In this document: positions 1 to 64,000 of the stretch, one piece after another
Numbering within the stretch: the first letter of the stretch is position 1
How the letters are laid out: each line of letters opens with the position of its first letter
From: a virus
Reading direction: 5' to 3' (one strand)
Length of the DNA: 64,000 bases
Virus record (IMG/VR): IMGVR_UViG_3300023174_000098
Coordinates: 1 to 64,000 of that record
Made by a program: the position numbers and the translations under genes
Notes under the pieces: model-generated
What the model was told of the DNA's origin: nothing
The model's database searches: none
The model's input: only the letters and a program-made list of their open reading frames with translations

Positions 1-985
1 TTTTTGAACCCACCCATGTGGCACTGCCAATACTAGTGGGATCGGTGCTACTCATTATTCGTAAAGTGTCATCACTTGCCAATCTTGTGGCCGACGCTCC
101 TGTGCTAGAGAAAGTTTTCCATCTTCCCCCAATGTAATACTGCCTGCTACTCTGGGATGAAACCGCCGTTGCCGAAGTTGGTGTTTGGTTTATTCGAAGA
201 CTAGTGGAACTTATCCATTGAACTATGTGATACATTATGTAACTAGTTCCATTGAACAAGCTCAAGTACTGTTCGGGGGGTTTTTCATATGCCGTTGCTG
301 ATGATGCCTGTTCTATTTGTAAGCCACATAAATATATTCCGCTAATGCTATCTCCGTCATACGCAGTAATAGCAAGTCCAGTATTGGTGCTAGGGATCAA
401 AATAATTTGAATAGCATCTGAGGTTCCCGCTGTGGTCGCTGTTATGGATATTCTATACCATCCATTTCCTATGCTGCTTATTGATGATGTTGCACTTGCT
501 CCGGTCTGCTCTACTGTTCCACTACTAAGATTAAACCTTGCGGCCTTGGCATCATTGTCTAGTCTTAGAATTACCTTGGTTTTCTCGGCGGCCTTGGCGT
601 ATACAGATATTGTGTATTGAGTAGCTGATAAAAATGGAGTCCAGGATTGTTGACTAGCCCACCAATGTCCCGAGCTAGTTTGAGAGTCTTCTGATAATTT
701 ATATACGGAGGCATCTACTCCGCTGGGTCCGGTTGTTAAATCTTTTTCTATAAATGATGCGGTGACTGTGCTATTCAAGTACATGCAATTAGAATACCAA
801 GCAAGATTTTTTGTTGGGGCCAATGTTCCATTATTTAAAAAATTTGCACTTGCAGAAGAGAATGTCCCGAAAACAGAACTAGATCCTGCTGTTGTTGCTC
901 CGTCTGCCGCACTTGCTAATAAAGCAAAACTAGTGCCAGAATAGTTATCATTTCCATTTTCATAATCTAAGTAAAATGTTGGCAT
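1..985 (-). CDS. Putative tail fibre/adhesin with carbohydrate-binding-like domain (partial, C-terminus beyond window)
   Basis: The minus-strand frame is open from an ATG at 983-985 to the window edge, about 328 residues. The start overlaps the upstream gene's stop as TAATG, so the two are translationally coupled. The N-terminus (MPTFYLDYENGNDNYSGTS) resembles the opening of phage beta-structured tail proteins. Around residues 95-210 the pattern 'YTISVYAKAAEKTKVILRL ... SIGNGWYRISITATT' is that of the CBM-like beta-sandwich modules common in phage tail-tip proteins. Being first in a run of fibre genes supports a receptor-binding role. The family placement is by eye, and the missing C-terminus hides any enzymatic domain. 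Confidence 0.7.
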   Translation of the reverse strand, partial: MPTFYLDYENGNDNYSGTSFALLASAADGATTAGSSSVFGTFSSASANFLNNGTLAPTKNLAWYSNCMYLNSTVTASFIEKDLTTGPSGVDASVYKLSEDSQTSSGHWWASQQSWTPFLSATQYTISVYAKAAEKTKVILRLDNDAKAARFNLSSGTVEQTGASATSSISSIGNGWYRISITATTAGTSDAIQIILIPSTNTGLAITAYDGDSISGIYLCGLQIEQASSATAYEKPPEQYLSLFNGTSYIMYHIVQWISSTSLRINQTPTSATAVSSQSSRQYYIGGRWKTFSSTGASATRLASDDTLRIMSSTDPTSIGSATWVGSK

Positions 986-2046
986 TATACGTTCCTACCT
1001 AAAGATGTTTGAAATGCTTGTATAGCATTATAAAATGCTATTGCTTCTGATGAAGATAATGAGGATCCTATAGAATATCCTGCAAGTAAAGACGTTGTTA
1101 GAAAAGTGGAATTATATGTTCCAAAAGCAGATTGTCCTCCATCCGATGGCGGAGATCCTGTGATTAAATTTCTGCCGAATATTATGAAAGGTACATTTGT
1201 AGCAAATGCTGTAATGGATGCTGTATAAGGCGTCCCAGCAGTTGAATTGGTATATGCTATGGAATATGAAGATGAAGAACGAATTCCCAGTTGAAATGCA
1301 GGATAGCCACTTATTGTTGGAATTGTTGGTCCTCCAGTGGCATTAAGAATGATAGTGTTCTGAGCTATTTCGTAACTATGTCTGTTAGCAGTTATTGTGG
1401 TGTCATAATAATATGATCCCATAAGGGCTTGAGTATTGCCGGCTGTTTTACGATAAGCAGATAAGTGACAATTATATTCAAATCCAGATGGCAACTTATC
1501 TGGTCTTAGTCCTGTTCTTAAATGCTTGCTTGTTCCATCTCCCAACAATCCTCCATTAGATCCCGTTTCATTATAATCACCACTAACAAAACCGTTGTTC
1601 ATATCTACGGCCAAGCCTAAAGATTGATCATAATAAGATGTGCTTGTGTATAGTGGAACACAACATGCTTGTAGGTTGTTGCCGCAAAATAAATTAAGGC
1701 GATAAAATTTACTTCTTATTCCCGCATTATCTATTGCATTGCAAAAAGTATTCAATGCTGCTATTGTTGTGGAGTTTGCACCCCCAGCATTCCAATATAC
1801 GTTGGCGAGCCATTTGTCAACTTCCATATGATTAGCCACACTTCTCTCCAGACCAGTCAATCTATTATTATAGGCAGCAACAAAAGGTTGTGCGTTATAT
1901 GATACATCCAAGCCCAATGTGTTTTGGTTTTTACCAACAACTCTAACAAATGGCTGGCCTAGATAAGCAGTATCCATAGTCAATAATTGACTTTTTTTGG
2001 GAAGTCGTGATGATCGTTGAGTAAAATTTTGTCTTATACTAAACAT
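985..2046 (-). CDS. Tail-associated structural protein, adhesin-like (353 aa)
   Basis: The protein is rich in Ser, Thr, Asn, Gly and Tyr, with no signal peptide or membrane segment. The ending 'SSSEAIAFYNAIQAFQTSLGRNV' resembles the closing helix of concanavalin/LamG-like phage tail proteins, and an early 'LGQPFVRVVG' segment is also typical of phage structural proteins. It lies 5 nt after the large fibre gene and overlaps the next gene by one base, so all three are probably co-transcribed. The ATG is preceded by an AT-rich stretch rather than a Shine-Dalgarno site. The role in host recognition is inferred from context and composition. No catalytic motif was recognised. Confidence 0.6.
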   Translation of the reverse strand: MFSIRQNFTQRSSRLPKKSQLLTMDTAYLGQPFVRVVGKNQNTLGLDVSYNAQPFVAAYNNRLTGLERSVANHMEVDKWLANVYWNAGGANSTTIAALNTFCNAIDNAGIRSKFYRLNLFCGNNLQACCVPLYTSTSYYDQSLGLAVDMNNGFVSGDYNETGSNGGLLGDGTSKHLRTGLRPDKLPSGFEYNCHLSAYRKTAGNTQALMGSYYYDTTITANRHSYEIAQNTIILNATGGPTIPTISGYPAFQLGIRSSSSYSIAYTNSTAGTPYTASITAFATNVPFIIFGRNLITGSPPSDGGQSAFGTYNSTFLTTSLLAGYSIGSSLSSSEAIAFYNAIQAFQTSLGRNV

Positions 2047-2051
2047 AATTA

Positions 2052-5000
2052 TTAACCATAATTTTGAGAGAAACTACCATACCAATAAGTTCCATCACTA
2101 ATGAAACTATAAATATCAACCTTGCTTGCTGTTATAGTTGCGGTGGGAGTTGCACTATCGGCCCATCTTACACCAGTAAACGTTGCCGTATAGTTTCCAC
2201 TGCCACTATTCAAGAATAATGAGAAACTCTTTCCGGCAGTTGCTGTGGGCATAGTAAAAGTGCAGTTTCCGGTTAGGGTACAAGTATGAACAGTGCCACT
2301 TGTTAAATCTATAGTCTTACTAGTTCCACTATTTCCAATAACAACAACTCCTTCAGTAAAACTGTTAAAAGATATTCCGCTTACCGAGAGAGTGGTCCCG
2401 TTGAAAGTCATGTTTGAGCTTCCGGCAGGAATATTAGATGCATCTTTATAAACAACTTGATTAGCAGATCCGGCTACAGTGCCAGTTGTTCCTTGAGTTC
2501 CTTGTAAACCTTGAGTTCCTTGTAAACCTTGTATACCTTGAGTTCCTTGTGTGCCTTGAGTTCCTTGTGTACCTTGATTTCCTTGTAAACCTTGAGTTCC
2601 TTGTAGTCCTTGTATACCTTGAGTTCCTTGTGTGCCTTGAGTTCCTTGTGTACCTTGATTTCCTTGGATGCCTTGAGTTCCTTGTAAGCCTTGAGTTCCT
2701 TGTAAACCTTGAGTTCCTTGTAAACCTTGAGTTCCTTGTAAACCTTGAGTTCCTTGCAGACCTTGAGTTCCTTGTAAACCTTGAGTTCCTTGACTACCAT
2801 TTGATCCATTAGTCCCCTGTCTTCCTTGAACCCCCTGAGGGCCTTGGACGCCCTGAAGCGCAGCAGTTGACACTGCCACCCACTGTATTCCTTGAACGGT
2901 TGACATGAGAACAGTGGAAGTTGTCCCCGCACTGTCGTCCTTGTCGTAGAGTACGTTCTTGACTCTGAGGCTCTCAACGAACGTGGTGTTGGCCCTGTTG
3001 GCGGTTATGCCGGAGCCAATAATGTGCGCATTGGATTGATTATTTGTGTTGTTCGTTCTACCGGCCAAAACGCTGGAGTAGCTGCCGCTAGCGGTGTTGC
3101 TCTGCCCGCCGCCGACGAAAGATTGCGTACCGCTGGCCGAATTTTGATAACCGCTGCCGACAAAACTTTGCTGCCCTCCGGCCGAGTTCTGGTATCCGCC
3201 TGCGACAACGCTTTCGTTGCCGCCGGCCGAGTTTTGATGACCGGCGGCAACGCCGCAATAGCCGCTAGCGGTGTTGCTCTTGCCGCCGCCGACGGTGCTG
3301 TATTGGTTGCTTGCTGTGTTGCTTTTACCGCCGCCGACGTGGCTGATATATCCGCTGGCGGAGTTGTAAAGTCCTCCGGCAATAGCACTCCCATATCCGC
3401 TGGCGCTGTTGCTCCATCCTCCACCAACGAAACTTCTGTTCCCTCCGGCAGAATTTGTATAGCCTCCGCAAACGGCCGAAAGGGGTCCGTTGGCGACATT
3501 AAACCATCCACCAGCAACCGTGCTGTAGTCGGCACTGGACGTGTTGGCTCTACCGCCGCAAACGGCACTGTATTGTCCGCTGGCTGTGTTTTTGTAACCG
3601 CCGCCGACGGTGCTGTTAATGCCGCTGGCGGTGTTGTAGTAGCCGCCGCCGACGGTGCTTTTATCTCCGCTAGCGGTGTTTTGCCGCCCGCCGCTGATGG
3701 TGCTGTAGTTGTTGTTGGCAATATTGGCAATACCGTGAACGGTGCAGCCGACAATGTTGTCGGTTTCCGCCGTGTTCACTACAGTGATGCTATTTAAACC
3801 AGCCCCACTCGTGCCTACATCGCTTGATAGTGTTAATGTTACATTTGATCCGGATTGAACCGCTGTAAGAACGGTTTTTGTTGTCCAACCCCAAATCTCC
3901 TGCGTTGCGTCGTAGAATCTTATCTCCAACGCATTTGCAGTGGTGTTATCGAAATCGGTGGCCGTTGCGTTTAATACCGTAATGGTATTGGTAGTCTCTT
4001 GTATGTCATTTGCCCTTCTGACCTTCTGTGCGGCAACGTTGTTTCCACCGCTCACGAAAGAGAGTTTTGCGTGGGCAAGATTGCCGTAACCGCCGCTGAC
4101 GGTGCTGTAGTTGCCGCTGGCGGTGTTGTTGTTGCCACCGCTGACGGTGCTGTGGCTGTTGCTGGCGGTGTTTCTTACCCCGCCGGCGGCGACGCTATAA
4201 GAGCCGCTAGCGGTGTTGTAGTAACCGCCGCTAACAGTAGCCGCCGTATTAGTTGCTTGGTTTCCTATTCCTCCACCAACGGTAGTGTACTGGTCTGACG
4301 AAATGTTGCTCGACCCGCCGCTTACAGTGCTTGTCTCTCCGCTGGCGGAGTTTTGACGTCCTCCGCCGATTGCGCTGTATTGGCCGCTGGCGGTGTTGTT
4401 TCTGCCGCCGCTGACTGTGGCGTATGTATTGCTGGCGGTGTTGTTTCTGCCGCCGCCCACGGTGCTTCTCTCGCCGCTAGCGGTGTTATGTTGGCCGCCG
4501 CCGATTGCGCTGGCATATGCGCTAGCGGTGTTCATGTAGCCGCCGCCAACAGTCGATCCGTAGCCGCCGCTAGCGGTGTTGGCATAGCCGCCGCTGACTG
4601 TGGCGTATGTATTGCTGGCGGTGTTGCTCCTGCCACCGCTGACGGTGCTCATTAATCCCTGGGCGGAGTTCTGGAATCCGCCCGCCACCACGCCTTGAGT
4701 GCTTGAAGAAAATACTGACTGTATCCCGCCGATTATTTGGTTCGCCCTGAGCGTGAATCCGTCAAAGGTGAAAGTGCTGTCGCCCGCAGCAACGTTCGAA
4801 GAATTCTTGTATACGACTTGATTGGCGGATCCGGCAACGGGACCAGTGATTCCTTGAGTTCCTTGTAAACCTTGAGTTCCTTGCCGGCCCTGTAAACCTT
4901 GAGTTCCTTGTAAACCTTGAGTTCCTTGACTACCAGTTGTTCCTTGTAAGCCTTGAGTTCCTTGTGTTCCTTGAGTTCCTTGCAGACCTTGCAGTCCTTG

Positions 5001-6341
5001 TAAACCTTGAGTTCCTTGACTACCAGTTGTTCCTTGTAAGCCTTGAGTTCCTTGTAAGCCTTGTAAGCCTTGAACACCTTGTAAGCCTTGTGTTCCTTGT
5101 AAACCTTGTGTTCCTTGTAAACCTTGAGTTCCTTGTAAACCTTGAGTTCCTTGTAAACCTTGAGTTCCTTGTAAACCTTGTGTTCCTTGTAAGCCTTGTG
5201 TTCCTTGTAAGCCTTGTGTTCCTTGTAAGCCTTGAGTTCCTTGCAGTCCTTGTAAGCCTTGAGTTCCTTGCAGTCCTTGTAAACCTTGTGTTCCTTGTAA
5301 ACCAGTTGTTCCTTGTAAACCTTGAGTTCCTTGAGTTCCTTGTGTTCCTTGAGTTCCTTGAGTTCCTTGAGTTCCTTGAGTTCCTTGAGTTCCTTGAGTT
5401 CCTTGTAAACCTTGAGTTCCTTGTAAACCTTGAGTTCCTTGTAAACCAGTTGTTCCCTGTAATCCTTGAGTTCCTTGAGTTCCTTGAGTTCCTTGAGTTC
5501 CTTGAGTTCCTTGAGTTCCTTGAGTTCCTTGAGTTCCTTGTAAACCTTGAGTTCCCTGACTACCAGTTGTTCCTTGAGCAGAAATTATGCTCCATAAGTC
5601 TGTCCTTGTAGTAGGAGTGCAAGACGTACAACCTGCATAACTACTAAGATCAAGAGATACTCCTATATAAGAAGATCCATTATATGTAACTACATCATTT
5701 TGATAATAAGTGCTATCACCAGACCATGGTCCTCGAAAATTAAAGCCAACTCCCTGACTACCAGTTGTTCCTTGTGTCCCTTGTGGCACAAATAATCCCC
5801 ACTCGATAACCGTGAGGCCGGGCACTGATCCATTGACATCTTCAAATAATGCTATCCATAATTCATTATTATAAGAAACCACATCGTTCAAGGTATATTG
5901 TATGTCCTCCCACTCACCCCTCCAATTAAATCCCAATCCTTGTGTTCCCTGCAATCCAGAAGTTCCCTGTAGTCCTTGAATACCAGTTGTTCCTTGTAGA
6001 CCTTGCAGCCCTTGTGTTCCTTGAGAGCCAGTTACTCCTTGAACGCTTTGACTAGTAATCAAACTATATTGATCAACATTCCAGATATATAAACTAAAAT
6101 CATCTAATGTTAGATAAAAATTACCCGCATAACCAATTTCAGGAAGAGACGAGTAATCAGTAAATTTTAATAAAGTTCCCGAACTATAAGGAAGATCATT
6201 CCACAGAGTTTCTCCGTCACCAATTTTTATCCTATTGGTGTTCCATTCAAATCCGGGCTCCCCGGTACTTAATAATGTATTGGCCAGGGACCACTCAGAA
6301 TCTGTCCCTCTTCTAACTTGTATTAGTGTTTTTCTTGGCAT
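2052..6341 (-). CDS. Long tail fibre: Mtd-N-like cap, CBM5/12-like domains, collagen-like stalks, YadA-like head repeats
   Basis: This is a 1429-residue protein. Residues 1-55 (IQVRRGTDSEWSLAN ... IKIGDGETLWNDLPY) look like the N-terminal domain shared by many phage tail fibres and the major tropism determinant. A short collagen-like tract follows (about 98-135), then two W..Y..NDVV.YN..YI modules (about 138-255) resembling CBM5/12. A long G-x-Q collagen-like stalk (about 255-505) follows, with no Pro in its triplets. About 20 repeats of the 'SGGxxNTAS' type (about 560-1120, interrupted near 770-870) resemble YadA/trimeric-autotransporter head beta-rolls. A second collagen tract (about 1200-1335) and a C-terminal beta domain complete it. 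The fibre is probably trimeric. The ATG at 6341 is chosen over a TTG 3 nt upstream; the box CTATATATT lies 3 nt before the ATG. Confidence 0.85.
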   Translation of the reverse strand: MPRKTLIQVRRGTDSEWSLANTLLSTGEPGFEWNTNRIKIGDGETLWNDLPYSSGTLLKFTDYSSLPEIGYAGNFYLTLDDFSLYIWNVDQYSLITSQSVQGVTGSQGTQGLQGLQGTTGIQGLQGTSGLQGTQGLGFNWRGEWEDIQYTLNDVVSYNNELWIALFEDVNGSVPGLTVIEWGLFVPQGTQGTTGSQGVGFNFRGPWSGDSTYYQNDVVTYNGSSYIGVSLDLSSYAGCTSCTPTTRTDLWSIISAQGTTGSQGTQGLQGTQGTQGTQGTQGTQGTQGTQGTQGLQGTTGLQGTQGLQGTQGLQGTQGTQGTQGTQGTQGTQGTQGTQGTQGLQGTTGLQGTQGLQGLQGTQGLQGLQGTQGLQGTQGLQGTQGLQGTQGLQGTQGLQGTQGLQGTQGLQGTQGLQGTQGLQGVQGLQGLQGTQGLQGTTGSQGTQGLQGLQGLQGTQGTQGTQGLQGTTGSQGTQGLQGTQGLQGRQGTQGLQGTQGITGPVAGSANQVVYKNSSNVAAGDSTFTFDGFTLRANQIIGGIQSVFSSSTQGVVAGGFQNSAQGLMSTVSGGRSNTASNTYATVSGGYANTASGGYGSTVGGGYMNTASAYASAIGGGQHNTASGERSTVGGGRNNTASNTYATVSGGRNNTASGQYSAIGGGRQNSASGETSTVSGGSSNISSDQYTTVGGGIGNQATNTAATVSGGYYNTASGSYSVAAGGVRNTASNSHSTVSGGNNNTASGNYSTVSGGYGNLAHAKLSFVSGGNNVAAQKVRRANDIQETTNTITVLNATATDFDNTTANALEIRFYDATQEIWGWTTKTVLTAVQSGSNVTLTLSSDVGTSGAGLNSITVVNTAETDNIVGCTVHGIANIANNNYSTISGGRQNTASGDKSTVGGGYYNTASGINSTVGGGYKNTASGQYSAVCGGRANTSSADYSTVAGGWFNVANGPLSAVCGGYTNSAGGNRSFVGGGWSNSASGYGSAIAGGLYNSASGYISHVGGGKSNTASNQYSTVGGGKSNTASGYCGVAAGHQNSAGGNESVVAGGYQNSAGGQQSFVGSGYQNSASGTQSFVGGGQSNTASGSYSSVLAGRTNNTNNQSNAHIIGSGITANRANTTFVESLRVKNVLYDKDDSAGTTSTVLMSTVQGIQWVAVSTAALQGVQGPQGVQGRQGTNGSNGSQGTQGLQGTQGLQGTQGLQGTQGLQGTQGLQGTQGLQGTQGIQGNQGTQGTQGTQGTQGIQGLQGTQGLQGNQGTQGTQGTQGTQGIQGLQGTQGLQGTQGTTGTVAGSANQVVYKDASNIPAGSSNMTFNGTTLSVSGISFNSFTEGVVVIGNSGTSKTIDLTSGTVHTCTLTGNCTFTMPTATAGKSFSLFLNSGSGNYTATFTGVRWADSATPTATITASKVDIYSFISDGTYWYGSFSQNYG
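2480..2860 (-). repeat. DNA repeat encoding distal collagen-like tract
   Basis: Imperfect 9- and 18-bp tandem units (plus-strand CCTTGAGTT / CCTTGTAAA) encode G-T-Q and G-L-Q triplets in the fibre gene. Such arrays expand and contract by slippage, so stalk length may vary between relatives. Long open frames in the other reading directions here are artefacts of the repeat. Confidence 0.85.
3040..4690 (-). repeat. GC-rich repeat region encoding YadA-like head repeats
   Basis: Degenerate units of about 42-48 bp, each encoding a 14-16 residue motif of the form (S/G)GGxxNTASxxYSTV, run through the centre of the fibre gene. G+C is clearly above 50 percent here, against about one third in the flanking genes. 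An interruption near 3770-4060 encodes a non-repetitive domain. The compositional step suggests this module was gained from a different genome. Confidence 0.75.
4850..5577 (-). repeat. DNA repeat encoding the long collagen-like stalk
   Basis: A roughly 730-bp tandem array of 9-bp units, alternating CCTTGAGTT and CCTTGTAAA or CCTTGTGTT on the plus strand, encodes about 80 G-x-y triplets (G-T-Q, G-L-Q). There are no spacers, so this is not a CRISPR array. Homopolymeric stretches of identical 9-mers near 5330-5400 and 5465-5535 are likely slippage sites. Confidence 0.9.
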
Positions 6342-6387
6342 CAAAATATATAGTTTTTAACAGATATATATTTTAATATATGAAGAA

Positions 6388-6954
6388 TTATTCTTCTTCA
6401 ATTTTGCCATCAAAAAAATAATTATCTTCTAATTTCAAAAATTCTTCTAAGGCTAAAGCGGTCCACTTGTTGTAAATTAATTTATATTTAAAATCGAAGG
6501 AGACTTCTTCAAGATCTTTGGACAAAACAAAAGCCAACCAAGGTTTTCTGCTTCTCTTCCATGCAAGCAATGGTTTTTTTTCGGCCTTCTTGGCATCTTT
6601 ATAAGCTTGAGTTAAAAATTTATCTAAATCACTGTTTCCTCTTAAAAATACAGAATTTAAATCAATTCCATCGTAACCACCTTTAGACTCTAAACTAAAT
6701 TTAAAATTAAGAGGAACAACCAGGTCTGAGCTAAAAACTTTTTGTGCGTGCTTTGGTAAAAATGCAGTCTGACTCCATCTATTTCCACTGCCTACACTTC
6801 TGGAGAACCCTTTTTTAAATCTTTTAGTAAATATTTTGGCAAGATCAAGTTCGTTTCTATTGCCTTTTCTTTTTGAATTTATTTTTTTAGATTGCTTATT
6901 ACTTAAGATATCGTCTATGAACTGATCGTCAGAATCCTCATAGTAGTTTGTCAT
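6388..6954 (-). CDS. Putative PD-(D/E)XK nuclease, resolvase-like (188 aa)
   Basis: After an acidic and Lys-rich N-terminus, residues 31-95 read 'GNRNELDLAKIF ... RSVGSGNRWS ... SSDLVVPLNFKFSLESKGGYD'. The early Glu, the Asp of SSDL and the E-x-K of 'ESKGG' match the arrangement of a PD-(D/E)XK active site as in Holliday-junction resolvases of phages. Its substrate cannot be told from the sequence; branched DNA cleavage before packaging is one possibility. It is the downstream gene of a minus-strand cluster with two small genes. The call rests on motif spacing only. Confidence 0.5.
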   Translation of the reverse strand: MTNYYEDSDDQFIDDILSNKQSKKINSKRKGNRNELDLAKIFTKRFKKGFSRSVGSGNRWSQTAFLPKHAQKVFSSDLVVPLNFKFSLESKGGYDGIDLNSVFLRGNSDLDKFLTQAYKDAKKAEKKPLLAWKRSRKPWLAFVLSKDLEEVSFDFKYKLIYNKWTALALEEFLKLEDNYFFDGKIEEE

Positions 6955-6955
6955 G

Positions 6956-7153
6956 TTACTTCAGCGAATGTTTATTTCTACGCTGCTTTCTTTTTACTGG
7001 GTAAAGACTAGTGCGGCGGACAGCCTTGGCAAAAAGAGGGAGAGTATAATGAGCAACATCAGCAGTTGTAGTAGCAGAACCCATTCCAGCAGGAGCACCT
7101 ACTGCTGCGGTTGTTGTTCCCTCTTCATTTTGAAGCCAAACTTTAAATTCCAT
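6956..7153 (-). CDS. Small protein with capsid-targeting-like N-terminus (65 aa)
   Basis: The protein begins MEFKVWLQNEEG, which has the aromatic-x-x-aromatic plus Glu pattern shared by a dozen proteins in this window. The middle is Gly/Ala/Thr-rich, followed by 'DVAHYTLPLFAKAVRR' and a basic tail. It lies tightly between two other minus-strand genes, 1-3 nt apart. By analogy with T4 internal proteins, a short N-terminal propeptide could direct it into the prohead and be cleaved near the Glu. No function is recognised beyond this. Confidence 0.55.
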   Translation of the reverse strand: MEFKVWLQNEEGTTTAAVGAPAGMGSATTTADVAHYTLPLFAKAVRRTSLYPVKRKQRRNKHSLK

Positions 7154-7156
7154 ATT

Positions 7157-7525
7157 TCACATCCCGGCGCTTGCTGATATTGCTGGGGTCCAGCCCTGCG
7201 TTAAAAACTTTATTAACTCTTCTCGAGTTAGATGATATTCAGTAGTATCTATATCGCTCTTATCTAATTTTTTATCACTTAAATAACTTCTTGATTTATT
7301 TTTAAGTCTTATATTTGCTCCGTGTTGTGTTAATGTGCCAGGAACAATCTCCCAACTTCCTAATTTATATGATTTATTTCCAAAAGATAAACCAGCAGCA
7401 ACCCAAGGTTCTTTTTCAAGAACCTTAACAATATCATTCCAGCTCATTCCTAATTCATCTCCCATTCCATTTTGAAGATAATCCGGAGTGTTCTCTAAAA
7501 ATTGTTTAAAACTAAGTAAATACAT
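7157..7525 (-). CDS. Small protein with capsid-targeting-like N-terminus (122 aa)
   Basis: It begins MYLLSFKQFLENTPDY; 'SFKQFLE' fits the shared tag of this phage. The remainder is soluble and mixed in charge, with no domain I recognise ('LEKEPWVAAGLSFGNKSYKLGSWEIVPG' region, written here in part only for location near residues 36-63). Upstream DNA is TATATAAGATATA directly before the ATG, without a Shine-Dalgarno site. It is the first gene of the small minus-strand cluster and diverges from the zinc-finger nuclease gene 23 nt away. An internal virion role is inferred from the tag. Confidence 0.55.
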   Translation of the reverse strand: MYLLSFKQFLENTPDYLQNGMGDELGMSWNDIVKVLEKEPWVAAGLSFGNKSYKLGSWEIVPGTLTQHGANIRLKNKSRSYLSDKKLDKSDIDTTEYHLTREELIKFLTQGWTPAISASAGM

Positions 7526-7548
7526 TATATCTTATATATTAAATAAAA

Positions 7549-8223
7549 ATGGTTTTTGAATTCGGACAAAATTTAAATAAAAGAAAATATGTTTGCTTTG
7601 TATGCGGAGTGGCATTCGAAGACCTAGACTCCTATAAGTCTCACATATTAGATAATCATGAAATGGGAAGAGATTTTGTTGTCTGCCCTTTGGACCGGTG
7701 TGGATTTCCGGTCAGATGTGTCAGAACACATTTTAAAGCACATCATCCAAGAGACGTGCTTCCCAAAACATCACAGATGAGATCGACTGTATGGAGAGAC
7801 TTCAGTAAAAATGGAGATAAAAAAACCACCCGACCAAGATTCAGAGAAGGATATATGGTCAGTATGAAAAATGGTGGAAAAGAAATGCACTATAGGAGCG
7901 GATATGAGTGCGAAGTATATGAATCATTAGAACATATAGAAGAAGTTCTGGCTTATGAAGTTGAACCAATCAAAGTAGGATATTTATTTGAAGGAGAACA
8001 TCACACCTATAACCCGGATTTAATAGTCCACTTCATAGATGGACACAAAGAAGTCTGGGAGATCAAACCATCCAATCAAACAGATCTGCCTAAAAATCAT
8101 GCTAAATGGGCGGCGTGCGAAAGTTATTGCCAAGGAAGAGGCTGGCGATTTGTTGTTATGACTGAGCGGGGGATCGGAAAACTCAAAGTTATTTCCAGAG
8201 AGAAAAGAAAATATGATCTCTAA
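7549..8223 (+). CDS. C2H2 zinc-finger plus TnsA-like endonuclease domain protein (224 aa)
   Basis: Residues 15-36 form a C2H2 finger (CxxC ... HxxxxH: 'YVCFVCGVAFEDL', 'HILDNH'), and a second CxxxxC...HxxxH pattern follows at about 46-65. Residues 110-215 carry 'RSGYECEVYESLE ... YNPDLIVHF ... VWEIKPS', the E...D...E-x-K order of TnsA-like PD-(D/E)XK nucleases. Members of this nuclease family make nicks or breaks in transposition and also occur in phages, where head-completion or DNA-processing roles have been proposed. It stands alone on the plus strand. Its stop overlaps the stop of the convergent gene by 4 bp. Confidence 0.65.
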   Translation: MVFEFGQNLNKRKYVCFVCGVAFEDLDSYKSHILDNHEMGRDFVVCPLDRCGFPVRCVRTHFKAHHPRDVLPKTSQMRSTVWRDFSKNGDKKTTRPRFREGYMVSMKNGGKEMHYRSGYECEVYESLEHIEEVLAYEVEPIKVGYLFEGEHHTYNPDLIVHFIDGHKEVWEIKPSNQTDLPKNHAKWAACESYCQGRGWRFVVMTERGIGKLKVISREKRKYDL

Positions 8224-8654
8224 GGATTCTCAGCATCTTGTATGGTCCAGTGCTTGGGGTCTCTATCTTTATGCAATTCTTTAAGACGAGCAACGTGAGG
8301 CGTTAAAGAATCCATTAATTTTCTGTGACCACCAGAGTATTGTCTATCATCATTAAGTTTCCCGGCAGCCTGTGTGTCTATGATAATAGCAATACATGCC
8401 AGTGCAGAACTTAAATGAGGAACACCTTCTTCATCAACTTCCTCGCCTTCAAACCAAGCAGAAAGATGTCGTTGACAAGCATCAACATAAATTGATGCTC
8501 GGCATCCCACACCTCTCCAATTAGCACGACCATATTTCAAGCAACCGTTAAGCAATGCTACACAACCCATAGCTGTTGCAGTTGTAGGCCAGAGATGCAA
8601 AGGCAATTTATCACTACCGATAGCATCTTTTGGATTTGTTGGTTTAGTGCTCAT
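8220..8654 (-). CDS. DUF5664-type dATP/dGTP diphosphohydrolase-like protein (144 aa)
   Basis: The sequence starts 'NPKDAIGSDKLPLHLWP' and continues with 'KYGRANWRGVG', 'YVDACQRHLSAWFEGE' and 'DEEGVPHLSSALACIAIII', which I recognise as the DUF5664 family, annotated as an N-terminal dATP/dGTP diphosphohydrolase domain. The E-G-E, D-E and H residues fit an all-alpha MazG-like metal site. It would act in the cytosol on purine dNTPs and could shape the pool used by the phage polymerase. It is a single gene converging on the nuclease. The exact substrate is not established by sequence. Confidence 0.7.
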   Translation of the reverse strand: MSTKPTNPKDAIGSDKLPLHLWPTTATAMGCVALLNGCLKYGRANWRGVGCRASIYVDACQRHLSAWFEGEEVDEEGVPHLSSALACIAIIIDTQAAGKLNDDRQYSGGHRKLMDSLTPHVARLKELHKDRDPKHWTIQDAENP

Positions 8655-8690
8655 TAATTTGTCCTTTTCACACTATATTATAATAAAAAT

Positions 8691-8933
8691 ATGATTGAAC
8701 ACAAGTGCAAAAATTGTTTGTTATTTAATTATAAAAAACAAGAATGCAAGGTTGCATTATTAATAGATGGAGAACAAAAACATCTACCTGTTTTCGCAGA
8801 AGACAATTGCCACATGGAAGAATTGGGAATAGAAGTTGAGCAAGTTCGTTGGATGGAGAAAACAGATAATAAAACAAATAAAAAAATAGTAGAGATAGAG
8901 TACCCGGAAAACTTTTTTGGAAAAGATGAATGA
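8691..8933 (+). CDS. Small Cys-rich hypothetical protein (80 aa)
   Basis: It opens with 'HKCKNCLLFNYKKQECKVALL', a CxxC plus C arrangement that could bind a metal, with a further Cys-His near residue 40. The C-terminal half is charged. It lies 3 nt before the large Cys-rich gene downstream and likely shares its mRNA. The upstream DNA carries CTATATTAT, 8-9 nt before the ATG. The function is unknown. Confidence 0.6.
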   Translation: MIEHKCKNCLLFNYKKQECKVALLIDGEQKHLPVFAEDNCHMEELGIEVEQVRWMEKTDNKTNKKIVEIEYPENFFGKDE

Positions 8934-8936
8934 ATT

Positions 8937-10829
8937 ATGGGAGAATGCAAGTCGCCATACAACAGAGGCAGAGGAGAAATTTGCATCTATGAACGTGATG
9001 CAAATGGACCAACAGATTTAAAGTGTTGTCCTGTTAAATGCTATCCTCCAGTATGTTACGATAAAGTTGATGTGGAATTTAGTTGCGGAACAACAACGAC
9101 AACAACCACAACTCAACCTCCATATAAATGTCATTGTCGTGTGATTGTAATATGGGTTTGCAACTCAAATGCCGCTAAAGATGATGATATATATATTTAT
9201 CTAAATGATATTGAATTGGGACGTGTGGATTTGAGTGCAAACGATTATACAGGAGGATTATTTATTGGCCATCCCACGGCATACTTCCCACCAGCTACTT
9301 CCCAAGGCGAAACAAAGTTTGGCAATTGCCCATTAAGCAAAATGTTTAAAGCAGAAGATTGTGATATTTTTGATTCATTATGTAGATTTGATCCAGATTA
9401 TTTGTTCGAAACCGATAATGAGGTAAGGACTGAATTATGGAGGGCCAACGACAACGGCAATGCTGGCACAATAAATATCACAAGCTATAAGCTAAATGAA
9501 GATGATAGTCTCACAGATCCTTGTGAATTAGCATCTGTGGGTTATTCTACACCTCCTCAAAAAATAGCTTTCGATATAAAGGGGGGCTGTTGTTGCACGG
9601 GTGGGGGAACAGGATTTAAGGCTTTTGATGGATCATTTCATTGGTATAAATACGCCAGAGTAACATATAACCTTAATTGTATAACTAAATGGTCCCAAGA
9701 CCCGGGCCCCTATACATCTGCAACTATTTTACTTGAGTGGCCGGCCAGCTTCACCAATGCAAAAAATGATTGTACCTCTGGAAAAGTTATAGAGGCCTTT
9801 GGGCCCTTCACGGGCGGGACGGTCGGCTCCAGTCTGGGTGGGGTTCCCACATCACATATAAATAATTCTTCAGATAATTCGGCAACTTTTAGTTCATTAG
9901 AAGAAGAAACAGGTTGTGGATGGGAGCTGAGTGATGAGATCATTTGTAGTCAACCATATCCTTTTTTAAATCCTAATATCACAGAAGAATTATACTTAAA
10001 TATTACAGAAAAATCAAAAGATTGTATTAATAGCAATACTTTTATTAGTAATTGTGTAGTTGGAGAAACCTCACAAATCAACCAACATTATACTGGATCG
10101 AAACAAGATGAATTTGTACTTTGCTATAAAAACAAAGGAAATAATGAATTTATTATAAAAAATGAAAAAGATGAAATTATAAAAAATATAAAAACAGAAA
10201 AAAATAAAGAAGATGTAGAACTAATAAGCAAGCCAGAAGGTTCAGATTATATAATAATAGAAACCATTGCAGGAGAAAATTCATCTTGGGAGTATTGTTT
10301 ACTGTGTCCTGAGACAATAAATCATCTTCTAAAGGAAACAGAAAATGGCACAATAAAGACTCTCTCAACAGAATATCCTGGTTGTAAATTTGTTGTATTT
10401 TTAGAAACAACAGGTTGCTGCATAGAGATAGATGGAGATAAGTTATATGCCGTGGGAGATGGAACTCTATATGCGAGTGTAGATAGCGGATCTCCAGGAG
10501 ATGGAGAAGGATTAGAATGCTGTAGGAATCCAACAGTTAAAATATGCGAAGTTGATTGTGGAGGAGGATGCGAGGAAGGAGAATTTGGTGCATCTAAATA
10601 TTTATTGGATGGATGCGAATTTACAATAACTGTGACGGGGCAAAATTCAGGTGATTATGGAGGACAACAAGATTGTCAATGTAAGGACCCGAGTGATAAA
10701 ACAAAAGAAGAAGGATACCCAACAGGAACAGAAATGCACCCAGATGATTGCCCTGCACCATTTAGAATAATGAAGAACAAAAATAATAATGGTCTGAGAA
10801 TATTAGTCAATAAGAATTTTATCCGTTGA
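8937..10829 (+). CDS. Large Cys-rich hypothetical protein, probably a virion or adhesin component (630 aa)
   Basis: The protein has over 35 cysteines, an early Cys-rich segment (residues 1-50), a poly-Thr/Pro linker (residues 52-62) and beta-rich, Asn/Gly/Ser-rich sequence. The Thr-Pro linker between compact segments is typical of exposed multi-domain structural proteins. A local GC-rich patch near 9700-9850 differs from the AT-rich rest. The last 27 bp overlap the 3' end of the convergent helicase gene. I recognise no named family. Structural function is inferred from composition and neighbours. Confidence 0.55.
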   Translation: MGECKSPYNRGRGEICIYERDANGPTDLKCCPVKCYPPVCYDKVDVEFSCGTTTTTTTTQPPYKCHCRVIVIWVCNSNAAKDDDIYIYLNDIELGRVDLSANDYTGGLFIGHPTAYFPPATSQGETKFGNCPLSKMFKAEDCDIFDSLCRFDPDYLFETDNEVRTELWRANDNGNAGTINITSYKLNEDDSLTDPCELASVGYSTPPQKIAFDIKGGCCCTGGGTGFKAFDGSFHWYKYARVTYNLNCITKWSQDPGPYTSATILLEWPASFTNAKNDCTSGKVIEAFGPFTGGTVGSSLGGVPTSHINNSSDNSATFSSLEEETGCGWELSDEIICSQPYPFLNPNITEELYLNITEKSKDCINSNTFISNCVVGETSQINQHYTGSKQDEFVLCYKNKGNNEFIIKNEKDEIIKNIKTEKNKEDVELISKPEGSDYIIIETIAGENSSWEYCLLCPETINHLLKETENGTIKTLSTEYPGCKFVVFLETTGCCIEIDGDKLYAVGDGTLYASVDSGSPGDGEGLECCRNPTVKICEVDCGGGCEEGEFGASKYLLDGCEFTITVTGQNSGDYGGQQDCQCKDPSDKTKEEGYPTGTEMHPDDCPAPFRIMKNKNNNGLRILVNKNFIR

Positions 10830-12857
10830 TAACTTTTTTGCATCTAGTAATATTTCTTCTACTTTATCCACTTTCATATTCAATAATTTAACTAGTTTGT
10901 CTTTCGGGCAATTTAAGAATTCATCTAGATTCTTAACATTATTTTCATAGAGTTTCTTAGCTCTCTGTTTGCCTATATTCTTAATAAAGCAAAGATCAAC
11001 AAAATGCGATGGAACTCCGCTTTGAAGTCTAATGAGAAGTCTATTTAAATAATCTCCTAAACCTTCTTTAATGTCCATCGCATCTATTTGTTTTAAAACT
11101 TCTATTACTCTTGGAGCATCCATTTGCAGACCTCTCATAAGAGCATTCATATTATCACTATTAAGTGAATTTAAAATATTATAATAACAGTATGAAGTTT
11201 TAACACTTGAATCTGTTTTAAATACTTTTATTCCCTCTTTTCTTAATAATTCATCAAGTCTATTTGAATAAAGAGAAACTTCATCTTTCTCTGCTCGGCT
11301 TATTATTCCAGCCTTGTGCGAATCAAGATTTCCAAGAAGCATTGAAATCGCATAATCATTACTCTCTAATCCATTTTCAACAAGCACCAGAAGATTGCTT
11401 TTTAAATCTGCCACATCTAGTGGAGGAAAGTAATACATGCTACTTACTCTGCCGACTGCGGTGGCTTTCCACTCTCCTTGATACTCATATATCACTCCTC
11501 TCTTTTTTAGGAGATCGATAGTTTTATCAAGAATGCTTTCATTTAAATCTTTTGATTGGAAATAACACAAACTCTTTCTATACCATTCGTGTATATCTTC
11601 AGTAGTCTTAATAGACTTATTAAAGATTTCATTTACAATATGGAACGCAAGAACCTTGTAATGACCAAAATCATTCTTTAATAATTGAGATTCTATATTC
11701 TCTTGCTTTTTCAATTTTTCTTTAAATTGAGTCGCCCTGGATTCGGGAATTAGTATGTAGGCATCCCCAGCTTTATCAAATCTTGGTCGTCCTGCACGTC
11801 CACACATTTGATTAATATTATATACTTCTACTTCTTCGAGTCCTCTATGAACTCCTGTTATGATTACTCTTCTGGCTGGCAGGTTCAAACCACAAGCTAA
11901 AGTAGAGGTGGCAACAATAACTCTAAACTTGGGGTCACTTTTAAACCTACTCTCAAGCTTTATTCTTTTATCCTTCTCGAGATTAGCATTATGAAACTCA
12001 GTTTCAATATTTGCTTTTAATAATTCGTCTTTTACCAATTCGCCTGTTTTCTTGGTATGAACAAATACCAAGAATTTGTCATCAGGATAATAATCAATTA
12101 TATCAAGAGCTTTATTAACTTTCTCTCTCTCATTTTTACTATAATTATTCTCACCATCATAATACTTCTCGTAATGAACATTGAGAGGACAAGGTCTATA
12201 CTTTGAATTAAGTATGAAACAATCTTTGTTGGGAGATAACTTCTTCATCCACTCTGCTATTTCTTTTACATTAGGCATTGTGGCACTAAGTAAAATTACT
12301 CTAGCGTCTGGATTGATTTCTAAGAATTTTATAAGCCCAACTTCTAAATGATCGCCTCTTCCTGGTGTGGTTATAAGATGCGACTCATCAACAATCAGAG
12401 TTTTTATAGATTTAATAAAATTACTCTGCTTGGTATCATTGCGGCTTCTGCTGTTGAGCATCTCTGATGTCATGATCACAAGATCAGAATCCGCAACGCC
12501 CTTCATCTTTTCCTGATCTAGTCTATAATCACCAGTGCATATAGAGACTTTAAGATCGCCAAAATGGTGATCTTTTCTTGTCCAATCATCATATCTTTCT
12601 TGTGCAAGAGCCCTAATAGGCACGAGCATCATTCCTTTACCTTTTCTTTTTCTTATCTCATGAGCAAGAAAAAGTTCTGAGCAGACAGTTTTACCAGCAC
12701 TTGTGCTGGCTGCTACGATTCCATTTACATCTTGGTCATATAGTGGAATTAAAGAAGATTGAACACAGTTAAATTGCTCAAAATCCCAATTAGCATATGG
12801 ATAGTCTTTAGTAGAGACTATATTTTCACTGTCTGTGATCTCAATTAACTTATTCAT
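10803..12857 (-). CDS. Ski2/Hel308-like superfamily 2 DNA helicase (684 aa)
   Basis: Motifs in order: Walker A STSAGKT (51-57), DESH (157-160), SAT (191-193), motif V 'ATSTLACGLNLPARR', motif VI 'QMCGRAGRPR', then a winged-helix/ratchet-like region and a C-terminal helix-hairpin-helix ('IKNIGKQRAKKLYE', about 636-650). This order is that of Hel308/Ski2-like helicases, which unwind forked DNA 3' to 5' in archaea and eukaryotes. Such an enzyme in a T4-like phage could act in replication restart alongside UvsW and Dda. It is a single minus-strand gene of near-standard family length. ATPase assignment is secure; Hel308 subfamily rests on motif VI and the HhH end. Confidence 0.85.
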   Translation of the reverse strand: MNKLIEITDSENIVSTKDYPYANWDFEQFNCVQSSLIPLYDQDVNGIVAASTSAGKTVCSELFLAHEIRKRKGKGMMLVPIRALAQERYDDWTRKDHHFGDLKVSICTGDYRLDQEKMKGVADSDLVIMTSEMLNSRSRNDTKQSNFIKSIKTLIVDESHLITTPGRGDHLEVGLIKFLEINPDARVILLSATMPNVKEIAEWMKKLSPNKDCFILNSKYRPCPLNVHYEKYYDGENNYSKNEREKVNKALDIIDYYPDDKFLVFVHTKKTGELVKDELLKANIETEFHNANLEKDKRIKLESRFKSDPKFRVIVATSTLACGLNLPARRVIITGVHRGLEEVEVYNINQMCGRAGRPRFDKAGDAYILIPESRATQFKEKLKKQENIESQLLKNDFGHYKVLAFHIVNEIFNKSIKTTEDIHEWYRKSLCYFQSKDLNESILDKTIDLLKKRGVIYEYQGEWKATAVGRVSSMYYFPPLDVADLKSNLLVLVENGLESNDYAISMLLGNLDSHKAGIISRAEKDEVSLYSNRLDELLRKEGIKVFKTDSSVKTSYCYYNILNSLNSDNMNALMRGLQMDAPRVIEVLKQIDAMDIKEGLGDYLNRLLIRLQSGVPSHFVDLCFIKNIGKQRAKKLYENNVKNLDEFLNCPKDKLVKLLNMKVDKVEEILLDAKKLSTDKILID

Positions 12858-12902
12858 AAAACCTTCATGACTAAAAAAATATAGAAGTTAAAGAAACTCA
12901 AT

Positions 12903-13160
12903 TTACTTTGAAATCAGTTCAAATCTCTTCTTATATTCTTTTTCGACATGAGGGAAAAGAGCATCTACAATATCATAGATTTCATCTGCGTTCTTAGTGG
13001 CATGGAAAAATTTACTTATATCTTTGTTTTTATCTACATGATTTACAACATCTCCGATATCACCCGAAAATCGGTCAACAATTTTTTCGTAAGTCTTCTT
13101 GAGATCTTCTTCGTTTAAGCTGGCTACGTAATCTTTGAAAACAACTTGCTGATTCTTCAT
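12903..13160 (-). CDS. Small acidic/basic helical protein with capsid-targeting-like N-terminus (85 aa)
   Basis: It begins MKNQQVVFKDYVASLNEEDL: 'VFKDYVASLNE' matches the shared tag, including an LNE that resembles the T4 prohead protease site (L/I-x-E). The remainder is predicted helical and charged. A GAGG site lies 6-7 nt before the ATG. It sits between the helicase and another small minus-strand gene. An internal head role is inferred, not demonstrated. Confidence 0.5.
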   Translation of the reverse strand: MKNQQVVFKDYVASLNEEDLKKTYEKIVDRFSGDIGDVVNHVDKNKDISKFFHATKNADEIYDIVDALFPHVEKEYKKRFELISK

Positions 13161-13242
13161 TTTTTCCTCAAAAGAAAATAGATTTAAAAAACAATAACAA
13201 CTTAGAATAATCTACCACAATTGAGCATAAAATCAATATCGG

Positions 13243-13689
13243 CTAAAAGAAATTTACTTCTTCTGGGTACATGATACTGAAATTAAATTTTTCAAACTCT
13301 CTTTTTTCGCTATTGGTGCTGTATGGATTTTCAATTGGTTCCTCATCTAAGTTTGTGACAACACTCCAACAATAAAGCTTTTTATTATTGTTAAACATTT
13401 CCAATAAAGAAACGTGCTTGTCTCCCAAGAATTTTTTTGCCATTTTACAAACAACATAGAATGGCAAAAAACTATGATTTTTAGGATATATCTGAAAAGT
13501 TTTAACAAGATGGTCCTTATAGTCTGATATTGAATAGAATATTATTATGGTATATCCATCAACCAAAACCTCAGCAGATTTTAAAAGAACTAAATCTTGG
13601 TCATCTCCATTAGAACAAGGAAATGTTAAATGAATAAAATTTTTAGCCAATTTTTTCATTCTTTTGATCGTAGCATCCAAATTAGCCAT
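13243..13689 (-). CDS. Hypothetical protein (148 aa)
   Basis: The protein is soluble, with alternating hydrophobic segments ('VLVDGYTIIIFYSISDY', about 41-57) suggesting a small alpha/beta fold. There are no recognisable motifs. AAGGATAAATAATTTT precedes the ATG, giving a plausible if distant ribosome site. It diverges from the plus-strand gene that starts 50 nt away; that gap carries the latter's promoter. Confidence 0.55.
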   Translation of the reverse strand: MANLDATIKRMKKLAKNFIHLTFPCSNGDDQDLVLLKSAEVLVDGYTIIIFYSISDYKDHLVKTFQIYPKNHSFLPFYVVCKMAKKFLGDKHVSLLEMFNNNKKLYCWSVVTNLDEEPIENPYSTNSEKREFEKFNFSIMYPEEVNFF

Positions 13690-13703
13690 AAAATTATTTA
13701 TCC

Positions 13704-13731
13704 TTGTTTTTGTATTTTAAAATGTTATAAT
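13704..13731 (+). promoter_or_regulatory. Sigma70-like promoter, 16-bp spacer
   Basis: TTGTTT (13704-13709), 16 bp, then TATAAT (13726-13731). The ATG of the next gene begins 7 nt after the -10 box, so a transcript from it would be leaderless or nearly so. Confidence 0.5.
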
Positions 13732-13738
13732 TCAATTT

Positions 13739-14164
13739 ATGAGAATTAAAAATTGTATAAAAATAAGAACATTTGATAAAAGAAATATTTTTACTCTTTG
13801 TAGTCACTATAAAGAACTCAAAGAATATGAAAAAATCCTATTTAGCAAGATAGAAAAAACAGCATATGATAATCAAGTCATACTTTCAATGAAACATATA
13901 TTAATTGCTTTATCTGATCATACTTTTAATGAGAATAAAATATTCAAAACAAATAAAAATATATCAGAAAATATTAAAAAATATATTAATAAAAGTTTTG
14001 AACAAAACAAAGTTTTAAATTTTAATAAACTAAAAAATAAATTTGAAAAATATGGCGTAACGAAAGCTAATCTTTATAATTATCTCAATAATGTCAAAAA
14101 AGTTTACCAGAAAGATGGAAAACAGATAAAAAGAGTAAAATCAGGCGTGTTTAAATTAATATAA
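13739..14164 (+). CDS. Lys/Asn-rich hypothetical protein (141 aa)
   Basis: This is a strongly basic, helical protein with no Shine-Dalgarno site and a promoter -10 box 7 nt before the ATG. The second half ('KNKFEKYGVTKANLYNYLNNV', near 100-120, shown in part) resembles a helix-turn-helix pattern, which might indicate DNA binding. No family is recognised. It precedes a structural-type gene on the same strand, 21 nt away. Confidence 0.55.
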   Translation: MRIKNCIKIRTFDKRNIFTLCSHYKELKEYEKILFSKIEKTAYDNQVILSMKHILIALSDHTFNENKIFKTNKNISENIKKYINKSFEQNKVLNFNKLKNKFEKYGVTKANLYNYLNNVKKVYQKDGKQIKRVKSGVFKLI

Positions 14165-14185
14165 ATTTTAAACTAATATAATCAT

Positions 14186-14734
14186 ATGAACAAAAAACAA
14201 AGAAGAGAAGATAGACTTAAAAGAGTCCAAGAAGAACTAAGTGGATCTGGTTTGTATGTCTACGAGAACAATACAGATGCAGATCTTTCTCTTCCAAGAG
14301 CAACCAAGACCGGATTAAAGAACATTGGTCCTCGTCAAAGATTTGAGGGAGACAGTTATTATCTTAAGTTCATTAGTCCTCCTATAAATCTACTAAAATT
14401 AATAGAAATAAAAGAAGAAGCAGGAGTAAATAAAGAAGAAAATGTTAAAGTCGATGAAATAGTTGAAGAAAAATCAGTGCCAGTAGTTGTCCAGGTTGTA
14501 GAAAAAATTAAAAAAAATTTGGCAAAATCTAAAAAATCTACGAAAAAAAAGAAGAAAAAAGTAGTAAATAATAAAAAGGACAATAAAATGAAAGAGAAAT
14601 TAATTCTTGACCAACCAGATATAATAAAAGAAAACGGAAAATCTGAACCCGTTGTCGAAGATCAACAAATTGAAGAAACAGAAGTTCTTCTAACAGAAGA
14701 TCCAGCCGGCGACATGGAGATAATTAGCGAGTAA
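14186..14734 (+). CDS. Conserved-type phage protein with Lys-rich C-terminal tail (182 aa)
   Basis: Residues 1-75 contain 'GLYVYENNTDADLSLPRAT' and 'GPRQRFEGDSYYL', a compact domain I associate with uncharacterised virion-linked proteins of large phages. Residues 80-182 are low-complexity, with a run of about 12 Lys near 118-130 between acidic stretches. The upstream DNA carries TAATATAAT exactly 3 nt before the ATG and no Shine-Dalgarno site. The rmlA/tnpB remnant begins 4 nt downstream. The function is unknown. Confidence 0.55.
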   Translation: MNKKQRREDRLKRVQEELSGSGLYVYENNTDADLSLPRATKTGLKNIGPRQRFEGDSYYLKFISPPINLLKLIEIKEEAGVNKEENVKVDEIVEEKSVPVVVQVVEKIKKNLAKSKKSTKKKKKKVVNNKKDNKMKEKLILDQPDIIKENGKSEPVVEDQQIEETEVLLTEDPAGDMEIISE

Positions 14735-14738
14735 TACT

Positions 14739-15277
14739 GTGAAGAAAGCAGTGATACTTGCGGGTGGTGCAGGAACTAGATTATCGCCTGCCACATTGGT
14801 AACAAACAAACTTTTGTTGCCAATATATTCAGAACAGGGCGATGGTTGTGTGGTAGCGGAAGTGAAGCCAGAATACACAAGTCAAATATGCAGTGGTTGC
14901 GGAATTAAGGTCAAGAAAGAACTGGGTGAGCGAAATCACGACTGTTTTGCTTGTGGCTTACAGTTAAGCCGAGACCTTAACGCCGCAAAGAACATATTAA
15001 GAGTTGGAATGAACTCTTTAGACAGCAATGTCTTAGAAGCCCACTCCCTTTAGGGGGTGGGAGCATTCACCTATACACAAAACATGTATATGAAGTGGCC
15101 AAAGAATTAAAACTTAGCCAAAGAAAAGAATTAGAAGTAACAGATATAAACAATTACTATTGTAAAAACAATAGAATAAAAGTTAATCACATATCTGGGT
15201 ATTGGAGTGACATGGGAACTCCAAGTAGTGTTTTACAAACACAAAGATTCATTGAAAAAAATAACTACAAACTCTAA
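14739..15277 (+). pseudogene. rmlA (glucose-1-phosphate thymidylyltransferase) disrupted by tnpB 3' remnant
   Basis: From a GTG start, residues 1-33 ('KAVILAGGAGTRLSPAT ... KLLLPIYS') are the nucleotide-binding N-terminus of RmlA, which makes dTDP-glucose. The frame then switches to a TnpB C-terminus: 'VKPEYTSQICSGCG ... CFACG' (zinc ribbon) and 'SRDLNAAKNIL' (third RuvC Asp), with a stop at 15051-15053. After the element's right-end hairpin, RmlA resumes in another frame ('LYTKHVYEVAKELK', then 'GYWSDMGTPSSVLQTQRFI') to 15277. About 185 residues of RmlA and most of TnpB are gone, so both enzymes are dead. A 104-residue chimeric RmlA-TnpB peptide could still be made. Confidence 0.85.
14845..15071 (+). 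mobile_element. IS200/IS605-family remnant: tnpB 3' end and right-end hairpin
   Basis: The element sequence starts near 14845, after the RmlA codons for LLPIYS, and ends at about 15071 before RmlA sequence resumes. The right end carries a 9-bp hairpin with a TTTA loop (15041-15062) followed by CATTCAC, as in subterminal hairpins of IS605-group elements. No tnpA, left end or complete tnpB remains. In this family the 3' end of tnpB also encodes the guide (omega) RNA scaffold; here the sequence adjoining it is the rmlA fragment. The left boundary is approximate. Confidence 0.75.
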
Positions 15278-16782
15278 AAAGTAAATGTTGGCGTTAAAGT
15301 AGGAGTAAGAGAAGGTGTCATTGTGGGAGTTGGAGTGGGTGGAGAAAATTCTTCTAATACATGAGTCTTAAATAAGATATCTGCTTCTGGAAAGCTCGTG
15401 GTATTAACTCCAAAAATTCCACCATTATAGGGATTTTGATAGTTAATTGCTATCTTATGTATGAAATCAGGTGTATAGGCTAATGTGTATTTAATATTTT
15501 TTATAATATCTACATTAATTTTAAAATTGTTCCAAGTTATTAAACTATTTGCAACGTTCACGGAAACCACAGAAGATGCGATTAGATTAGAAGAGTTTAT
15601 ACCCTCACCAGTATAAACCCTAATAGTTCCGGTGCCCGAAACAGCAGTGAATGAAGTTTGAGAAACACTACCTTGGATGATATCCCCAGTTGAGTTGGTA
15701 GAAAAATTAGAAGAAATTGGATCACTATATAATCCAATTTCAAGCTGACTTAAAACTCCAGTTTTTGTACAGTCAAAAGACTGCCAATATGCTATTCCAG
15801 GTATTACTTGTAAACCGCCATCATATAATTCTTGGGATTGGTCCACTAGATCTAGTGCGACATATGTCGGAGTAGGAGTGGGTTCAATTTCAGAATTAGA
15901 TGCACTTATTAATATGGAAAAATTATCCTGGTCTACTGCAGCGGTGTTGGGGAGTATTGTTCTCTTTATCCATATAGGAATATAATCATTTGGATAAAAA
16001 TGCTTAATAATAACTGTTGAATTTACATCTAAAAAAGTAATATTAGGGGCGACTCTTGAAGTTTCTATAACATCAGCCGTTCTATTTACTGGGCCACCTA
16101 TACCGGCACTATATACAGTAACAACTGTGGCCGGTGATAAAGCATTGCCATATGAAGGAACAGTGAGCAAATCAACATAACGGCCAGTTTCAAATATAAT
16201 TTTAAAAGATGCTTTATATTTGCCAGGTTCGGGTATGGTTGAAGCTTGAGGTTCTATAATTACATTTTTAAATTCGGGTATAAGTTCAAGGGCGGCCTTT
16301 ATGTTATTGGCAGTGTTACTCAAATTTTGAGAATCACTTAAGCTATTGCTCCAACTCCACTGAATACCGAGCTCTATTGGTTCAGAGGATCCGTTATAAA
16401 TTAAACTAAAACCCCCGCCATTTATTTTATTGCCAGAAGCAACTAGGTTCAAATATTGTATTGTTGAATCTGTGCAGGGTGGGATGGAGCACAATTCAGT
16501 TGAAGTCGAATGAACACCGGGAAATCCAAATTGAATAACGGATGTACTACTGTTTTTAATAGTAAGATTTAAATTATAAAAAGGTTCATCAGGGTTTTTA
16601 TTCGCCATGTAAACACATTTATAATCAACTATTCCATCCGTAGCTTCTTGATTAGTTATATTCTTAAATAGTCGGTCCGCCACAGGAATAGTGGAAGGCT
16701 CGCCTCCAATAGAATCAGGTATACCCAAAGAAGAACTCTGGCCGGAGTAATAAAAAGCAATATCAGAACTTTTAATTGACAT
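15274..16782 (-). CDS. Beta-rich structural/adhesin-like protein with Pro-Thr tail (502 aa)
   Basis: The protein is Ser/Thr/Asn-rich with repeated beta-strand patterns. Residues 310-480 ('DGGLQVIPGIAYWQSFDC ... GTIRVYTGEG ... NIKYTLAYTP') look like a jelly-roll module of the kind found in extracellular and phage tail proteins. The end is a Pro-Thr repeat ('TPTPTMTPSLTPTLTP'). GAGG precedes the ATG by 6 nt. The 3' end overlaps the rmlA remnant by 4 bp. A tail or head decoration role is inferred. Confidence 0.55.
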   Translation of the reverse strand: MSIKSSDIAFYYSGQSSSLGIPDSIGGEPSTIPVADRLFKNITNQEATDGIVDYKCVYMANKNPDEPFYNLNLTIKNSSTSVIQFGFPGVHSTSTELCSIPPCTDSTIQYLNLVASGNKINGGGFSLIYNGSSEPIELGIQWSWSNSLSDSQNLSNTANNIKAALELIPEFKNVIIEPQASTIPEPGKYKASFKIIFETGRYVDLLTVPSYGNALSPATVVTVYSAGIGGPVNRTADVIETSRVAPNITFLDVNSTVIIKHFYPNDYIPIWIKRTILPNTAAVDQDNFSILISASNSEIEPTPTPTYVALDLVDQSQELYDGGLQVIPGIAYWQSFDCTKTGVLSQLEIGLYSDPISSNFSTNSTGDIIQGSVSQTSFTAVSGTGTIRVYTGEGINSSNLIASSVVSVNVANSLITWNNFKINVDIIKNIKYTLAYTPDFIHKIAINYQNPYNGGIFGVNTTSFPEADILFKTHVLEEFSPPTPTPTMTPSLTPTLTPTFTF

Positions 16783-16857
16783 GTAAACCTCAAAAATAAT
16801 TATACTTGATTTTTAATAAGAATCAATTACAATTTAGATAGTCAAAAGGTCATATAA

Positions 16858-17007
16858 ATGAGACTACAAAACCACTGGGTGATTAAGAACAAAGAAGCCA
16901 TATTACTTAAAATAGTTGAATGGTGCCAAAAAAATAATAAAAAAGTAGAAAAAATAGATTTTGAAACATTATTAGAAGCAACCACATCTTCAATAAGAAA
17001 TGTTTGA
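16858..17007 (+). CDS. Small hypothetical protein (49 aa)
   Basis: An ATG at 16858 preceded by AAAAGG (7 nt away) opens a 49-codon frame, MRLQNHWVIKNKEAILLKIV..., ending TGA at 17005-17007. It is adjacent to the stop of the convergent protease gene. The peptide is charged and helical. Coding is supported by the ribosome site, the exact fit in the gap and a plausible composition, but nothing else. Confidence 0.45.
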   Translation: MRLQNHWVIKNKEAILLKIVEWCQKNNKKVEKIDFETLLEATTSSIRNV

Positions 17008-17937
17008 TTAATTGTTTTTAACCCATTCTTCAAATTGATTTGGATCTATAATACCGAAACCTTCGAAAAACTTTTTACCTGCAAAATCTTTATTTTTTAA
17101 AGACATTGTCTTTTTTCTAAAAGCTTTTCTATAGTCGTTATCATTATCCAAAACTAATCCTGTACTATTATTTCTAACGTAGGATAACAACAAGGCAGCA
17201 CACCCAACAGCAAAGGGGGTGCTCATGCTTGTTCCACTCATATATGCATACCAATTAGTTGGGACTGTGCTAAATATTTTGACTCCAGGGGCCAAAAAAT
17301 CTAAATCCTCACCAGTACAACTAAAACTAGCTCTTTCAAAGTTTTGGTCTATGGATCCGATTCCTATAGTCTCGGGATAATTTGCCGGGTAGTATATCTC
17401 TCTTGTGGAGCCTGCGTTGCCGGCAGCACAAAATGTAATACACTTTTTGGATAAAGCATATTGTATAGAACTTCTAATGCTTGGCACATGTCCCGGGGAT
17501 CCCAAACTCATAGTTATAAAATCAGAACCTTGATCTGCAGCCCATCTGATGGCTTCTGCTATATTATCCATATTGCCACTGCCGTTATCGTCCAACGCCT
17601 TAATAGGTATAACTTTAGATTTAGGGGCAACTCCAATTACACCAACATTATTGTTTTCGGCGCATATGGTTCCTGCGACATGGGTGCCATGAGAATTATA
17701 ATCCATTGGATCTTTGTTTTTATTAACAAAATTTCTACCTTGTAAAAGATTATTTTTCAAATCTTCATGATTAAGATCACAACCCGTATCTATTACGGCT
17801 ATCTTTACCCCTTCGCCTTGAGACAATTTCCATTTATCAGGAAGATTAAATGTAGTAATCTCCCAGCCAGCAGCCTGCCTGACTTCCTGTATGGAATAAA
17901 CATCTTCTCTTGTATATGGTAATAAATTACACTTCAT
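17008..17937 (-). CDS. Subtilisin-like serine protease (S8 peptidase, 309 aa)
   Basis: The complete triad is visible: Asp50 in 'IAVIDTGCD', His83 in 'NSHGTHVAGT' and Ser237 in 'SGTSMSTPFAVG', with the oxyanion Asn174 in 'AAGNAGS'. Length matches a single S8 domain with a short N-terminal extension (residues 1-40) and no signal peptide, so the enzyme would start in the cytosol or be packaged. AAAGGAGG lies 6 nt before the ATG. It overlaps the upstream membrane-protein gene by 11 bp, implying coupling. Possible roles are virion protein maturation or host-protein degradation; no substrate can be read from the sequence. Confidence 0.9.
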   Translation of the reverse strand: MKCNLLPYTREDVYSIQEVRQAAGWEITTFNLPDKWKLSQGEGVKIAVIDTGCDLNHEDLKNNLLQGRNFVNKNKDPMDYNSHGTHVAGTICAENNNVGVIGVAPKSKVIPIKALDDNGSGNMDNIAEAIRWAADQGSDFITMSLGSPGHVPSIRSSIQYALSKKCITFCAAGNAGSTREIYYPANYPETIGIGSIDQNFERASFSCTGEDLDFLAPGVKIFSTVPTNWYAYMSGTSMSTPFAVGCAALLLSYVRNNSTGLVLDNDNDYRKAFRKKTMSLKNKDFAGKKFFEGFGIIDPNQFEEWVKNN

Positions 17938-18298
17938 TTTTGGCCTCCTTTTTCCATATCCCCTCTTTATATTTTTTAACTATAAAGTCAATAATAACAC
18001 TGAATAATATATTTACTGCGACAAATTTAATTAGTTGTTCAAAAGGTTTAAGATAAATTGGAAGATTATTTAGGACTATATCCACAAAAATAATTTGCAT
18101 AATAGCTAAAACAACAGCTTTTTTATCTCTACCGCTAGAATTTATATTCTCCTCGGCGTAGTGCACCGAACTATCTAGAAATGATAGAAGATCTGCGGTA
18201 AGTTTTGATAAACTTTCGCTATTAAATGAAAATGAGTTTTCATTTTCATTCTTCCAATTTTGAACTATACTTTTAGCAAAATTTTTATAATCACTCAT
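17927..18298 (-). CDS. Hypothetical membrane protein (123 aa)
   Basis: Two hydrophobic segments ('AVVLAIMQIIFVDIVL' and 'FVAVNILFSVIIDFIV') lie in the C-terminal half, separated by a short loop; the N-terminal half is soluble. The start MSDYKNFAK is chosen because GGAGGGAACC sits directly before it; an ATG four codons upstream lies inside that ribosome site. It is coupled to the subtilisin gene by an 11-bp overlap. A membrane partner or holin-like role is possible but not shown. Confidence 0.6.
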   Translation of the reverse strand: MSDYKNFAKSIVQNWKNENENSFSFNSESLSKLTADLLSFLDSSVHYAEENINSSGRDKKAVVLAIMQIIFVDIVLNNLPIYLKPFEQLIKFVAVNILFSVIIDFIVKKYKEGIWKKEAKNEV

Positions 18299-18383
18299 GG
18301 TTCCCTCCATTAAGATTTATAACAAATTCAATCCTTTGAATTGTCATCTATAGTATATAGTTGTTTAAGAGACAAAAATATAA

Positions 18384-18740
18384 TTATCGCCAAAAAGTAA
18401 AAAATATATTGTTTTTATTCCTGGATATACAGAAATCCTTGTACTCTCTGGGCTGGTGAAGGCCAAAATCTTCATTCAAATCATAGGAATAATTTTTAAT
18501 TATGTTTATATTGTTTCTTTTAATAATAATATCTTCTTTGTAATATTCAGATATTATTGATATATGACCATCTGACAGTGAGTCTATCAGTTGATTCTCA
18601 ACACTTTTTAAAAAAGTAAATAATCCATTAACTTTAGCAAAGTTCCATCGATCAAATAAAGGTTTGAGTTCAGGAAGAGATTGTTGGAGTCTTTTCTCCA
18701 AAAAAATCTTTTCTTCAACATTATAAAAATCTATTTCCAC
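18384..18740 (-). CDS. Hypothetical protein (118 aa)
   Basis: This is a helical, mixed-charge protein with no recognised domain. The likely start is GTG at 18738-18740, 3-4 nt after a TTTATATT stretch, with no Shine-Dalgarno site; an in-frame ATG further in is not visible at a better position. It diverges from the baseplate gene on the other strand. The function is unknown. Confidence 0.5.
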   Translation of the reverse strand: MEIDFYNVEEKIFLEKRLQQSLPELKPLFDRWNFAKVNGLFTFLKSVENQLIDSLSDGHISIISEYYKEDIIIKRNNINIIKNYSYDLNEDFGLHQPREYKDFCISRNKNNIFFTFWR

Positions 18741-18809
18741 AATATAAAGTAGATAAAAAAATTTTTTTGTACTATGATAAAATGCAGTAAAAAAGAAAGG
18801 CCAAAAAAA

Positions 18810-19829
18810 ATGTCCGAAGAAGTATATCGACCAAGAAAATCAGAAGAAGACAATAGTGAATCTATAAGCAAAATAGACGCCATAAGAAAGGCGGCCGAAG
18901 TAGATGAAAGAAGTAACTTCGATCAAAATAAGGCCCCATTTCAAGTAAAGGGAAATGTTCCTGAACAGTTCTTAAGTGCAATGTCAGGAAGAGCTGCGGT
19001 AGAGAATAGTTCTGCTCCTGCTTCTGGCAGTGGTCAGCTAAAAGAACTTTTAGAAGGCTTGAAAAACAATACTTCTGTATATGAGGAGATTGAACTTCCA
19101 TCAAAGGGTAAATTCTATGATGGAGAGAACGGCCCAGCTGACGGCAAACTTCATATAAGGCCAATGACCGGTGAAGAAGAGCAAATATTAGCAACACCGA
19201 GATTTGTAAGAAAAGGCCAAGCCTTAAATATGATTTTCTCAAGGTGCGTCAAAGAGAAATATAAATCTGAAAATCTGTTGACCGTGGATAGAACATATCT
19301 CTTAATATATCTAAGAGGCATTTCTTATTCACCTCTTTATGATGTAGAGATCAAATGCCCAGAGTGCGAAAAGAAATTTAGCACAGAAATAGATTTAAAT
19401 TCACTTGTAGTTGAATCTTGTCCTGATAATTATGGGCCCATTTTAGAGGATGTGCTTCCGAGCTCTAAATATAGGTTTAGATATAGATTATCACAAGGAA
19501 AAGATGAGAATGAAATACAGGATCATAGAGACAGAAGAATCAAAAACTTTGGAGATGCTTCTGCTGACGATACCTTAATCTACCGAACTGCTCTATTGCT
19601 GGATGACATCGAAGGACTGGCTGATAAAAAAGATCTTCAGGTATTAATTAAGAACCTTCCGATATCAGATGTTTCATACCTTAGAAATTGTGTGAATGAG
19701 CCTCCATTTGGAGTAGACACAAAGGTTGAAATGGTTTGCCCAAGCTGCCTGCAGGAGTTTGACGTAGATCTACCTCTCGAAGCAAATTTTTTCTTCCCTC
19801 GTCGGAGGAGGGAACAAACGCAAGCTTAG
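18810..19829 (+). CDS. T4 gp26-like baseplate hub protein (339 aa)
   Basis: After a disordered N-terminus of about 80 residues, 'YEEIELPSKGKFYDG ... LHIRPMTGEEEQIL' and 'DRTYLLIYLRGISYSPLYDVEIKCPECEKKF' match the T4 baseplate protein family (gp26-like). Two CxxC pairs (CPECEKKF and CPSCLQEF) suggest a zinc ribbon. The protein would act in assembly of the baseplate hub. The ATG at 18810 is preferred over one at 18774 because AAAGG precedes it by about 9 nt and the upstream codons look unrelated. It begins a five-gene plus-strand run with 2-nt gaps or overlaps. Confidence 0.8.
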   Translation: MSEEVYRPRKSEEDNSESISKIDAIRKAAEVDERSNFDQNKAPFQVKGNVPEQFLSAMSGRAAVENSSAPASGSGQLKELLEGLKNNTSVYEEIELPSKGKFYDGENGPADGKLHIRPMTGEEEQILATPRFVRKGQALNMIFSRCVKEKYKSENLLTVDRTYLLIYLRGISYSPLYDVEIKCPECEKKFSTEIDLNSLVVESCPDNYGPILEDVLPSSKYRFRYRLSQGKDENEIQDHRDRRIKNFGDASADDTLIYRTALLLDDIEGLADKKDLQVLIKNLPISDVSYLRNCVNEPPFGVDTKVEMVCPSCLQEFDVDLPLEANFFFPRRRREQTQA

Positions 19830-19831
19830 AG

Positions 19832-20014
19832 TTGTGGAATAGTTTAGCCGAAGAAATATTTTTCTTTTTATATAATCTCAATCTTCCAATGGAAGGTAGC
19901 ATGAAGCTTCCTATAAATTTAAGGAAATGGATAATACAAAGATTCATGGATCAAAAAGAAAAAGAAAATGAGCAAATGGAAGCAGAGAGAAGAAAGGCAA
20001 AGTCTAAGAGGTAA
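19832..20014 (+). CDS. Small baseplate-associated helical protein (60 aa)
   Basis: The frame follows the gp26-like gene by 2 nt, from a probable TTG at 19832. 'LRKWIIQRFMDQKEKENEQMEAERRKAK' (residues about 31-58, partly shown) is a charged helix typical of small proteins encoded after gp26 in T4-like phages. A GGAGGAGGG stretch lies about 20 nt upstream, so the exact start could be different. Function is inferred from position. Confidence 0.6.
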   Translation: MWNSLAEEIFFFLYNLNLPMEGSMKLPINLRKWIIQRFMDQKEKENEQMEAERRKAKSKR

Positions 20015-20016
20015 AA

Positions 20017-20754
20017 ATGTCAAAAGAACGTTTCCAAAACCCAAACTGTGGGGATGAATTAAAATTAAGATTATTCGCATTTAATTCTAATTTTAAAAGA
20101 AATTTTTATGAAATAACAAAAGTAGAAATATATTTCTATGATCCTGAGGAAGTTTCTAAAGAAAACCCGGAGGGCTTGAGATTAGTAGAAACAATAGAAT
20201 CACCAAACATAATAAATGAAAACACAGGAGAGTATAGTGTAACTTTAACTCTTGGTGAGCCCAGATATACAATAGGCAGGTATAAAGACAAATGGCATAT
20301 AAAATTTGAAGATAATGAGCCTTGTTCTGTTGCCGTAGTAGATAATAATTTTGAAGTATACCCAGATGTATGGTTTACCGCTCCTGGGCCGAGTATTTAT
20401 GATTTTAGTTTTTACTTCAAGCCAAATAAAGTAACAAAAGGCAGCAAAAGATACATTTTAGTTGAAGTGGTGTCAAATGTTCCAAAGGGAGGTGACATTG
20501 AAAGATATTATAATAATTTGGCAGTAATATCAGAAATGAAAATTTATATAGAACAAGATTGCGCAAATTGCCCTGAGGAGCAAGACTTAAATATGGTTGT
20601 AGACGGAGAAACTGTTTCTTTCAGGGAAAAAAGGTTTGGATATTATTTTATCGACACAACAGATATGGAAAAAGGAATATACAATATCTGGTTTGAGTTG
20701 AGTTATGCAGAAAACGTGTTCGTATCTGACAAAAATCAATTACAAATATATTAA
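20017..20754 (+). CDS. Beta-rich structural protein (245 aa)
   Basis: Repeated beta-strand patterns ('KVEIYFYDPEEV', 'YRVTLTLGEP'-type segments, 'FSFYFKPNKVTKGSKRYILVEV') suggest two or three immunoglobulin-like or jelly-roll domains. Two Cys pairs occur near residues 185-189 (CANCPEE). It lies 2 nt after the previous gene in the baseplate cluster, so a baseplate or tail role is likely. I do not recognise a named family. Confidence 0.6.
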   Translation: MSKERFQNPNCGDELKLRLFAFNSNFKRNFYEITKVEIYFYDPEEVSKENPEGLRLVETIESPNIINENTGEYSVTLTLGEPRYTIGRYKDKWHIKFEDNEPCSVAVVDNNFEVYPDVWFTAPGPSIYDFSFYFKPNKVTKGSKRYILVEVVSNVPKGGDIERYYNNLAVISEMKIYIEQDCANCPEEQDLNMVVDGETVSFREKRFGYYFIDTTDMEKGIYNIWFELSYAENVFVSDKNQLQIY

Positions 20755-20756
20755 AA

Positions 20757-21059
20757 ATGAATACAACAATATTGTTTATACTGGGTTCTATTGGAATGAC
20801 ACATATAATAATAGATGGCTCAATATTCTCTTCATTAAGAGAATACGTTAAAAGTAACTTGCCATCTAAAATAGCAACTCTAGTAGAGTGTTATATGTGC
20901 GCAGGTTTCTGGTGCGGTGTTTTTACTGGCTTTTGTCTAGGGGTACATGAACCAGCAAAGTTGTTCTCCTGTGGTTGTGCCGGAAGTATTTTATCTCAAA
21001 CCACAGCAGTATTATTAAACACACTTGAATCAATAACAATTAAGATGACAAATGACTAA
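20757..21059 (+). CDS. DUF1360-like small membrane protein (100 aa)
   Basis: 'ECYMCAGFWCGVFTG' with flanking hydrophobic segments is the pattern of DUF1360-type membrane proteins, which are common in T4-like phages. There are two to three membrane helices (residues 3-22, 44-62 and 68-90). It overlaps the next gene by 8 bp and follows the structural gene by 2 nt. The function is unknown in the family. Confidence 0.65.
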   Translation: MNTTILFILGSIGMTHIIIDGSIFSSLREYVKSNLPSKIATLVECYMCAGFWCGVFTGFCLGVHEPAKLFSCGCAGSILSQTTAVLLNTLESITIKMTND

Positions 21060-21438
21060 TAAACAAACATTAGGTCTGGCTGATGTAAAAATTGCTCTGA
21101 GAGATGAAAAATTCCGAGAGTCTCTCCCGGAAATATTCTCAGAAGATCTTAAGAAGTTTTTAAATAATCCCGGCTGCGGGTGTAATATAGGTTTTTATAG
21201 AAAATTAATTAAAGAAGCCCGAGTAGAACTTCAAAGATATTATCCGGAAAAAGAGATAGTAGAAGAAGCCGAACAGATAAGAAAACTTTCAGAAAATAAT
21301 TTTTCCGTTATAAATTGTCACTTTTCTGAACTGGAAGAGATTTTAAAAAAATTAGGCCCAGGTCGTAAGCAAATAGCAATGGCAAGATATGAAGAAGAAG
21401 TAACCGTAGTAGTAAACGAACTAGATATTATCTATTAG
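21052..21438 (+). CDS. Conserved-type phage hypothetical protein (128 aa)
   Basis: This is a soluble protein with 'NPGCGCNIGFYRKLI' near residues 38-52 and an otherwise helical, charged sequence. It overlaps the DUF1360-like gene by 8 bp at the start and the convergent glycosyltransferase-like gene by 18 bp at the end. Its role is unknown; its position suggests it is made with the baseplate proteins. Confidence 0.6.
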   Translation: MTNKQTLGLADVKIALRDEKFRESLPEIFSEDLKKFLNNPGCGCNIGFYRKLIKEARVELQRYYPEKEIVEEAEQIRKLSENNFSVINCHFSELEEILKKLGPGRKQIAMARYEEEVTVVVNELDIIY

Positions 21439-22347
21439 TTCTTTACATTTAGCCTTCATATTTTCTGGGTGTATCTCATATTTTTTGATGTCTATAAATA
21501 GATCGTCATTCTTATTCCTGTCTCTACCTAGAATCAAAGCATTATCATAATAATAATATGCTTTCTTGTATTTCTTGAGTTCAAAATTTATATCACCCAA
21601 TAAGCACCAAAATTCAGCAAGAGTTGGATTTTTTTCTATGCAAAATATTAGATTTTGAAAAGATCTCGAGATATCGTCCAGATGATAAAAATAAACATAC
21701 GCCTGGTAGTATTTGAGCATGATATAAGAAGGAAGATTTGAGTTTTTCTCTATGAAGAAATATTTTTCCGCAGTACTTATAAACTTTTTATAATCTTGAT
21801 TTTTCAGATAAAAACATGATTCATAGTAAAGAGGTATTGAATCAAATTTGTTTTTATTTTTCCATTTTTCTATTTTAATTAGTTCGTCTTTTATCTTTTT
21901 GTCTTTTGATTCTAGGAGAATGTTGGTATTCTTCGAAGAAGAGCAAAATATATTTTCATATATTGGATTTTCAAAAACAACATTTGAATTTTTACTCACA
22001 AGCCTAATAGATTTAGTTATTACCCCATTATTTAATACTAGAACTTTATACACCCCTTGATCTTGAGCGACTATATTTGATAAGTAATCTTTCCCATTAA
22101 TTAAAGTGTCCTGAGCATCCAAGAATAAAAACCATTTATAGTCTAACTTAAAAAAAGAATTTTTATTTCCAGAAAGATCTTCCTCTGATACTAGTTCTAG
22201 TGTAGTTGCTCTAATATCTTTAAATCTACCAGTAAAATCGATAATAAATAAATCAAATTCTAATCCAAATAGAGAATCTATAGATTTACTAGCATTATCC
22301 AGATCTTCTTGATCATATATTATCATACAAACAGCAAGATTATTCAT
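21421..22347 (-). CDS. Divergent glycosyltransferase-like protein with TPR-type C-terminus (308 aa)
   Basis: The N-terminus 'LAVCMIIYDQEDLDNASKSIDSL ... FLFLDAQDTLING' follows the plan of GT-A (family 2, SunS-like) glycosyltransferases, with 'DAQD' in place of the DxD. Residues 195-290 contain helical repeats with TPR spacing ('NPTLAEFWCLLGDINFELKKYKKAYYYYDNA', partly shown). It may modify virion glycans, host surface or DNA. The start ATG overlaps the stop of a 51-codon upstream gene. Substrate and activity are uncertain given the weak DxD. Confidence 0.55.
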   Translation of the reverse strand: MNNLAVCMIIYDQEDLDNASKSIDSLFGLEFDLFIIDFTGRFKDIRATTLELVSEEDLSGNKNSFFKLDYKWFLFLDAQDTLINGKDYLSNIVAQDQGVYKVLVLNNGVITKSIRLVSKNSNVVFENPIYENIFCSSSKNTNILLESKDKKIKDELIKIEKWKNKNKFDSIPLYYESCFYLKNQDYKKFISTAEKYFFIEKNSNLPSYIMLKYYQAYVYFYHLDDISRSFQNLIFCIEKNPTLAEFWCLLGDINFELKKYKKAYYYYDNALILGRDRNKNDDLFIDIKKYEIHPENMKAKCKELIDNI

Positions 22348-22495
22348 TTTTAATTTTTTCCACTAATTTCTCAAAAGCGTCTGCGAAATCTAATTTATTT
22401 TTACTTTTATAATAACGTATTATTTCATAATAGTACTTTAAGCAGGTGGGATCCTCAAGTAATTTATAAAAATAAGTGTAGTCAGTATTATTCAT
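22340..22495 (-). CDS. Small hypothetical protein (51 aa)
   Basis: An ATG at 22495 opens MNNTDYTYFYKLLEDPTC... and ends with TAA inside the first codons of the glycosyltransferase-like gene, an 8-bp coupled overlap. The Tyr/Lys-rich helical peptide is well formed. TTTATATT lies just before the ATG. Coding is supported by the overlap and by filling an otherwise empty gap. Confidence 0.5.
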   Translation of the reverse strand: MNNTDYTYFYKLLEDPTCLKYYYEIIRYYKSKNKLDFADAFEKLVEKIKNE

Positions 22496-22530
22496 CAATA
22501 TAAATGAGAAAAAAATGATAGAAAGTAAAA

Positions 22531-23031
22531 ATGGCGTCAGAGTATCTTAATAATAAAAATCTTGAGAAAACAATAATTATATTTCAAAAAGCAAAAAGAG
22601 ATAAAAAGTTATATAATTTCTTACAAGAAGACATAAAGAAGAGAGAAGATAAAGTAAAAATTGAACTAAAAGATTTAGTGAATAAGAAAAATTCTGAGAT
22701 ATTGAATGTTTACGAGGTAACGCAAAATAATCTAGCGATTGCATTTTACACGTTATCTGAAAATATAGTCCGATATGCAAAATTTAATTTAATTGATATA
22801 GATGATGCGGTTCAAGAAGGAGTATTGGTTTGCTTTGAAAAACTGGACAGGTTTAATCCTAAGATAGGAAAAGCATTCAACTATATGACAACATGCATAC
22901 TAAATCACTTTAAGCAGTTGTATAGGTCTGCACGGAACTACAATGAACTCAAGAAGAGATATCAAGACTTCATGATGAAAGAAGTGGAAAGCGAAATATG
23001 CTGTTCCAAGACACCTAGAAGAAGCGAGTAG
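22531..23031 (+). CDS. Late-transcription sigma factor, T4 gp55-like (166 aa)
   Basis: Residues 70-135 ('FYTLSENIVRYAKFNLIDIDDAVQEGVLVCFEKLDRFNP', partly shown; 'AFNYMTTCILNHFKQLYR') match sigma region 2 as in gp55 of T4-like phages, with a basic C-terminal tail. gp55 directs host RNA polymerase to late promoters with a TATAAATA-type -10 box and no -35. The AT-rich boxes just before many structural genes in this window may be its targets. It is a lone plus-strand gene whose stop nearly abuts the convergent gene. Confidence 0.75.
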   Translation: MASEYLNNKNLEKTIIIFQKAKRDKKLYNFLQEDIKKREDKVKIELKDLVNKKNSEILNVYEVTQNNLAIAFYTLSENIVRYAKFNLIDIDDAVQEGVLVCFEKLDRFNPKIGKAFNYMTTCILNHFKQLYRSARNYNELKKRYQDFMMKEVESEICCSKTPRRSE

Positions 23032-23032
23032 A

Positions 23033-23494
23033 TTATTTTGGTCCAGTTTTCTTTTTAGCAGGTTTTAGTTCAATAGTTTTTCTATCTGGCTTGTCCTCTA
23101 AGCCTTTCATCATGCTATAGACTTCTTGAGCTATCTTAGATGCAGTATCATATTTGCAAGCATCTGTTTTGACAATCGACACAGTTTTAGTCATCTTTTT
23201 ATAAAAACCGCTACTTATCACAAAACATTTATTCTTGTGATCCCAGCTAACTACGCCTACCCATTCTCCTTCACTCCAATCCCCAGAGCTAATTAATAGT
23301 CTATATGGGGTTTCTGTGTATACATGTTTTGTGTGATATCCATAATTTTTAATTGCAGCACTCACATATCCAAGGCTTATTTTAGCATAAACATCCAGAA
23401 CCTCATCGGGGGATGTTCTGTAGTTCACACCAACACTATATCGTGTTTCCTCAGCAGCCTCGTTTATTTTTTTCCAATCTTTATATGATTTCAT
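23033..23494 (-). CDS. Predicted internal head protein with capsid-targeting-like propeptide (153 aa)
   Basis: It begins MKSYKDWKKINEAAEETR; 'SYKDWKKINE' followed by Ala closely parallels the T4 internal-protein tag and its (I/L)xE-A cleavage site. The remainder is a soluble domain with 'EGEWVGVVSWDHKNKCFVIS' near the centre and a basic Pro-Lys tail. It lies 5 nt after the neck gene on the same strand. Packaging into the head is inferred; the function of the mature part is unknown. Confidence 0.6.
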   Translation of the reverse strand: MKSYKDWKKINEAAEETRYSVGVNYRTSPDEVLDVYAKISLGYVSAAIKNYGYHTKHVYTETPYRLLISSGDWSEGEWVGVVSWDHKNKCFVISSGFYKKMTKTVSIVKTDACKYDTASKIAQEVYSMMKGLEDKPDRKTIELKPAKKKTGPK

Positions 23495-23499
23495 AATTT

Positions 23500-24360
23500 T
23501 TACATCATTTTTATGCTTGGTAGATCACCGAATCTAGTTATTAATCTCTCTTCCCAATCTTTTTTCTCTTGCAAGCCTTCTTGAAGAATAGTTTGACCAT
23601 CTAACTGAATTCCACCATTTGGTCCCGGAGGATTCTGTATTTTGGATCGGATTCTTCCCAACATTATTTTAGCAAAAGCCAAAGCTCCTTCTTGCATAGC
23701 TTGAGTCACCTGCGCAAAATCCGGCTTTCTCTGAAGGTAATGAACGGCTACCAAGTGAGTTCTATAAGGCACTGGGTAGAGTTTAATGTGTTTGTAACCT
23801 CCAATAAATTCCCACCCTCCTTGCTGACCACTTGTCCTATTATACATATCCTCATATTGTTTATATAATATCCATTCATTCATTTTTCCCCATACCGGCT
23901 GTTGAGGATTAATACCTCCTGCTATACTTCCGTAAGCCCCGGCACCCATATATTCCAAAGGTATTACACCACCAATATCACTTGCACTAAAGGCATATTG
24001 AGCAGTTTCTTTATATGCAACTTCTCTTATTATGCCCACATCGTCAGGCATTGCATAGACAGTTTGTCCTGGAATGGTAGGGAATACATACCACTGAAAA
24101 TACTCTCTAGGTGCGTAATCCTCTATGATTTGAAGGGAAAAGTCCACAGCCCCATCTAATTGTTGTTGGTCGAGTTCGATGCTGACTACCGGTGCCCCAA
24201 GCATCAATAAAACATAGTCTTTTATCTGCTCTCTAACTTTTTCTCTGTTTTTTCTTGGGGCGAGTGGAGTCAATGGATCTGTTGGGCCTAGATCATTCAT
24301 GCATTGACCTGTGCATTTTGCGTCTGTGGTCGGCCTTGGAATTTGTAAAATATTGCTCAT
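23500..24360 (-). CDS. T4 gp13-like neck/head-tail connector protein (286 aa)
   Basis: 'VREQIKDYVLLMLGAPVVSIELDQQQLDGAVDFSLQIIEDY' (residues about 42-82, partly shown) is the helical signature of neck proteins of gp13 type in T4-like phages, followed by 'KIMLGRIRSKIQN' and a Gly/Pro loop. It would sit between portal and tail. The DNA before the ATG carries ATATATATT 3 nt away, without a Shine-Dalgarno site. It diverges from the giant internal-protein gene. Confidence 0.65.
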   Translation of the reverse strand: MSNILQIPRPTTDAKCTGQCMNDLGPTDPLTPLAPRKNREKVREQIKDYVLLMLGAPVVSIELDQQQLDGAVDFSLQIIEDYAPREYFQWYVFPTIPGQTVYAMPDDVGIIREVAYKETAQYAFSASDIGGVIPLEYMGAGAYGSIAGGINPQQPVWGKMNEWILYKQYEDMYNRTSGQQGGWEFIGGYKHIKLYPVPYRTHLVAVHYLQRKPDFAQVTQAMQEGALAFAKIMLGRIRSKIQNPPGPNGGIQLDGQTILQEGLQEKKDWEERLITRFGDLPSIKMM

Positions 24361-24397
24361 ATAAATATATATATGATATACAAAAGGTAAAATTTAC

Positions 24398-27300
24398 ATG
24401 AATACATTCAAAGAATTTTTTAAGGCTAATCATGACTACTCAATTTTCTTAGAAATGGCCTATAGAGAACACGTAGTCAAAAGACCAGTATCTATAGATA
24501 ATGAAGATATTGACTTCCTTTATCAGGTAGATCAAAAAGATTGGCCTGAGGCTTTAAAAACAAGGTATGATATATTATACAAATTATTAGAAAATAGAGA
24601 TAAAGTCAGAAATAATATTAAAAAAGAATTATTCAAAGAAATAGAAAAATCTTTTGGCAAGAAGAAATTGGCAGGAATTAGAGATGAAGATTTTAATAAT
24701 AAATTTAAAAAATTAATATTAGATTTTGCGTCAAAATATAATGATTATGGAGGCCCAGGGCCAGGAGAATTTAATATAATAAAACTAACAGATTGGTTGG
24801 AGAATGATTTAGAGGATTATGATCTCAAAACCAAGATGAGTGAAATAGGATATAGATATTCTGATGTTAGAAATGCATTTAAAGATTTTGTATATTATAC
24901 AGTTGATGCAATAGTTCCATTTGTCAAAGAAGAAAAAGAAAAGTTTAAAGATAATTTCATAAATTTTTACATAAACAGATTAATACAAAAATTAGAGACA
25001 ACAAGAGGCAAAAATTATATAGTTCCAAATAGTAACTCATATAGCCCAGTCAATCTTCCAAATATAAAAAGTGTTTTACCATCAGAAGTTTCAAAGAAGA
25101 TGAAATTAGCATCATCAGGGGAATACGGTTTAGATCTATCTAATGTTAAAAAAACTTCTAGGGGCGGAAAACAAAGAGTGGGATCAAAAAGTTTTGCTTT
25201 CCCATCAGAGAATAATATAGGAAATACAGTTCGTCATTTATTAACATTAAACTTTCATAGACATCTAGGACCATTACCTTCGGATGAAAATTCATCCTCT
25301 TTCGATAAATTGGCCGACGAAGGAAAGTTTAAATATAAAATAGTAAGAGTTCACGATAGATCAAAAGATTCAACTCACGATCAAAAGAAAAAACAAAAAG
25401 ATAATTATATCCCACAACAAAAAGAAAATGGAATAAAGAATAACATAAGTAGAATATTGAGTAGAGCGCAAAGTGGAGATTATAAAAATTGGGATGATCC
25501 TAAATTAAGTGATCTTTGGGAAATTATTGGTAAAAATAGCGAAGCAACCGATGGATCTTGGTTTGAAAAAGCAGGGCTGGATAATGAAGCAGATCTAATA
25601 GGTATTTTTGGCAAAGAACCAATTAATATAAATGCAAAGGGAGATACTTTGCCTGCATGGAAAGTAGCAAAAAGTGAAAGATGGTTCAGAGAATTAAAGA
25701 CTCCTCGTGGAGGTGGTGTGGCAGGTAATGCAAAACTTAAAAGAAAATTTAGTGAATATTTTGCAAAATTAGTAACGATGCAAATACTTTCATCGAATAA
25801 ACAATTAACCCCACAGATATTAAGCGACAAAGAGACAGAAGAATTTTCTGACGGTGGCCATCCCAGGATAGATAAAGAAGAATTAGATCAGATTGAAAAA
25901 TCTTTAACTCCTGAACAATTTGAAATATTTAAGAAAACAGGGAGACTACCGTATTCGCTAAAACAGGATGGAAAAAATCCAGAAATAACAATAGGAAAAA
26001 ATCCAAGAACTGGCGAGTCTCAATCAGCATTCTTGATGCTTCCAACTATCAAGCACACAGTCGATATAACAGACAAAGATGGAAATAAAATAGGAGAAAA
26101 AACCATAAATCTTCCAGTTGTAAATGGATCTAGATTTATAAAAAATACACCATCAAAGCTGAAAGATTCTGAGGATGATGAGGATGTTAATCCTGAAGAT
26201 GATTTAGAGTCGGGATATTCTAAGCCAATAACAACAACAAGAAGTTCAAGTGAAATAAAAAGTATAGAAGAAATAGAAAAAATATACGATAGAAATCCAG
26301 AAAAATATAAAGGAACAGAACTAGAGGCTGCTGTTAATGCTTACAGGAATTCAGATTCTGGTGGACTTTATACATACAACGGAAAAACCAAAAATGTTCA
26401 AGATGGTTTTGTATTTGATGATATTAGCAATAAAATGTATTCAATTGATGATTATCAGCATGGTGCAAGTGGCGTTGAAGGAGCACACTTCAGACAAGAA
26501 GAAAGCGGAGAACAACCAGAAACTGCCGTAAAGAAGACAGCAAGAAAAAAATTAAGCGGGGTATTTGGACAGATAAAAGATTCTAAAGACTTAACTCCAA
26601 CTTTAATAAGACTTGGTTATAGATCCAAAATTGGCCTATTCTCAGAAGATCCGGCAGAAGGATATAAACCAATGAGATGGGCAGATTTCAAAATAGTTAG
26701 ATATGGAGATAATTATTCCAATGATGAAGAAGGGGATTCCGACGAATCCGGATCGGCAGGTACTAAAGTCAGAGATATAGTAGTATCAAATGATGGAGAT
26801 GGCGATATACAAGGATATTATGAAATAATAAAAGGAATATCTCAATGTCTTTTATCCAAGGGTGCAAGATCTTGTGGCACAGAAATAAAACAAGCAGTTA
26901 AAAACAAAATATTAAATGATATAGATTTAATAGAAAAAGCACACGACTTTATTGCAGAGCTACTGATAAACAATATCTCCAAAAAAGATTTCAAGGAACC
27001 TATAAGTAGAGAAAAATTTACAAATTCAGAACTTGGAAAAGTCCTGCAGAGCCCGGCGTTCGGACAAAAATCAAGAAAAACTAGAGAGTATCTAGCATCT
27101 TCAGATGAATCTGATGTGGATGCAACAGGACACCCATTCAGAAAAGATTCAGTAGAAAAGGAAGAAAAACCAAATTCAAATAAACCAAAAAGAGACTTAA
27201 TAGAAGATAAATTTCTTGAAACCATATTTGACTTCCCAGGAAAAGAGAATCAAGCAAAAAGTCTCTCAAAAGGAAATATAGATAAAGCAAGAGAAGAGCT

Positions 27301-28024
27301 GGCTAAATTACTGGAAGATCCTGAGCAGGGAATAGCAGCTAAATTAAATGAATATTCTGGCTTGGCTCAAGAATTAGATGGATATGAAAAAATATCGGAT
27401 CAAGATAGGAGGAGTTTATTAAATAAAATAAACAAACAAAAAAATCAACTATTAGAATATTTAAGTGGACTAGTGATGGGTCCAACAAGTTCCGGAGTAA
27501 GAAGGAAGATAGTTTTAGATTATTATCAACAAATAGAAAGAAAATTAAATAAAATTCCAAAGGAAGTTATTGTTGTATCCTCCCCGGAAGAAAAAGTTCA
27601 ATCCACAGAAAAACCTCAAGAAAAAATGGATTTAGTATTTTCTGTCGTAAGGGATATAGCTTCAAAAAACATGTTGGTATTACCCAAAAGTAAAAATTTA
27701 ATAAATATAATAAACAGTTTAAATATGCATGAAAAAGAAGTTGAAATTCATAAGTCAGCAGTAGAAGTTGCTGTATCATTATTTTCACAAATAAAAGATG
27801 TAGTCCTAATAAATAAATTTATCAAAGATGAAAGTCTGGATGTTAAAATCAATAAATTTAACTTCATTTGCGACTCTTTAGCCAAACTCGAGTCTGTTGG
27901 CATAAAAAGCAAAGAAATAGATTCTATGAAGAATAATCTTAGAATTGTATGGAAAGATCTAACCGATCAAAATATTAAGCTAAAGGGAACTAGGCCCTCA
28001 ACGCCAAGATTTATACAAAACTAA
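24398..28024 (+). CDS. Giant (1208 aa) predicted internal virion protein with capsid-targeting-like N-terminus
   Basis: It begins MNTFKEFFKANHDYSIFLEMAYRE: aromatic-x-x-aromatic at 4-7 and FLE at 17-19. The protein is Lys/Asp/Glu/Ser-rich and mostly helical, with disordered acidic stretches (near 585-605 and 765-785) and coiled-coil-like segments near 950-1050. 'WFRELKTPRGGGVAG' (near 430) may belong to a folded core; I see no confident enzyme motif, including no clear ADP-ribosyltransferase site. AAAGG precedes the ATG. T4 Alt is a known example of a large packaged and injected enzyme, and this protein has the size and tag expected of such a class. The function is unknown. Confidence 0.6.
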   Translation: MNTFKEFFKANHDYSIFLEMAYREHVVKRPVSIDNEDIDFLYQVDQKDWPEALKTRYDILYKLLENRDKVRNNIKKELFKEIEKSFGKKKLAGIRDEDFNNKFKKLILDFASKYNDYGGPGPGEFNIIKLTDWLENDLEDYDLKTKMSEIGYRYSDVRNAFKDFVYYTVDAIVPFVKEEKEKFKDNFINFYINRLIQKLETTRGKNYIVPNSNSYSPVNLPNIKSVLPSEVSKKMKLASSGEYGLDLSNVKKTSRGGKQRVGSKSFAFPSENNIGNTVRHLLTLNFHRHLGPLPSDENSSSFDKLADEGKFKYKIVRVHDRSKDSTHDQKKKQKDNYIPQQKENGIKNNISRILSRAQSGDYKNWDDPKLSDLWEIIGKNSEATDGSWFEKAGLDNEADLIGIFGKEPININAKGDTLPAWKVAKSERWFRELKTPRGGGVAGNAKLKRKFSEYFAKLVTMQILSSNKQLTPQILSDKETEEFSDGGHPRIDKEELDQIEKSLTPEQFEIFKKTGRLPYSLKQDGKNPEITIGKNPRTGESQSAFLMLPTIKHTVDITDKDGNKIGEKTINLPVVNGSRFIKNTPSKLKDSEDDEDVNPEDDLESGYSKPITTTRSSSEIKSIEEIEKIYDRNPEKYKGTELEAAVNAYRNSDSGGLYTYNGKTKNVQDGFVFDDISNKMYSIDDYQHGASGVEGAHFRQEESGEQPETAVKKTARKKLSGVFGQIKDSKDLTPTLIRLGYRSKIGLFSEDPAEGYKPMRWADFKIVRYGDNYSNDEEGDSDESGSAGTKVRDIVVSNDGDGDIQGYYEIIKGISQCLLSKGARSCGTEIKQAVKNKILNDIDLIEKAHDFIAELLINNISKKDFKEPISREKFTNSELGKVLQSPAFGQKSRKTREYLASSDESDVDATGHPFRKDSVEKEEKPNSNKPKRDLIEDKFLETIFDFPGKENQAKSLSKGNIDKAREELAKLLEDPEQGIAAKLNEYSGLAQELDGYEKISDQDRRSLLNKINKQKNQLLEYLSGLVMGPTSSGVRRKIVLDYYQQIERKLNKIPKEVIVVSSPEEKVQSTEKPQEKMDLVFSVVRDIASKNMLVLPKSKNLINIINSLNMHEKEVEIHKSAVEVAVSLFSQIKDVVLINKFIKDESLDVKINKFNFICDSLAKLESVGIKSKEIDSMKNNLRIVWKDLTDQNIKLKGTRPSTPRFIQN

Positions 28025-28037
28025 CTAATTTAAATTT

Positions 28038-28295
28038 ATGGACTTTTTGAAGAGTAATAGAAATCATTTTATTAAAAAGAATATATTTGAAATACTAAAA
28101 GAAAGATTTAGTAGAAATGAAAATATATTAGACCGAATATTATACCATCTGGCTACCGACCAAGATATCAAGGATTTCAATAAATTAGTGGCAGATATTT
28201 ATGAAGTAGCATACACCAAATGTGTAGAAGATCATCGTAAGAAATTTGAAGAATTAGGTTATAAAGTAAATATAGTAGCGGACCAAAATTCTTAA
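28038..28295 (+). CDS. Small helical hypothetical protein (85 aa)
   Basis: This soluble, charged helical protein lies 13 nt after the giant gene. No motif is recognised. It may share its transcript, and the methyltransferase gene follows after 12 nt. Confidence 0.55.
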   Translation: MDFLKSNRNHFIKKNIFEILKERFSRNENILDRILYHLATDQDIKDFNKLVADIYEVAYTKCVEDHRKKFEELGYKVNIVADQNS

Positions 28296-28307
28296 CTATA
28301 TTATGGA

Positions 28308-29114
28308 ATGGAACCATATTATAAAGATAAAAAAACCACATTATACAATAGTGATTGTTTAAGTGTGTTGGGCACAATAGGGCAAGAAACCGTTGACGTG
28401 ACCATAACCAGTCCTCCTTATAATCTAAATAAAAAATATAAGAGCTATAAAGATAAACTACCGTTGCAAGAGTATGTGGAATGGATAACAAATGTATCTA
28501 AAGAAATAAATAGAGTTCTTAAAAAAGATGGATCATATTTCTTAAACATAGGATACCAGAATACAAATCCAACAATACCTTTTCTAATATGCAATGAACT
28601 TACAAAAATATTTGAACTACAAAACACAATAATATGGGCTAAATCCATAACAGTAAATAATGAATCATTTGGTCATTTCACGCCAAATAATAGCAACAAA
28701 TATTTAAATAACTTTTTTGAGTATATGTTTCATTTCACAAAGACAGGCGAAAAGACTTTAGATAAATTATCTATTGGAGTTCCTTATAAAGATAAAAGAA
28801 ACATGGAACGATTCCAAAATAACAAAGACAAGGGTGATGTTAGATGCAGAGGAAACATATGGTTTATACCATATAGAACAACAAGATCTAAAGATGATAA
28901 GTTCAACCATCCAACAGCATACCCAGAAGAATTAGTAGAAAAATGTATAAAATTAAATGGACACAATCAAAGCACCACTGTATTGGATCCATTTTGTGGT
29001 AGCGGAACAACTTTAAAAGTTAGTTCTTATCTAAATTTAAATAGCATAGGAATAGAAATAGATAAAGATTATTGCGAAGTCACAAAGAACAGAATTAAAC
29101 AAACGAAGGAGTAA
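28308..29114 (+). CDS. Beta-class DNA methyltransferase, orphan (268 aa)
   Basis: Motif IV TSPPY (34-38) precedes motif I 'DPFCGSGTT' (about 228-236), the permuted order of beta-class N6-adenine/N4-cytosine methyltransferases; the Ser-Pro-Pro-Tyr form favours N4-cytosine but does not prove it. 'HPTAYPEELVEKCI' is motif X-like. No restriction enzyme gene is adjacent, so this is probably a self-protecting orphan modifier. CTATATTAT lies 3 nt before the ATG with no Shine-Dalgarno site. The 3' end overlaps the convergent gene by 20 bp. Confidence 0.85.
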   Translation: MEPYYKDKKTTLYNSDCLSVLGTIGQETVDVTITSPPYNLNKKYKSYKDKLPLQEYVEWITNVSKEINRVLKKDGSYFLNIGYQNTNPTIPFLICNELTKIFELQNTIIWAKSITVNNESFGHFTPNNSNKYLNNFFEYMFHFTKTGEKTLDKLSIGVPYKDKRNMERFQNNKDKGDVRCRGNIWFIPYRTTRSKDDKFNHPTAYPEELVEKCIKLNGHNQSTTVLDPFCGSGTTLKVSSYLNLNSIGIEIDKDYCEVTKNRIKQTKE

Positions 29115-29658
29115 AAGGACTGGGTAGAGCTAGGTACATAAAACCCTTTGGAGCATCCGTATATTCTGATACTTTCCACCATCTCTTATCTTTATTTTTA
29201 GGATAAATAATAGAGCCTTTATTTATTTTGTGAGTAGTCCAAAACCTAAATGTCAAGTCGGCCTGCTCTAAAACCACAATCTCTATTGTGCAAACTTCGC
29301 CATAAATTACTTTCTGTTTTACCTCTCCATATAAATCATCTCTATTTTCAATAATATCCACCGGTAGGCAGAAGGATTCTATTGTGTCAAACTCTCTTTT
29401 CTCTTTTATTGGGACGGGTTTTTCAACTACGGGAATAGGTTCTTCTTGCTTAATCTTTTCCTGCTCGAGCTCTTCTAGGAAACTTTCAGCCGAATCTTGA
29501 ACAGGTAGATTTAATTTTTGTTTTAAAAAATCAAATACTATCTCATCCTTCCATTCAAGATTATGTTTAACACAATCACTCCATAACTCTTGGTTGTTCA
29601 TAAAGGGATTGGGGCCTTCTATCCTATAAACCGTTCCATCTTTGTTTTTTATAGCCAT
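29095..29658 (-). CDS. Hypothetical protein, possibly structural (187 aa)
   Basis: An N-terminal segment ('KDGTVYRIEGPNPFM') is joined by a Glu/Pro/Lys-rich linker (residues 60-85) to a C-terminal beta domain ('YGEVCTIEIVVLEQADLTFRFW'). The two-domain plan with a disordered linker is common in phage head and tail proteins. It shares the 'RQDGTPYCVNGS'-like opening with the neck protein encoded at 30811. The start is ATG at 29656-29658. No named family is recognised. Confidence 0.5.
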   Translation of the reverse strand: MAIKNKDGTVYRIEGPNPFMNNQELWSDCVKHNLEWKDEIVFDFLKQKLNLPVQDSAESFLEELEQEKIKQEEPIPVVEKPVPIKEKREFDTIESFCLPVDIIENRDDLYGEVKQKVIYGEVCTIEIVVLEQADLTFRFWTTHKINKGSIIYPKNKDKRWWKVSEYTDAPKGFMYLALPSPFTPSFV

Positions 29659-29707
29659 TTTACTATATATAAATTAGAATATAATAATCAATTATGAGGT
29701 AAATAAT

Positions 29708-30115
29708 ATGGCACTAGTAGTATCCGATATCTCTGAGCAGACGATTCTAAGTCTTTTACTTGGAGCCACGACAAACCCAGGCAGCCAAGTTCTAAAATTG
29801 TTCAAAAGCAGTAGCACTGTGCCAAATGAATCAACTGTATTAAGTGATTTTATTGAAGCAACTCAAGCTGGTTATGCAGATAAAATACTTAATGGGACAA
29901 ATTGGGTAATAGCCTCGGCATCAGGGACAACAACAGCTACATATCCTGAGCAAACATTTACGTTCACAGAAGCTGCTTCAATATATGGATACTACATCGT
30001 AACCTCAGAACAAAGCCCGAGACTGTTGTGGGCTGAGAGATTCGCAAGTGCTCCATTCACTTTGCCCGCAAGTGGCGGAACAATAGCCATCACTCCGAAG
30101 ATAGGCGCAGAGTAA
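29708..30115 (+). CDS. Small virion structural protein (135 aa)
   Basis: 'MALVVSDISEQTILSLLL', 'DFIEATQAGYADKIL', 'YPEQTFTFTEAASIYGYYIV' and 'LLWAERF' form a pattern I recognise from decoration or tail-associated proteins of marine-type phages. It is a single beta domain with no signal peptide. A GAGGTAAATAAT sequence precedes the ATG. Its end abuts the convergent methyltransferase gene. A capsid decoration role is possible but not shown. Confidence 0.6.
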   Translation: MALVVSDISEQTILSLLLGATTNPGSQVLKLFKSSSTVPNESTVLSDFIEATQAGYADKILNGTNWVIASASGTTTATYPEQTFTFTEAASIYGYYIVTSEQSPRLLWAERFASAPFTLPASGGTIAITPKIGAE

Positions 30116-30778
30116 TTAAGTTAATGTAACCAAATAGTATTGTCTGATTACATTTAAACTCTCAGATATATCTTGATGTATGTCTATCTTTCTTAAAAAG
30201 TCTGCTAGATAACGTTCATTACTAAATTTTTGTGTATATGATTCTGTCTGAACTTCTTTATTTTGAAAAATAAAAGCTAGTTCTTTTAACTCTTTCTCAG
30301 AGTAAAAAATTGTAGATCTATAATCTTTATTTAAAATATTTCCAAGGTCATTTATACCTTGAATTCTAAGTATTATTCTTCCATCTTTATTTAAATTATC
30401 TCTGCAGAGATCCAGCAAAATTTTCAAACTAACATAGTCTTTTCTTATTGCGCAGTCAGATACTATCAAATCGAATTTTTGATTCATTAATTTCCAGGTT
30501 CTTTGATCTCCAAAATCACCACATATAAAATTAATATCCGGATTAATTAAAGATGATTTTGTAATTAAACTATAAGATTTATCAACAGCATAAATCAGTT
30601 TAAAATGATTTCTCATTGATCTTGATAATCTTGCACCAGCGCAGCCTAAATCTAAAGCTACTAGCTCTTTATCAAAATAAGGTTTAATGGCCTGATAAAG
30701 ACTCCTTGGAACATTATTTTTCTTAATCCAGTAGTCATCATTCTGCTCTTTGAAAATATCTAAGAAATTTTTATTCAT
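30116..30778 (-). CDS. Class I SAM-dependent methyltransferase (220 aa)
   Basis: Motif I 'VALDLGCAGARLSRSM' (about 40-55), an acidic residue at the end of strand 2 ('IYAVDKS') and 'FICGDFGD' then 'FDLIVSDCAIRKD' form a Rossmann methyltransferase. The substrate is not evident; small molecules, protein or RNA are all possible. It is a lone minus-strand gene between two virion genes with no gap to the left neighbour. Confidence 0.75.
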   Translation of the reverse strand: MNKNFLDIFKEQNDDYWIKKNNVPRSLYQAIKPYFDKELVALDLGCAGARLSRSMRNHFKLIYAVDKSYSLITKSSLINPDINFICGDFGDQRTWKLMNQKFDLIVSDCAIRKDYVSLKILLDLCRDNLNKDGRIILRIQGINDLGNILNKDYRSTIFYSEKELKELAFIFQNKEVQTESYTQKFSNERYLADFLRKIDIHQDISESLNVIRQYYLVTLT

Positions 30779-30810
30779 GATTTAAAATATATAATATAGA
30801 GGAGATCACC

Positions 30811-31344
30811 ATGATAAAAAGACAAGATGGAACACCCTACTGCGTGAATGGAAGCTACCAACAGTTTGATCCCGAGGATCCTCAATTTAATCTTTATAAT
30901 TCTTGGGATGAAGAAGCAATTAAAAGAGGTGGAATCCCAGTATTTTATCATGAAGTGCACATACAAAACAATACAGTAGATCCTTTATATCTTGAAGATA
31001 GAGGAAAATTATTCTCACCAGTTCCAATTCAGCTCTGGTGTTACTATGAACCAATACCTTCACAAAATTATGTAAATCAATTCGGAATAGATGCGCCAGA
31101 TGAACAATTGTTCGAATTTAACTACAAAGCGGTTTTAAAGGCCTGCGGTCATCCTCCAAAAATAGGATCTAGAATTTACACTCCCCACCTACAAGAAAAC
31201 TGGGTTATAATACAAAGAAATTTATCTGAATTTAAACAATGGGGAGTATTACACATTCAGATAATAGCCCAGAAATTCCAAGAAAGCGTTACTACAGGAG
31301 AAGGTAAAGTTACTCAGCAAAAACAAGATTTCAAAATCATTTAA
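30811..31344 (+). CDS. Neck protein, gp14-like (177 aa)
   Basis: 'DEEAIKRGGIPVFYHEV', 'DPLYLEDRGKLFSPVPIQLWCYYEP' (partly shown) and 'QFGIDAPDEQLFEFN' followed by 'PKIGSRIYTPHLQENWVI' match the layout of T4-like neck proteins of the gp14 group, with a C-terminal 'ESVTTGEGKVTQ'. GAGGAG precedes the ATG by 6 nt. It lies near the gp13-like, gp15-like and sheath genes, as expected of head-tail joining proteins. Family assignment is by pattern only. Confidence 0.6.
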   Translation: MIKRQDGTPYCVNGSYQQFDPEDPQFNLYNSWDEEAIKRGGIPVFYHEVHIQNNTVDPLYLEDRGKLFSPVPIQLWCYYEPIPSQNYVNQFGIDAPDEQLFEFNYKAVLKACGHPPKIGSRIYTPHLQENWVIIQRNLSEFKQWGVLHIQIIAQKFQESVTTGEGKVTQQKQDFKII

Positions 31345-31355
31345 TATATACACTT

Positions 31356-31607
31356 ATGAACTTTTATAAACTAACCAAATTGATGGAACAAAATCCAATA
31401 ACACCAATAACTCCAGTGAGTGCTAGTGGTATGGCTTCTATTGGAAGCAATCCTTCGCAAAGTGCTGCAGATATAGTTAAAGCAAGAAATCAACAGCAAC
31501 AAGATATTAGAAACAAACAAAAACAATCTCAAGCTGGAGTGCAGCTAAAGAAAACCTTTGATAATTTAAAAGGATTACTTAAGCAAGTCGGAGTTAACGT
31601 TAATTAA
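31356..31607 (+). CDS. Small predicted internal head peptide (83 aa)
   Basis: It begins MNFYKLTKLMEQNPITPI; 'FYKLTKLME' fits the shared tag. The remainder is Gln/Ser/Pro-rich, then helical. It follows the neck gene by 11 nt, with TAATATATA 5 nt before the ATG. Function beyond probable packaging is unknown. Confidence 0.5.
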   Translation: MNFYKLTKLMEQNPITPITPVSASGMASIGSNPSQSAADIVKARNQQQQDIRNKQKQSQAGVQLKKTFDNLKGLLKQVGVNVN

Positions 31608-31712
31608 TTTTAATGGAATTTTAGGTTTAGGAAGATCTTTATAAACTATATTTTCTTTTCTTAAATATAATTTATTATTAACGGTATTAACATTTTTTAT
31701 TATTTTTGCCAC
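31575..31712 (-). CDS. Possible small protein (45 aa), weak
   Basis: A GTG at 31712 opens a frame (VAKIIKNVNTVNNK...) ending TAA at 31575-31577. It overlaps the 3' ends of both neighbours, the DUF6065-like gene in another frame and the opposite-strand gene by 33 bp. The composition is protein-like, but there is no clear ribosome site. It is included because it would otherwise be an unexplained 79-nt gap. Confidence 0.2.
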   Translation of the reverse strand: MAKIIKNVNTVNNKLYLRKENIVYKDLPKPKIPLKLINVNSDLLK

Positions 31713-32496
31713 AATTTAATATAGGTCTTTTTTTATTAATTTTAACCCTATTACTAATATTTTTATCTATTTTTTTGCATATACCATCTATTCCACCTTT
31801 TGCAAATTCACAAGCTAAATTTCTATATTTATCATTAAAAGTATTTCCTTTATGGTCTTTCCAAGAATCTTTTATGAACAAATTAGAATTATTATCCAGC
31901 TGCATTCTTTTAAATTTTTCTGATATGGTCATTTCTTCTATCTTGTAATCAACCTTTTTGGGCAATAATAATATTTGAGCATAGGGCTCACCCTTTCTAA
32001 ATATGTATTTTCCTCCTAGTGGAGGCTGTTTAAAAACAATAAAAAATATTTTGGTCCACCACTCACCTTGTATATGCCCTGGTACCGGAAGTGGTGTTGT
32101 CCAAGAATGATCCGTGAAGTACTTTGGATGAGGCTCTATTCTTATGATATAATCTTTAGGAGGCAGTAGATCAAAACTGGATGTGAACCCGAAATGACCT
32201 GGTGCGAAACACTGAAAAGGGGGGTCTGAATTATCGTATCCCTCCTCCTTTGAAAAATCACATTCAAAGAATGTATTTCCATCTATATTTTTTACAATAC
32301 ACTCATTTTCAAAAGGGTAAATCAATTCCAACCCATATGTATTGCCCTCAACAAAAGGAGGGCAATGCCAAGGCTGTGGGATAGCACCATTAGAATGGTT
32401 TTTATCTATACCTGCCCATCCTGGTATTTCTAATTTTATTCTTCTTGGAGGGTACTTATCAGCATTGTGACAAGCCCTCCATTTTAAATTAATCAT
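31687..32496 (-). CDS. DUF6065-like protein (269 aa)
   Basis: 'CPPFVEGNTYGLELIYPF', 'FAPGHFGFTSSFDLLPPKDY', 'RIEPHPKYFTD', 'PVPGHIQGEWWTKIFFIVFK' and 'FRKGEPYAQILLLP' form a beta-rich domain that I associate with DUF6065. Family members are of unknown function and occur in bacteria and large phages. Residues 190-269 are Lys-rich with a Cys-Gly-Lys end. It is a lone minus-strand gene between neck and tail-terminator genes. Function is not inferred. Confidence 0.6.
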   Translation of the reverse strand: MINLKWRACHNADKYPPRRIKLEIPGWAGIDKNHSNGAIPQPWHCPPFVEGNTYGLELIYPFENECIVKNIDGNTFFECDFSKEEGYDNSDPPFQCFAPGHFGFTSSFDLLPPKDYIIRIEPHPKYFTDHSWTTPLPVPGHIQGEWWTKIFFIVFKQPPLGGKYIFRKGEPYAQILLLPKKVDYKIEEMTISEKFKRMQLDNNSNLFIKDSWKDHKGNTFNDKYRNLACEFAKGGIDGICKKIDKNISNRVKINKKRPILNCGKNNKKC

Positions 32497-32545
32497 AAGA
32501 TTATTTTACATAATTTTAAAAAAACTTTCAACACTATATAATTTT

Positions 32546-33517
32546 ATGGAAAATCATACAGAAAAAAGCCTTGTAGAGTGCAACGAAATAAACAATTTAA
32601 AAGAAAATAAAACTATACCTGACCAATATTGTTCGGCCAGTAAATGTGATTCAGTTTGCGAAAAAGATAATAGTTTAGATTTTTTAAAAGAAGCAATTAC
32701 AAATGAAAAAACAGGCGTGGGAAAAGGTAATAACTGTGACCCAATGCAAAGCGGTCACATTATAAATGATGATAAAAACATAAACACAATATACAGATAT
32801 AGCAAATCTCTAAGAGGCACTGATGAAGCGGTAATGGATCTTTTTAAAGATCTTGTAGTTTTGGACGAAGATGGAAAAGCTCACAGAGTTCCAATAATAT
32901 GGGGAACCCAAGAAAAAGCAGTGGCCGCCATAATTCAGGACAATGTAAGAAAAGATAACTCTCTGGTTGTGGATAGAATCCGATTGCCAATATTGGCAAT
33001 ACACTCCCTAGATTATCAATTTAATCAATCTAGATATGTTTACCACAAAGCCGTGGATTATTTAAGAGGATTAAGGCCAGATAATAAACCTGGGTTTACC
33101 ACTAATGAAAAGTATGAAAGAGATACTATCTTTGGGGTGACAAAAGGAATACCAATAGACATATCTTATAGTTTATATGCTTGGACCCTATACGTTGAAG
33201 ATATGAACCAAATTCTGGAACAAATTATTTTAAAATTTAGCCCTGTTGCATATATAAAGGTTAGAGGTGTAACCTGGGAAGTCCAAGTAAAATTAGACTC
33301 GATATCTAATAATATAGAAACAGAACCTGGTGACCAAGCGATTAGGGTTGTTAAATTTCAATTCAATCTTACCGCAGAGTCTTATATACCTCAACCAATT
33401 GTGAAAAAGAAGGCAGTTCTTACACAAAGGGTAGAAATCACGGATGGCCTAAGAGAAGAAGATATAACAGAAATTGTATCTAGAATTGAAGAAACAGTTA
33501 AAGAGGTAGAATGTTAG
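32546..33517 (+). CDS. Tail sheath stabiliser/completion protein, gp15-like (323 aa)
   Basis: 'IPIDISYSLYAWTLYVEDMNQILEQIILKFSP' (about 213-244, partly shown) followed by 'VKLDSISNNIE' matches the gp15-type tail terminator of T4-like phages. An acidic, Cys-containing N-terminal extension of about 75 residues is not typical. CTATATAAT lies exactly 3 nt before the ATG, with no Shine-Dalgarno site. It heads the tail operon and overlaps the next gene by 7 bp. Confidence 0.75.
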   Translation: MENHTEKSLVECNEINNLKENKTIPDQYCSASKCDSVCEKDNSLDFLKEAITNEKTGVGKGNNCDPMQSGHIINDDKNINTIYRYSKSLRGTDEAVMDLFKDLVVLDEDGKAHRVPIIWGTQEKAVAAIIQDNVRKDNSLVVDRIRLPILAIHSLDYQFNQSRYVYHKAVDYLRGLRPDNKPGFTTNEKYERDTIFGVTKGIPIDISYSLYAWTLYVEDMNQILEQIILKFSPVAYIKVRGVTWEVQVKLDSISNNIETEPGDQAIRVVKFQFNLTAESYIPQPIVKKKAVLTQRVEITDGLREEDITEIVSRIEETVKEVEC

Positions 33518-33726
33518 AAATAACAAATAGACAGAAGTTCCCAGTTCAACTGATCATAAGATCGAGAACATCACCAAAATCTTTCACAGTATTAAACATT
33601 CCCGGGATTGGCTCGGGAAAAAATATTTTTCTTTTACAAGAAGAGAGATCAACTGACTATATACTTAGAGCAGAAAAAGATGGTTTAATCAAAACAAAGA
33701 AAATTCCAGAAATTATAGGAGAATAA
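33511..33726 (+). CDS. Small tail-operon protein (71 aa)
   Basis: A beta-rich 71-residue protein ('FPVQLIIRSRTSPKSFTVLNIPGIGSG', partly shown) is encoded between the tail terminator and the sheath, overlapping the former by 7 bp and 2 nt from the latter. The position suggests a structural or assembly role. No family is recognised. Confidence 0.65.
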   Translation: MLEITNRQKFPVQLIIRSRTSPKSFTVLNIPGIGSGKNIFLLQEERSTDYILRAEKDGLIKTKKIPEIIGE

Positions 33727-33728
33727 AA

Positions 33729-36065
33729 ATGGCAATTTTACGTGGCTTCCCACCTTCAAACACAATCAGTCCAGGCGTTAGAATAACAGAAAAAGATTTA
33801 AGCTTTGTAACATCTGCTCAAAGTTTTCATCGTGCTGCTGTTGTTGGTTTTTCCAGCAAAGGCCCACTAAATATTCCAACCATGGTTTCAACAACCAGAC
33901 AACTATACATAACCTTTGGCTACCCTCACCCAGATGTCAGCGATCCATACATGCTTTATGCTGCAGAAGCATATCTCAATGTAGGATCAGAACTCTACGT
34001 AGTCAGAGTTGGCGAAGAAGAAAACGTAAATGACGAGCGTGCAGAAACCGCCAGTGTTGACGTTCCAGCAGCTGGTGAGATAATCACAATCAACTCCAAA
34101 GATTCCGGCAACTACACAATATCAGAAGACAGAATGTGGTTCAAATGGAAGCTGAATGGAGTTCTATCAAGCAAAACACTTGTCATACCACAAGGAAATT
34201 ATTCAGCAATGGATCTAGCTGACTTACTAAACAACCAATTAGACACAAATAATGATGGAATTATATTCTACTCAACAAGTGACAAGATTGGAGTAAAAAC
34301 AATATGGGCATATGGACCAAGTTCATCACTGGAGCTAGTTTCTGTTTATGATAGCATATATGGACCAAATTCACCGATAGGACTAGGAATGGATATGATG
34401 CCTGCCATGGCCGTTGGCTCGGTAGATGGACCATTTGATCTATCTGATTCTGGACTCAACCTACAAATCATAGTTGACGGAACAGATGTTCCAGCAATTG
34501 ATAATGTTGTTCAAGTAATTGATCTTTCATCACTTGGTGCCAGCCGAACTGCTTCTCAGGTTGTAGACGTAATAAACACAGCAATATCAAGTCTTCCAGG
34601 CGGTTTTGTTGCAGAAATATATGATACAAACAAAGTAAGCATAAGAACTCTACACGTTGGTCGTGATGCTCGCTTAAGAATCAAGCCAGATAGCACATCC
34701 GAGACCATATTTGGCTTAGATACAACCACTAAAGTTGGTGAAAGTCCAGTGGCAGTATCTTCATCAGATCCTAATTCAGATGATACCAATACTGCTGGCA
34801 TTGTTTATGGCTCAGAAAACGCAAACAATATGGATATAACATTCACTATATCCGCAGACTCACCAGGTATAGAAGGAAATAGAACGCAAGTCAAGATTCT
34901 AAATGATATTAGAAATAATACATTCACAATGCAAGTGTTCAGCAATGGAACTCAAGTTGAATCTTGGGGAAGCCTAACAAAGGATGCCACAAGCAGACTA
35001 TATGTAGAATCATATTTAAGTCTAGTATCTGACTACATTCGTGTAACAGATATGACAGACACAACATCTCCTCCACTAGACTCCACAAGTTTCTCACCCC
35101 TCGACGGTGTTTACACCTTAACCGGAGGATCAGACGGAATACCATCGGATCCAGATCGTCAGGATGAACTCTTGATCGGAAACGAAGTTGGATATACTGG
35201 ACTATACGCCCTTAGCGAACCAGAACAAATCGACATTGATTTAGTTGCAGTTCCAGGACACAGTAGCACAGCCGTTGTAACCAGTCTATTAAATCTCTGC
35301 CAGAATGTTAGAAGTGATTGCCTTGCAATCATTGACCCGCCATTCGGCTTAACAGTTAAAGAAATAGTCCAATGGCAGAACGGTATTCACCCACTCAATC
35401 TAGATAGACTGGACAGTGACTTCGGTGCACTTTACTGGCCTTGGGTTAAGATTCGTGATAACCATAACAACCTAGACGTATGGGTTCCACCATCTGGTGC
35501 TGTTATGGCAACAATTGCCATGTCAGACAGTATTTCAGAACCATGGTTTGCTCCAGCCGGTCTAAATAGAGGCATGGTGCCAAATATATTAGATGTATAT
35601 TCAAGACCATCACTTGAAGAAAGAGACCTCATGTATGGAAACAGAAACTGCATCAATCCAATTGTTCAATTTGTTGACACACAAGGCTTTGTAATATTTG
35701 GTCAGAAAACACTACAAAGAAGACCTACTGCTCTCGATAGAGTGAACGTAAGAAGATTAATGTTTGTAATTGAAAAGAGAATTAGAACAGCATCAAGATC
35801 ATTAATATTCGATCCACATGATGAGCAATTCAGAAGCAAATTCGTAACATTAGCTAACTCAATACTATCTGAGATCAAGGTTGGAAGAGGTGTTAATGAT
35901 TATATCATTAAAGCAGATGCAGAATTAAATACTGCTGACGTAATAGACAGAAATGAATTTAGAGCAAGAATAGGAATTCAGCCAATCAGAGCTGCCGAAT
36001 TCATATTCTTAGAATTCTCAATTCATAGAACAGGTAGCTTCTCAGAAAATACAGAAACATTTTAA
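33729..36065 (+). CDS. Tail sheath protein, gp18-like (778 aa)
   Basis: The N-terminus 'TISPGVRITEKDLSFVT' and 'AAVVGFSSKGPLN' and the C-terminal domain ('WVPPSGAVMATIAMSD', 'WFAPAGLNRG', 'NPIVQFVDTQGFVIFGQKTL', 'RRLMFVIEKRI') are diagnostic of contractile sheaths. A domain inserted between about 120 and 500 makes it longer than the 659-residue T4 protein. It is expressed with the terminator and tube genes. The C-terminal conserved block would form the inner contractile layer. Codon use is less AT-extreme than in the neighbours, consistent with high expression. Confidence 0.95.
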   Translation: MAILRGFPPSNTISPGVRITEKDLSFVTSAQSFHRAAVVGFSSKGPLNIPTMVSTTRQLYITFGYPHPDVSDPYMLYAAEAYLNVGSELYVVRVGEEENVNDERAETASVDVPAAGEIITINSKDSGNYTISEDRMWFKWKLNGVLSSKTLVIPQGNYSAMDLADLLNNQLDTNNDGIIFYSTSDKIGVKTIWAYGPSSSLELVSVYDSIYGPNSPIGLGMDMMPAMAVGSVDGPFDLSDSGLNLQIIVDGTDVPAIDNVVQVIDLSSLGASRTASQVVDVINTAISSLPGGFVAEIYDTNKVSIRTLHVGRDARLRIKPDSTSETIFGLDTTTKVGESPVAVSSSDPNSDDTNTAGIVYGSENANNMDITFTISADSPGIEGNRTQVKILNDIRNNTFTMQVFSNGTQVESWGSLTKDATSRLYVESYLSLVSDYIRVTDMTDTTSPPLDSTSFSPLDGVYTLTGGSDGIPSDPDRQDELLIGNEVGYTGLYALSEPEQIDIDLVAVPGHSSTAVVTSLLNLCQNVRSDCLAIIDPPFGLTVKEIVQWQNGIHPLNLDRLDSDFGALYWPWVKIRDNHNNLDVWVPPSGAVMATIAMSDSISEPWFAPAGLNRGMVPNILDVYSRPSLEERDLMYGNRNCINPIVQFVDTQGFVIFGQKTLQRRPTALDRVNVRRLMFVIEKRIRTASRSLIFDPHDEQFRSKFVTLANSILSEIKVGRGVNDYIIKADAELNTADVIDRNEFRARIGIQPIRAAEFIFLEFSIHRTGSFSENTETF

Positions 36066-36100
36066 TATCTAAAAACAAAAGAAGATAAGGAGAATTTTAT

Positions 36101-36673
36101 ATGTCAAGTTTATCCAATATGGGAATAGGCAATCTGGGTAATGCCAACGCAATATTTAAGCGTAAATTCAGGTGGACCTTTCAATTAGAGACTCCCTGTG
36201 GCTCAATACCGGAAACAATTGTAAAGGTTGCCAATAGACCAAGTTTAACTATCGAAGAAACAGAAATAAACTACCTTCATGGTAAAATGTGGATTCCAGG
36301 CAAAGCAAGTTGGGAAACACTAACAGTTACATACTATGACGTAGTTAATGCTGGCGCTGGTGGCGATGTTGCCAATCTATACAGTTGGCTGTCAACAGTT
36401 TATAACTTTAACGATAAGTCCGGAAACGTAACTATGAGTTCTGTCAAAGCTGCCTATGCCGGTCTAGGAATTCTGACTATGTATGATGGTTGCGGAAAAG
36501 AAATGGAACGATGGGAGCTAGAGCATGTCTGGCCACAAAGTATTAATTTTGGTGATCTAGATTATTCAAGTTCAGAAGAATTGAATATCGAATTAACACT
36601 AAGATACTCAACAGCCAAGTACATGAATTCATGTGGAACAGCAGTTGCTGACTGTAAATGCAAGGGTTGTTAA
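36101..36673 (+). CDS. Tail tube protein, gp19-like (190 aa)
   Basis: 'FKRKFRWTFQLE', 'RPSLTIEETEINYLHGKMWIPGKASWETL' (partly shown), 'MYDGCGKEMERWELEHVWPQSINFGDLDY' and 'LTLRYSTAKY' are the tail-tube signature. AAGGAG lies 8-9 nt before the ATG. It follows the sheath by 35 nt, and a terminator follows 35-65 nt downstream. It ends with a Cys-rich tail (CGTAVADCKCKGC). It is likely the main tube subunit, made in bulk. Confidence 0.9.
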   Translation: MSSLSNMGIGNLGNANAIFKRKFRWTFQLETPCGSIPETIVKVANRPSLTIEETEINYLHGKMWIPGKASWETLTVTYYDVVNAGAGGDVANLYSWLSTVYNFNDKSGNVTMSSVKAAYAGLGILTMYDGCGKEMERWELEHVWPQSINFGDLDYSSSEELNIELTLRYSTAKYMNSCGTAVADCKCKGC

Positions 36674-36706
36674 TAAGCTTTTCTGTGATTTAGATATTAA
36701 AAATAA

Positions 36707-36740
36707 GAAATCTCCTCGATTTTTCGGGGGGATTTTTTTT
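36707..36740 (+). terminator. Rho-independent terminator after tail tube gene
   Basis: A 12-bp stem (36708-36719 with 36724-36735, including G-U pairs), a TTTT loop and eight T follow the tube gene. It would end the tail operon before the tube paralogue. Confidence 0.8.
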
Positions 36741-36759
36741 ATACATACTATATAATTCT

Positions 36760-37299
36760 ATGACTGCAAAAACAATGGGATTTGATTTAGGTTTGTCTGG
36801 GGGCAACACCTGTTTCAAAAGAAAATTTAGATGGATGTTAAAACTAGATGGGATCAGTGGAGAAGGCGTCAATGCATTACCTCCATTAAGATCTGCCCGT
36901 CCAAGTCTTAGTTTCAAAGAAATGGAAGTCCAACATTTAAATGAAACTATATTTTACCCTAGTAAGCCAGAATGGAAACCTTTTCCATTAAGTTTATATG
37001 ATCTTAAAAAAGCAGAAAAAAAAGTAAAAGATAAAACTGAAATAGTGGATATAAAAAATCCTGTGGTTGCATGGATAAAATCAATATATGATGCAAGTTC
37101 TGGGGACTGGAAACCAAGTTCTGGCTTTAAGCGAAATTGTACTTTGGAGATGTATGACGGGTGCGGGAATGTAATAGAAACATGGACGTTCGAGAATGCA
37201 TGGCCGCAAAACATAGAGTTTGGTGAATTAGACATGTCTAGTTCTGATGTTATGACTATAGATCTAACACTCAGATACGATAGAGCATATATAGAATAA
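36760..37299 (+). CDS. Second tail-tube-like protein (179 aa)
   Basis: 'CFKRKFRWMLKL', 'RPSLSFKEMEVQHLNETIFYPSKPEWKPF' (partly shown), 'EMYDGCGNVIETWTFENAWPQNIEFGELDM' (partly shown) and 'LTLRYDRAYI' align throughout with the preceding tube protein, so they are paralogues. It has its own start signal: CTATATAAT, 3 nt before the ATG. It could be a minor tube subunit, a tube initiator or a distal-end cap. Separate transcription from the main tube suggests different dosage. Confidence 0.8.
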   Translation: MTAKTMGFDLGLSGGNTCFKRKFRWMLKLDGISGEGVNALPPLRSARPSLSFKEMEVQHLNETIFYPSKPEWKPFPLSLYDLKKAEKKVKDKTEIVDIKNPVVAWIKSIYDASSGDWKPSSGFKRNCTLEMYDGCGNVIETWTFENAWPQNIEFGELDMSSSDVMTIDLTLRYDRAYIE

Positions 37300-37358
37300 T
37301 AAATACATTGATTCTATAACTTTTTTTTAATATAATATTCACAAAGGAGAAACAAACT

Positions 37359-37589
37359 ATGAATAAAAACTTTGTAGATATATTGGAAAAACAAGAAATG
37401 ATACAAAAACTGATAGACAAGGGATACGGTAAACTTATAGACGCATTGCTATTAAATGAAAATAAAGTTTATACTAAAAAAGGAAGATTAAATAAAAGCG
37501 GAGCTTGCAGATTACTAGGCTGTAAGCCTAAGGAATTAGAAGAAATGATGGATAAGTGTAAAGATATATTAAAAAAAGAATTAAGCTAA
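37359..37589 (+). CDS. Small HTH-like protein (76 aa)
   Basis: 'KKGRLNKSGACRLLGCKPKELEEMMDKC' (about 42-69, partly shown) resembles a helix-turn-helix core. AAAGGAG precedes the ATG by about 8 nt. The end overlaps the convergent gene by 4 bp. A DNA-binding role is only a suggestion. Confidence 0.55.
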   Translation: MNKNFVDILEKQEMIQKLIDKGYGKLIDALLLNENKVYTKKGRLNKSGACRLLGCKPKELEEMMDKCKDILKKELS

Positions 37590-37843
37590 ATCTCAGAAAC
37601 AGATCTAACTAAATCTCCTATGGTTCTGCCAGTCTTCAATAAAACATTTTTCAGTCTATCCTTAGACGAATCATCCAAATTATTATAATAATTAGTATCT
37701 TTTATTCTTTTGAACAAGTCTTTTCTATCAAAAGAATCCAAAGACTGGGCTAGTGCATTATTTTCTTCCAAATCTAGAAAACTAATTATAAAATCTTTGT
37801 TATTATCAAAGCTTTTGCTCTCCAGCCAACTCTTAAAGTTCAC
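37586..37843 (-). CDS. Small predicted internal head protein (85 aa)
   Basis: It begins MNFKSWLESKSF; 'FKSWLE' followed by Ser is a minimal form of the shared tag. The remainder is helical and charged. Its start overlaps the stop of the upstream gene by 4 bp (ATGA). Packaging is inferred from the tag. Confidence 0.55.
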   Translation of the reverse strand: MNFKSWLESKSFDNNKDFIISFLDLEENNALAQSLDSFDRKDLFKRIKDTNYYNNLDDSSKDRLKNVLLKTGRTIGDLVRSVSEI

Positions 37844-38589
37844 TGTTGCACCATGTTCGCATTTATTGTGTAACTATCTTGGTTTAGTGTCAATGTAACA
37901 CTCTGTGTGTAGTCGTTATATCCTGGGGCTATTATCAATACAGTAAAAGTTAAATTAGAGGGAACAGGTCCGCCTGAATTCATAATATTTTGGTTAATTG
38001 ATAAGAAATAAGCATTATTATAGAAATTGCTGTTGAACCCTAAAATATCTTTTATACATTCATCACAACTAACTCCATTGTATGCTGTGTTTTTGATCTC
38101 TAATAAAGCATTATTTATATAAGATGATTCAGGATTGTTTATATAAATTGTTAGATTTAATAACTTTGGATTTTTATAAAAATACTTGTCTATAGAGAAG
38201 AATAATTCCAGAGAAAAACTCTCATATGAATCCAAACTCATAATATCCAAAAACTCTGAGTAAAACAATAACTCTTCAGTGCTTTGCTTTACTGCGTAAT
38301 AACCTTTAATTGATACCGTTGATTCACTGAAATTATCATAAAGTATAGGCGAATAATAAGATGTAGCTAAATACTTTTCCATCACAGACACATCATGCGT
38401 CCAATAATTTGGATCAAGTAAATTTCTTTGATATCCTGCAAAGTCACATTCTATGAAATAATTTGAATTATTTGGAATACAATCTTGACATGTGATCCCA
38501 GAGAACAATCTTATTTCTATGTCATTTGACTTTAAAAGATTGTCTATTAATAGAGGTTTGTGTTTTATAATTGCTTTTTTTCGGCTCAT
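37840..38589 (-). CDS. Beta-rich structural-like protein (249 aa)
   Basis: An N-terminal basic segment is followed by Tyr/Ser/Asn-rich beta-strand sequence, with a C-terminal 'TFTVLIIAPGYNDYTQSVTL' that resembles an Ig-like strand pattern. Four Cys occur in two pairs (CQDC, CDEC). GTATATAAT lies 4 nt before the ATG. It is co-transcribed with the small internal protein gene. No named family is recognised. Confidence 0.5.
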   Translation of the reverse strand: MSRKKAIIKHKPLLIDNLLKSNDIEIRLFSGITCQDCIPNNSNYFIECDFAGYQRNLLDPNYWTHDVSVMEKYLATSYYSPILYDNFSESTVSIKGYYAVKQSTEELLFYSEFLDIMSLDSYESFSLELFFSIDKYFYKNPKLLNLTIYINNPESSYINNALLEIKNTAYNGVSCDECIKDILGFNSNFYNNAYFLSINQNIMNSGGPVPSNLTFTVLIIAPGYNDYTQSVTLTLNQDSYTINANMVQQ

Positions 38590-38605
38590 TAAGATTATAT
38601 ACTGT

Positions 38606-39409
38606 ATGGATATGAAATTTTCAAAATGGTTTTTAGAGTATGCCGACTATGGTTTCGAGGTAAAAAAACCAGAAAAAAATAAAGAAGAAAAAAACACTCA
38701 GCCCGACAACGATAATGCCGAGCCATGGAAGCTATTCAAAATAGAGAGTTTTTTTGACGAATTAAAATACCTAATACAATCAGATGGGAAAAAAGCCATC
38801 AAGATCTGGGAGGAGGAAATAGCCTGGACAGAGAATGGTAATATAATAGAAGTTAATATAAATCCATTCGGAAGTCTAAGAATAACAACCAGAAAATACA
38901 TTAAAGATTTAAATGGAAATGACGTTAAAATATGTAAGAATGTTTTGGATATAGATGATTATAAAATAAACAGAGAAAGAGGAACGGCAAGATTCCTGTA
39001 CGAGAAGATAAAGAAATTCAGCGAAATAAACAACGAATACCCCAGTAAAGAATACGATCTAAAGAGATTGGCTCATGATCTTTTCAATGTGGTAAGACTC
39101 AAATACCCAGAGTATATTATGTTTCCTGTGGGTATGAAGGAAATGAACAAAGATTATTATAAGATAATCTTTGAGTTTAAAGGTTCCGGACAAGGAGTTC
39201 CAAACAGTTCGATAGCCATGCAATTTAACATAGACCTATCATTTGACAAAGATAAAGGCCTAGTTAGATGTTGGGGTTACGATATAGACAGTCCTGTGAA
39301 GAAGCGGGAATACATAATTCAACCCAGCGAATGGGATGAATACTTTTCTCCTCATGAAAAAAATAACAAGATAGTAGGAATGATAGCAACAACTTTCATG
39401 ACATACTAA
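38606..39409 (+). CDS. Predicted internal head protein (267 aa)
   Basis: The start is placed at ATG 38606 (or 38612): an upstream extension would run into the divergent gene and looks unlike the rest. The N-terminus MDMKFSKWFLEYADYG carries 'FSKWFLE', fitting the shared tag. The body is a soluble alpha/beta protein with 'VDFNIDLSFDKDKGLVRCWGYDID'-like strands near 210-235. It overlaps the thioredoxin gene by one base. Function is unknown. Confidence 0.55.
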   Translation: MDMKFSKWFLEYADYGFEVKKPEKNKEEKNTQPDNDNAEPWKLFKIESFFDELKYLIQSDGKKAIKIWEEEIAWTENGNIIEVNINPFGSLRITTRKYIKDLNGNDVKICKNVLDIDDYKINRERGTARFLYEKIKKFSEINNEYPSKEYDLKRLAHDLFNVVRLKYPEYIMFPVGMKEMNKDYYKIIFEFKGSGQGVPNSSIAMQFNIDLSFDKDKGLVRCWGYDIDSPVKKREYIIQPSEWDEYFSPHEKNNKIVGMIATTFMTY

Positions 39410-39858
39410 TGAGAATATTAAAAAATAGTATTTTACCTATACTTTGTTTACTAATGATTTTGGTTCTAAACAAAGAAACCAAGAGACTAACTCCAGAGAT
39501 TATAGACCAGCCAATAATAGAACAAAAAATAATACTTACATATCAAGAAGCATTAGAAGCTTCAAAAAATACAAATAAAGATATACTATTATTAGTAGAC
39601 GCAAAATGGTGTGGATATTGCGCTAAATTCAAGGACGAGGTGTTATCAGAAGAAGAAGTTAAAAATAAGATGAAAGAGTATGTGGTTTGCTCATTGGATT
39701 ATAAATCTAATATGGATATTATAAAAAAATACAATATAAAAAAATTACCAACTTATATTTTGATAGATGAAGATGAAAAAATAATAAAAGAAGGATACGG
39801 ATACCAAACCAGGAGACTATTTCTGGATTGGTTAAATTCTAGAGATTCCCAAAAATAG
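39409..39858 (+). CDS. Membrane-anchored or secreted thioredoxin-fold protein (149 aa)
   Basis: A signal-anchor segment (residues 6-20) precedes a thioredoxin domain with W67-C68-G69-Y70-C71, 'LPTYILIDEDEK' holding the cis-Pro, and 'GYGYQTRRLFLDWL'. This is the thioredoxin_7/DUF255-like layout of periplasmic thiol-reducing proteins. In a phage it would act on disulfides in the envelope, perhaps in Cys-rich virion proteins or to disturb the host. A second such gene lies at 53670. The 3' end overlaps the convergent gene by 20 bp. Confidence 0.8.
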   Translation: MRILKNSILPILCLLMILVLNKETKRLTPEIIDQPIIEQKIILTYQEALEASKNTNKDILLLVDAKWCGYCAKFKDEVLSEEEVKNKMKEYVVCSLDYKSNMDIIKKYNIKKLPTYILIDEDEKIIKEGYGYQTRRLFLDWLNSRDSQK

Positions 39859-40507
39859 AAGAATACACCCTTTTAATTTCGTCATCTATGATTATGGTCG
39901 AAGACTTCTTCTTATTCACAAGTTCTTTATCAAAACTATTACAAAGTAACAAAAAATAGATATCTACATTTCCAAGCTTGTTCCAGATTACAATATTATC
40001 AAGATTTTTCTTTATAGAATTTCTATTCAGTTCTAGTTTGGAGCTTAAAAACTTTTTAGTCCTCAACAAGTTCTCTCTAAGAACTCCCAGATTTATTTTA
40101 TTGGCAATATTTGGTTTATCTATCGGGGTGTTTTTCAAAGAATCATATTTAAACTTATAAAATTTCCATCTTTTCCATGCTTTTTCACCTACAAGACATT
40201 GAGGTTCAATCACAAGTGCTTGATTGTTGTACTTTGTTGCAAAGTACTTAAGCATATGTAATTGAGCTTTAACATAAAGTTCATAATCTTCTTCTTTTAG
40301 TAGTCCACGGGTTTCTCTTTGAAGTTTATAGCAATATTTAAAAGCCAAGCTCTTTCTCGGATCTTTTTCCTTATTAAACTTCGAGTGTATGGTATTAGGG
40401 AAAATTTTTATTCTGTTTTCAATCCAATAAGATAAAAATTTAATTGCAAGCTTTTCATCGTCATCTACAATTTTATACTTTTCAATTATATCTTTAAAAT
40501 AACTCAT
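39839..40507 (-). CDS. Hypothetical protein (222 aa)
   Basis: The start at ATG 40507 (MSYFKDIIEKYK) is preferred over a GTG at 40558, since the intervening 17 codons are hydrophobic and unlike the rest. The protein is Lys-rich and helical, with 'VIEPQCLVGEKAWKRWKFYKFKY' near the centre. No domain is recognised. A helicase-loader role comparable to T4 gp59 was considered because it sits next to the replication operon, but nothing specific supports it. Confidence 0.5.
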   Translation of the reverse strand: MSYFKDIIEKYKIVDDDEKLAIKFLSYWIENRIKIFPNTIHSKFNKEKDPRKSLAFKYCYKLQRETRGLLKEEDYELYVKAQLHMLKYFATKYNNQALVIEPQCLVGEKAWKRWKFYKFKYDSLKNTPIDKPNIANKINLGVLRENLLRTKKFLSSKLELNRNSIKKNLDNIVIWNKLGNVDIYFLLLCNSFDKELVNKKKSSTIIIDDEIKRVYSSIFGNL

Positions 40508-40573
40508 AGTGTTTATTCTACCAAATATAATGAGTATTGAAATATTTTTAGTACTCACTATATTAAGAAAAAT

Positions 40574-41839
40574 ATGATCTCAGAAACATTCGACGCTAAA
40601 TGGGTCAGAAAAGCCATAAGCAGACTAGCTTATGGGGAGAAAACAGCAAAGGGAATACGTCCCAATATATCAAAAAAGAATCTCCTGCGAAGTGGGAGAC
40701 TTGCTCCCCGAAAATTATCCGAAAATAAAATAAAAGATCATGTAAGCGGTAAAACAACAATATATTATTACGGAAATGGCCGCAGAAAAGACAAGAATAC
40801 TCTTGTAATGATAGACATAGACATACAAAAAACACAAAAAAAAGGATCAACAGAAGGTGCCATTAATTTCGTAGAGCACCTAAAAGATAAATTTAAAAGC
40901 CTTTATTACGAACCCAGCACAAATAAAAAAGGAATTCATGCCTATTTTTTATTAGAAAAAGAAGGACATGATGCGAAACATGTTAATAAAGTATTAAAGG
41001 GATTCGAAAATTGGTTGAGAACGGAAGCCCTAAAAATAGAGGCAGATATCGAACAAGTAGAAGTAAAAGGTAATTGCCCAGAATTAATCTACCACGAAGA
41101 TGAAATTAAAAATATAAAATATGGAACATTGGCTAAATTACCAAGGGACATAGAAACTGCACGGGGGTGCAAAGTATTTAACATCAAAGAGATAGAAAAA
41201 GAATTTTACATACAGAGAAAATACAAGGAAATAAAGGGAAGCGTAAGCAACAAATTATTTAATGAAAAAGATTTATTAGAACTCAAGAATTATGAAGAAT
41301 TCTTTAATTTAAAGATAAAAGACTTAAAAGGGAGAGGCTTCAGGGTGACAGCCCACGATTGGTCGATAGGAACAATGATACTTTTATTTGTAAATAAAAA
41401 TCCAAACACAGATGAATCAGTACCAACTGAAAGAATAAAAGGTTTATGGGATAGTTTATATTCAAAAGGTGATATTAATCGAGGATGGAATCATCATAGA
41501 TGGAAAGCAATAAGAGATAAACTATCTGAATTAGGATTAATAGACTGGATTGATAACAAGTATACATTTGGAAATAAAGAGAAGAAAATTAAAGGAATAG
41601 CATGTAAATGGAAACTAACGGAGAAGTTCATCTTAACCATACGAACTTTAACGAAAACAAGCTCACAAGAGACAGAGAGAGCATCCTTGATGGATAGTGA
41701 ACCAAACACTAAAGAAAAAGATATTACCCCCAGTGGAAGTAAACACTCTTATCTGGTACCTATCCTAAGATTCTTGATAGATAAAAGGAAATTGTATAGT
41801 ATGACTATGAAACTATATGATAATTTTTGTTATGTTTAG
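40574..41839 (+). CDS. Candidate archaeo-eukaryotic-type primase/replication protein (421 aa)
   Basis: Residues 75-195 contain 'TLVMIDIDIQ' (hDhD), 'PSTNKKGIHAYFLLEK' (a G-x-H element) and a later 'IEADIEQVEVKG', the order of the AEP/PrimPol catalytic core. Residues 295-350 ('ERIKGLWDSLYSKGDINRGWNHHRWKAIRDKL', partly shown) look like a winged helix, as in plasmid-type replication proteins. It is the first gene of the replication operon, directly before a family-A polymerase, where a primase is expected. No T4 gp61-type primase was seen elsewhere in the window. Assignment is by motif pattern. Confidence 0.5.
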   Translation: MISETFDAKWVRKAISRLAYGEKTAKGIRPNISKKNLLRSGRLAPRKLSENKIKDHVSGKTTIYYYGNGRRKDKNTLVMIDIDIQKTQKKGSTEGAINFVEHLKDKFKSLYYEPSTNKKGIHAYFLLEKEGHDAKHVNKVLKGFENWLRTEALKIEADIEQVEVKGNCPELIYHEDEIKNIKYGTLAKLPRDIETARGCKVFNIKEIEKEFYIQRKYKEIKGSVSNKLFNEKDLLELKNYEEFFNLKIKDLKGRGFRVTAHDWSIGTMILLFVNKNPNTDESVPTERIKGLWDSLYSKGDINRGWNHHRWKAIRDKLSELGLIDWIDNKYTFGNKEKKIKGIACKWKLTEKFILTIRTLTKTSSQETERASLMDSEPNTKEKDITPSGSKHSYLVPILRFLIDKRKLYSMTMKLYDNFCYV

Positions 41840-41880
41840 CCACTATTGTTTAAACTAATTCTTTCTGGTAAGTTTCCTTG

Positions 41881-43188
41881 ATGGTAGAATTTGAATTTCT
41901 TACTGGACTATCCAAGATAAAGAATCAAAATGTCTTTTATCTGAGATTTTCACCTCAAATTCTTGATTTTACTGATAAAAACTTTAATTTCACAATAGAG
42001 ATATTTGCCCAAGGTCTTAAAGTATCAACTTTGGTAACAAGGGATAATTTTAAAGAGATACACAGTTTACTTAAACAAATTTTATTTTTAAAAGATAAAA
42101 AAATATTATGTTGGAATTTTAAGAACTATTGTTCCTACTATAAAAACAATACTGATAGGAATTTCAATTCTGACTGCAAGATATTAGATTTAAAGGTATT
42201 GGGTGGAATATGTGGTCTAAATACCAAAACTGTCCCTAACACCTTCGTGGAGGCTGTAAATGCATTTAAAACCATAAAGGAGATTGATTATGAAAGAATA
42301 TATGAATTATATGAGAAGATACACCTTCCTTTGATCAAGAAGGTGATACCTAAAATTGAGACCAAGGGCATTGTTAATAAAAAAGAAAGAAAAATAGAAT
42401 ATTGCTATTACGATGTAGAGGGCCAAGATAATGGTAGATTATCAAGTAGTTGTCAATTTAATAATTGTTTTTTACCATTAAATTTGAAAAAAGATGATAA
42501 AGAAAATTTTAAGACGATGGATGAAGATTATTTATTTTTAAATTTTGATTATAAAAACATGGAAGTTTCTGTTTTGGAATTTCTTACAAAAGATTCTGGT
42601 TTGAGAGATGTCTTAGAAAGCGGCAATGATTTTTATGAATCTTTATATGAAAGACTATTTGGTAAAACATGCACTCCTGATAAGAGAAATAAAATCAAAA
42701 AGATTTTCCTTCCTTATGTTTACGGGGCTAGCCCACAAGCTTTAGCGACAAATTGTGAGATTTCATTATCTTCTATTGAAGGGTTTATAAAAAATATAAG
42801 GAAGATATTTTCTCATACATTTGATTGGCTGGACAGCTACTCAGAAAATTCTGGAAGTAATATTTATACCAATATATTCGGTAAAAAAAGAATTATAAAT
42901 GAAAAATATAAATCTAGAAATTTTATTGTTCAATCTACTGCAAGTATATTCTGTCTAGATAAATTAATAGATCTTTCTAATTATTTTAAAGATCCTAATA
43001 TATTGTTTTATGTTCATGATAGTTATTTGTTCTCTTGTAATAAAAAAGAACTTGACTCTACGGCGGAAATAATTAAAAATATACTTTTAGAAGATGGAAG
43101 ATTTTTTGAAAACATAGTCATAAATGTGAGTTGTGAATATGGAGATAATCTTAACAATCTAAAAAAATATACTGGAGTTTTAACGTGA
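41881..43188 (+). CDS. Family A DNA polymerase, short form (435 aa)
   Basis: Motif A 'FDYKNMEVSVLEF' (Asp223), motif B 'KIKKIFLPYVYGAS' (about 271-284), 'RNFIVQSTASIF' and motif C 'YVHDSYLF' (Asp380) form a PolI-type palm and fingers; motif C has Ser where HDE is usual. Residues 1-140 look like a worn DnaQ-type exonuclease ('ILCWNFKNYCSYY', 'CKILDLKVL') without the acidic residues of a proofreading site. At 435 residues it is shorter than T7 or PolI enzymes. ATG 41881 is preferred to TTG 41878. It is coupled to the next gene by a GTGA overlap. Confidence 0.85.
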   Translation: MVEFEFLTGLSKIKNQNVFYLRFSPQILDFTDKNFNFTIEIFAQGLKVSTLVTRDNFKEIHSLLKQILFLKDKKILCWNFKNYCSYYKNNTDRNFNSDCKILDLKVLGGICGLNTKTVPNTFVEAVNAFKTIKEIDYERIYELYEKIHLPLIKKVIPKIETKGIVNKKERKIEYCYYDVEGQDNGRLSSSCQFNNCFLPLNLKKDDKENFKTMDEDYLFLNFDYKNMEVSVLEFLTKDSGLRDVLESGNDFYESLYERLFGKTCTPDKRNKIKKIFLPYVYGASPQALATNCEISLSSIEGFIKNIRKIFSHTFDWLDSYSENSGSNIYTNIFGKKRIINEKYKSRNFIVQSTASIFCLDKLIDLSNYFKDPNILFYVHDSYLFSCNKKELDSTAEIIKNILLEDGRFFENIVINVSCEYGDNLNNLKKYTGVLT

Positions 43189-43745
43189 AAGATATATGCA
43201 ATAATTTCCCAATCAATAATGAAGAATACAATCAGTTGTGCAAAAAATTTGGAAAATTGTGTTACTATGCTGCACATCAATTGAAAAAAAAGAATACAAG
43301 AAATAATTACACAGATGATATAGATGATATTAATCAAGAACTTCAATTATCAATTATAAGAGCAGGTAGCTACTTTAAAAGACAGACGTATATAGAAAAT
43401 TGTCTGAAGACTGCTCGAAAATATTCATCAGGAGATTACATCCTGGGTGCGACTGTTAAGAATTTAGAAGGACTATGGAGCAATAGGACGAGACACGGCG
43501 CTAGCCGTCAAAAATTCGGTGAATATCAAGAATATCTTCTTGAAAAAATAGTTAAAAATATTGTTCCCGAAGAACAGGCTCCCAAAAAAGACGAGTCTCT
43601 TAAAATAGATAATAAATTTTCCACTTATTGCAAAGCAATTGTTTGGAATGGTCAAAAATCCATGGGTAAGAAAATAACTAAAGAGAAGAGTATTCGAACT
43701 GGACTTTGCAGCTTAAGTGAGTATGATTACTTAGGTTCCTACTAA
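43185..43745 (+). CDS. Replication-operon protein, weak sigma-region-2-like pattern (186 aa)
   Basis: It starts with GTG overlapping the polymerase stop by 4 bp. The N-terminal 75 residues ('LCYYAAHQLKKKN ... DIDDINQELQLSIIRAGSYF') resemble sigma region 2 or similar helical regulators. The C-terminal half is basic. It could be a transcription or replication accessory protein; the name is not secure. Confidence 0.5.
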   Translation: MKDICNNFPINNEEYNQLCKKFGKLCYYAAHQLKKKNTRNNYTDDIDDINQELQLSIIRAGSYFKRQTYIENCLKTARKYSSGDYILGATVKNLEGLWSNRTRHGASRQKFGEYQEYLLEKIVKNIVPEEQAPKKDESLKIDNKFSTYCKAIVWNGQKSMGKKITKEKSIRTGLCSLSEYDYLGSY

Positions 43746-43767
43746 TCTATTTTAGATATAAAAATAA

Positions 43768-45357
43768 ATGCAAGAAGATTTAATTGAGTTGACCGAAGAA
43801 GAATCCAATCGAATGAATCAATTGATTCAAGAGGATTCTGGATCTGTGTCCAAATATGGCTGGGACGATGGCTTCCAATCAAGAATTCTTGGATTACTTT
43901 TAACGGATCGCTTCTTCTTAATTCAAAGTTTGGACAAAATAAAACCAGAATATTTTTCTAAAGATTCCCATGTTCTTATAGCAAGTATTCTTTTTGAATA
44001 TTTCGATAAGTATAAAAATCTGCCGGATAGATTTTATCTCAAACAAGAGATAGCGGATAAGACAAAAGAAAAATCAATAGAAGCCCAGCTTTTATATCAA
44101 GCTGAGTATGAAAATGTTTTTGATTTTTATGTCCCTGGGCTAGAGAATCGTGATGTTTTAACTGATAAAATTACTTATTTTGCCAAGGTTCAATCCGTAA
44201 AAATAACTTTCCATAAATGTTTGGAGAGAATGACTCGTAATCCCGAGAGCGAAGAAACTTGGGCGTATATCTACGATCAAATGCGTGAGTCAATGATCGT
44301 AGATAAAAACTATGAAACTGGTTTGGAGTATTTTCTAAATCCCGAAGAAATGTTTCTTAGGATGCAAAAGGTAATGGAGGGATCCGAGACTTTTACTAGT
44401 GGCTTTGCAGAGATAGATAATTCTCTCACCGGAAATGGTTTGATGGTGGGAAATATTGGGGCCTGGATAGCTTTACCGGGTACTGGTAAATCGTTGGCTA
44501 TGATCAAAGCTAGTGTTGAAAATGTAAAGCGTGGTAAAAAAGTTTTATACATTACCATGGAAATGGATGAACTGGGAATCTCCCAGAGATTTACAAGTCA
44601 ATTCTTTGGCAAAGACGTCAATAGTTTATCATCTTTTAAAGACGAGATCATTAAAGAGATAGAGATGTTCAAAGAAGATAAACATGATCCCAATATGTTT
44701 GTTGTAAAACAGTTTCCTGGCGGGACATTAGATGTAAACGGGATTAGAGCATATTATTCACAACTCGTAATGAGAGGGTACAAGCCTGATTTGTTGGTTG
44801 TGGACTATGTGGGTGAAATGAAAGATGACCCTAATCTTAAAAAATATGAAAGTGCGTATAGAATTTTGCGTGACTTAAGAGCTTTCGGAATTGAACAAAA
44901 ACATTGTACTATAACATGCATACAGCCCAATAGCACTGCTGCAAAGCTGGATCAATCTCAATATATCGATGAATCAAGTATCGGCACAAGCTTCGATCAA
45001 TTTAAACCTCTCGATTGTCTTTGGAGTATAAACCAACAGGTGCTTGAAAAGGAAGCCCAAGTTGGTAGAATATTTGTTATTAAACACAGAAATGGAAAAA
45101 GCAGAAATGCTTTTTATGTTAAATTCGGTTTTAGAGACGCATTAGATGTCGCCACTTTAGATATAGAGCAAATAACCAAAGAAGAATATATAAGAGAAAT
45201 GAATTTAGTTAAAGAAAAGAAGAGTGGAGATGTAATGCAGAATAATGACTCTATTACCGGCGACTCCAATGAAAAGAACGTAAAAGGCAAGAAGAGGGGC
45301 AGAAGCACAATCCCATTTGATCCCACGACAGATGTTGTTGGTGATGGAGAAACCTAG
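43768..45357 (+). CDS. Replicative DNA helicase, DnaB/gp41-like (529 aa)
   Basis: An N-terminal helical domain (about 30-175, 'LGLLLTDRFFLIQSLDKIKPEYF') is followed by a RecA-like core with Walker A LPGTGKS (236-242), Walker B 'DLLVVDYVGEM', and 'TITCIQPNS' and 'FVIKHRNGKSRN' as later DnaB-type motifs. The Ser/Lys-rich tail (about 470-529) is disordered. It would form the hexameric 5' to 3' fork helicase. It sits between polymerase and a UvsY-like gene, as in T4-like replication clusters. Confidence 0.9.
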   Translation: MQEDLIELTEEESNRMNQLIQEDSGSVSKYGWDDGFQSRILGLLLTDRFFLIQSLDKIKPEYFSKDSHVLIASILFEYFDKYKNLPDRFYLKQEIADKTKEKSIEAQLLYQAEYENVFDFYVPGLENRDVLTDKITYFAKVQSVKITFHKCLERMTRNPESEETWAYIYDQMRESMIVDKNYETGLEYFLNPEEMFLRMQKVMEGSETFTSGFAEIDNSLTGNGLMVGNIGAWIALPGTGKSLAMIKASVENVKRGKKVLYITMEMDELGISQRFTSQFFGKDVNSLSSFKDEIIKEIEMFKEDKHDPNMFVVKQFPGGTLDVNGIRAYYSQLVMRGYKPDLLVVDYVGEMKDDPNLKKYESAYRILRDLRAFGIEQKHCTITCIQPNSTAAKLDQSQYIDESSIGTSFDQFKPLDCLWSINQQVLEKEAQVGRIFVIKHRNGKSRNAFYVKFGFRDALDVATLDIEQITKEEYIREMNLVKEKKSGDVMQNNDSITGDSNEKNVKGKKRGRSTIPFDPTTDVVGDGET

Positions 45358-45368
45358 AAAGAAAAAAT

Positions 45369-45845
45369 ATGAATCCACCAATCCAAGTAGTAACAGTTAA
45401 GATCAACGGACAAGATGTTAAACTTGATCCAAAAAATATGCATTTTACTGATAATAGTATAAATGAATATATGGAAAAGGAATATGGATGGATAGATTAC
45501 TTTGGTAAGCAATTAGAGTTTGCTCAAAAAGAGAGAATGATTGCTGAAATAGATGCTGAAGCTATTTTTAGTAAAAAGTATATAGAAGCAAAAGATGAAG
45601 GTGGCACCGAGCAGTATGCTAAAGCAAAAGCCAATGCTGCTGATGATGTTGTTGAGGCAAAAAAGAATGTTATAGAAAAGAGAGAGGTTGAAGGGTTTTT
45701 GAAAGCTCATTTACGTGCATGGGATAAGAATCATGACAACGCTCAAAATAGAGGCCACAGTTTAAGAAAAGAATTAGATAAGTTAAACAAGGATATTTAT
45801 AAATCTGTTGAAGATGACATTGATAGGATTGTTGGCGAAGCATGA
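45369..45845 (+). CDS. UvsY-like recombination mediator candidate (158 aa)
   Basis: After a 30-residue opening, a helical segment ('EYGWIDYFGKQLEFAQKERMIAEIDAEAIFSKKY', partly shown) and 'EVEGFLKAHLRAWDKNHDNAQNRGHSLRKEL' (partly shown) follow the plan of T4 UvsY: an N-terminal basic helix, an acidic loop and a C-terminal oligomerisation helix. UvsY loads UvsX on gp32-coated ssDNA, and both partners are encoded downstream. It overlaps the next gene by 4 bp. Identity is inferred from size, pattern and context. Confidence 0.4.
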   Translation: MNPPIQVVTVKINGQDVKLDPKNMHFTDNSINEYMEKEYGWIDYFGKQLEFAQKERMIAEIDAEAIFSKKYIEAKDEGGTEQYAKAKANAADDVVEAKKNVIEKREVEGFLKAHLRAWDKNHDNAQNRGHSLRKELDKLNKDIYKSVEDDIDRIVGEA

Positions 45846-46417
45846 ATTATAAATTAGATCCTGATAATATAACTCGTTTTGACTATAGTCATGACGAGTT
45901 AGAGCTAAATATTTTATTTTGGATATTTGCTGCTGGAAAAAATGGGCACACAGCAGCAAGATGTTTGAATAATCTTTTGTGCCACTGGGGCAGTAAAATC
46001 GGTAAGATTGCGCCCTTTGAAATAATTAAAAGTATAGACCCCCTACCGTCAGAACTAAAAAAATTTGGCGTTGGATGTTTTAACAATAAAGCTAAAACAA
46101 TAAGAAGCTTAATAGAAAAAAACTTTGATCTTAGAAAATGTTCACTTGAAGATCTCGAGTCTGTTTGGGGATTGGGCCCAAAAAGTGTTAGATGTTTTTT
46201 AATTCACACAAGAGAAAATCAAAAGTACGCTGGTCTTGATCGTCACGTCCTTAGATACTTGAGAGGCTTGGGATATAATGTTCCCGATCACACACCCAAT
46301 AGAACACAATATTCTAAAATAGAGAAGATCTTTCTTGAACATGCTGAAAAAATTGGTAAAACGATTAGTGAATTAGATCTTGAAATTTGGACTAACAATA
46401 GAATTTTAACAAAATAA
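45842..46417 (+). CDS. HhH-GPD DNA glycosylase (191 aa)
   Basis: 'LESVWGLGPKSVRCFLI' is the helix-hairpin-helix and 'AGLDRHVLRYL' carries the catalytic Asp133; Lys114 occupies the place of the lyase Lys of endonuclease III. There is no C-terminal four-Cys iron-sulfur cluster. Bifunctional glycosylase/AP-lyase chemistry is therefore possible. It may repair damaged or deaminated bases, or take part in base modification, since related HhH folds are used in phage pyrimidine hypermodification. It is coupled to both neighbours by 1-4 bp overlaps. Confidence 0.8.
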   Translation: MNYKLDPDNITRFDYSHDELELNILFWIFAAGKNGHTAARCLNNLLCHWGSKIGKIAPFEIIKSIDPLPSELKKFGVGCFNNKAKTIRSLIEKNFDLRKCSLEDLESVWGLGPKSVRCFLIHTRENQKYAGLDRHVLRYLRGLGYNVPDHTPNRTQYSKIEKIFLEHAEKIGKTISELDLEIWTNNRILTK

Positions 46418-46917
46418 TGATGTTCCTAGATATTCCCATTTGGGACGATTATATGATGGCTATATGCTTCCTAGTTTCCACTAGGAGCCCCGATCCATCC
46501 ACTAAACACGGAAGTGTTATTTGCGACAAGAATTATAAAGTGCTTGGTGTTGGTTATAATGGATGGGTTAGAGGCCTAGATGATAGCAGGGTGCCTATTG
46601 AGCGTCCATTAAAATATGATTGGGTGGTTCACTCAGAGGCTAACTGTATTCTAAACTCCAACCTCCCAGATGACAGGAGCGAGTGCAGGTTATATGTTAC
46701 TGGTCATTGTTGCATAGATTGTTTTAAGAAAATAGCTCAAACCGGAATTAAAAAAATAATATACGGCCCAGTTAATTCTGTAATGGTGACCGATCACCAT
46801 CAGGATGTTATAAACCATATATGTAATGCAACCGGGATTCAGATGATTCCTTATAAGGGCGACTTTAGAAAGATCTATAGTGACCTTGACAAATATATGA
46901 TTTCTAAAAATATATAA
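46417..46917 (+). CDS. dCMP deaminase (166 aa)
   Basis: The zinc site is complete: His72 and Glu74 in 'VVHSEANCIL' and Cys99/Cys102 in 'GHCCIDCFKKI'. 'TKHGSVICDKNYKVLGVGYNG' is the substrate-binding part typical of dCMP/CMP deaminases. It supplies dUMP for thymidylate synthesis. It starts with TAATG overlap on the glycosylase gene. The H-S-E variant of HAE is common in phage enzymes. With the reductase at 61.5 kb it forms the dNTP supply route. Confidence 0.9.
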   Translation: MMFLDIPIWDDYMMAICFLVSTRSPDPSTKHGSVICDKNYKVLGVGYNGWVRGLDDSRVPIERPLKYDWVVHSEANCILNSNLPDDRSECRLYVTGHCCIDCFKKIAQTGIKKIIYGPVNSVMVTDHHQDVINHICNATGIQMIPYKGDFRKIYSDLDKYMISKNI

Positions 46918-46919
46918 TT

Positions 46920-47444
46920 ATGCCAATTAAACTCGGAACACTTTCAACCATTGGTAAAGATTATTTAATTTATTTTCCTAAAGGACAAATAGTTGTTGGC
47001 AATTACTCGGGTATTGCTCGAAAGGTTACATTTTTGTGTGGAGGCCCAATAGACCACGCATCTGTAGATCATCCAACCGTATCTAATTTTAGATTCAAAT
47101 CATACTACCCAGATTCTAATTTTCCATCAGGCAAGGATAAAGGTTCAATTCAAATAGGATCCGATTGCTGGATAGGAACGGAGTCTATGATTTTTGGTGG
47201 TGTTGCTGTTGGTCACGGATCGATAGTCGGAGCCAGAGCTGTTGTGACCAAAAACGTTCCACCATTTTCTATTGTTGCTGGAAATCCTGCTAAAATAATT
47301 AGATATAGATTTGAACAAAATATAATAGATCAATTGTTGGAAATAAAATGGTGGAATTGGCCGAAAGAAAAAGTTGAACAAAATATTGAACTCCTCGCAG
47401 ATATTAATAACTTTTTAAGAGTTCACGGAAATAAAATACAATGA
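46920..47444 (+). CDS. Left-handed beta-helix (hexapeptide) acetyltransferase (174 aa)
   Basis: Hexapeptide repeats ('IQIGSDCWIGTESMIFGGVAVGHGSIVGARAVV', partly shown) and 'PPFSIVAGNPAKIIRYRF' are the signature of CatB/VatD-type O-acetyltransferases. The His in 'DHASVDHPT' may be the catalytic base. The substrate could be a sugar of the host surface or of the virion. It lies 2 nt after dCMP deaminase and overlaps the next gene by 4 bp. Its place inside the replication operon is unusual. Confidence 0.85.
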   Translation: MPIKLGTLSTIGKDYLIYFPKGQIVVGNYSGIARKVTFLCGGPIDHASVDHPTVSNFRFKSYYPDSNFPSGKDKGSIQIGSDCWIGTESMIFGGVAVGHGSIVGARAVVTKNVPPFSIVAGNPAKIIRYRFEQNIIDQLLEIKWWNWPKEKVEQNIELLADINNFLRVHGNKIQ

Positions 47445-48049
47445 AATATTTGGACAATATAGAAAAAGATATATCTAAGGGAATAATAACCTCAAAAGTT
47501 TTGACCAGTAGATTTAAATTTTTAAATGAAAATGATAAAAAATCTATTATTTATAACGATCCTTTTTATATACCTTTTTTTTATCACTTGGGAAAACATA
47601 TAAATCCCACCTGTTTCTTTGAAATGGGATTCGATTTAAGCCTCATCAGTAGTTGTTTTTTAAAGTCTTGTAAGTCTGTCGAGTATTTCCTTGCACTCCA
47701 ACAGAAAACAAAAGATTCATACAATGAAAAGTTGGCAATTAGTAATTTAAAAACAAATTATAAAAAGGAATTCAATTATTATTGTGGAAATTTTTTTGAT
47801 CAAGAATTTTTAGATTATTTTGATAAAAAAGATTTTGATTTAATTATTGTAAATGCTCAAGGCGGTTACGATGATCTTTTTTCTGCAGTAGAATATGCTT
47901 ATATGAGATTAAAAAATAAGGGACACCTTGTTTTTAATAATTTGAGCGCCAATAAAAATAAAGAAATATTTTTAAATATTGCAATTGGCTACAAAAAAGA
48001 ATATAAAGTACTTGGCACAAAATACTCTGTTGGAATTTTGGAGAAATAA
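47441..48049 (+). CDS. Divergent methyltransferase-like protein (202 aa)
   Basis: 'CFFEMGFDLSLISSCFL', 'YYCGNFFD' and 'FDLIIVNAQGGYDDL' follow the strand order of class I SAM methyltransferases, with a degenerate motif I lacking the GxG loop. Such proteins are often paired with sugar or acyl modification enzymes. It is coupled to the acetyltransferase. Catalytic activity is doubtful without the Gly-rich loop. Confidence 0.45.
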   Translation: MKYLDNIEKDISKGIITSKVLTSRFKFLNENDKKSIIYNDPFYIPFFYHLGKHINPTCFFEMGFDLSLISSCFLKSCKSVEYFLALQQKTKDSYNEKLAISNLKTNYKKEFNYYCGNFFDQEFLDYFDKKDFDLIIVNAQGGYDDLFSAVEYAYMRLKNKGHLVFNNLSANKNKEIFLNIAIGYKKEYKVLGTKYSVGILEK

Positions 48050-48050
48050 A

Positions 48051-48731
48051 ATGGGATATGAAATAATTTGTTACTATAAAAAAAGAAAAAAAGCCGAAGA
48101 AGAATCTTCTGATGAGATACTGTCTTTTAAAAAGAGAATAGGAGATCCATATGAAGAGACTCCTATAGAAAAACTTGCCACCGCTATAATGATGCAGTTG
48201 GCCCGCAGGGATATCTGGGTTGATGATGTTGAGATATATGAAATATCTAAGAAAAAAATTAGTTTCAAGGAAACCAAATCTGGAATAGTAATTAAAAATA
48301 AAAAGTTTATTTTTAATGATGACTTTGAAATTAATATGAAGGAAGAAAATGAAGACCCGATAGCATTCCCGCCTAGAGACGATCAAAATCTTGAATCCGA
48401 GCTGTCAGTTCAGAAGTTTCATCCACTTCCCCAACAAAATGTTGTAAAGAGAACAATTAGGAAGCTAATGTATGCCCCGGAGCCTCAGCAACACATAGAG
48501 CTTCTTCAAAAGGGAGTAAAACTTACACCGGATAGAGTTTATGATATCATTGGCATTAAGAAATCACCGAATGGAATCAATGATATTTATACAATTAATG
48601 ATGATAAAAATAGAGAGCAATTGGTGCTTGATATTTTCTTTGTTCCTCACACGGAACTATCCCAACAAAAAGGTTCTGATGGCCTTTCGTGGGGCGGCGT
48701 AATTAACGACAACATTCCATCTATAAGGTGA
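48051..48731 (+). CDS. Conserved-type hypothetical protein in replication operon (226 aa)
   Basis: ATG 48051 is chosen because the frame upstream overlaps the preceding gene; the stop of that gene lies 1 nt earlier. Acidic and basic segments, 'RRDIWVDDVEIYEISKKKISFKETKSG' (partly shown), then a helical part and 'TPDRVYDIIGIKKSPNG'. The family is unknown. Operon position points to a replication or late-gene control role. Confidence 0.6.
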   Translation: MGYEIICYYKKRKKAEEESSDEILSFKKRIGDPYEETPIEKLATAIMMQLARRDIWVDDVEIYEISKKKISFKETKSGIVIKNKKFIFNDDFEINMKEENEDPIAFPPRDDQNLESELSVQKFHPLPQQNVVKRTIRKLMYAPEPQQHIELLQKGVKLTPDRVYDIIGIKKSPNGINDIYTINDDKNREQLVLDIFFVPHTELSQQKGSDGLSWGGVINDNIPSIR

Positions 48732-48737
48732 AAATTT

Positions 48738-49109
48738 ATGGCTACTAAAAAACAACAAGAGAGAAAAAAGCAAAATAAAAAGTTAAAATCACGAGCGAGG
48801 GTCTTGGCTCGTAGGAAAGCCCTCAGGGATCAGAGAAAAAAAGAAAGAATTGATCAAATTAGATTTGAGACTGAGTATGGACTTAAAAACGGAAAAGAAA
48901 AACCTTTTTTGAGAAATCCCACAGGAGAAGATGTTAAAAAAATGAAGGATGAAGCAATAAAGGCTAAATTAGAAAATAATTTAAAGATATTAGAGGCCTT
49001 AGAACAGGAATATCTCAAAGAAAAAGAGCAAAAAGAGAAAATAGCAGATTCGATTGTTCAAGATGAAACTCAAGAGCAAGAAAAAAATATCCCTGCTATT
49101 GAACAATGA
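48738..49109 (+). CDS. Basic coiled-coil protein (123 aa)
   Basis: The first 45 residues are very Lys/Arg-rich, followed by a coiled coil ('LENNLKILEALEQEYLKEKEQKEK', partly shown) and an acidic tail. Nucleic-acid binding is plausible. The end of this gene carries the -35 element of the gp32 promoter. No family is recognised. Confidence 0.6.
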   Translation: MATKKQQERKKQNKKLKSRARVLARRKALRDQRKKERIDQIRFETEYGLKNGKEKPFLRNPTGEDVKKMKDEAIKAKLENNLKILEALEQEYLKEKEQKEKIADSIVQDETQEQEKNIPAIEQ

Positions 49110-49126
49110 AAAAAACTTGTTATAAT
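49099..49126 (+). promoter_or_regulatory. Sigma70-like promoter for ssb (gp32-like) gene
   Basis: TTGAAC (49099-49104), 16 bp, TATAAT (49121-49126), about 45 nt before the ATG. It lets the SSB and UvsX genes be transcribed separately from the upstream operon. Confidence 0.6.
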
Positions 49127-49171
49127 CTACTTATCGTTTATTCTTGAACTCAAATAAAGAAAGAAAATATC

Positions 49172-50128
49172 ATGGCTGACTATGATGCGTTAGATCTAAG
49201 TGAAATTGAACTGGAATCGGGTAGAGTTAATTCCAAGGGTCAACAAAATTCTGAGGGCAACAATAATTATGTCCGTATGCCTGACGGAAATTCTTTTATT
49301 GTTCTTCGATTTTTGCCCCGAAAAAAGGGTGAGCCGCTGTTCTGTGCTGCTAAGTACCACATGCTCAGAGACAATAATGGGAACAAAAGAGTTTTCTTTA
49401 GCCCAAAGCAACTGACAAAGACTGATAAGGGTCTTAGATGGACCGGCGATAATAGCATTATCGACAAGTATCTCAGGGATCTTTGGGCCAAGAGTGAAAA
49501 AGTCTCTGGTAAGGCTCAAGATGAACTTAGAAATCAATATCGTGAACTAAAGGGAATTGAGCGATACTATTACAATGTTATAGTTCGTCAAGAAAAAGAT
49601 ATTAAAACCGGCGAAATGGTTAAGAATATTGGCCCCAAGATATTTAGCTGCGGAAAGACAATCCACGGCATGATCATGCGGGCAATCGTTGGTGATGAAG
49701 CTGCCGGAGAAGAGGCATTGGGCGACATCACTAACCCCAAGACGGGAAGAGATTTCAAGCTTGTCAAGAAAATAGTTGGAGATTATCCAAACTACGATCA
49801 GTCCAAGTTTGTTGAAGCTTCCCCTCTGGGCGAGCCAAAGGAAGTTGAGAATTGGCTGAGCAATCTACATGATCTTCAGTCTATACGAGTCTTGAAGTCT
49901 GAAGATGAACTAAAACATGCATTGAAGGTTCATTTAGGCCTAGTTGAAGATGGTTCGAATGAAGATTTTGATGCGAGTGAATTTACTTCATCTGCATCTG
50001 CATCAAAGAAAACTGCCAAGCCCAAGGAAGAGGTAGATCTAGGTTTAGATTCCGCTCCTTCCTCCACAGCAGTTGAAGAAGAAGTCATGGCGGATGATGA
50101 ATTTCTCAAAGAAATAGATGATCTGTAA
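49172..50128 (+). CDS. Single-stranded DNA-binding protein, gp32-like (318 aa)
   Basis: 'MPDGNSFIVLRFLPRKKGEPLFC' (near 32-54, partly shown), 'GIERYYYNVIVRQEKD', 'KIFSCGKTIHGMIMRAI' and 'NPKTGRDFKLVKKIVGDYPNYDQSKF' (partly shown) form the gp32 OB-fold core. The C-terminus is disordered and acidic (EEEVMADDEFLKEIDDL), the usual docking tail for replication partners. It coats ssDNA for replication and for UvsX. It has its own promoter upstream and a strong terminator downstream, indicating high output. Confidence 0.9.
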   Translation: MADYDALDLSEIELESGRVNSKGQQNSEGNNNYVRMPDGNSFIVLRFLPRKKGEPLFCAAKYHMLRDNNGNKRVFFSPKQLTKTDKGLRWTGDNSIIDKYLRDLWAKSEKVSGKAQDELRNQYRELKGIERYYYNVIVRQEKDIKTGEMVKNIGPKIFSCGKTIHGMIMRAIVGDEAAGEEALGDITNPKTGRDFKLVKKIVGDYPNYDQSKFVEASPLGEPKEVENWLSNLHDLQSIRVLKSEDELKHALKVHLGLVEDGSNEDFDASEFTSSASASKKTAKPKEEVDLGLDSAPSSTAVEEEVMADDEFLKEIDDL

Positions 50129-50153
50129 AAACTAAAGTGTTGTGTGTGAGTCT

Positions 50154-50202
50154 GACCGTGGGATCAAAAGAAATTGGTCCTTTGATCCCACGGTCTTTTT
50201 TT
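50154..50202 (+). terminator. Strong rho-independent terminator after SSB gene
   Basis: A perfect 15-bp stem (50154-50168 with 50181-50195), 12-nt loop, then eight T. It separates the SSB gene from uvsX. Confidence 0.9.
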
Positions 50203-50221
50203 ATTAAAAGGAATAATTAAG

Positions 50222-51439
50222 ATGGCTAAAAGAAAAAACAATGACGATATGGACTCCTTCTTCCAGGACATTGCAAGCCAAACTGGCGGCGACGTTCTCG
50301 AGAAGATTGATAGTGTGAACTACTTTATTGACACAGGAAGTCTTGCTCTAAACTATATTTGTAGCGGTAAATTTATGGGAGGCGGTATTCCCGGTGGTAA
50401 ATTAACTGAAATATACGGACCATCTAGTAGCGCCAAGAGTCTATTTGGTACAAATATTCTTTTCGGCTGCCAGAAGATGGGTGGAGTCCCGGTTCTTCTT
50501 GATTGCGAAAATAGCGCAAATAAAGAATTTATTAAAAAGGCAAGCCATTGTGATCTTGGGAAAATATTAAGATATACTCCCCAATCCTTGGAGGATGTAT
50601 TTGCCAAGATGTATTCCGTTATTGAAAAGGTTCGAAAGGTAAAGAAAGATGTTCCAATTGTAATTGTATATGATTCAATTGGTGTCAGCCCCAGCGCCAG
50701 AGAACTCAGAGAGGTAGATCTCCCGGAAGATTATGACAAGGCCACATACAAAAAAATCGTTGGTGGAAATGAACAACCCGGCGAGCGTGCTAAAATCTGC
50801 TCCAGAGAGTTTAGAAAATTAAACAGTGTGATGGAATCCACTGGCGCCACTGTCATTATCCTTAACCAGACCAGGGATAAAATAGGTGTAATGTATGGCA
50901 ATCCAGAAACTACTGCTGGTGGTGGCAACGCCTTGCCATTCTACGCCAGTTGTCGCCTCCGCCCGCAGACTCAGAGAAAGATAGAAAGAAAAATTTCTGC
51001 TAAGAAGGCAAAAATTTTGGGTGTTAATGTTAAAATCAAAAATGTAAAGAATAAGACCCATCGTCCCTTTGTTGAGTCAGAAGGTATTCAGTTGCTTTTT
51101 GACAAGGGCATTAATCCTCTTACTGGGCTCTTGAGCTGTCTGCTGGAGGCGGACAGAATTGAAGCAAAGAGTGCTGGTAATTTTGTAATTAAAGATGATT
51201 ATTTGGGAGATGATAAAGAAAGTAATAAATTTAAGTCCAGCATGGAAAGAAATGATATTCCAATGGAAATATTACTTAAAAATCCAAAGTTAATAGATGC
51301 TGAATCCAGGCAGCAAATAGAAGAATATTTGGAGCCTTACATGGGCGCCATTAATTTCGAGATATCAGGCGATGTTGTTGAAACCACGGTTTCCGAGGAT
51401 GAAAACATCGATGACATTATCGACGCAGAACTTTCTTGA
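50222..51439 (+). CDS. uvsX: RecA-family recombinase, UvsX-like (405 aa)
   Basis: Walker A GPSSSAKS (66-73), 'VPIVIVYDSIG' (Walker B), 'ATVIILNQTRDKIGVMYGNPETTAGGGNALPFYAS' (partly shown) as loop 2 and surrounding. This is the RecA/UvsX plan; the Walker A has Ser-Ala where RecA has Ser-Gly and ends in Lys-Ser. It performs strand exchange on SSB-coated DNA in recombination-dependent replication. AAAGGA precedes the ATG by about 10 nt. The 3' end overlaps the GNAT gene. Confidence 0.9.
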   Translation: MAKRKNNDDMDSFFQDIASQTGGDVLEKIDSVNYFIDTGSLALNYICSGKFMGGGIPGGKLTEIYGPSSSAKSLFGTNILFGCQKMGGVPVLLDCENSANKEFIKKASHCDLGKILRYTPQSLEDVFAKMYSVIEKVRKVKKDVPIVIVYDSIGVSPSARELREVDLPEDYDKATYKKIVGGNEQPGERAKICSREFRKLNSVMESTGATVIILNQTRDKIGVMYGNPETTAGGGNALPFYASCRLRPQTQRKIERKISAKKAKILGVNVKIKNVKNKTHRPFVESEGIQLLFDKGINPLTGLLSCLLEADRIEAKSAGNFVIKDDYLGDDKESNKFKSSMERNDIPMEILLKNPKLIDAESRQQIEEYLEPYMGAINFEISGDVVETTVSEDENIDDIIDAELS

Positions 51440-51824
51440 GACTAGATTAGTCTGTAGGACAGCAGCGGCCTATAATCTTACTGAAAAAGAAAATGAAATT
51501 TTTATTAATAAGTTAACACTTGATGATTCTGAATTAAAAAAACAACTTATTAATAGAAAAAATTCTAGGTGCTTAAAAAAATTGTCAATTGTCGAGGATA
51601 AAGGATTAATGGTATCCTGGGCATCCTCGACTCAATGGAACAAAATTCAAGCCTATCACGCATTCACCCTTCCCGCCCATAGGAGAAAGGGCTTTGCTAC
51701 TCTTGCATTTTCTATATTAATTGCTAATGGTGATTTTATTAAAAGTCAACCACTGGCAGTTTTTTCAGAAGATTCATACAAAATAGCCCAAAGTCTAGGG
51801 ATGAAATATATAAAGATATTTTAG
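51411..51824 (+). CDS. GNAT-type acetyltransferase-like protein (137 aa)
   Basis: 'AFTLPAHRRKGFATLAFSILIA' is the acetyl-CoA binding motif A of GNAT enzymes (R/Q-x-x-G-x-G/A), followed by 'PLAVFSEDSYKIAQSLGMKYI' as motif B. The start is uncertain: ATG 51411 has GAGG about 12 nt upstream inside uvsX; the frame is open further upstream. The substrate is unknown. It shares a transcript with uvsX. Confidence 0.6.
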   Translation: MTLSTQNFLETRLVCRTAAAYNLTEKENEIFINKLTLDDSELKKQLINRKNSRCLKKLSIVEDKGLMVSWASSTQWNKIQAYHAFTLPAHRRKGFATLAFSILIANGDFIKSQPLAVFSEDSYKIAQSLGMKYIKIF

Positions 51825-51991
51825 TGATCTGAATTGGAGACTTTTGTGGTCTGTGGTAGCGGGTACCCACTTTATCCAAGGCCGTAGATTTTTAGCCGGG
51901 ATTTTTGTAAGACTAAAATCCCGGCTTCATAAACGAAACAGCATAGGCTAATTAATTGTAGCCTATGCTGTTTTTAATTGTAAATTTAAAT
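51825..51991. other. Non-coding gap with nested hairpins
   Basis: 167 nt without an ORF. From 51827 to about 51890, short helices can be nested: TTGGA...TCCAA enclosing AGAC...GTCT and GTGG...CCAC, with an outer ATCT...AGAT. A perfect 12-bp hairpin (51894-51905 with 51915-51926) without a T-run and a terminator follow. This could be a small structured RNA. The folding was done by eye. Confidence 0.35.
51936..51975 (+). terminator. Terminator after uvsX-GNAT, partly bidirectional
   Basis: Perfect 15-bp stem (51936-51950 with 51959-51973), 8-nt loop, then T-run to 51975. On the minus strand it ends in a broken T-run (TTTCGTTT), so it may also serve the convergent small gene. Confidence 0.85.
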
Positions 51992-52234
51992 TCACTCGGC
52001 AGCTTTATCCTCTAGAGCTGTTTCCAGTGACTTGTCTTTTTTAGCTTTGTCTCCAAATAGCTTAAACATGGCATCGGCTGCTATTGGAAGGAAGTATCCA
52101 GCTGGATACTGTGCTCTTGCAGCGGCGTCTGGGTATGCCCAAGTTGCAATTGAGCCTCTGTGTGTTTTTTCATCGAGATTGAATAGGGGAAGTTCTTTTT
52201 TGTTTTCTCCGGCCCAATCAATAAAATTCTTCAT
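51992..52234 (-). CDS. Small predicted internal head protein (80 aa)
   Basis: The start ATG at 52234 follows a near-ideal AAGGAGATAATT; an upstream extension of 19 codons is rejected. The N-terminus MKNFIDWAGENKKEL carries 'FIDWAGE', a variant of the shared tag. The rest is Ala/Lys-rich with 'ATWAYPDAAARAQYPAGYF'. Packaging into the head is inferred. Confidence 0.6.
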   Translation of the reverse strand: MKNFIDWAGENKKELPLFNLDEKTHRGSIATWAYPDAAARAQYPAGYFLPIAADAMFKLFGDKAKKDKSLETALEDKAAE

Positions 52235-52300
52235 AATTATCTCCTTTAATCTCAGAATCAGAATCTTAATTATATAGTATTTAGGTTTCAAAAATTTTTA

Positions 52301-52328
52301 TTGATTTTATTATTTTTATGTGTATAAT
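52301..52328 (+). promoter_or_regulatory. Sigma70-like extended -10 promoter
   Basis: TTGATT (52301-52306), 16 bp, TATAAT (52323-52328) preceded by TGTG. It drives the small basic gene at 52383. Confidence 0.65.
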
Positions 52329-52382
52329 AGTCGTATTAAAGAAATGATTCTTTAATTTAATTACTTTTTGAAAGGTTAATTT

Positions 52383-52667
52383 ATGTCTAATTCGACTATG
52401 AAGGTTAAGGTTGTTTCTGGCAAGTCTTGGTTCGAGGGTATTGTAAATGTTGATGGGCTTTGCCCAACGAAGCTCCAGAAGAGAACGGGTGACTCCACCC
52501 ATTTTCAGACAAGGTCGGCCCTGATTACTGCCGCAAAAACCATTGCAAAGAGGTTTGGCTTCAATCAGGTAAAGATTATTGAGAAGGGTAATGCAATCGT
52601 CAAGAAGGCTTCAATGTCAATTCCGCCAAAGCCCCGTAGAACAAAGAGACGTCCAATTGCTGTTTGA
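52383..52667 (+). CDS. Small basic protein (94 aa)
   Basis: This is a compact domain ('FEGIVNVDGLCPTKLQKRTG', 'ALITAAKTIAKRFGF') with a Pro/Arg/Lys-rich tail ending KPRRTKRRPIAV. It is a monocistronic unit with its own promoter, ribosome site AAAGG and terminator, and its codon use is less AT-rich than its neighbours, which suggests strong expression. The net charge suggests DNA or RNA binding. The family is unknown. Confidence 0.65.
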   Translation: MSNSTMKVKVVSGKSWFEGIVNVDGLCPTKLQKRTGDSTHFQTRSALITAAKTIAKRFGFNQVKIIEKGNAIVKKASMSIPPKPRRTKRRPIAV

Positions 52668-52694
52668 TAATTTTTTATAAAAATTATCTCTGAT

Positions 52695-52726
52695 AAAACC
52701 TCCCGAATAAAATTGGGGGGTTTTTT
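52695..52726 (+). terminator. Rho-independent terminator
   Basis: AAAACCTCCC pairs with GGGGGGTTTT (with a G-U pair) across a 10-nt loop, ending in a T-run. It closes the unit at 52301-52667. Confidence 0.8.
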
Positions 52727-52778
52727 CATATATATTATTAGGTCGATTATACACCCAAATTAAACAAGGAGGATTATC

Positions 52779-52988
52779 ATGGGATGTGGATGTGGCAAAA
52801 ATGCTAGCAGAAATACAAGATCAGCAATTGTTCCAAACGTTACTCAAGCAAGGGTAAATGGAAGCATAGTCAGTACTCAAAATCTCAATCCAAGATCGGC
52901 TCCACAGAGCCCAGCTGGATTATCTTTGGACAAGAGAGAGGTTGAGAAAATCAGACAAGAGGCCATTAAAAAGGCTTTAGGGAAGTAA
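52779..52988 (+). CDS. Small conserved-type protein with CGCGK start (69 aa)
   Basis: It begins MGCGCGKNASRNTRSA, followed by a Ser/Asn/Pro-rich stretch and a charged C-terminal helix. AAGGAGG precedes the ATG by about 6 nt. Similar short CGCGK proteins occur in large phages without known function. The end overlaps the convergent gene by 12 bp. Confidence 0.6.
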   Translation: MGCGCGKNASRNTRSAIVPNVTQARVNGSIVSTQNLNPRSAPQSPAGLSLDKREVEKIRQEAIKKALGK

Positions 52989-53630
52989 TTTTTCTGATTT
53001 AATATCTGGAATCTCCAAGACGTTGTTGTCACATTTTTTGTTGGCAACAACGTCTTTTATTTCTATTTGTATAGACACGCTGTTCTCTGTATAAAATAAA
53101 ACTATTTCTTTTGGAAGATTATCTTGATAGATTACATGTGCTTTTAATATTATTTTATCTTCAAAATTATAGATTTTTTTATATATTGTATTTTTTTCAT
53201 CGAATGTGGTTGATACTTTTTTATCATTGATTTTCACCACCCCAGGTTCATTATTAAATAAATTTAAAAAACAATCTGGATCTAAGACTTGGTTAAATAC
53301 AATGGGAGCCGCAGCTCTATCCGAGTAATACATTAAAGATTGAGCCGAATCCCAGTACCAGAAATATTTTTGATTGCAACCTACATCTAATTCTAAATTA
53401 TTGTTTTTTTTATAAGCTAATATTCTAAAATTGTCGCTCTCCAAAAATATAGAAGCTGTGTATTTTTCTTTTATGAAGTATTTTGATATTGTTATATTTG
53501 AATTTTTTGAATAGAAATTATTTATTTTTTTTATATGTTTTATATCTATTTTTGGTATATTTTCTGTTTTTTTAAAGTAAACAAGCAAGATTAGCACGGC
53601 CAGTAACGCTATTATTATTTTTTTAGGCAT
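52977..53630 (-). CDS. Membrane-anchored hypothetical protein (217 aa)
   Basis: From ATG 53630 (MPKKIIIALLAVLILLVYF) there is an N-terminal membrane anchor or signal. The remainder ('NNLELDVGCNQKYFWYWDSAQSLMYYSD', partly shown) is a beta-rich domain with a LolA-like strand pattern and would face the periplasm. An ATG 8 codons upstream also exists. It lies beside the secreted thioredoxin gene, which starts 40 nt away in the opposite direction. A lipoprotein-handling or superinfection role is only a guess. Confidence 0.55.
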   Translation of the reverse strand: MPKKIIIALLAVLILLVYFKKTENIPKIDIKHIKKINNFYSKNSNITISKYFIKEKYTASIFLESDNFRILAYKKNNNLELDVGCNQKYFWYWDSAQSLMYYSDRAAAPIVFNQVLDPDCFLNLFNNEPGVVKINDKKVSTTFDEKNTIYKKIYNFEDKIILKAHVIYQDNLPKEIVLFYTENSVSIQIEIKDVVANKKCDNNVLEIPDIKSEKLLP

Positions 53631-53669
53631 ATATAATATATCTAAGACATTCAATAGAAGGATTTTTAT

Positions 53670-54044
53670 ATGAACAGAATATTTATTTACTTATTTTTAT
53701 CATTATTTCTTATCCAAGGCGCCAGTTTCTCCCAAGATATGATAACAGAAACTGTTAAATTAGCTAAATCAGAGGATAAAAAGACTATTATTTTATTTTC
53801 TGGAAAATACTGCAGTTGGTGCAAAAAACTTGAAAATTTAATAAATAATGATGATGATGTCAAGAACATCCTATCATCCTATATTATACTTCATGCTGAT
53901 ATCGAAAAAGATTTGGATATGGTTAAAAAATATAAAGTTAAAACAGTGCCAGCAGTCTTTATTTTGGACGAGAACGGAGAAATAACCAAAAATATAGTTG
54001 GTTATAAAGGCAAAGAACAATTTATTAATTTTTTGTCACAATAA
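53670..54044 (+). CDS. Secreted thioredoxin-fold protein (124 aa)
   Basis: A cleavable-type signal peptide (residues 3-20, ending QGASFSQ) precedes a thioredoxin domain with Y47-C48-S49-W50-C51, the cis-Pro in 'VKTVPAVFILDENGE', and 'GYKGKEQFINFL'. It is a paralogue of the protein at 39409. AAGGATTTTTAT precedes the ATG. It would act in the periplasm or at the envelope on disulfides. Confidence 0.8.
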   Translation: MNRIFIYLFLSLFLIQGASFSQDMITETVKLAKSEDKKTIILFSGKYCSWCKKLENLINNDDDVKNILSSYIILHADIEKDLDMVKKYKVKTVPAVFILDENGEITKNIVGYKGKEQFINFLSQ

Positions 54045-54098
54045 AAAAGCATCTTATTGCATATATAAATTTATAATCTTTTTTAAGAGGTAGAAATA

Positions 54099-54971
54099 AT
54101 GCTTAGTTACAAGGACTGGAAAAATCTAAACGAGTCAGTTTTTTCATCTGCTTTTAATCTGGGTGTGAGACCCATGCAGAATGTAGGTCTAGCGGCCCCA
54201 ACTGGTGTAGAGTTAGAAGAAAAGAAAAATGTAGATGTCGAAGAAGACGAAGAGGACGGCGAGATCGTTAAGGTTGCCGCTGAAAAAGATAAACCCGGTT
54301 CTGGTGGGTGTGGATGCAGTAAATGTAGCAAATGTGCCTGCAGTAGCAAAAAAATGGATTCAGATGAAGACGACGCCGACCTAGAGAAAGAGGAGAAAAA
54401 AGATGATAAAAAAGATAAAAGAAAAGATAATGAAGATGGTGGACATGATGAAGAGGATTCTGACGAAGACTCAGACGAAGACGAAGAATCCGACGAAGAC
54501 GAAGACGAAGACGAAGACGAAGACGAAGAAGAGGTAAAAGAAGAAGGACTTACTGAAAAACAAAAGAAACTTCCCAAGGCATTGCAAGATGCAATTCTTA
54601 AAAAGAATAAAAGTAAAAAGCATGAAGATGAAGATGAAGATGAAGATGAAGATGAAGATGAAGATGAAGATGAAGATGAAGATGAAGAAGGACTTACTGA
54701 AAAACAAAAGAAACTTCCCAAGGCATTGCAAGATGCAATTCTCAAAAAGAATAAAAGCAAAAAAGTAAAAAAAGAGGAAGTCGCAACAGACAGCGAAACA
54801 GAGTCAGAGGAATCGTGGTGGAACAGCTTTAATAATCAAACCGCACCAGTTCAGATGAAATGGGATAGCGGTTATGGCGAATATGATATTGCCAATGCAG
54901 AGGTTCCAACCGATGCTAAGCCAGGAGATGTTGGCTTTGCCCCACAAGGTAAAATAGGGGATATTAAGTAA
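54099..54971 (+). CDS. Acidic repeat protein with capsid-targeting-like N-terminus (290 aa)
   Basis: It begins MLSYKDWKNLNESVFSS; 'SYKDWKNLNE' then Ser matches the shared tag and an LxE cleavage site. A Cys cluster (CGCSKCSKCACSS, near 69-81) is followed by long Asp/Glu runs interrupted by two copies of 'GLTEKQKKLPKALQDAIL' and a folded-looking C-terminus with 'SWWNSFNNQ'. GAGG precedes the ATG by about 7 nt. Highly acidic packaged proteins may act as DNA mimics or counter-ion carriers; that role is speculative. Confidence 0.6.
   Translation: MLSYKDWKNLNESVFSSAFNLGVRPMQNVGLAAPTGVELEEKKNVDVEEDEEDGEIVKVAAEKDKPGSGGCGCSKCSKCACSSKKMDSDEDDADLEKEEKKDDKKDKRKDNEDGGHDEEDSDEDSDEDEESDEDEDEDEDEDEEEVKEEGLTEKQKKLPKALQDAILKKNKSKKHEDEDEDEDEDEDEDEDEDEDEEGLTEKQKKLPKALQDAILKKNKSKKVKKEEVATDSETESEESWWNSFNNQTAPVQMKWDSGYGEYDIANAEVPTDAKPGDVGFAPQGKIGDIK
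54462..54764 (+). repeat. GAAGAC/GAAGAT microsatellites and 144-bp-offset duplication
   Basis: Two hexanucleotide runs (54462-54530, 54622-54686) encode Glu-Asp repeats, and a unit of about 78 bp at 54543 recurs at 54687 almost unchanged. The two microsatellites use different Asp codons (GAC, GAT). The copies probably arose by tandem duplication. Confidence 0.85.
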
Positions 54972-54983
54972 AACTAAGATCTA

Positions 54984-56405
54984 CTAGTTTTTAAATTCCT
55001 CTATCTTAACCTCATGTCCCTCTTTAGTAAGAATTTTTATTCTTTTCTCACTGTGTTGCTGTAGATATTTGTTTATATTGAATATAAAATCATAATAGTT
55101 TAATATTTCTTTATCATCAGCAGTTCTTAATCCACGACCCATCCTCTGTATTATTTGATGGTCTGCTTGACCTCCTGCGGCATTCACAAGATTATGAACA
55201 AATACATTGATGCCCGTATTAAAAATTTGTTGAGTAGCCAAAATACAGACATCACCTTTACTTTTTTGCAATATTTTAACTGCCTCTTTTCTGGTTTTCA
55301 TATTGTCTTTGCCTTGAACCCATATGCTATCTTTTATCATAGTGTTTAGCATATCGCCATGTGCAATCCTATCAACTAGAATAAGAGTTCTTCCCTTTAA
55401 AGATTTTGCAAGTTTCACAACCATTTTATGAAAAGTGTAATTTTCTGCTATCCCTCTGGTAACAGCATCGATATATACATCATGAGGTATTTGCGGTTCA
55501 TTTACTTTATAGAAAGTGCACTTTGATTTAGATAATATTTTTCTATTTTGTAATTCTTGAGTTGTGAGTATCCCTGTTTCAGTAGTTGTGGTTTTAAGAA
55601 CCGGTCCGAAAAAACCTTTTACAAAATATTTTTGAACCTTGTCTGTTTCTCCGAATTTAAATGGAGTTGCACTTAGGGCAACTCGAACAGGACAGTTTTT
55701 TAATCTTCTGTATACCGCCTTAGGCAGTTTGCTCATCATGTCATGTATTTCATCGACAAGAAGCACTTGTACCCCAGATAATTGTTTCTCTATTTTTGCT
55801 ATTGATTGCACATTCGCCACCATTATATCACCGGGCTCATTCTTTCCTGACCAAAGTTTGCCCACACTTTCAAAGCCCCAACCGGTTATTTCATCATAAT
55901 TCTGACTGGCGAGGCTTAATCTATTCTGTAACACCAGTATTTTAGTTTTAGGGGGTATACACTTTAATATGCCAACCATAGTGGCTGATTTACCGCTGCT
56001 CGTAGGAGCGAATATTACGCCCCTATTGTGTTTTATAACTTGATTTATAAAATCTACTTGATAATCATAGAGTTCTATGTTTCTTTCTTCTTTCCATGTG
56101 CTTCCAAAATTCTTATCCACTGTTTCATAAAGGAATTTTATTTTATTTCTATTATCTTCGACTGTATATTGTATATTCTTTGCCCTTAAGACAGCTTTTA
56201 TTTCAGGCATCAATCCTGTTAAAAACTTCCCGGTTTCTTTTTGGAAGAACTCTGTATAGCCATCCCATAATTTCATTTTATAGCGACGATTATGATAATA
56301 GTTCTTTTCCCTGAACTTTAGACATCCATTGAGAACAGATTTTATTTCAATATTATCGCTTACGAAATAACTGTAGTCGTTGCTTATTATTAATTTGTTT
56401 TGCAT
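54984..56405 (-). CDS. uvsW: UvsW-like superfamily 2 helicase (473 aa)
   Basis: An N-terminal domain of about 100 residues ('LWDGYTEFFQKETGKFLTGLMP') as in T4 UvsW, then Walker A 'APTSSGKS' (133-140), 'LLVDEIHDM', 'ALSATPFKF', 'ATQQIFNTGINV' and 'QRMGRGLR'. UvsW unwinds R-loops and branched DNA, shifting T4 from origin to recombination-dependent replication. It is the last gene of a three-gene minus-strand operon, 4 nt after the Dda-like gene. Confidence 0.9.
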   Translation of the reverse strand: MQNKLIISNDYSYFVSDNIEIKSVLNGCLKFREKNYYHNRRYKMKLWDGYTEFFQKETGKFLTGLMPEIKAVLRAKNIQYTVEDNRNKIKFLYETVDKNFGSTWKEERNIELYDYQVDFINQVIKHNRGVIFAPTSSGKSATMVGILKCIPPKTKILVLQNRLSLASQNYDEITGWGFESVGKLWSGKNEPGDIMVANVQSIAKIEKQLSGVQVLLVDEIHDMMSKLPKAVYRRLKNCPVRVALSATPFKFGETDKVQKYFVKGFFGPVLKTTTTETGILTTQELQNRKILSKSKCTFYKVNEPQIPHDVYIDAVTRGIAENYTFHKMVVKLAKSLKGRTLILVDRIAHGDMLNTMIKDSIWVQGKDNMKTRKEAVKILQKSKGDVCILATQQIFNTGINVFVHNLVNAAGGQADHQIIQRMGRGLRTADDKEILNYYDFIFNINKYLQQHSEKRIKILTKEGHEVKIEEFKN

Positions 56406-56409
56406 AATC

Positions 56410-57489
56410 TTATGCCCTAGTTAAGTAATTAGGTAAATAGTTTTCTTGTTGGGCCCACACGAGAATATTTTTTGCCCTACTTGCTGCTGTGTATGCCCAT
56501 CTTGTGTGGTCCCACATATCGCATTTCTCTTCTAAGACTATAACTGTGCTAAAACTATCCCCTTGTGCCTTGTGGGCAGTTATAGCATATGCATAGTCAA
56601 AAGGGTTGTCTTCTTGCTGGAACTCAAATTCATTTTTTTCTTTACCAAATTGATTATGATCATAAGGTATTTTATGATAAAGAATATCTCCTGATACAAA
56701 ACTAAATCTATTAAAAGTGTGAAGTTCTTTTACAATTCCTTGCATTCCGTTAAATAATTGTAGTCTTCTATTGTTTTTTAGGCATATAATTTTTTCATTT
56801 ATTGCTATGTGAGTTTCATTTAAGCCTAGGCTTTTTCTTATTTTTTCATTCGTATTAGACCTAGTTTTATTGAAAGCACAAATAACTTGTTCTGCTTTTG
56901 ACATACAAGAATCTTTCAATACATTCTTTTTTATTATCTTTACTTTTTTCTCTGATTTGAATGAATTGGGATTTTTACCTTTTCTCAAATGTTCTGCGAA
57001 GTGCGCTATCTCGCCCGCATTTCTATGAATGGTCTCTAGCTTATAATCTGGATCTTTCATTAAATTGAATTTACTTCCGATTGGCTCTAATTGCCCATGA
57101 TCTCCAATGTATATTATTGGCTTATTAAAGCTCAGCAGATCTTCATGTATTTCTTTTCCCACCATACTGGCTTCATCTATTATGAAACCTTCGTATGGAA
57201 TTTCTTCGGCTGGATACCGCAACCAAATTGTTTCTTCATCTTCTGTTTTAGCTGGGTAGTAGATCAGATTGTGTATTGTTCTTGCATCATGGTTGCCTTT
57301 TTGCCTAAGAACATTCGCAGCTTTACCTGTATATGCACCTAATGCCCAATTCTTCAATTTATGTCGGAGTATTTTTATGATGGTGGATTTACCGGTACCG
57401 GCTAAGCCGCCAATTCCCAAGAATTGATTATTATTAATGTTTTTTAAGACATTTCTAATAACTTCCTTCTGCTCCTCAGAAACAATCAT
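56410..57489 (-). CDS. Dda/RecD-like superfamily 1 helicase (359 aa)
   Basis: Walker A 'GLAGTGKST' (28-36), 'GFIIDEASMV' (motif II), 'IYIGDHGQLEPIG' (motif III), 'AYAITAHKAQGDSF' (motif V) and 'WAYTAASRAKN' (motif VI). This is the SF1B plan of T4 Dda and RecD2, a 5' to 3' helicase that helps replication initiation and clears bound proteins. It is shorter than Dda (439) and lacks part of the tower region. The start overlaps the upstream gene by 4 bp. Confidence 0.9.
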   Translation of the reverse strand: MIVSEEQKEVIRNVLKNINNNQFLGIGGLAGTGKSTIIKILRHKLKNWALGAYTGKAANVLRQKGNHDARTIHNLIYYPAKTEDEETIWLRYPAEEIPYEGFIIDEASMVGKEIHEDLLSFNKPIIYIGDHGQLEPIGSKFNLMKDPDYKLETIHRNAGEIAHFAEHLRKGKNPNSFKSEKKVKIIKKNVLKDSCMSKAEQVICAFNKTRSNTNEKIRKSLGLNETHIAINEKIICLKNNRRLQLFNGMQGIVKELHTFNRFSFVSGDILYHKIPYDHNQFGKEKNEFEFQQEDNPFDYAYAITAHKAQGDSFSTVIVLEEKCDMWDHTRWAYTAASRAKNILVWAQQENYLPNYLTRA

Positions 57490-57920
57490 TTTGTTTTACT
57501 GCCACGTTCCTTGACTTGAATATAAAACGCATAACTTTTTTTCGATGGGTCTGAATCTTTTCTTTCTGATTTTTTAAATAATAATTGGAGTTTTGTTTCT
57601 TTAGACTCCATGTTCAAAAATTGTTTTAATTTAGATAGGACAGAATATATGAACTTCGGCTGACCTGTAATTCTTATTGTGTCTTCATCAAATGTCGTTC
57701 CTTCATGGTCTTTGCTTATCGGGGTAGCCATTATAGGCATTTCTGGTATTCCACGCCAGTACTTTAAAATATCTTTCTTTTTGGCACTCCAACTTTTTTC
57801 TTCCGGTTCTATTTCGCTTGCAACCATATTTTGTTGGTATGCAATTGGCTGTTGGATATCTAGAGTATCTTCTTCTGGATTTTCTGTCTTTTCTTCCATC
57901 CATTTTTTAAAGCTTCTCAT
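57486..57920 (-). CDS. Predicted internal head protein (144 aa)
   Basis: From ATG 57920 it begins MRSFKKWMEEKTENPEED: 'SFKKWMEE' fits the shared tag; another ATG lies two codons upstream. The C-terminal half has 'IRITGQPKFIYSVLSKLKQFL' and a basic tail. It is co-transcribed with the Dda- and UvsW-like helicases. CATATATAT lies 4 nt before the ATG. Packaging is inferred from the tag. Confidence 0.6.
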   Translation of the reverse strand: MRSFKKWMEEKTENPEEDTLDIQQPIAYQQNMVASEIEPEEKSWSAKKKDILKYWRGIPEMPIMATPISKDHEGTTFDEDTIRITGQPKFIYSVLSKLKQFLNMESKETKLQLLFKKSERKDSDPSKKSYAFYIQVKERGSKTK

Positions 57921-57935
57921 ATACATATATATGAC

Positions 57936-58229
57936 ATGATATCTTATTCTAATTATAAATTAATAAAAGAAGCAGATGCTCCCGCTCCTGCTGGTCCTGC
58001 CTCTCCTGCCGCTCCTGCTGGTCCTGCTGCCGCCCCCGCAAGCGACCCTACTGCTCCGAGCATGAGTGGAGGAATGCCCGACATGGGCAGCGGGATGCCC
58101 AGTATGAGTGGAGGAATGCCCGATATGGGCGGTGGAATGCCTCAAGTCGGATCCGGCGGAGGAACCAAGCCAGAAGGAATTAAGAGCTCAAATGTTTGGG
58201 ACACTCTCGAGAAATATCTTTCAAAGTAG
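57936..58229 (+). CDS. Ala/Pro- and Gly/Met-rich predicted internal head protein (97 aa)
   Basis: It begins MISYSNYKLIKEADAPAP; 'SYSNYKLIKE' followed by Ala is a good match to the tag and cleavage site, and it fixes the start codon. The mature part has Ala-Pro repeats (14-35) and 'MSGGMPDMGSGMP' repeats, locally GC-rich. CATATATAT lies 3 nt before the ATG with no Shine-Dalgarno site. It diverges from the 57486 gene only 15 nt away, so their start signals overlap. Confidence 0.6.
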   Translation: MISYSNYKLIKEADAPAPAGPASPAAPAGPAAAPASDPTAPSMSGGMPDMGSGMPSMSGGMPDMGGGMPQVGSGGGTKPEGIKSSNVWDTLEKYLSK

Positions 58230-58233
58230 TTCT

Positions 58234-58261
58234 TTGATTTTATCTATAATATGTGTTAATA
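58234..58261 (+). promoter_or_regulatory. Possible promoter for gp47/46-like genes
   Basis: TTGATT (58234-58239), 16 bp, TTAATA (58256-58261) preceded by TGTG. The ATG lies 7 nt after the -10, so the transcript would be leaderless. It is weaker than the other four. Confidence 0.35.
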
Positions 58262-58268
58262 TGGTTTT

Positions 58269-59324
58269 ATGTCAAAAATACTTTTATTCAGTGATCTCCA
58301 CATACATCCTCATAAAAAGAGTTTAGATCGATTAGAGGATTGTTTAAAAGTTCTTTCTTGGGTTGCCGATACCGCAAAGAAAAATAAAGTAAAGAATGTT
58401 ATTTTTGGTGGAGATTTTTTCCACGATAGATATAAAATTGACATTTATACTTATCAAAGAACATTTGAAGTTCTTAGAGAAAGCTTTAAAGATTTAAAGC
58501 TTTGGATGCTTCTGGGCAACCATGATCTATGGTTTTTTGATAAATCAACTGTAAGCAGCGTTACTCCATTCACTGCTATAGATGGAATTGAATTAATAGA
58601 TAAACCAAAAAGAATAGAAATTGAAGGTGTTAATTGGGATTTCCTTCCATTCACAAATAATGTTCCTGAATCCCTAAAGATTTTAGATAGTCTTTCTGGT
58701 AAAAAGAAGTTTTTAATAGGACACATTGCAATCAATGATGCTAAAATGCATCAAGGTAAATATTCTTCTGACATTCTTGTTGAGCATGAAGGAGATATGG
58801 TAAGTGTAGATCCAAAATTATTCTCTGGTTACGATAATGTGTTTTTAGGTCATTTTCATTCCAAACAAAATGTCAACGATAATGTCGAATACATAGGTAG
58901 TCCTCTTCAATTAAGTTTTGGCGAAGCCTTTGAAAAGAAATGTATTGTACTTTTAGATGTTGAAGACGGAACCAAAAAATATATAGAGAATAAATTTAGT
59001 CCAAAACATATTATTTGCAAAGACGATGATTTGCAAAATCATGATTTAAATGGTAACTTTATTCAATTGATTGTAGATGATATTTCTAATGTAGATTTAT
59101 TAAAAATTAAAAAATCTATAATACAAGAAAATAAAGTCTTAGAACTAAAAGTTAAACAAACTAAAAAAGTTGATTCTAAAAAAGAAGATGATGAAAAGAT
59201 AGAAGTTTCTTCTTATAATGAAGAAGATATGATTTCTAAATACGTAGAACAGTCAAAGACCGAATTAGACAAAGAGCTTTTGGTAAAAATTGGAAAGAAA
59301 ATCTGTGAGACTCAGGTTGCATGA
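58269..59324 (+). CDS. SbcD/Mre11-like nuclease subunit, gp47-like (351 aa)
   Basis: Calcineurin-type metallophosphoesterase motifs in order: 'FSDLHIHP' (7-14), 'GGDFFHDR' (about 48-55), 'LLGNHDLW' , 'LIGHIAIND' and 'FLGHFHSKQ', with 'YIGSPLQLSFGE'. It forms the nuclease part of the Mre11/Rad50-type complex that resects DNA ends. Length matches T4 gp47 (339). It overlaps the ATPase gene by 4 bp. Confidence 0.9.
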   Translation: MSKILLFSDLHIHPHKKSLDRLEDCLKVLSWVADTAKKNKVKNVIFGGDFFHDRYKIDIYTYQRTFEVLRESFKDLKLWMLLGNHDLWFFDKSTVSSVTPFTAIDGIELIDKPKRIEIEGVNWDFLPFTNNVPESLKILDSLSGKKKFLIGHIAINDAKMHQGKYSSDILVEHEGDMVSVDPKLFSGYDNVFLGHFHSKQNVNDNVEYIGSPLQLSFGEAFEKKCIVLLDVEDGTKKYIENKFSPKHIICKDDDLQNHDLNGNFIQLIVDDISNVDLLKIKKSIIQENKVLELKVKQTKKVDSKKEDDEKIEVSSYNEEDMISKYVEQSKTELDKELLVKIGKKICETQVA

Positions 59325-61324
59325 AAAATCTAAAATTTAAAAGCGCTTCTGCATATAATTTTTTACCATTCGGTCCAGAAGGTATAGAGATATCTTTTGA
59401 AGAATTGGGTAATATCATTTTAGTTCGTGGTCAAAACATGGATATAGATGAAAGCTCTTTAAAGGAGTCGAGCAACGGCTCTGGCAAGTCCAGTATCCCT
59501 GAGATTATTGTTTATGCCTTATTTGGCAAAACAATTAAAAGCCCAAAGAAATTCAGCAAAAATGATGTTGTCAATAATTTAATCAAGAAGAATTGCAAAG
59601 TAGAAATTGTATTTGATAAATACAAGGTCTCAAGAGGAAGAAGTCCTGATTTCCTTAGACTCTGGGAGAGCGAAGATCACGATTGGACTGATAAAACAGA
59701 GATCACCCAGGGCAAATCTGTTGATACACAGCTTAAGATAGAAGAAATAATAGGGCTTTCTTATGAATCATTTATTAAAACTTCCGTCTTCACAGATGAT
59801 ATCAGTAGCTATTTCTTAGAAGCTGACACTCCCAAGAAACGTGAAATTGTAGAAAATCTTTTAAGTCTAGATGTTTACAGACAGAGATTTGATGCAAGCA
59901 AAAACTTATTGAGGGACAGCAAGAATTTTTTAAAACAATATACATCTGAATATGAAATTCTGGATAAGAACAAAACATCTATAGAACAAAAAATAGAACA
60001 AGCAAATCAAAATGAAATTTCTTGGAAGAATGGTAAAAAGAAAGAAATATCAACTCTAATTGTTTCTATAAAAGATAAGAAATCCAAGCTTGAAAATCTT
60101 AATGAAGAAGAAGATTTATCTGAGTATGAAAAGGCAAGGGAAAGAATTGATGAAATAAATATCGATATAGAGAATAATAATTCTGTTATTAAAAAATTAG
60201 CTGATGACAAGTTAAGATTAAAAGAGTCTATTGATTTGATTAAAAAAGAACTTGAATCAAAAAAAGATTCTATTCGTAAACTTGATTTCGAAATAAAGAA
60301 TAAAAAATCTAGTATAGAAAAAAATAATAAGGAAATTAAGAAATTACATGAACATGAACCCGGTCAAACATGTGGCGTGTGTTATGGGAAGATAGACCCC
60401 GAGAATTATTCAAAGGTACTTGAAAAATATAATGAAGATAACGATGTTCTTGAAAAAGAGATTAAAGATTTTTCTGAAGATATATTAAGTTTAAATCCGA
60501 AAAAGCTTGAAGAAGATATTAAAGAAAAAGAAAAAAAGGTATTGGAATTTTCTAAAAAAGAGCAAGAAATTAATGTCAACTTAAATTCTTTTAGAAATGA
60601 ATTTGTCAAACTTTCTGCAATAAAAGAGCCTGAATCCAATTCCGTAAAAAAAGTACTGCAGGCTGAAATAGAATTATTAACTAAAAAGGCAAAGGAGTTA
60701 AAAGAAGAGTTCGAGAATACATCTCCATATTCTGAAATAATTGCAAATTTAATTAAAGATAAAGAAGAGGCAGAAGAAGCTGTTGAATCCAAGAAGGAAA
60801 AGATTCAAGAGGCTGAAAAAGAAATTCCCTATTATTCATTCTGGGTGGATGCATTTGGAGATAAAGGAATCCGAAAATGGGTTGTAGATGGAATAATCCC
60901 TGCCCTTAATTCTAAATTGATGTATTGGATGCAAGTCCTTGACAACAACAGGTTGAAGATAGAATTTAATAATGAATTAGAAGAAAGTATATTTAAAATA
61001 ATCAATGATGAACAAATTGATTTCTTCTACCACACCATGAGCGCAGGACAAAAGAGAAGACTAAATCTTGCTGTTTCTTTGAGCTTTGCACATGTTATGC
61101 TACTCACCACCGGAACTTGCCCAAGCATAATGTTTCTTGATGAGGTTACGACAAACATTGATCCAATAGGAGTTAATAATATTTATCACATGATATGTGA
61201 GTTGGCGGAGGATCGACAAATTTTTATCACCACTCACGATAATGATTTGCTATCTATGCTCTCCGGCTCAGATATTTTAAATCTAATAATGGAAAATGGA
61301 ATTTCTAAATTAGAAAAAGATTAA
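59321..61324 (+). CDS. SbcC/Rad50-like ATPase subunit, gp46-like (667 aa)
   Basis: Walker A 'SNGSGKSSIPE' (about 50-60), a Q-loop region 'TSVFTDDIS', long coiled coils (190-345 and 365-510) flanking the zinc-hook 'TCGVCYG' (about 348-354), signature 'SAGQKRRLNLAVSLSFA' and Walker B 'IMFLDEVTTNID' with a His switch 'FITTHDND'. It partners the preceding nuclease. Coiled coils are longer than in T4 gp46 (560 residues total). Confidence 0.9.
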   Translation: MKNLKFKSASAYNFLPFGPEGIEISFEELGNIILVRGQNMDIDESSLKESSNGSGKSSIPEIIVYALFGKTIKSPKKFSKNDVVNNLIKKNCKVEIVFDKYKVSRGRSPDFLRLWESEDHDWTDKTEITQGKSVDTQLKIEEIIGLSYESFIKTSVFTDDISSYFLEADTPKKREIVENLLSLDVYRQRFDASKNLLRDSKNFLKQYTSEYEILDKNKTSIEQKIEQANQNEISWKNGKKKEISTLIVSIKDKKSKLENLNEEEDLSEYEKARERIDEINIDIENNNSVIKKLADDKLRLKESIDLIKKELESKKDSIRKLDFEIKNKKSSIEKNNKEIKKLHEHEPGQTCGVCYGKIDPENYSKVLEKYNEDNDVLEKEIKDFSEDILSLNPKKLEEDIKEKEKKVLEFSKKEQEINVNLNSFRNEFVKLSAIKEPESNSVKKVLQAEIELLTKKAKELKEEFENTSPYSEIIANLIKDKEEAEEAVESKKEKIQEAEKEIPYYSFWVDAFGDKGIRKWVVDGIIPALNSKLMYWMQVLDNNRLKIEFNNELEESIFKIINDEQIDFFYHTMSAGQKRRLNLAVSLSFAHVMLLTTGTCPSIMFLDEVTTNIDPIGVNNIYHMICELAEDRQIFITTHDNDLLSMLSGSDILNLIMENGISKLEKD

Positions 61325-61331
61325 ATGTCTC

Positions 61332-61359
61332 TTGTTTATATTAACTTTTTAGCTATAAT
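61332..61359 (+). promoter_or_regulatory. Promoter of ribonucleotide reductase gene, inside an inverted repeat
   Basis: TTGTTT (61332-61337), 16 bp, TATAAT (61354-61359). The arms CTTGTTTATATTAAC (61331-61345) and GTTAATATAGAAAAACAAG (61368-61386) are inverted copies with a small bulge and flank the -10 box, a position suited to an operator. The mRNA leader would be about 118 nt, AT-rich, with no riboswitch that I recognise. Confidence 0.5.
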
Positions 61360-61483
61360 CTTGTGAAGTTAATATAGAAAAACAAGACAAAATAAATTGA
61401 TAATTTTTATTAAAAATTGTCAATAAAAAAAATTCTTTCCAACTAAATATACTTTACCTAAATCTAGAAACTAAAGGAGAACC

Positions 61484-64000
61484 ATGTCAGTAAAAGCTCT
61501 TCAAGATTATACCTATTACTCTAAATACGCTCGATATAACAAAGAAGAGGGTCGTAGAGAGACATGGGCCGAGGCTGTTGATCGAGTCAAACAGATGCAT
61601 CTTCGTAGATATCCTCAAGTCGCAGAGGATATTGAGTGGGCGTTTGAAATGGTCAAACAGAGAAAAGTACTTGGTTCCCAAAGAGCTTTGCAATTTGGAG
61701 GAGAACCATGTGAGAAGAAGAATGCTCGTATTTTCAACTGTACATCTAGCTTTTGTGATCGCATAAGATTTTTTCAAGAATCTTTTTGGCTATTACTTTG
61801 CGGCGCAGGGACGGGGTTCAGTGTTCAGAAGCATCATGTGGATAAACTTCCCAACTTCCACAAGCTCGACAGAACTACTCTTGAAACTAAAGTTTTTGCC
61901 GTGCCAGACACGATTGAGGGTTGGGCCGATGCTCTCGGTATTCTTCTTGCAACATATTTACCTCATTCTGAATTTTCAGATTGGAAAGGCTTTAAGGTCA
62001 ATTTTGATTATAGCTTAATCAGAGCAGAAGGAACAACTCTTGCTTCCGGTGTAGGTAAGGCCCCAGGACCAGAGCCTCTTAAGAGAAGTTTAGAGATAAT
62101 TAGAAAATTATTAGATCGTTGCTTAGACAACAAGCAGAAAAAGCTAAAATCAATAGATGCTTACGATATAATAATGCACGCAAGTGATGCTGTATTATCT
62201 GGTGGAGTTAGACGCTCGGCTACTATTGCTTTGTTCAGTCACGATGACGAAGAAATGGCCACAGCCAAAACAGGCAATTGGTTTATCGATAATCCCCAAA
62301 GAGCTAGATCAAATAATTCTGCTGTTTTAATTAGGGACGAGGTTTCAAAAGAAGACTTTTTGAAACTTATGGAATCAATTAAGCAGTTTGGTGAACCGGG
62401 TTTCTATTGGAGTGACAGCACGGAGCAAGTTCCAAACCCATGCTTCACAATAGATACAAGAATTCTAACGGAAAGTGGCTGGATGTCTTTCTCCTCCATT
62501 CTGGGAGAAGAGGTAAAAATTCTTCAAGATAATAGGGTGTTAGGAAGAATTGAAAATAATGAAGAATTTTGGGATATTAATTTGGATTTGCCTAACGAAG
62601 CAACATCTAATTTAGCAACCAACATTCGTAGAACTGGTCGTAATAGAGATGTTTACGAGTTAGAACTTAGTTGTGGACGAAAAGTCAAAGCTACTGGAAA
62701 CCATCATTTTGCCACAGTTAACGGCATGGTTAAGTTGGAGGATCTTAGAGTAGACGATGAGGTATTAGTTCCACTTCCAGAATTATATGAGTCCAAGAAA
62801 GATTCAAGAGACTTTAATTTTGGTTATTTAGTTGGAATGGTTTTTGGCGATGGATGCTTTACTGATGGCGCAGCCAGAATTGAAATGTGGGGCGAAGATT
62901 CTCCCGCATTAGCAGCAAAGATTGAGAACATCGTATCAGAAGAAATCAAAGCCAACATCGATAGTTTAAACTTAAATGTAAATTCTAATACCAATCCCAA
63001 GTTTAGTATCAATGAAGGCAAAATTTATGGAGGTAAACCAAAATTTACTCTTTCAAGTACATTGCTTGGTCAAATATTTAAATTAGAGGGCATTTCTGCA
63101 AACAAAGACAATATTGATTTTATCCACTCTAAAAACAAAGAGTTTAAATCTGGATTTGTTTCTGCAATGTTTTATTGCGATGGACACACAGAATATTCCG
63201 ATGAGGTAAAAACAGTTAGCCTGAGATTGACTTCTGTTAATAAGAAGATCCTTTCAGATATTCAACTTATTCTTCAGGAGCTCGGTGTTTTTAGCAAGAT
63301 TTTTCTCTCTAGAAAAGCTGGCTCAGCTATGCTCCCAGATAGTAACAGAAACTATAGGTCTTATAATACAAAAGAAAGTTACAGACTTATAGTTGGAGGT
63401 TTGTTGAATTGTAAAAATAGTTTGAGTTTCTTGGACATACACACCAAAGATGTCACAAGGATAAATTATGCTCTTGAAAAATCACAGACACCAAGGCATC
63501 CAAACTATTCTTCCAAAGTTAAGTCTATAACTTACATTGGTAAACAAGATGTCTTCTGTCTAACAGAAAATAATCGGAGAACTTTGATTGCCGAAGGAAT
63601 GACTGCTCGTAGATGCGTGGAAATTGGCATGTACCCAGTTGATATAGAAACAGGAGAATCTGGCTGGCAGTGTTGCAATCTAACCGAAATAAATGGCAAA
63701 AAGATTAAATGTAAAGAAGATTTTGCCATTGCTGCAAGGGCTGCTTCTATTATCGGAACCTTACAAGCAGGGTATACAAGTTTTCCTTATCTGGGTAAAA
63801 CCACTGAGAAGATTGTGGAACGTGAAGCTTTGTTAGGCGTTAGTATTACTGGCATGATGGACAACCCAGATGTAATATTCGATCCTGAAGTTCAAAAGGA
63901 AATGGCCAAACTGGTTTTGGATACCAATGAATGGATGGCTAAAAAGATTGGTATAAATCCATGTGCAAGGTCCACCTGCATCAAACCTGCAGGAACCACT
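61484..64000 (+). CDS. Adenosylcobalamin-dependent (class II) ribonucleotide reductase with intein (partial, 3' end beyond window)
   Basis: AAGGAG lies 5 nt before ATG 61484 and the frame is open to the window edge. Residues 84-110 ('FNCTSSFCDRI', 'LLLCGAGTGFSVQ') hold the first redox Cys and substrate loop; 'GGVRRSATIALF' and 'NPQRARSNNSAVL' are further RNR motifs. Extein 'VPNP' continues after the intein as 'CVEIGMYPV': Cys and Glu of the C-x-E thiyl-radical site. This is the B12-dependent monomeric type, which reduces ribonucleotides without oxygen-dependent radical subunits. No NrdA/B or NrdD pair is present in the window. Splicing of the intein is needed for activity. Confidence 0.9.
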   Translation, partial: MSVKALQDYTYYSKYARYNKEEGRRETWAEAVDRVKQMHLRRYPQVAEDIEWAFEMVKQRKVLGSQRALQFGGEPCEKKNARIFNCTSSFCDRIRFFQESFWLLLCGAGTGFSVQKHHVDKLPNFHKLDRTTLETKVFAVPDTIEGWADALGILLATYLPHSEFSDWKGFKVNFDYSLIRAEGTTLASGVGKAPGPEPLKRSLEIIRKLLDRCLDNKQKKLKSIDAYDIIMHASDAVLSGGVRRSATIALFSHDDEEMATAKTGNWFIDNPQRARSNNSAVLIRDEVSKEDFLKLMESIKQFGEPGFYWSDSTEQVPNPCFTIDTRILTESGWMSFSSILGEEVKILQDNRVLGRIENNEEFWDINLDLPNEATSNLATNIRRTGRNRDVYELELSCGRKVKATGNHHFATVNGMVKLEDLRVDDEVLVPLPELYESKKDSRDFNFGYLVGMVFGDGCFTDGAARIEMWGEDSPALAAKIENIVSEEIKANIDSLNLNVNSNTNPKFSINEGKIYGGKPKFTLSSTLLGQIFKLEGISANKDNIDFIHSKNKEFKSGFVSAMFYCDGHTEYSDEVKTVSLRLTSVNKKILSDIQLILQELGVFSKIFLSRKAGSAMLPDSNRNYRSYNTKESYRLIVGGLLNCKNSLSFLDIHTKDVTRINYALEKSQTPRHPNYSSKVKSITYIGKQDVFCLTENNRRTLIAEGMTARRCVEIGMYPVDIETGESGWQCCNLTEINGKKIKCKEDFAIAARAASIIGTLQAGYTSFPYLGKTTEKIVEREALLGVSITGMMDNPDVIFDPEVQKEMAKLVLDTNEWMAKKIGINPCARSTCIKPAGTT
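62441..63613 (+). mobile_element. LAGLIDADG intein inserted at the catalytic Cys codon of the reductase
   Basis: 391 codons in frame. Block A 'CFTIDTRILTESGW' starts with Cys1; block B is 'KVKATGNHHFATV'; LAGLIDADG motifs are 'YLVGMVFGDG' and 'FVSAMFYCDG', so the homing endonuclease core looks intact; block F is 'KVKSITYIGKQDVFCL'. The C-terminus is 'TLIAEGMTARR', then Cys of the extein (+1). The terminal Asn (normally His-Asn) is replaced by Arg-Arg, so canonical Asn cyclisation is not possible as read. The +1 Cys is the radical Cys of the enzyme. Confidence 0.85.

What the first reader, a model, noticed from the sequence alone, without database searches (positions are those of the whole stretch)
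24398..28024. 1208-residue candidate packaged effector of unknown function
Seen: it is the longest tagged protein, carries a Shine-Dalgarno site, lies beside the neck gene, and has disordered acidic stretches with coiled-coil parts but no enzyme motif I can name. Known: large injected phage proteins (T4 Alt, N4 vRNAP) are often enzymes that act at once after infection. A protein this large would be costly to keep if it were only filler.
Basis: partly seen in the sequence, partly recalled or inferred. Interest (0 to 1): 0.55.

Follow-up and report, generated by a model that had tools for sequence, protein, structure and literature searches.

The report
Large tagged phage head-cargo protein
An uncultured giant relative of phage T4 carries a very large, fast-changing protein whose first 19 residues look like T4's tag for loading proteins into the virus head, so it is probably carried in the particle and delivered into the bacterium, although what it does there is unknown.

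Summary
The ORF is real and belongs to an unannotated family (no PHROG, Pfam, NCBIfam, PADLOC or PDB sequence match) found divergently beside the gp13-type neck gene in 47 of 50 related IMG/VR loci (641-1372 aa).

Its start, MNTFKEFFKANHDYSIFLE|M, has the layout of T4 IPI (MKTFKEFTSTTTPVSTITE|A). Of 34 family members, 32 keep the aromatic i/i+3 pair and 24 a cleavage-like xxE|A/M site. The tag is the best-conserved stretch; relatives carry a gp21-type protease; a late-promoter-like TATATA element precedes the gene.

It is usually the fastest-evolving gene of its neighbourhood (48% identity where the neck is 98%), yet under purifying selection. The 664-aa homologue folds confidently (pLDDT 85) with no recognisable fold.

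Best reading: a T4-type capsid-targeted internal head protein, ejected with the DNA and facing the host. Packaging is well supported by sequence; ejection and effector activity are inferred; enzyme activity is unsupported. Nine members keep the targeting aromatics but lack the stretch with the cleavage site, matching T4 data on targeting without processing.

The parts
24398..28024 (+). 1208-aa protein (137.6 kDa), member of a new neck-linked family
24398..24454 (+). residues 1-19, capsid-targeting-like propeptide MNTFKEFFKANHDYSIFLE with aromatics at 4 and 7 and putative cleavage after E19
   Evidence: T4 determinants from PMC9026906 passages
24455..25297 (+). residues 20-300, most conserved part of the mature protein (near-invariant D37, L41, Q43, W49, A52, R56, E200, G244, D246, G265)
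26165..26797 (+). residues 590-800, acidic, mostly disordered insert
27083..28021 (+). residues 896-1208: R896 is the last invariant residue; the C-terminal extension beyond it is barely conserved even in the nearest relatives
24360..24375 (.). AT-rich element TATAAATATATATATG in the gap between the divergent starts, late-promoter-like
23500..24360 (-). gp13-type neck protein (head-tail adaptor Ad2), divergent neighbour
   Evidence: PHROG 211, E 5.8e-16
28038..28295 (+). 85-aa protein; a similar ORF lies directly beside the neck gene in L008 and L048, where the large gene is missing
   Evidence: similarity read from the sequences
22531..23031 (+). gp55-like late sigma factor, candidate reader of the TATATA element
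   Evidence: PHROG 234, E 3.5e-4; PF04542, E 5.6e-6

Best explanation
This is a large internal head protein of a huge T4-like phage. Inferred steps: (1) it is made late, from a TATATA-type promoter region shared with the neck gene; (2) its N-terminal tag (aromatics at 4 and 7) docks it into the scaffold core of the prohead, as the T4 IP tags do; (3) the gp21-type protease cuts after E19 and leaves a 1189-aa mature protein in the head; (4) it leaves with the DNA, probably unfolded, and acts in the host at the start of infection, most likely against a fast-changing host factor such as a defence. Steps 1-3 rest on sequence evidence, step 4 on evolutionary rate and the T4 precedent. Its biochemical activity is unknown.
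For: Tag: the same layout as T4 IPI; i/i+3 aromatic pair in 32 of 34 family members against a shuffle mean of 14.8, maximum 24; [LIVMFY]xE[AMSG] ahead of the core in 24 of 34 against a shuffle mean of 7.2, maximum 15; residues 1-19 are 89% identical in three sister pairs where the protein is about 50% identical, and 63% and 58% between the window protein and two relatives, the highest of all bins there. Protease: PF03420 in 8 of 16 records. Other core genes: a separate scaffold-like gene lies between protease and capsid genes. Late expression: TATATA within 60 nt upstream of 9 of 14 virion or tagged genes against 0 of 9 replication genes, p 0.0024, and upstream of the gene itself in 27 of 32 non-redundant relatives. 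Host-facing pattern: neck 97.6% against this protein 47.7% (L002/L003); it is the least conserved shared gene in 4 of 6 locus pairs; whole-gene dN/dS exceeds the neck's, mostly several-fold, in pairs where both could be computed. Folded rather than filler: pLDDT 84.8, pTM 0.77 for the 664-aa homologue.
Against: No virion, cleavage or ejection data exist. No PF03420 hit in the window's own 103.6-kb record, which may be a fragment. Ten of 34 members lack the cleavage-like site. The TATATA test was built after seeing this gene's own promoter region, and for tagged genes of the G001 genome it was not significant, 3 of 16 against 29 of 391, p 0.12. Whole-gene dN/dS stays below 1 in every pair computed, so there is no proof of an arms race. 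No enzyme or counter-defence domain was found. A looser tag pattern also hits unrelated T4 ORFs: 10 of 187, of which 3 are IPs.
Confidence: 0.58

Rival explanations
1. It is an internal core or portal-proximal assembly protein that is tagged and cleaved like IPs but works in head assembly, not in the host.
For: Conserved position beside the neck gene in 47 of 50 loci, one gene per record where found, a strongly conserved N-terminal 300 residues; T4 IPIII has an assembly role (PMC9026906 passages).
Against: Virion genes of the same loci are nearly frozen while this one drifts; missing beside the neck in L008 and L048; relatives have a separate scaffold-like gene.
Confidence: 0.25
2. It is a neck or tail component (connector, whisker-like or tape-measure) and the tag resemblance is accidental.
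For: Adjacency to the neck gene; shared late-promoter-like element.
Against: Tag statistics; a mixed alpha/beta model whose longest helix has 27 residues is unlike a tape measure; no PHROG matched more than 1 of 30 members, best E 0.0041.
Confidence: 0.1
3. It is a packaged enzyme with a new or unrecognised fold, like T4 Alt or a virion RNA polymerase in role (a special case of the best explanation).
For: Near-invariant polar residues (D37, R56, E200, D246, R896) on a confident fold; large packaged enzymes are known in other phages (T4 Alt: PMC9026906 passages).
Confidence: 0.2

Closest known systems
T4 internal proteins IPI, IPII, IPIII
   Same: N-terminal targeting tag with aromatics at 4 and 7 and an xxE|A-type site; in the window protein and IPI the E is residue 19; fast-evolving cargo
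   Different: T4 IPs have 95-193 aa and lie in variable loci; this protein has 1208 aa, a fixed place beside the neck gene, and no sequence homology was found to the IP cargo
T4 Alt (packaged ADP-ribosyltransferase)
   Same: large cargo with a cleaved N-terminal propeptide (PMC9026906 passages)
   Different: Alt starts MELITELF, a different tag; no ADP-ribosyltransferase profile matched here
SPN3US / phiKZ ejection proteins such as gp47
   Same: propeptide-bearing inner head proteins of giant phages (PMC5694885 passages)
   Different: several propeptides there exceed 100 residues and the phiKZ protease is the S80 type; here the tag is short and the protease S77; no homology was found
Polyvalent proteins (PMC5512222, seen in a search listing only)
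   Same: very large proteins thought to be delivered into the host (partly recalled)
   Different: defined by several recognisable domains; none was recognised here

Membership tests
T4-type CTS-targeted internal head proteins | N-terminal targeting sequence with the key residues 4 and 7 | tested here: met
   F4 and F7 in the window protein; i/i+3 aromatic pair in 32 of 34 members; determinants from PMC9026906
T4-type CTS-targeted internal head proteins | cleavage site for the gp21 protease at the end of the tag | tested here: met
   sequence motif only: IFLE|M in the window protein, 24 of 34 members; actual cleavage not testable
T4-type CTS-targeted internal head proteins | gp21-type (S77) prohead protease in the same phage | tested here: inconclusive
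   8 of 16 records positive, own 103.6-kb record negative
T4-type CTS-targeted internal head proteins | present in the mature head and ejected with DNA | not testable with these tools
   needs proteomics and infection assays
T4-type CTS-targeted internal head proteins | variable between relatives and dispensable | tested here: inconclusive
   fast evolution; absent beside the neck in L008 and L048, but both records are short
gp22-type scaffold | scaffold gene between protease and major capsid genes | tested here: not met
   this gene lies beside the neck; a separate 298-313-aa ORF holds the scaffold position in L106-L108 (assigned by position, not by profile)
Alt ADP-ribosyltransferase | ADP-ribosyltransferase domain | tested here: inconclusive
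   no Pfam match in 30 members and no fold match, but fold absence proves nothing
virion RNA polymerase | RNA polymerase catalytic domain | tested here: inconclusive
   no Pfam or PHROG polymerase match in 30 members

The most novel reading that the evidence does not exclude
A widespread clade of huge T4-like phages injects one giant protein of unrecorded fold, of up to about 150 kDa, encoded at a fixed core locus and rewritten much faster than the rest of the virion. Some lineages deliver it cut and others uncut, so it would be a core-genome host-takeover or counter-defence factor rather than an accessory one.
Probability: 0.3. Interest if true: 0.68.

Novelty: new variant of a known kind. 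Interest (0 to 1): 0.46.

Why it matters
T4 internal proteins are small, few and accessory. If this reading holds, the T4 packaging tag has been used in huge environmental phages to load a set of cargo proteins, one of them over ten times the size of IPI and fixed in the core genome. It supplies a sequence rule for predicting injected proteins in uncultured phages and a natural experiment (cleavable against uncleavable tags) on why phages trim their cargo.

Tried and rejected
Direct searches with the window protein gave nothing: PHROGs, Pfam, viral contigs, INPHARED phages. Three homologues also gave nothing in INPHARED beyond a chance hit at E 0.2. A profile of 30 members found no PDB sequence at E 1 or better. 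Structure matches were noise: PDB best E 0.69, BFVD best E 0.83 and 0.97, VIA best Z 4.3 and 4.6. These do not show that the fold is new; the middle of the protein was not folded and searched alone.

Rejected: a classical T4 late promoter TATAAATA as a general signal, because 1 of 82 window genes (this one) has it within 70 nt; the weaker TATATA element replaced it after the fact. Rejected: positive selection, because whole-gene dN/dS is below 1 in every pair computed and only one of 36 quarter-gene values exceeds 1, on very few changes. Rejected: tape-measure and scaffold roles. A loose tag pattern was rejected because it also fits non-IP T4 ORFs. The bS21 phage paper (PMC9723584, abstract and section 7 read) was not shown to cover this clade.

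Rows dropped: 48 family sequences (window plus 47) were reduced to 33 at 90% identity; alignment A1 used 30 of those 33, A3 used 34 of the 48. L021 is cut off at the neck.

Full report
Observation. The ORF at 24398-28024 encodes 1208 aa without interruption. Only 37 bp separate it from the divergent start of a gp13-type neck gene (PHROG 211, E 5.8e-16), and an AAAAGG stretch ends 10 nt before its ATG. Nothing in PHROGs or Pfam matches it meaningfully. Searched as a single protein it finds no relative in viral contigs or INPHARED.

A real family. Using the neck gene as anchor gave 50 IMG/VR loci. In 47 of the 50 an ORF of 641-1372 aa lies divergently next to the neck gene. The nearest, L002-L006, align with the window protein over about 800-1040 columns at 27% identity (E down to 1e-67 in a 48-sequence database). 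The 33 non-redundant members share a fingerprint: L41, A52, R56, D246, P573 and R896 in window numbering are invariant, and D37, Q43, W49, E200, G244 and G265 nearly so. The family also occurs in LR756511.1, a 595-kb uncultured phage record. Of 22 records searched, 13 have a match; the nine without include G006 and G007, which are relatives by tail sheath, and the cultured phages 121Q and Vibrio 2.275.O. Of the three neck loci without the gene, L021 is cut off at the neck, and in L008 and L048 the neck is preceded by an ORF like the window's 85-aa protein at 28038-28295; no family member was found in those two short records.

The tag. The window protein starts MNTFKEFFKANHDYSIFLE|MAYREH. T4 IPI starts MKTFKEFTSTTTPVSTITE|A, and IPII and IPIII MKTYQEFIAE|A; that IPI is cut after this E is recalled, not from a call. 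In T4, targeting depends mainly on residues 4 and 7 and processing on residues 8 and 10, and a change at residue 10 can stop processing while targeting persists (PMC9026906, passages). Among 34 family members (33 plus the LR756511.1 homologue), 32 have an aromatic pair spaced i/i+3 ahead of the core; shuffled segments gave 14.8 on average and 24 at most. Of the same 34, 24 have [LIVMFY]xE[AMSG] there; shuffles gave 7.2 on average and 15 at most. The ten without it are L026 and nine members of clades that begin MKLFSEY, MKLFLEY, MQLFQEY or MRLFNEY; all ten keep the aromatic pair. The nine have 22-25 residues before the core, so the stretch that holds the site elsewhere is missing, a natural version of targeting without processing. 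Phages of those clades keep cut-type tags on other proteins, for example MLNYEKWKKLNES in L032 and L042. The tag is the most conserved stretch: 89% identity in three sister pairs, with every 60-residue bin elsewhere lower, and 63% and 58% between the window protein and L002 and L003.

How specific the tag is. A tight pattern fits 11 of 128 ORF starts in the window's record (0 of 359 internal Met), 18 of 420 in the 343-kb relative G001 (3 of 1740), and in 122 kb of T4 exactly 3 of 187, namely IPI, IPII and IPIII. The pattern was narrowed after I had seen the T4 proteins, and this protein's G001 orthologue, whose pair starts at residue 15, does not fit it. A looser pattern, used first, fits 13 of 124 and 23 of 420 but also 10 of 187 T4 ORFs, only 3 of them IPs.

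Machinery. A gp21-type protease (PF03420) is found in 8 of 16 records. In L106-L108 it lies in T4-like order with a 298-313-aa ORF in the scaffold position and a 476-478-aa capsid-like ORF (assigned by position and look of the sequence, not by profile). The window's record lacks the protease but may be a fragment.

Timing. TATATA occurs within 60 nt upstream of 9 of 14 virion or tagged genes of the window, this gene included, and of none of 9 replication genes (p 0.0024). It precedes this gene in 27 of 32 non-redundant relatives, including the one in GC-rich G001 (56% G+C). The motif was picked from this promoter region, and for tagged genes in G001 the association was not significant. A gp55-like sigma lies nearby at 22531-23031.

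Evolution. Between L002 and L003 the neck protein is 97.6% identical and this protein 47.7%; the other shared genes of that stretch are 60-98%. It is the least conserved shared gene in 4 of 6 locus pairs, second in L031/L032 and fourth in L022/L030. dN/dS is mostly 0.1-0.5 against 0.00-0.14 for the neck among pairs with usable estimates, with higher values (to 0.86) in distant pairs where synonymous sites are near saturation. Fast change is thus clear; positive selection is not shown. In the L002-L006 group the first 320 residues change least and the C-terminal third most.

Structure. The 664-aa homologue from L031 is predicted with pLDDT 84.8 and pTM 0.77, mixed alpha/beta, with no long disordered part. 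The window protein's residues 1-915 reach 62.9 and 0.65: residues 31-140 and several later blocks are good, most of 590-800 is disordered. Fold searches found nothing convincing. This leaves the fold unidentified, not proven new.

Interpretation. The best account is a capsid-targeted internal head protein of the T4 IP class in layout, much larger, and fixed in the core genome of a huge-phage clade. T4 precedent shows that IPIII fusions to beta-galactosidase are packaged and delivered (PMC9026906, passages), so size is no bar, though a folded protein of this size should not fit a 30-angstrom portal. T4 Ip1, Ip2 and Ip3 are injected inhibitors of Type IV restriction (PMC12373910, abstract and passages), which makes a host-facing role the natural guess for a fast-evolving tagged protein. 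It remains a guess: no enzyme, inhibitor or counter-defence relative was found. Paper searches on huge phages with capsid targeting, internal proteins or prohead protease listed no description of this family; only listings were seen for most of those papers.

Noticed in passing
L115:2708-4357 (-), G001 122708-124357: A 549-aa protein with a tag-like start (MRFRRFLESIES) carries a Radical SAM domain (PF04055, E 2.8e-13): a candidate packaged Radical SAM enzyme.
   Followed up: partly
window 57936-58229, 54099-54971, 23033-23494, 57486-57926, 7157-7525: Further tagged proteins; those scanned had no useful family match. Likely orthologues of two (23033 and 54099) keep the tag in relatives, e.g. 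MKSYKDWKKINEA / MKSFKEWKLEES / MINYNEFIKALNEG.
   Followed up: partly
LR756511.1 526118-526534 and 242621-242989: Two separate S77 protease matches in one huge phage record, possibly a paralogue of the prohead protease.
   Followed up: no
window 36101-36673 and 36760-37299: Two adjacent tail tube genes of the same PHROG (4542).
   Followed up: no
window 28308-29114: N6/N4 DNA methyltransferase (PF01555, E 5e-53) sits between the 85-aa gene and the 187-aa gene; the compared loci L002-L006 show no room for it there.
   Followed up: no
window 17008-17937: Sequence resembling a subtilisin-like protease (VAVIDTGCDLNHEDL-type motif, recalled; no profile search run).
   Followed up: no
window 2052-6344 (-): 1430-aa collagen-like tail fibre with long overlapping ORFs on both strands, probably an effect of its repeats.
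   Followed up: no
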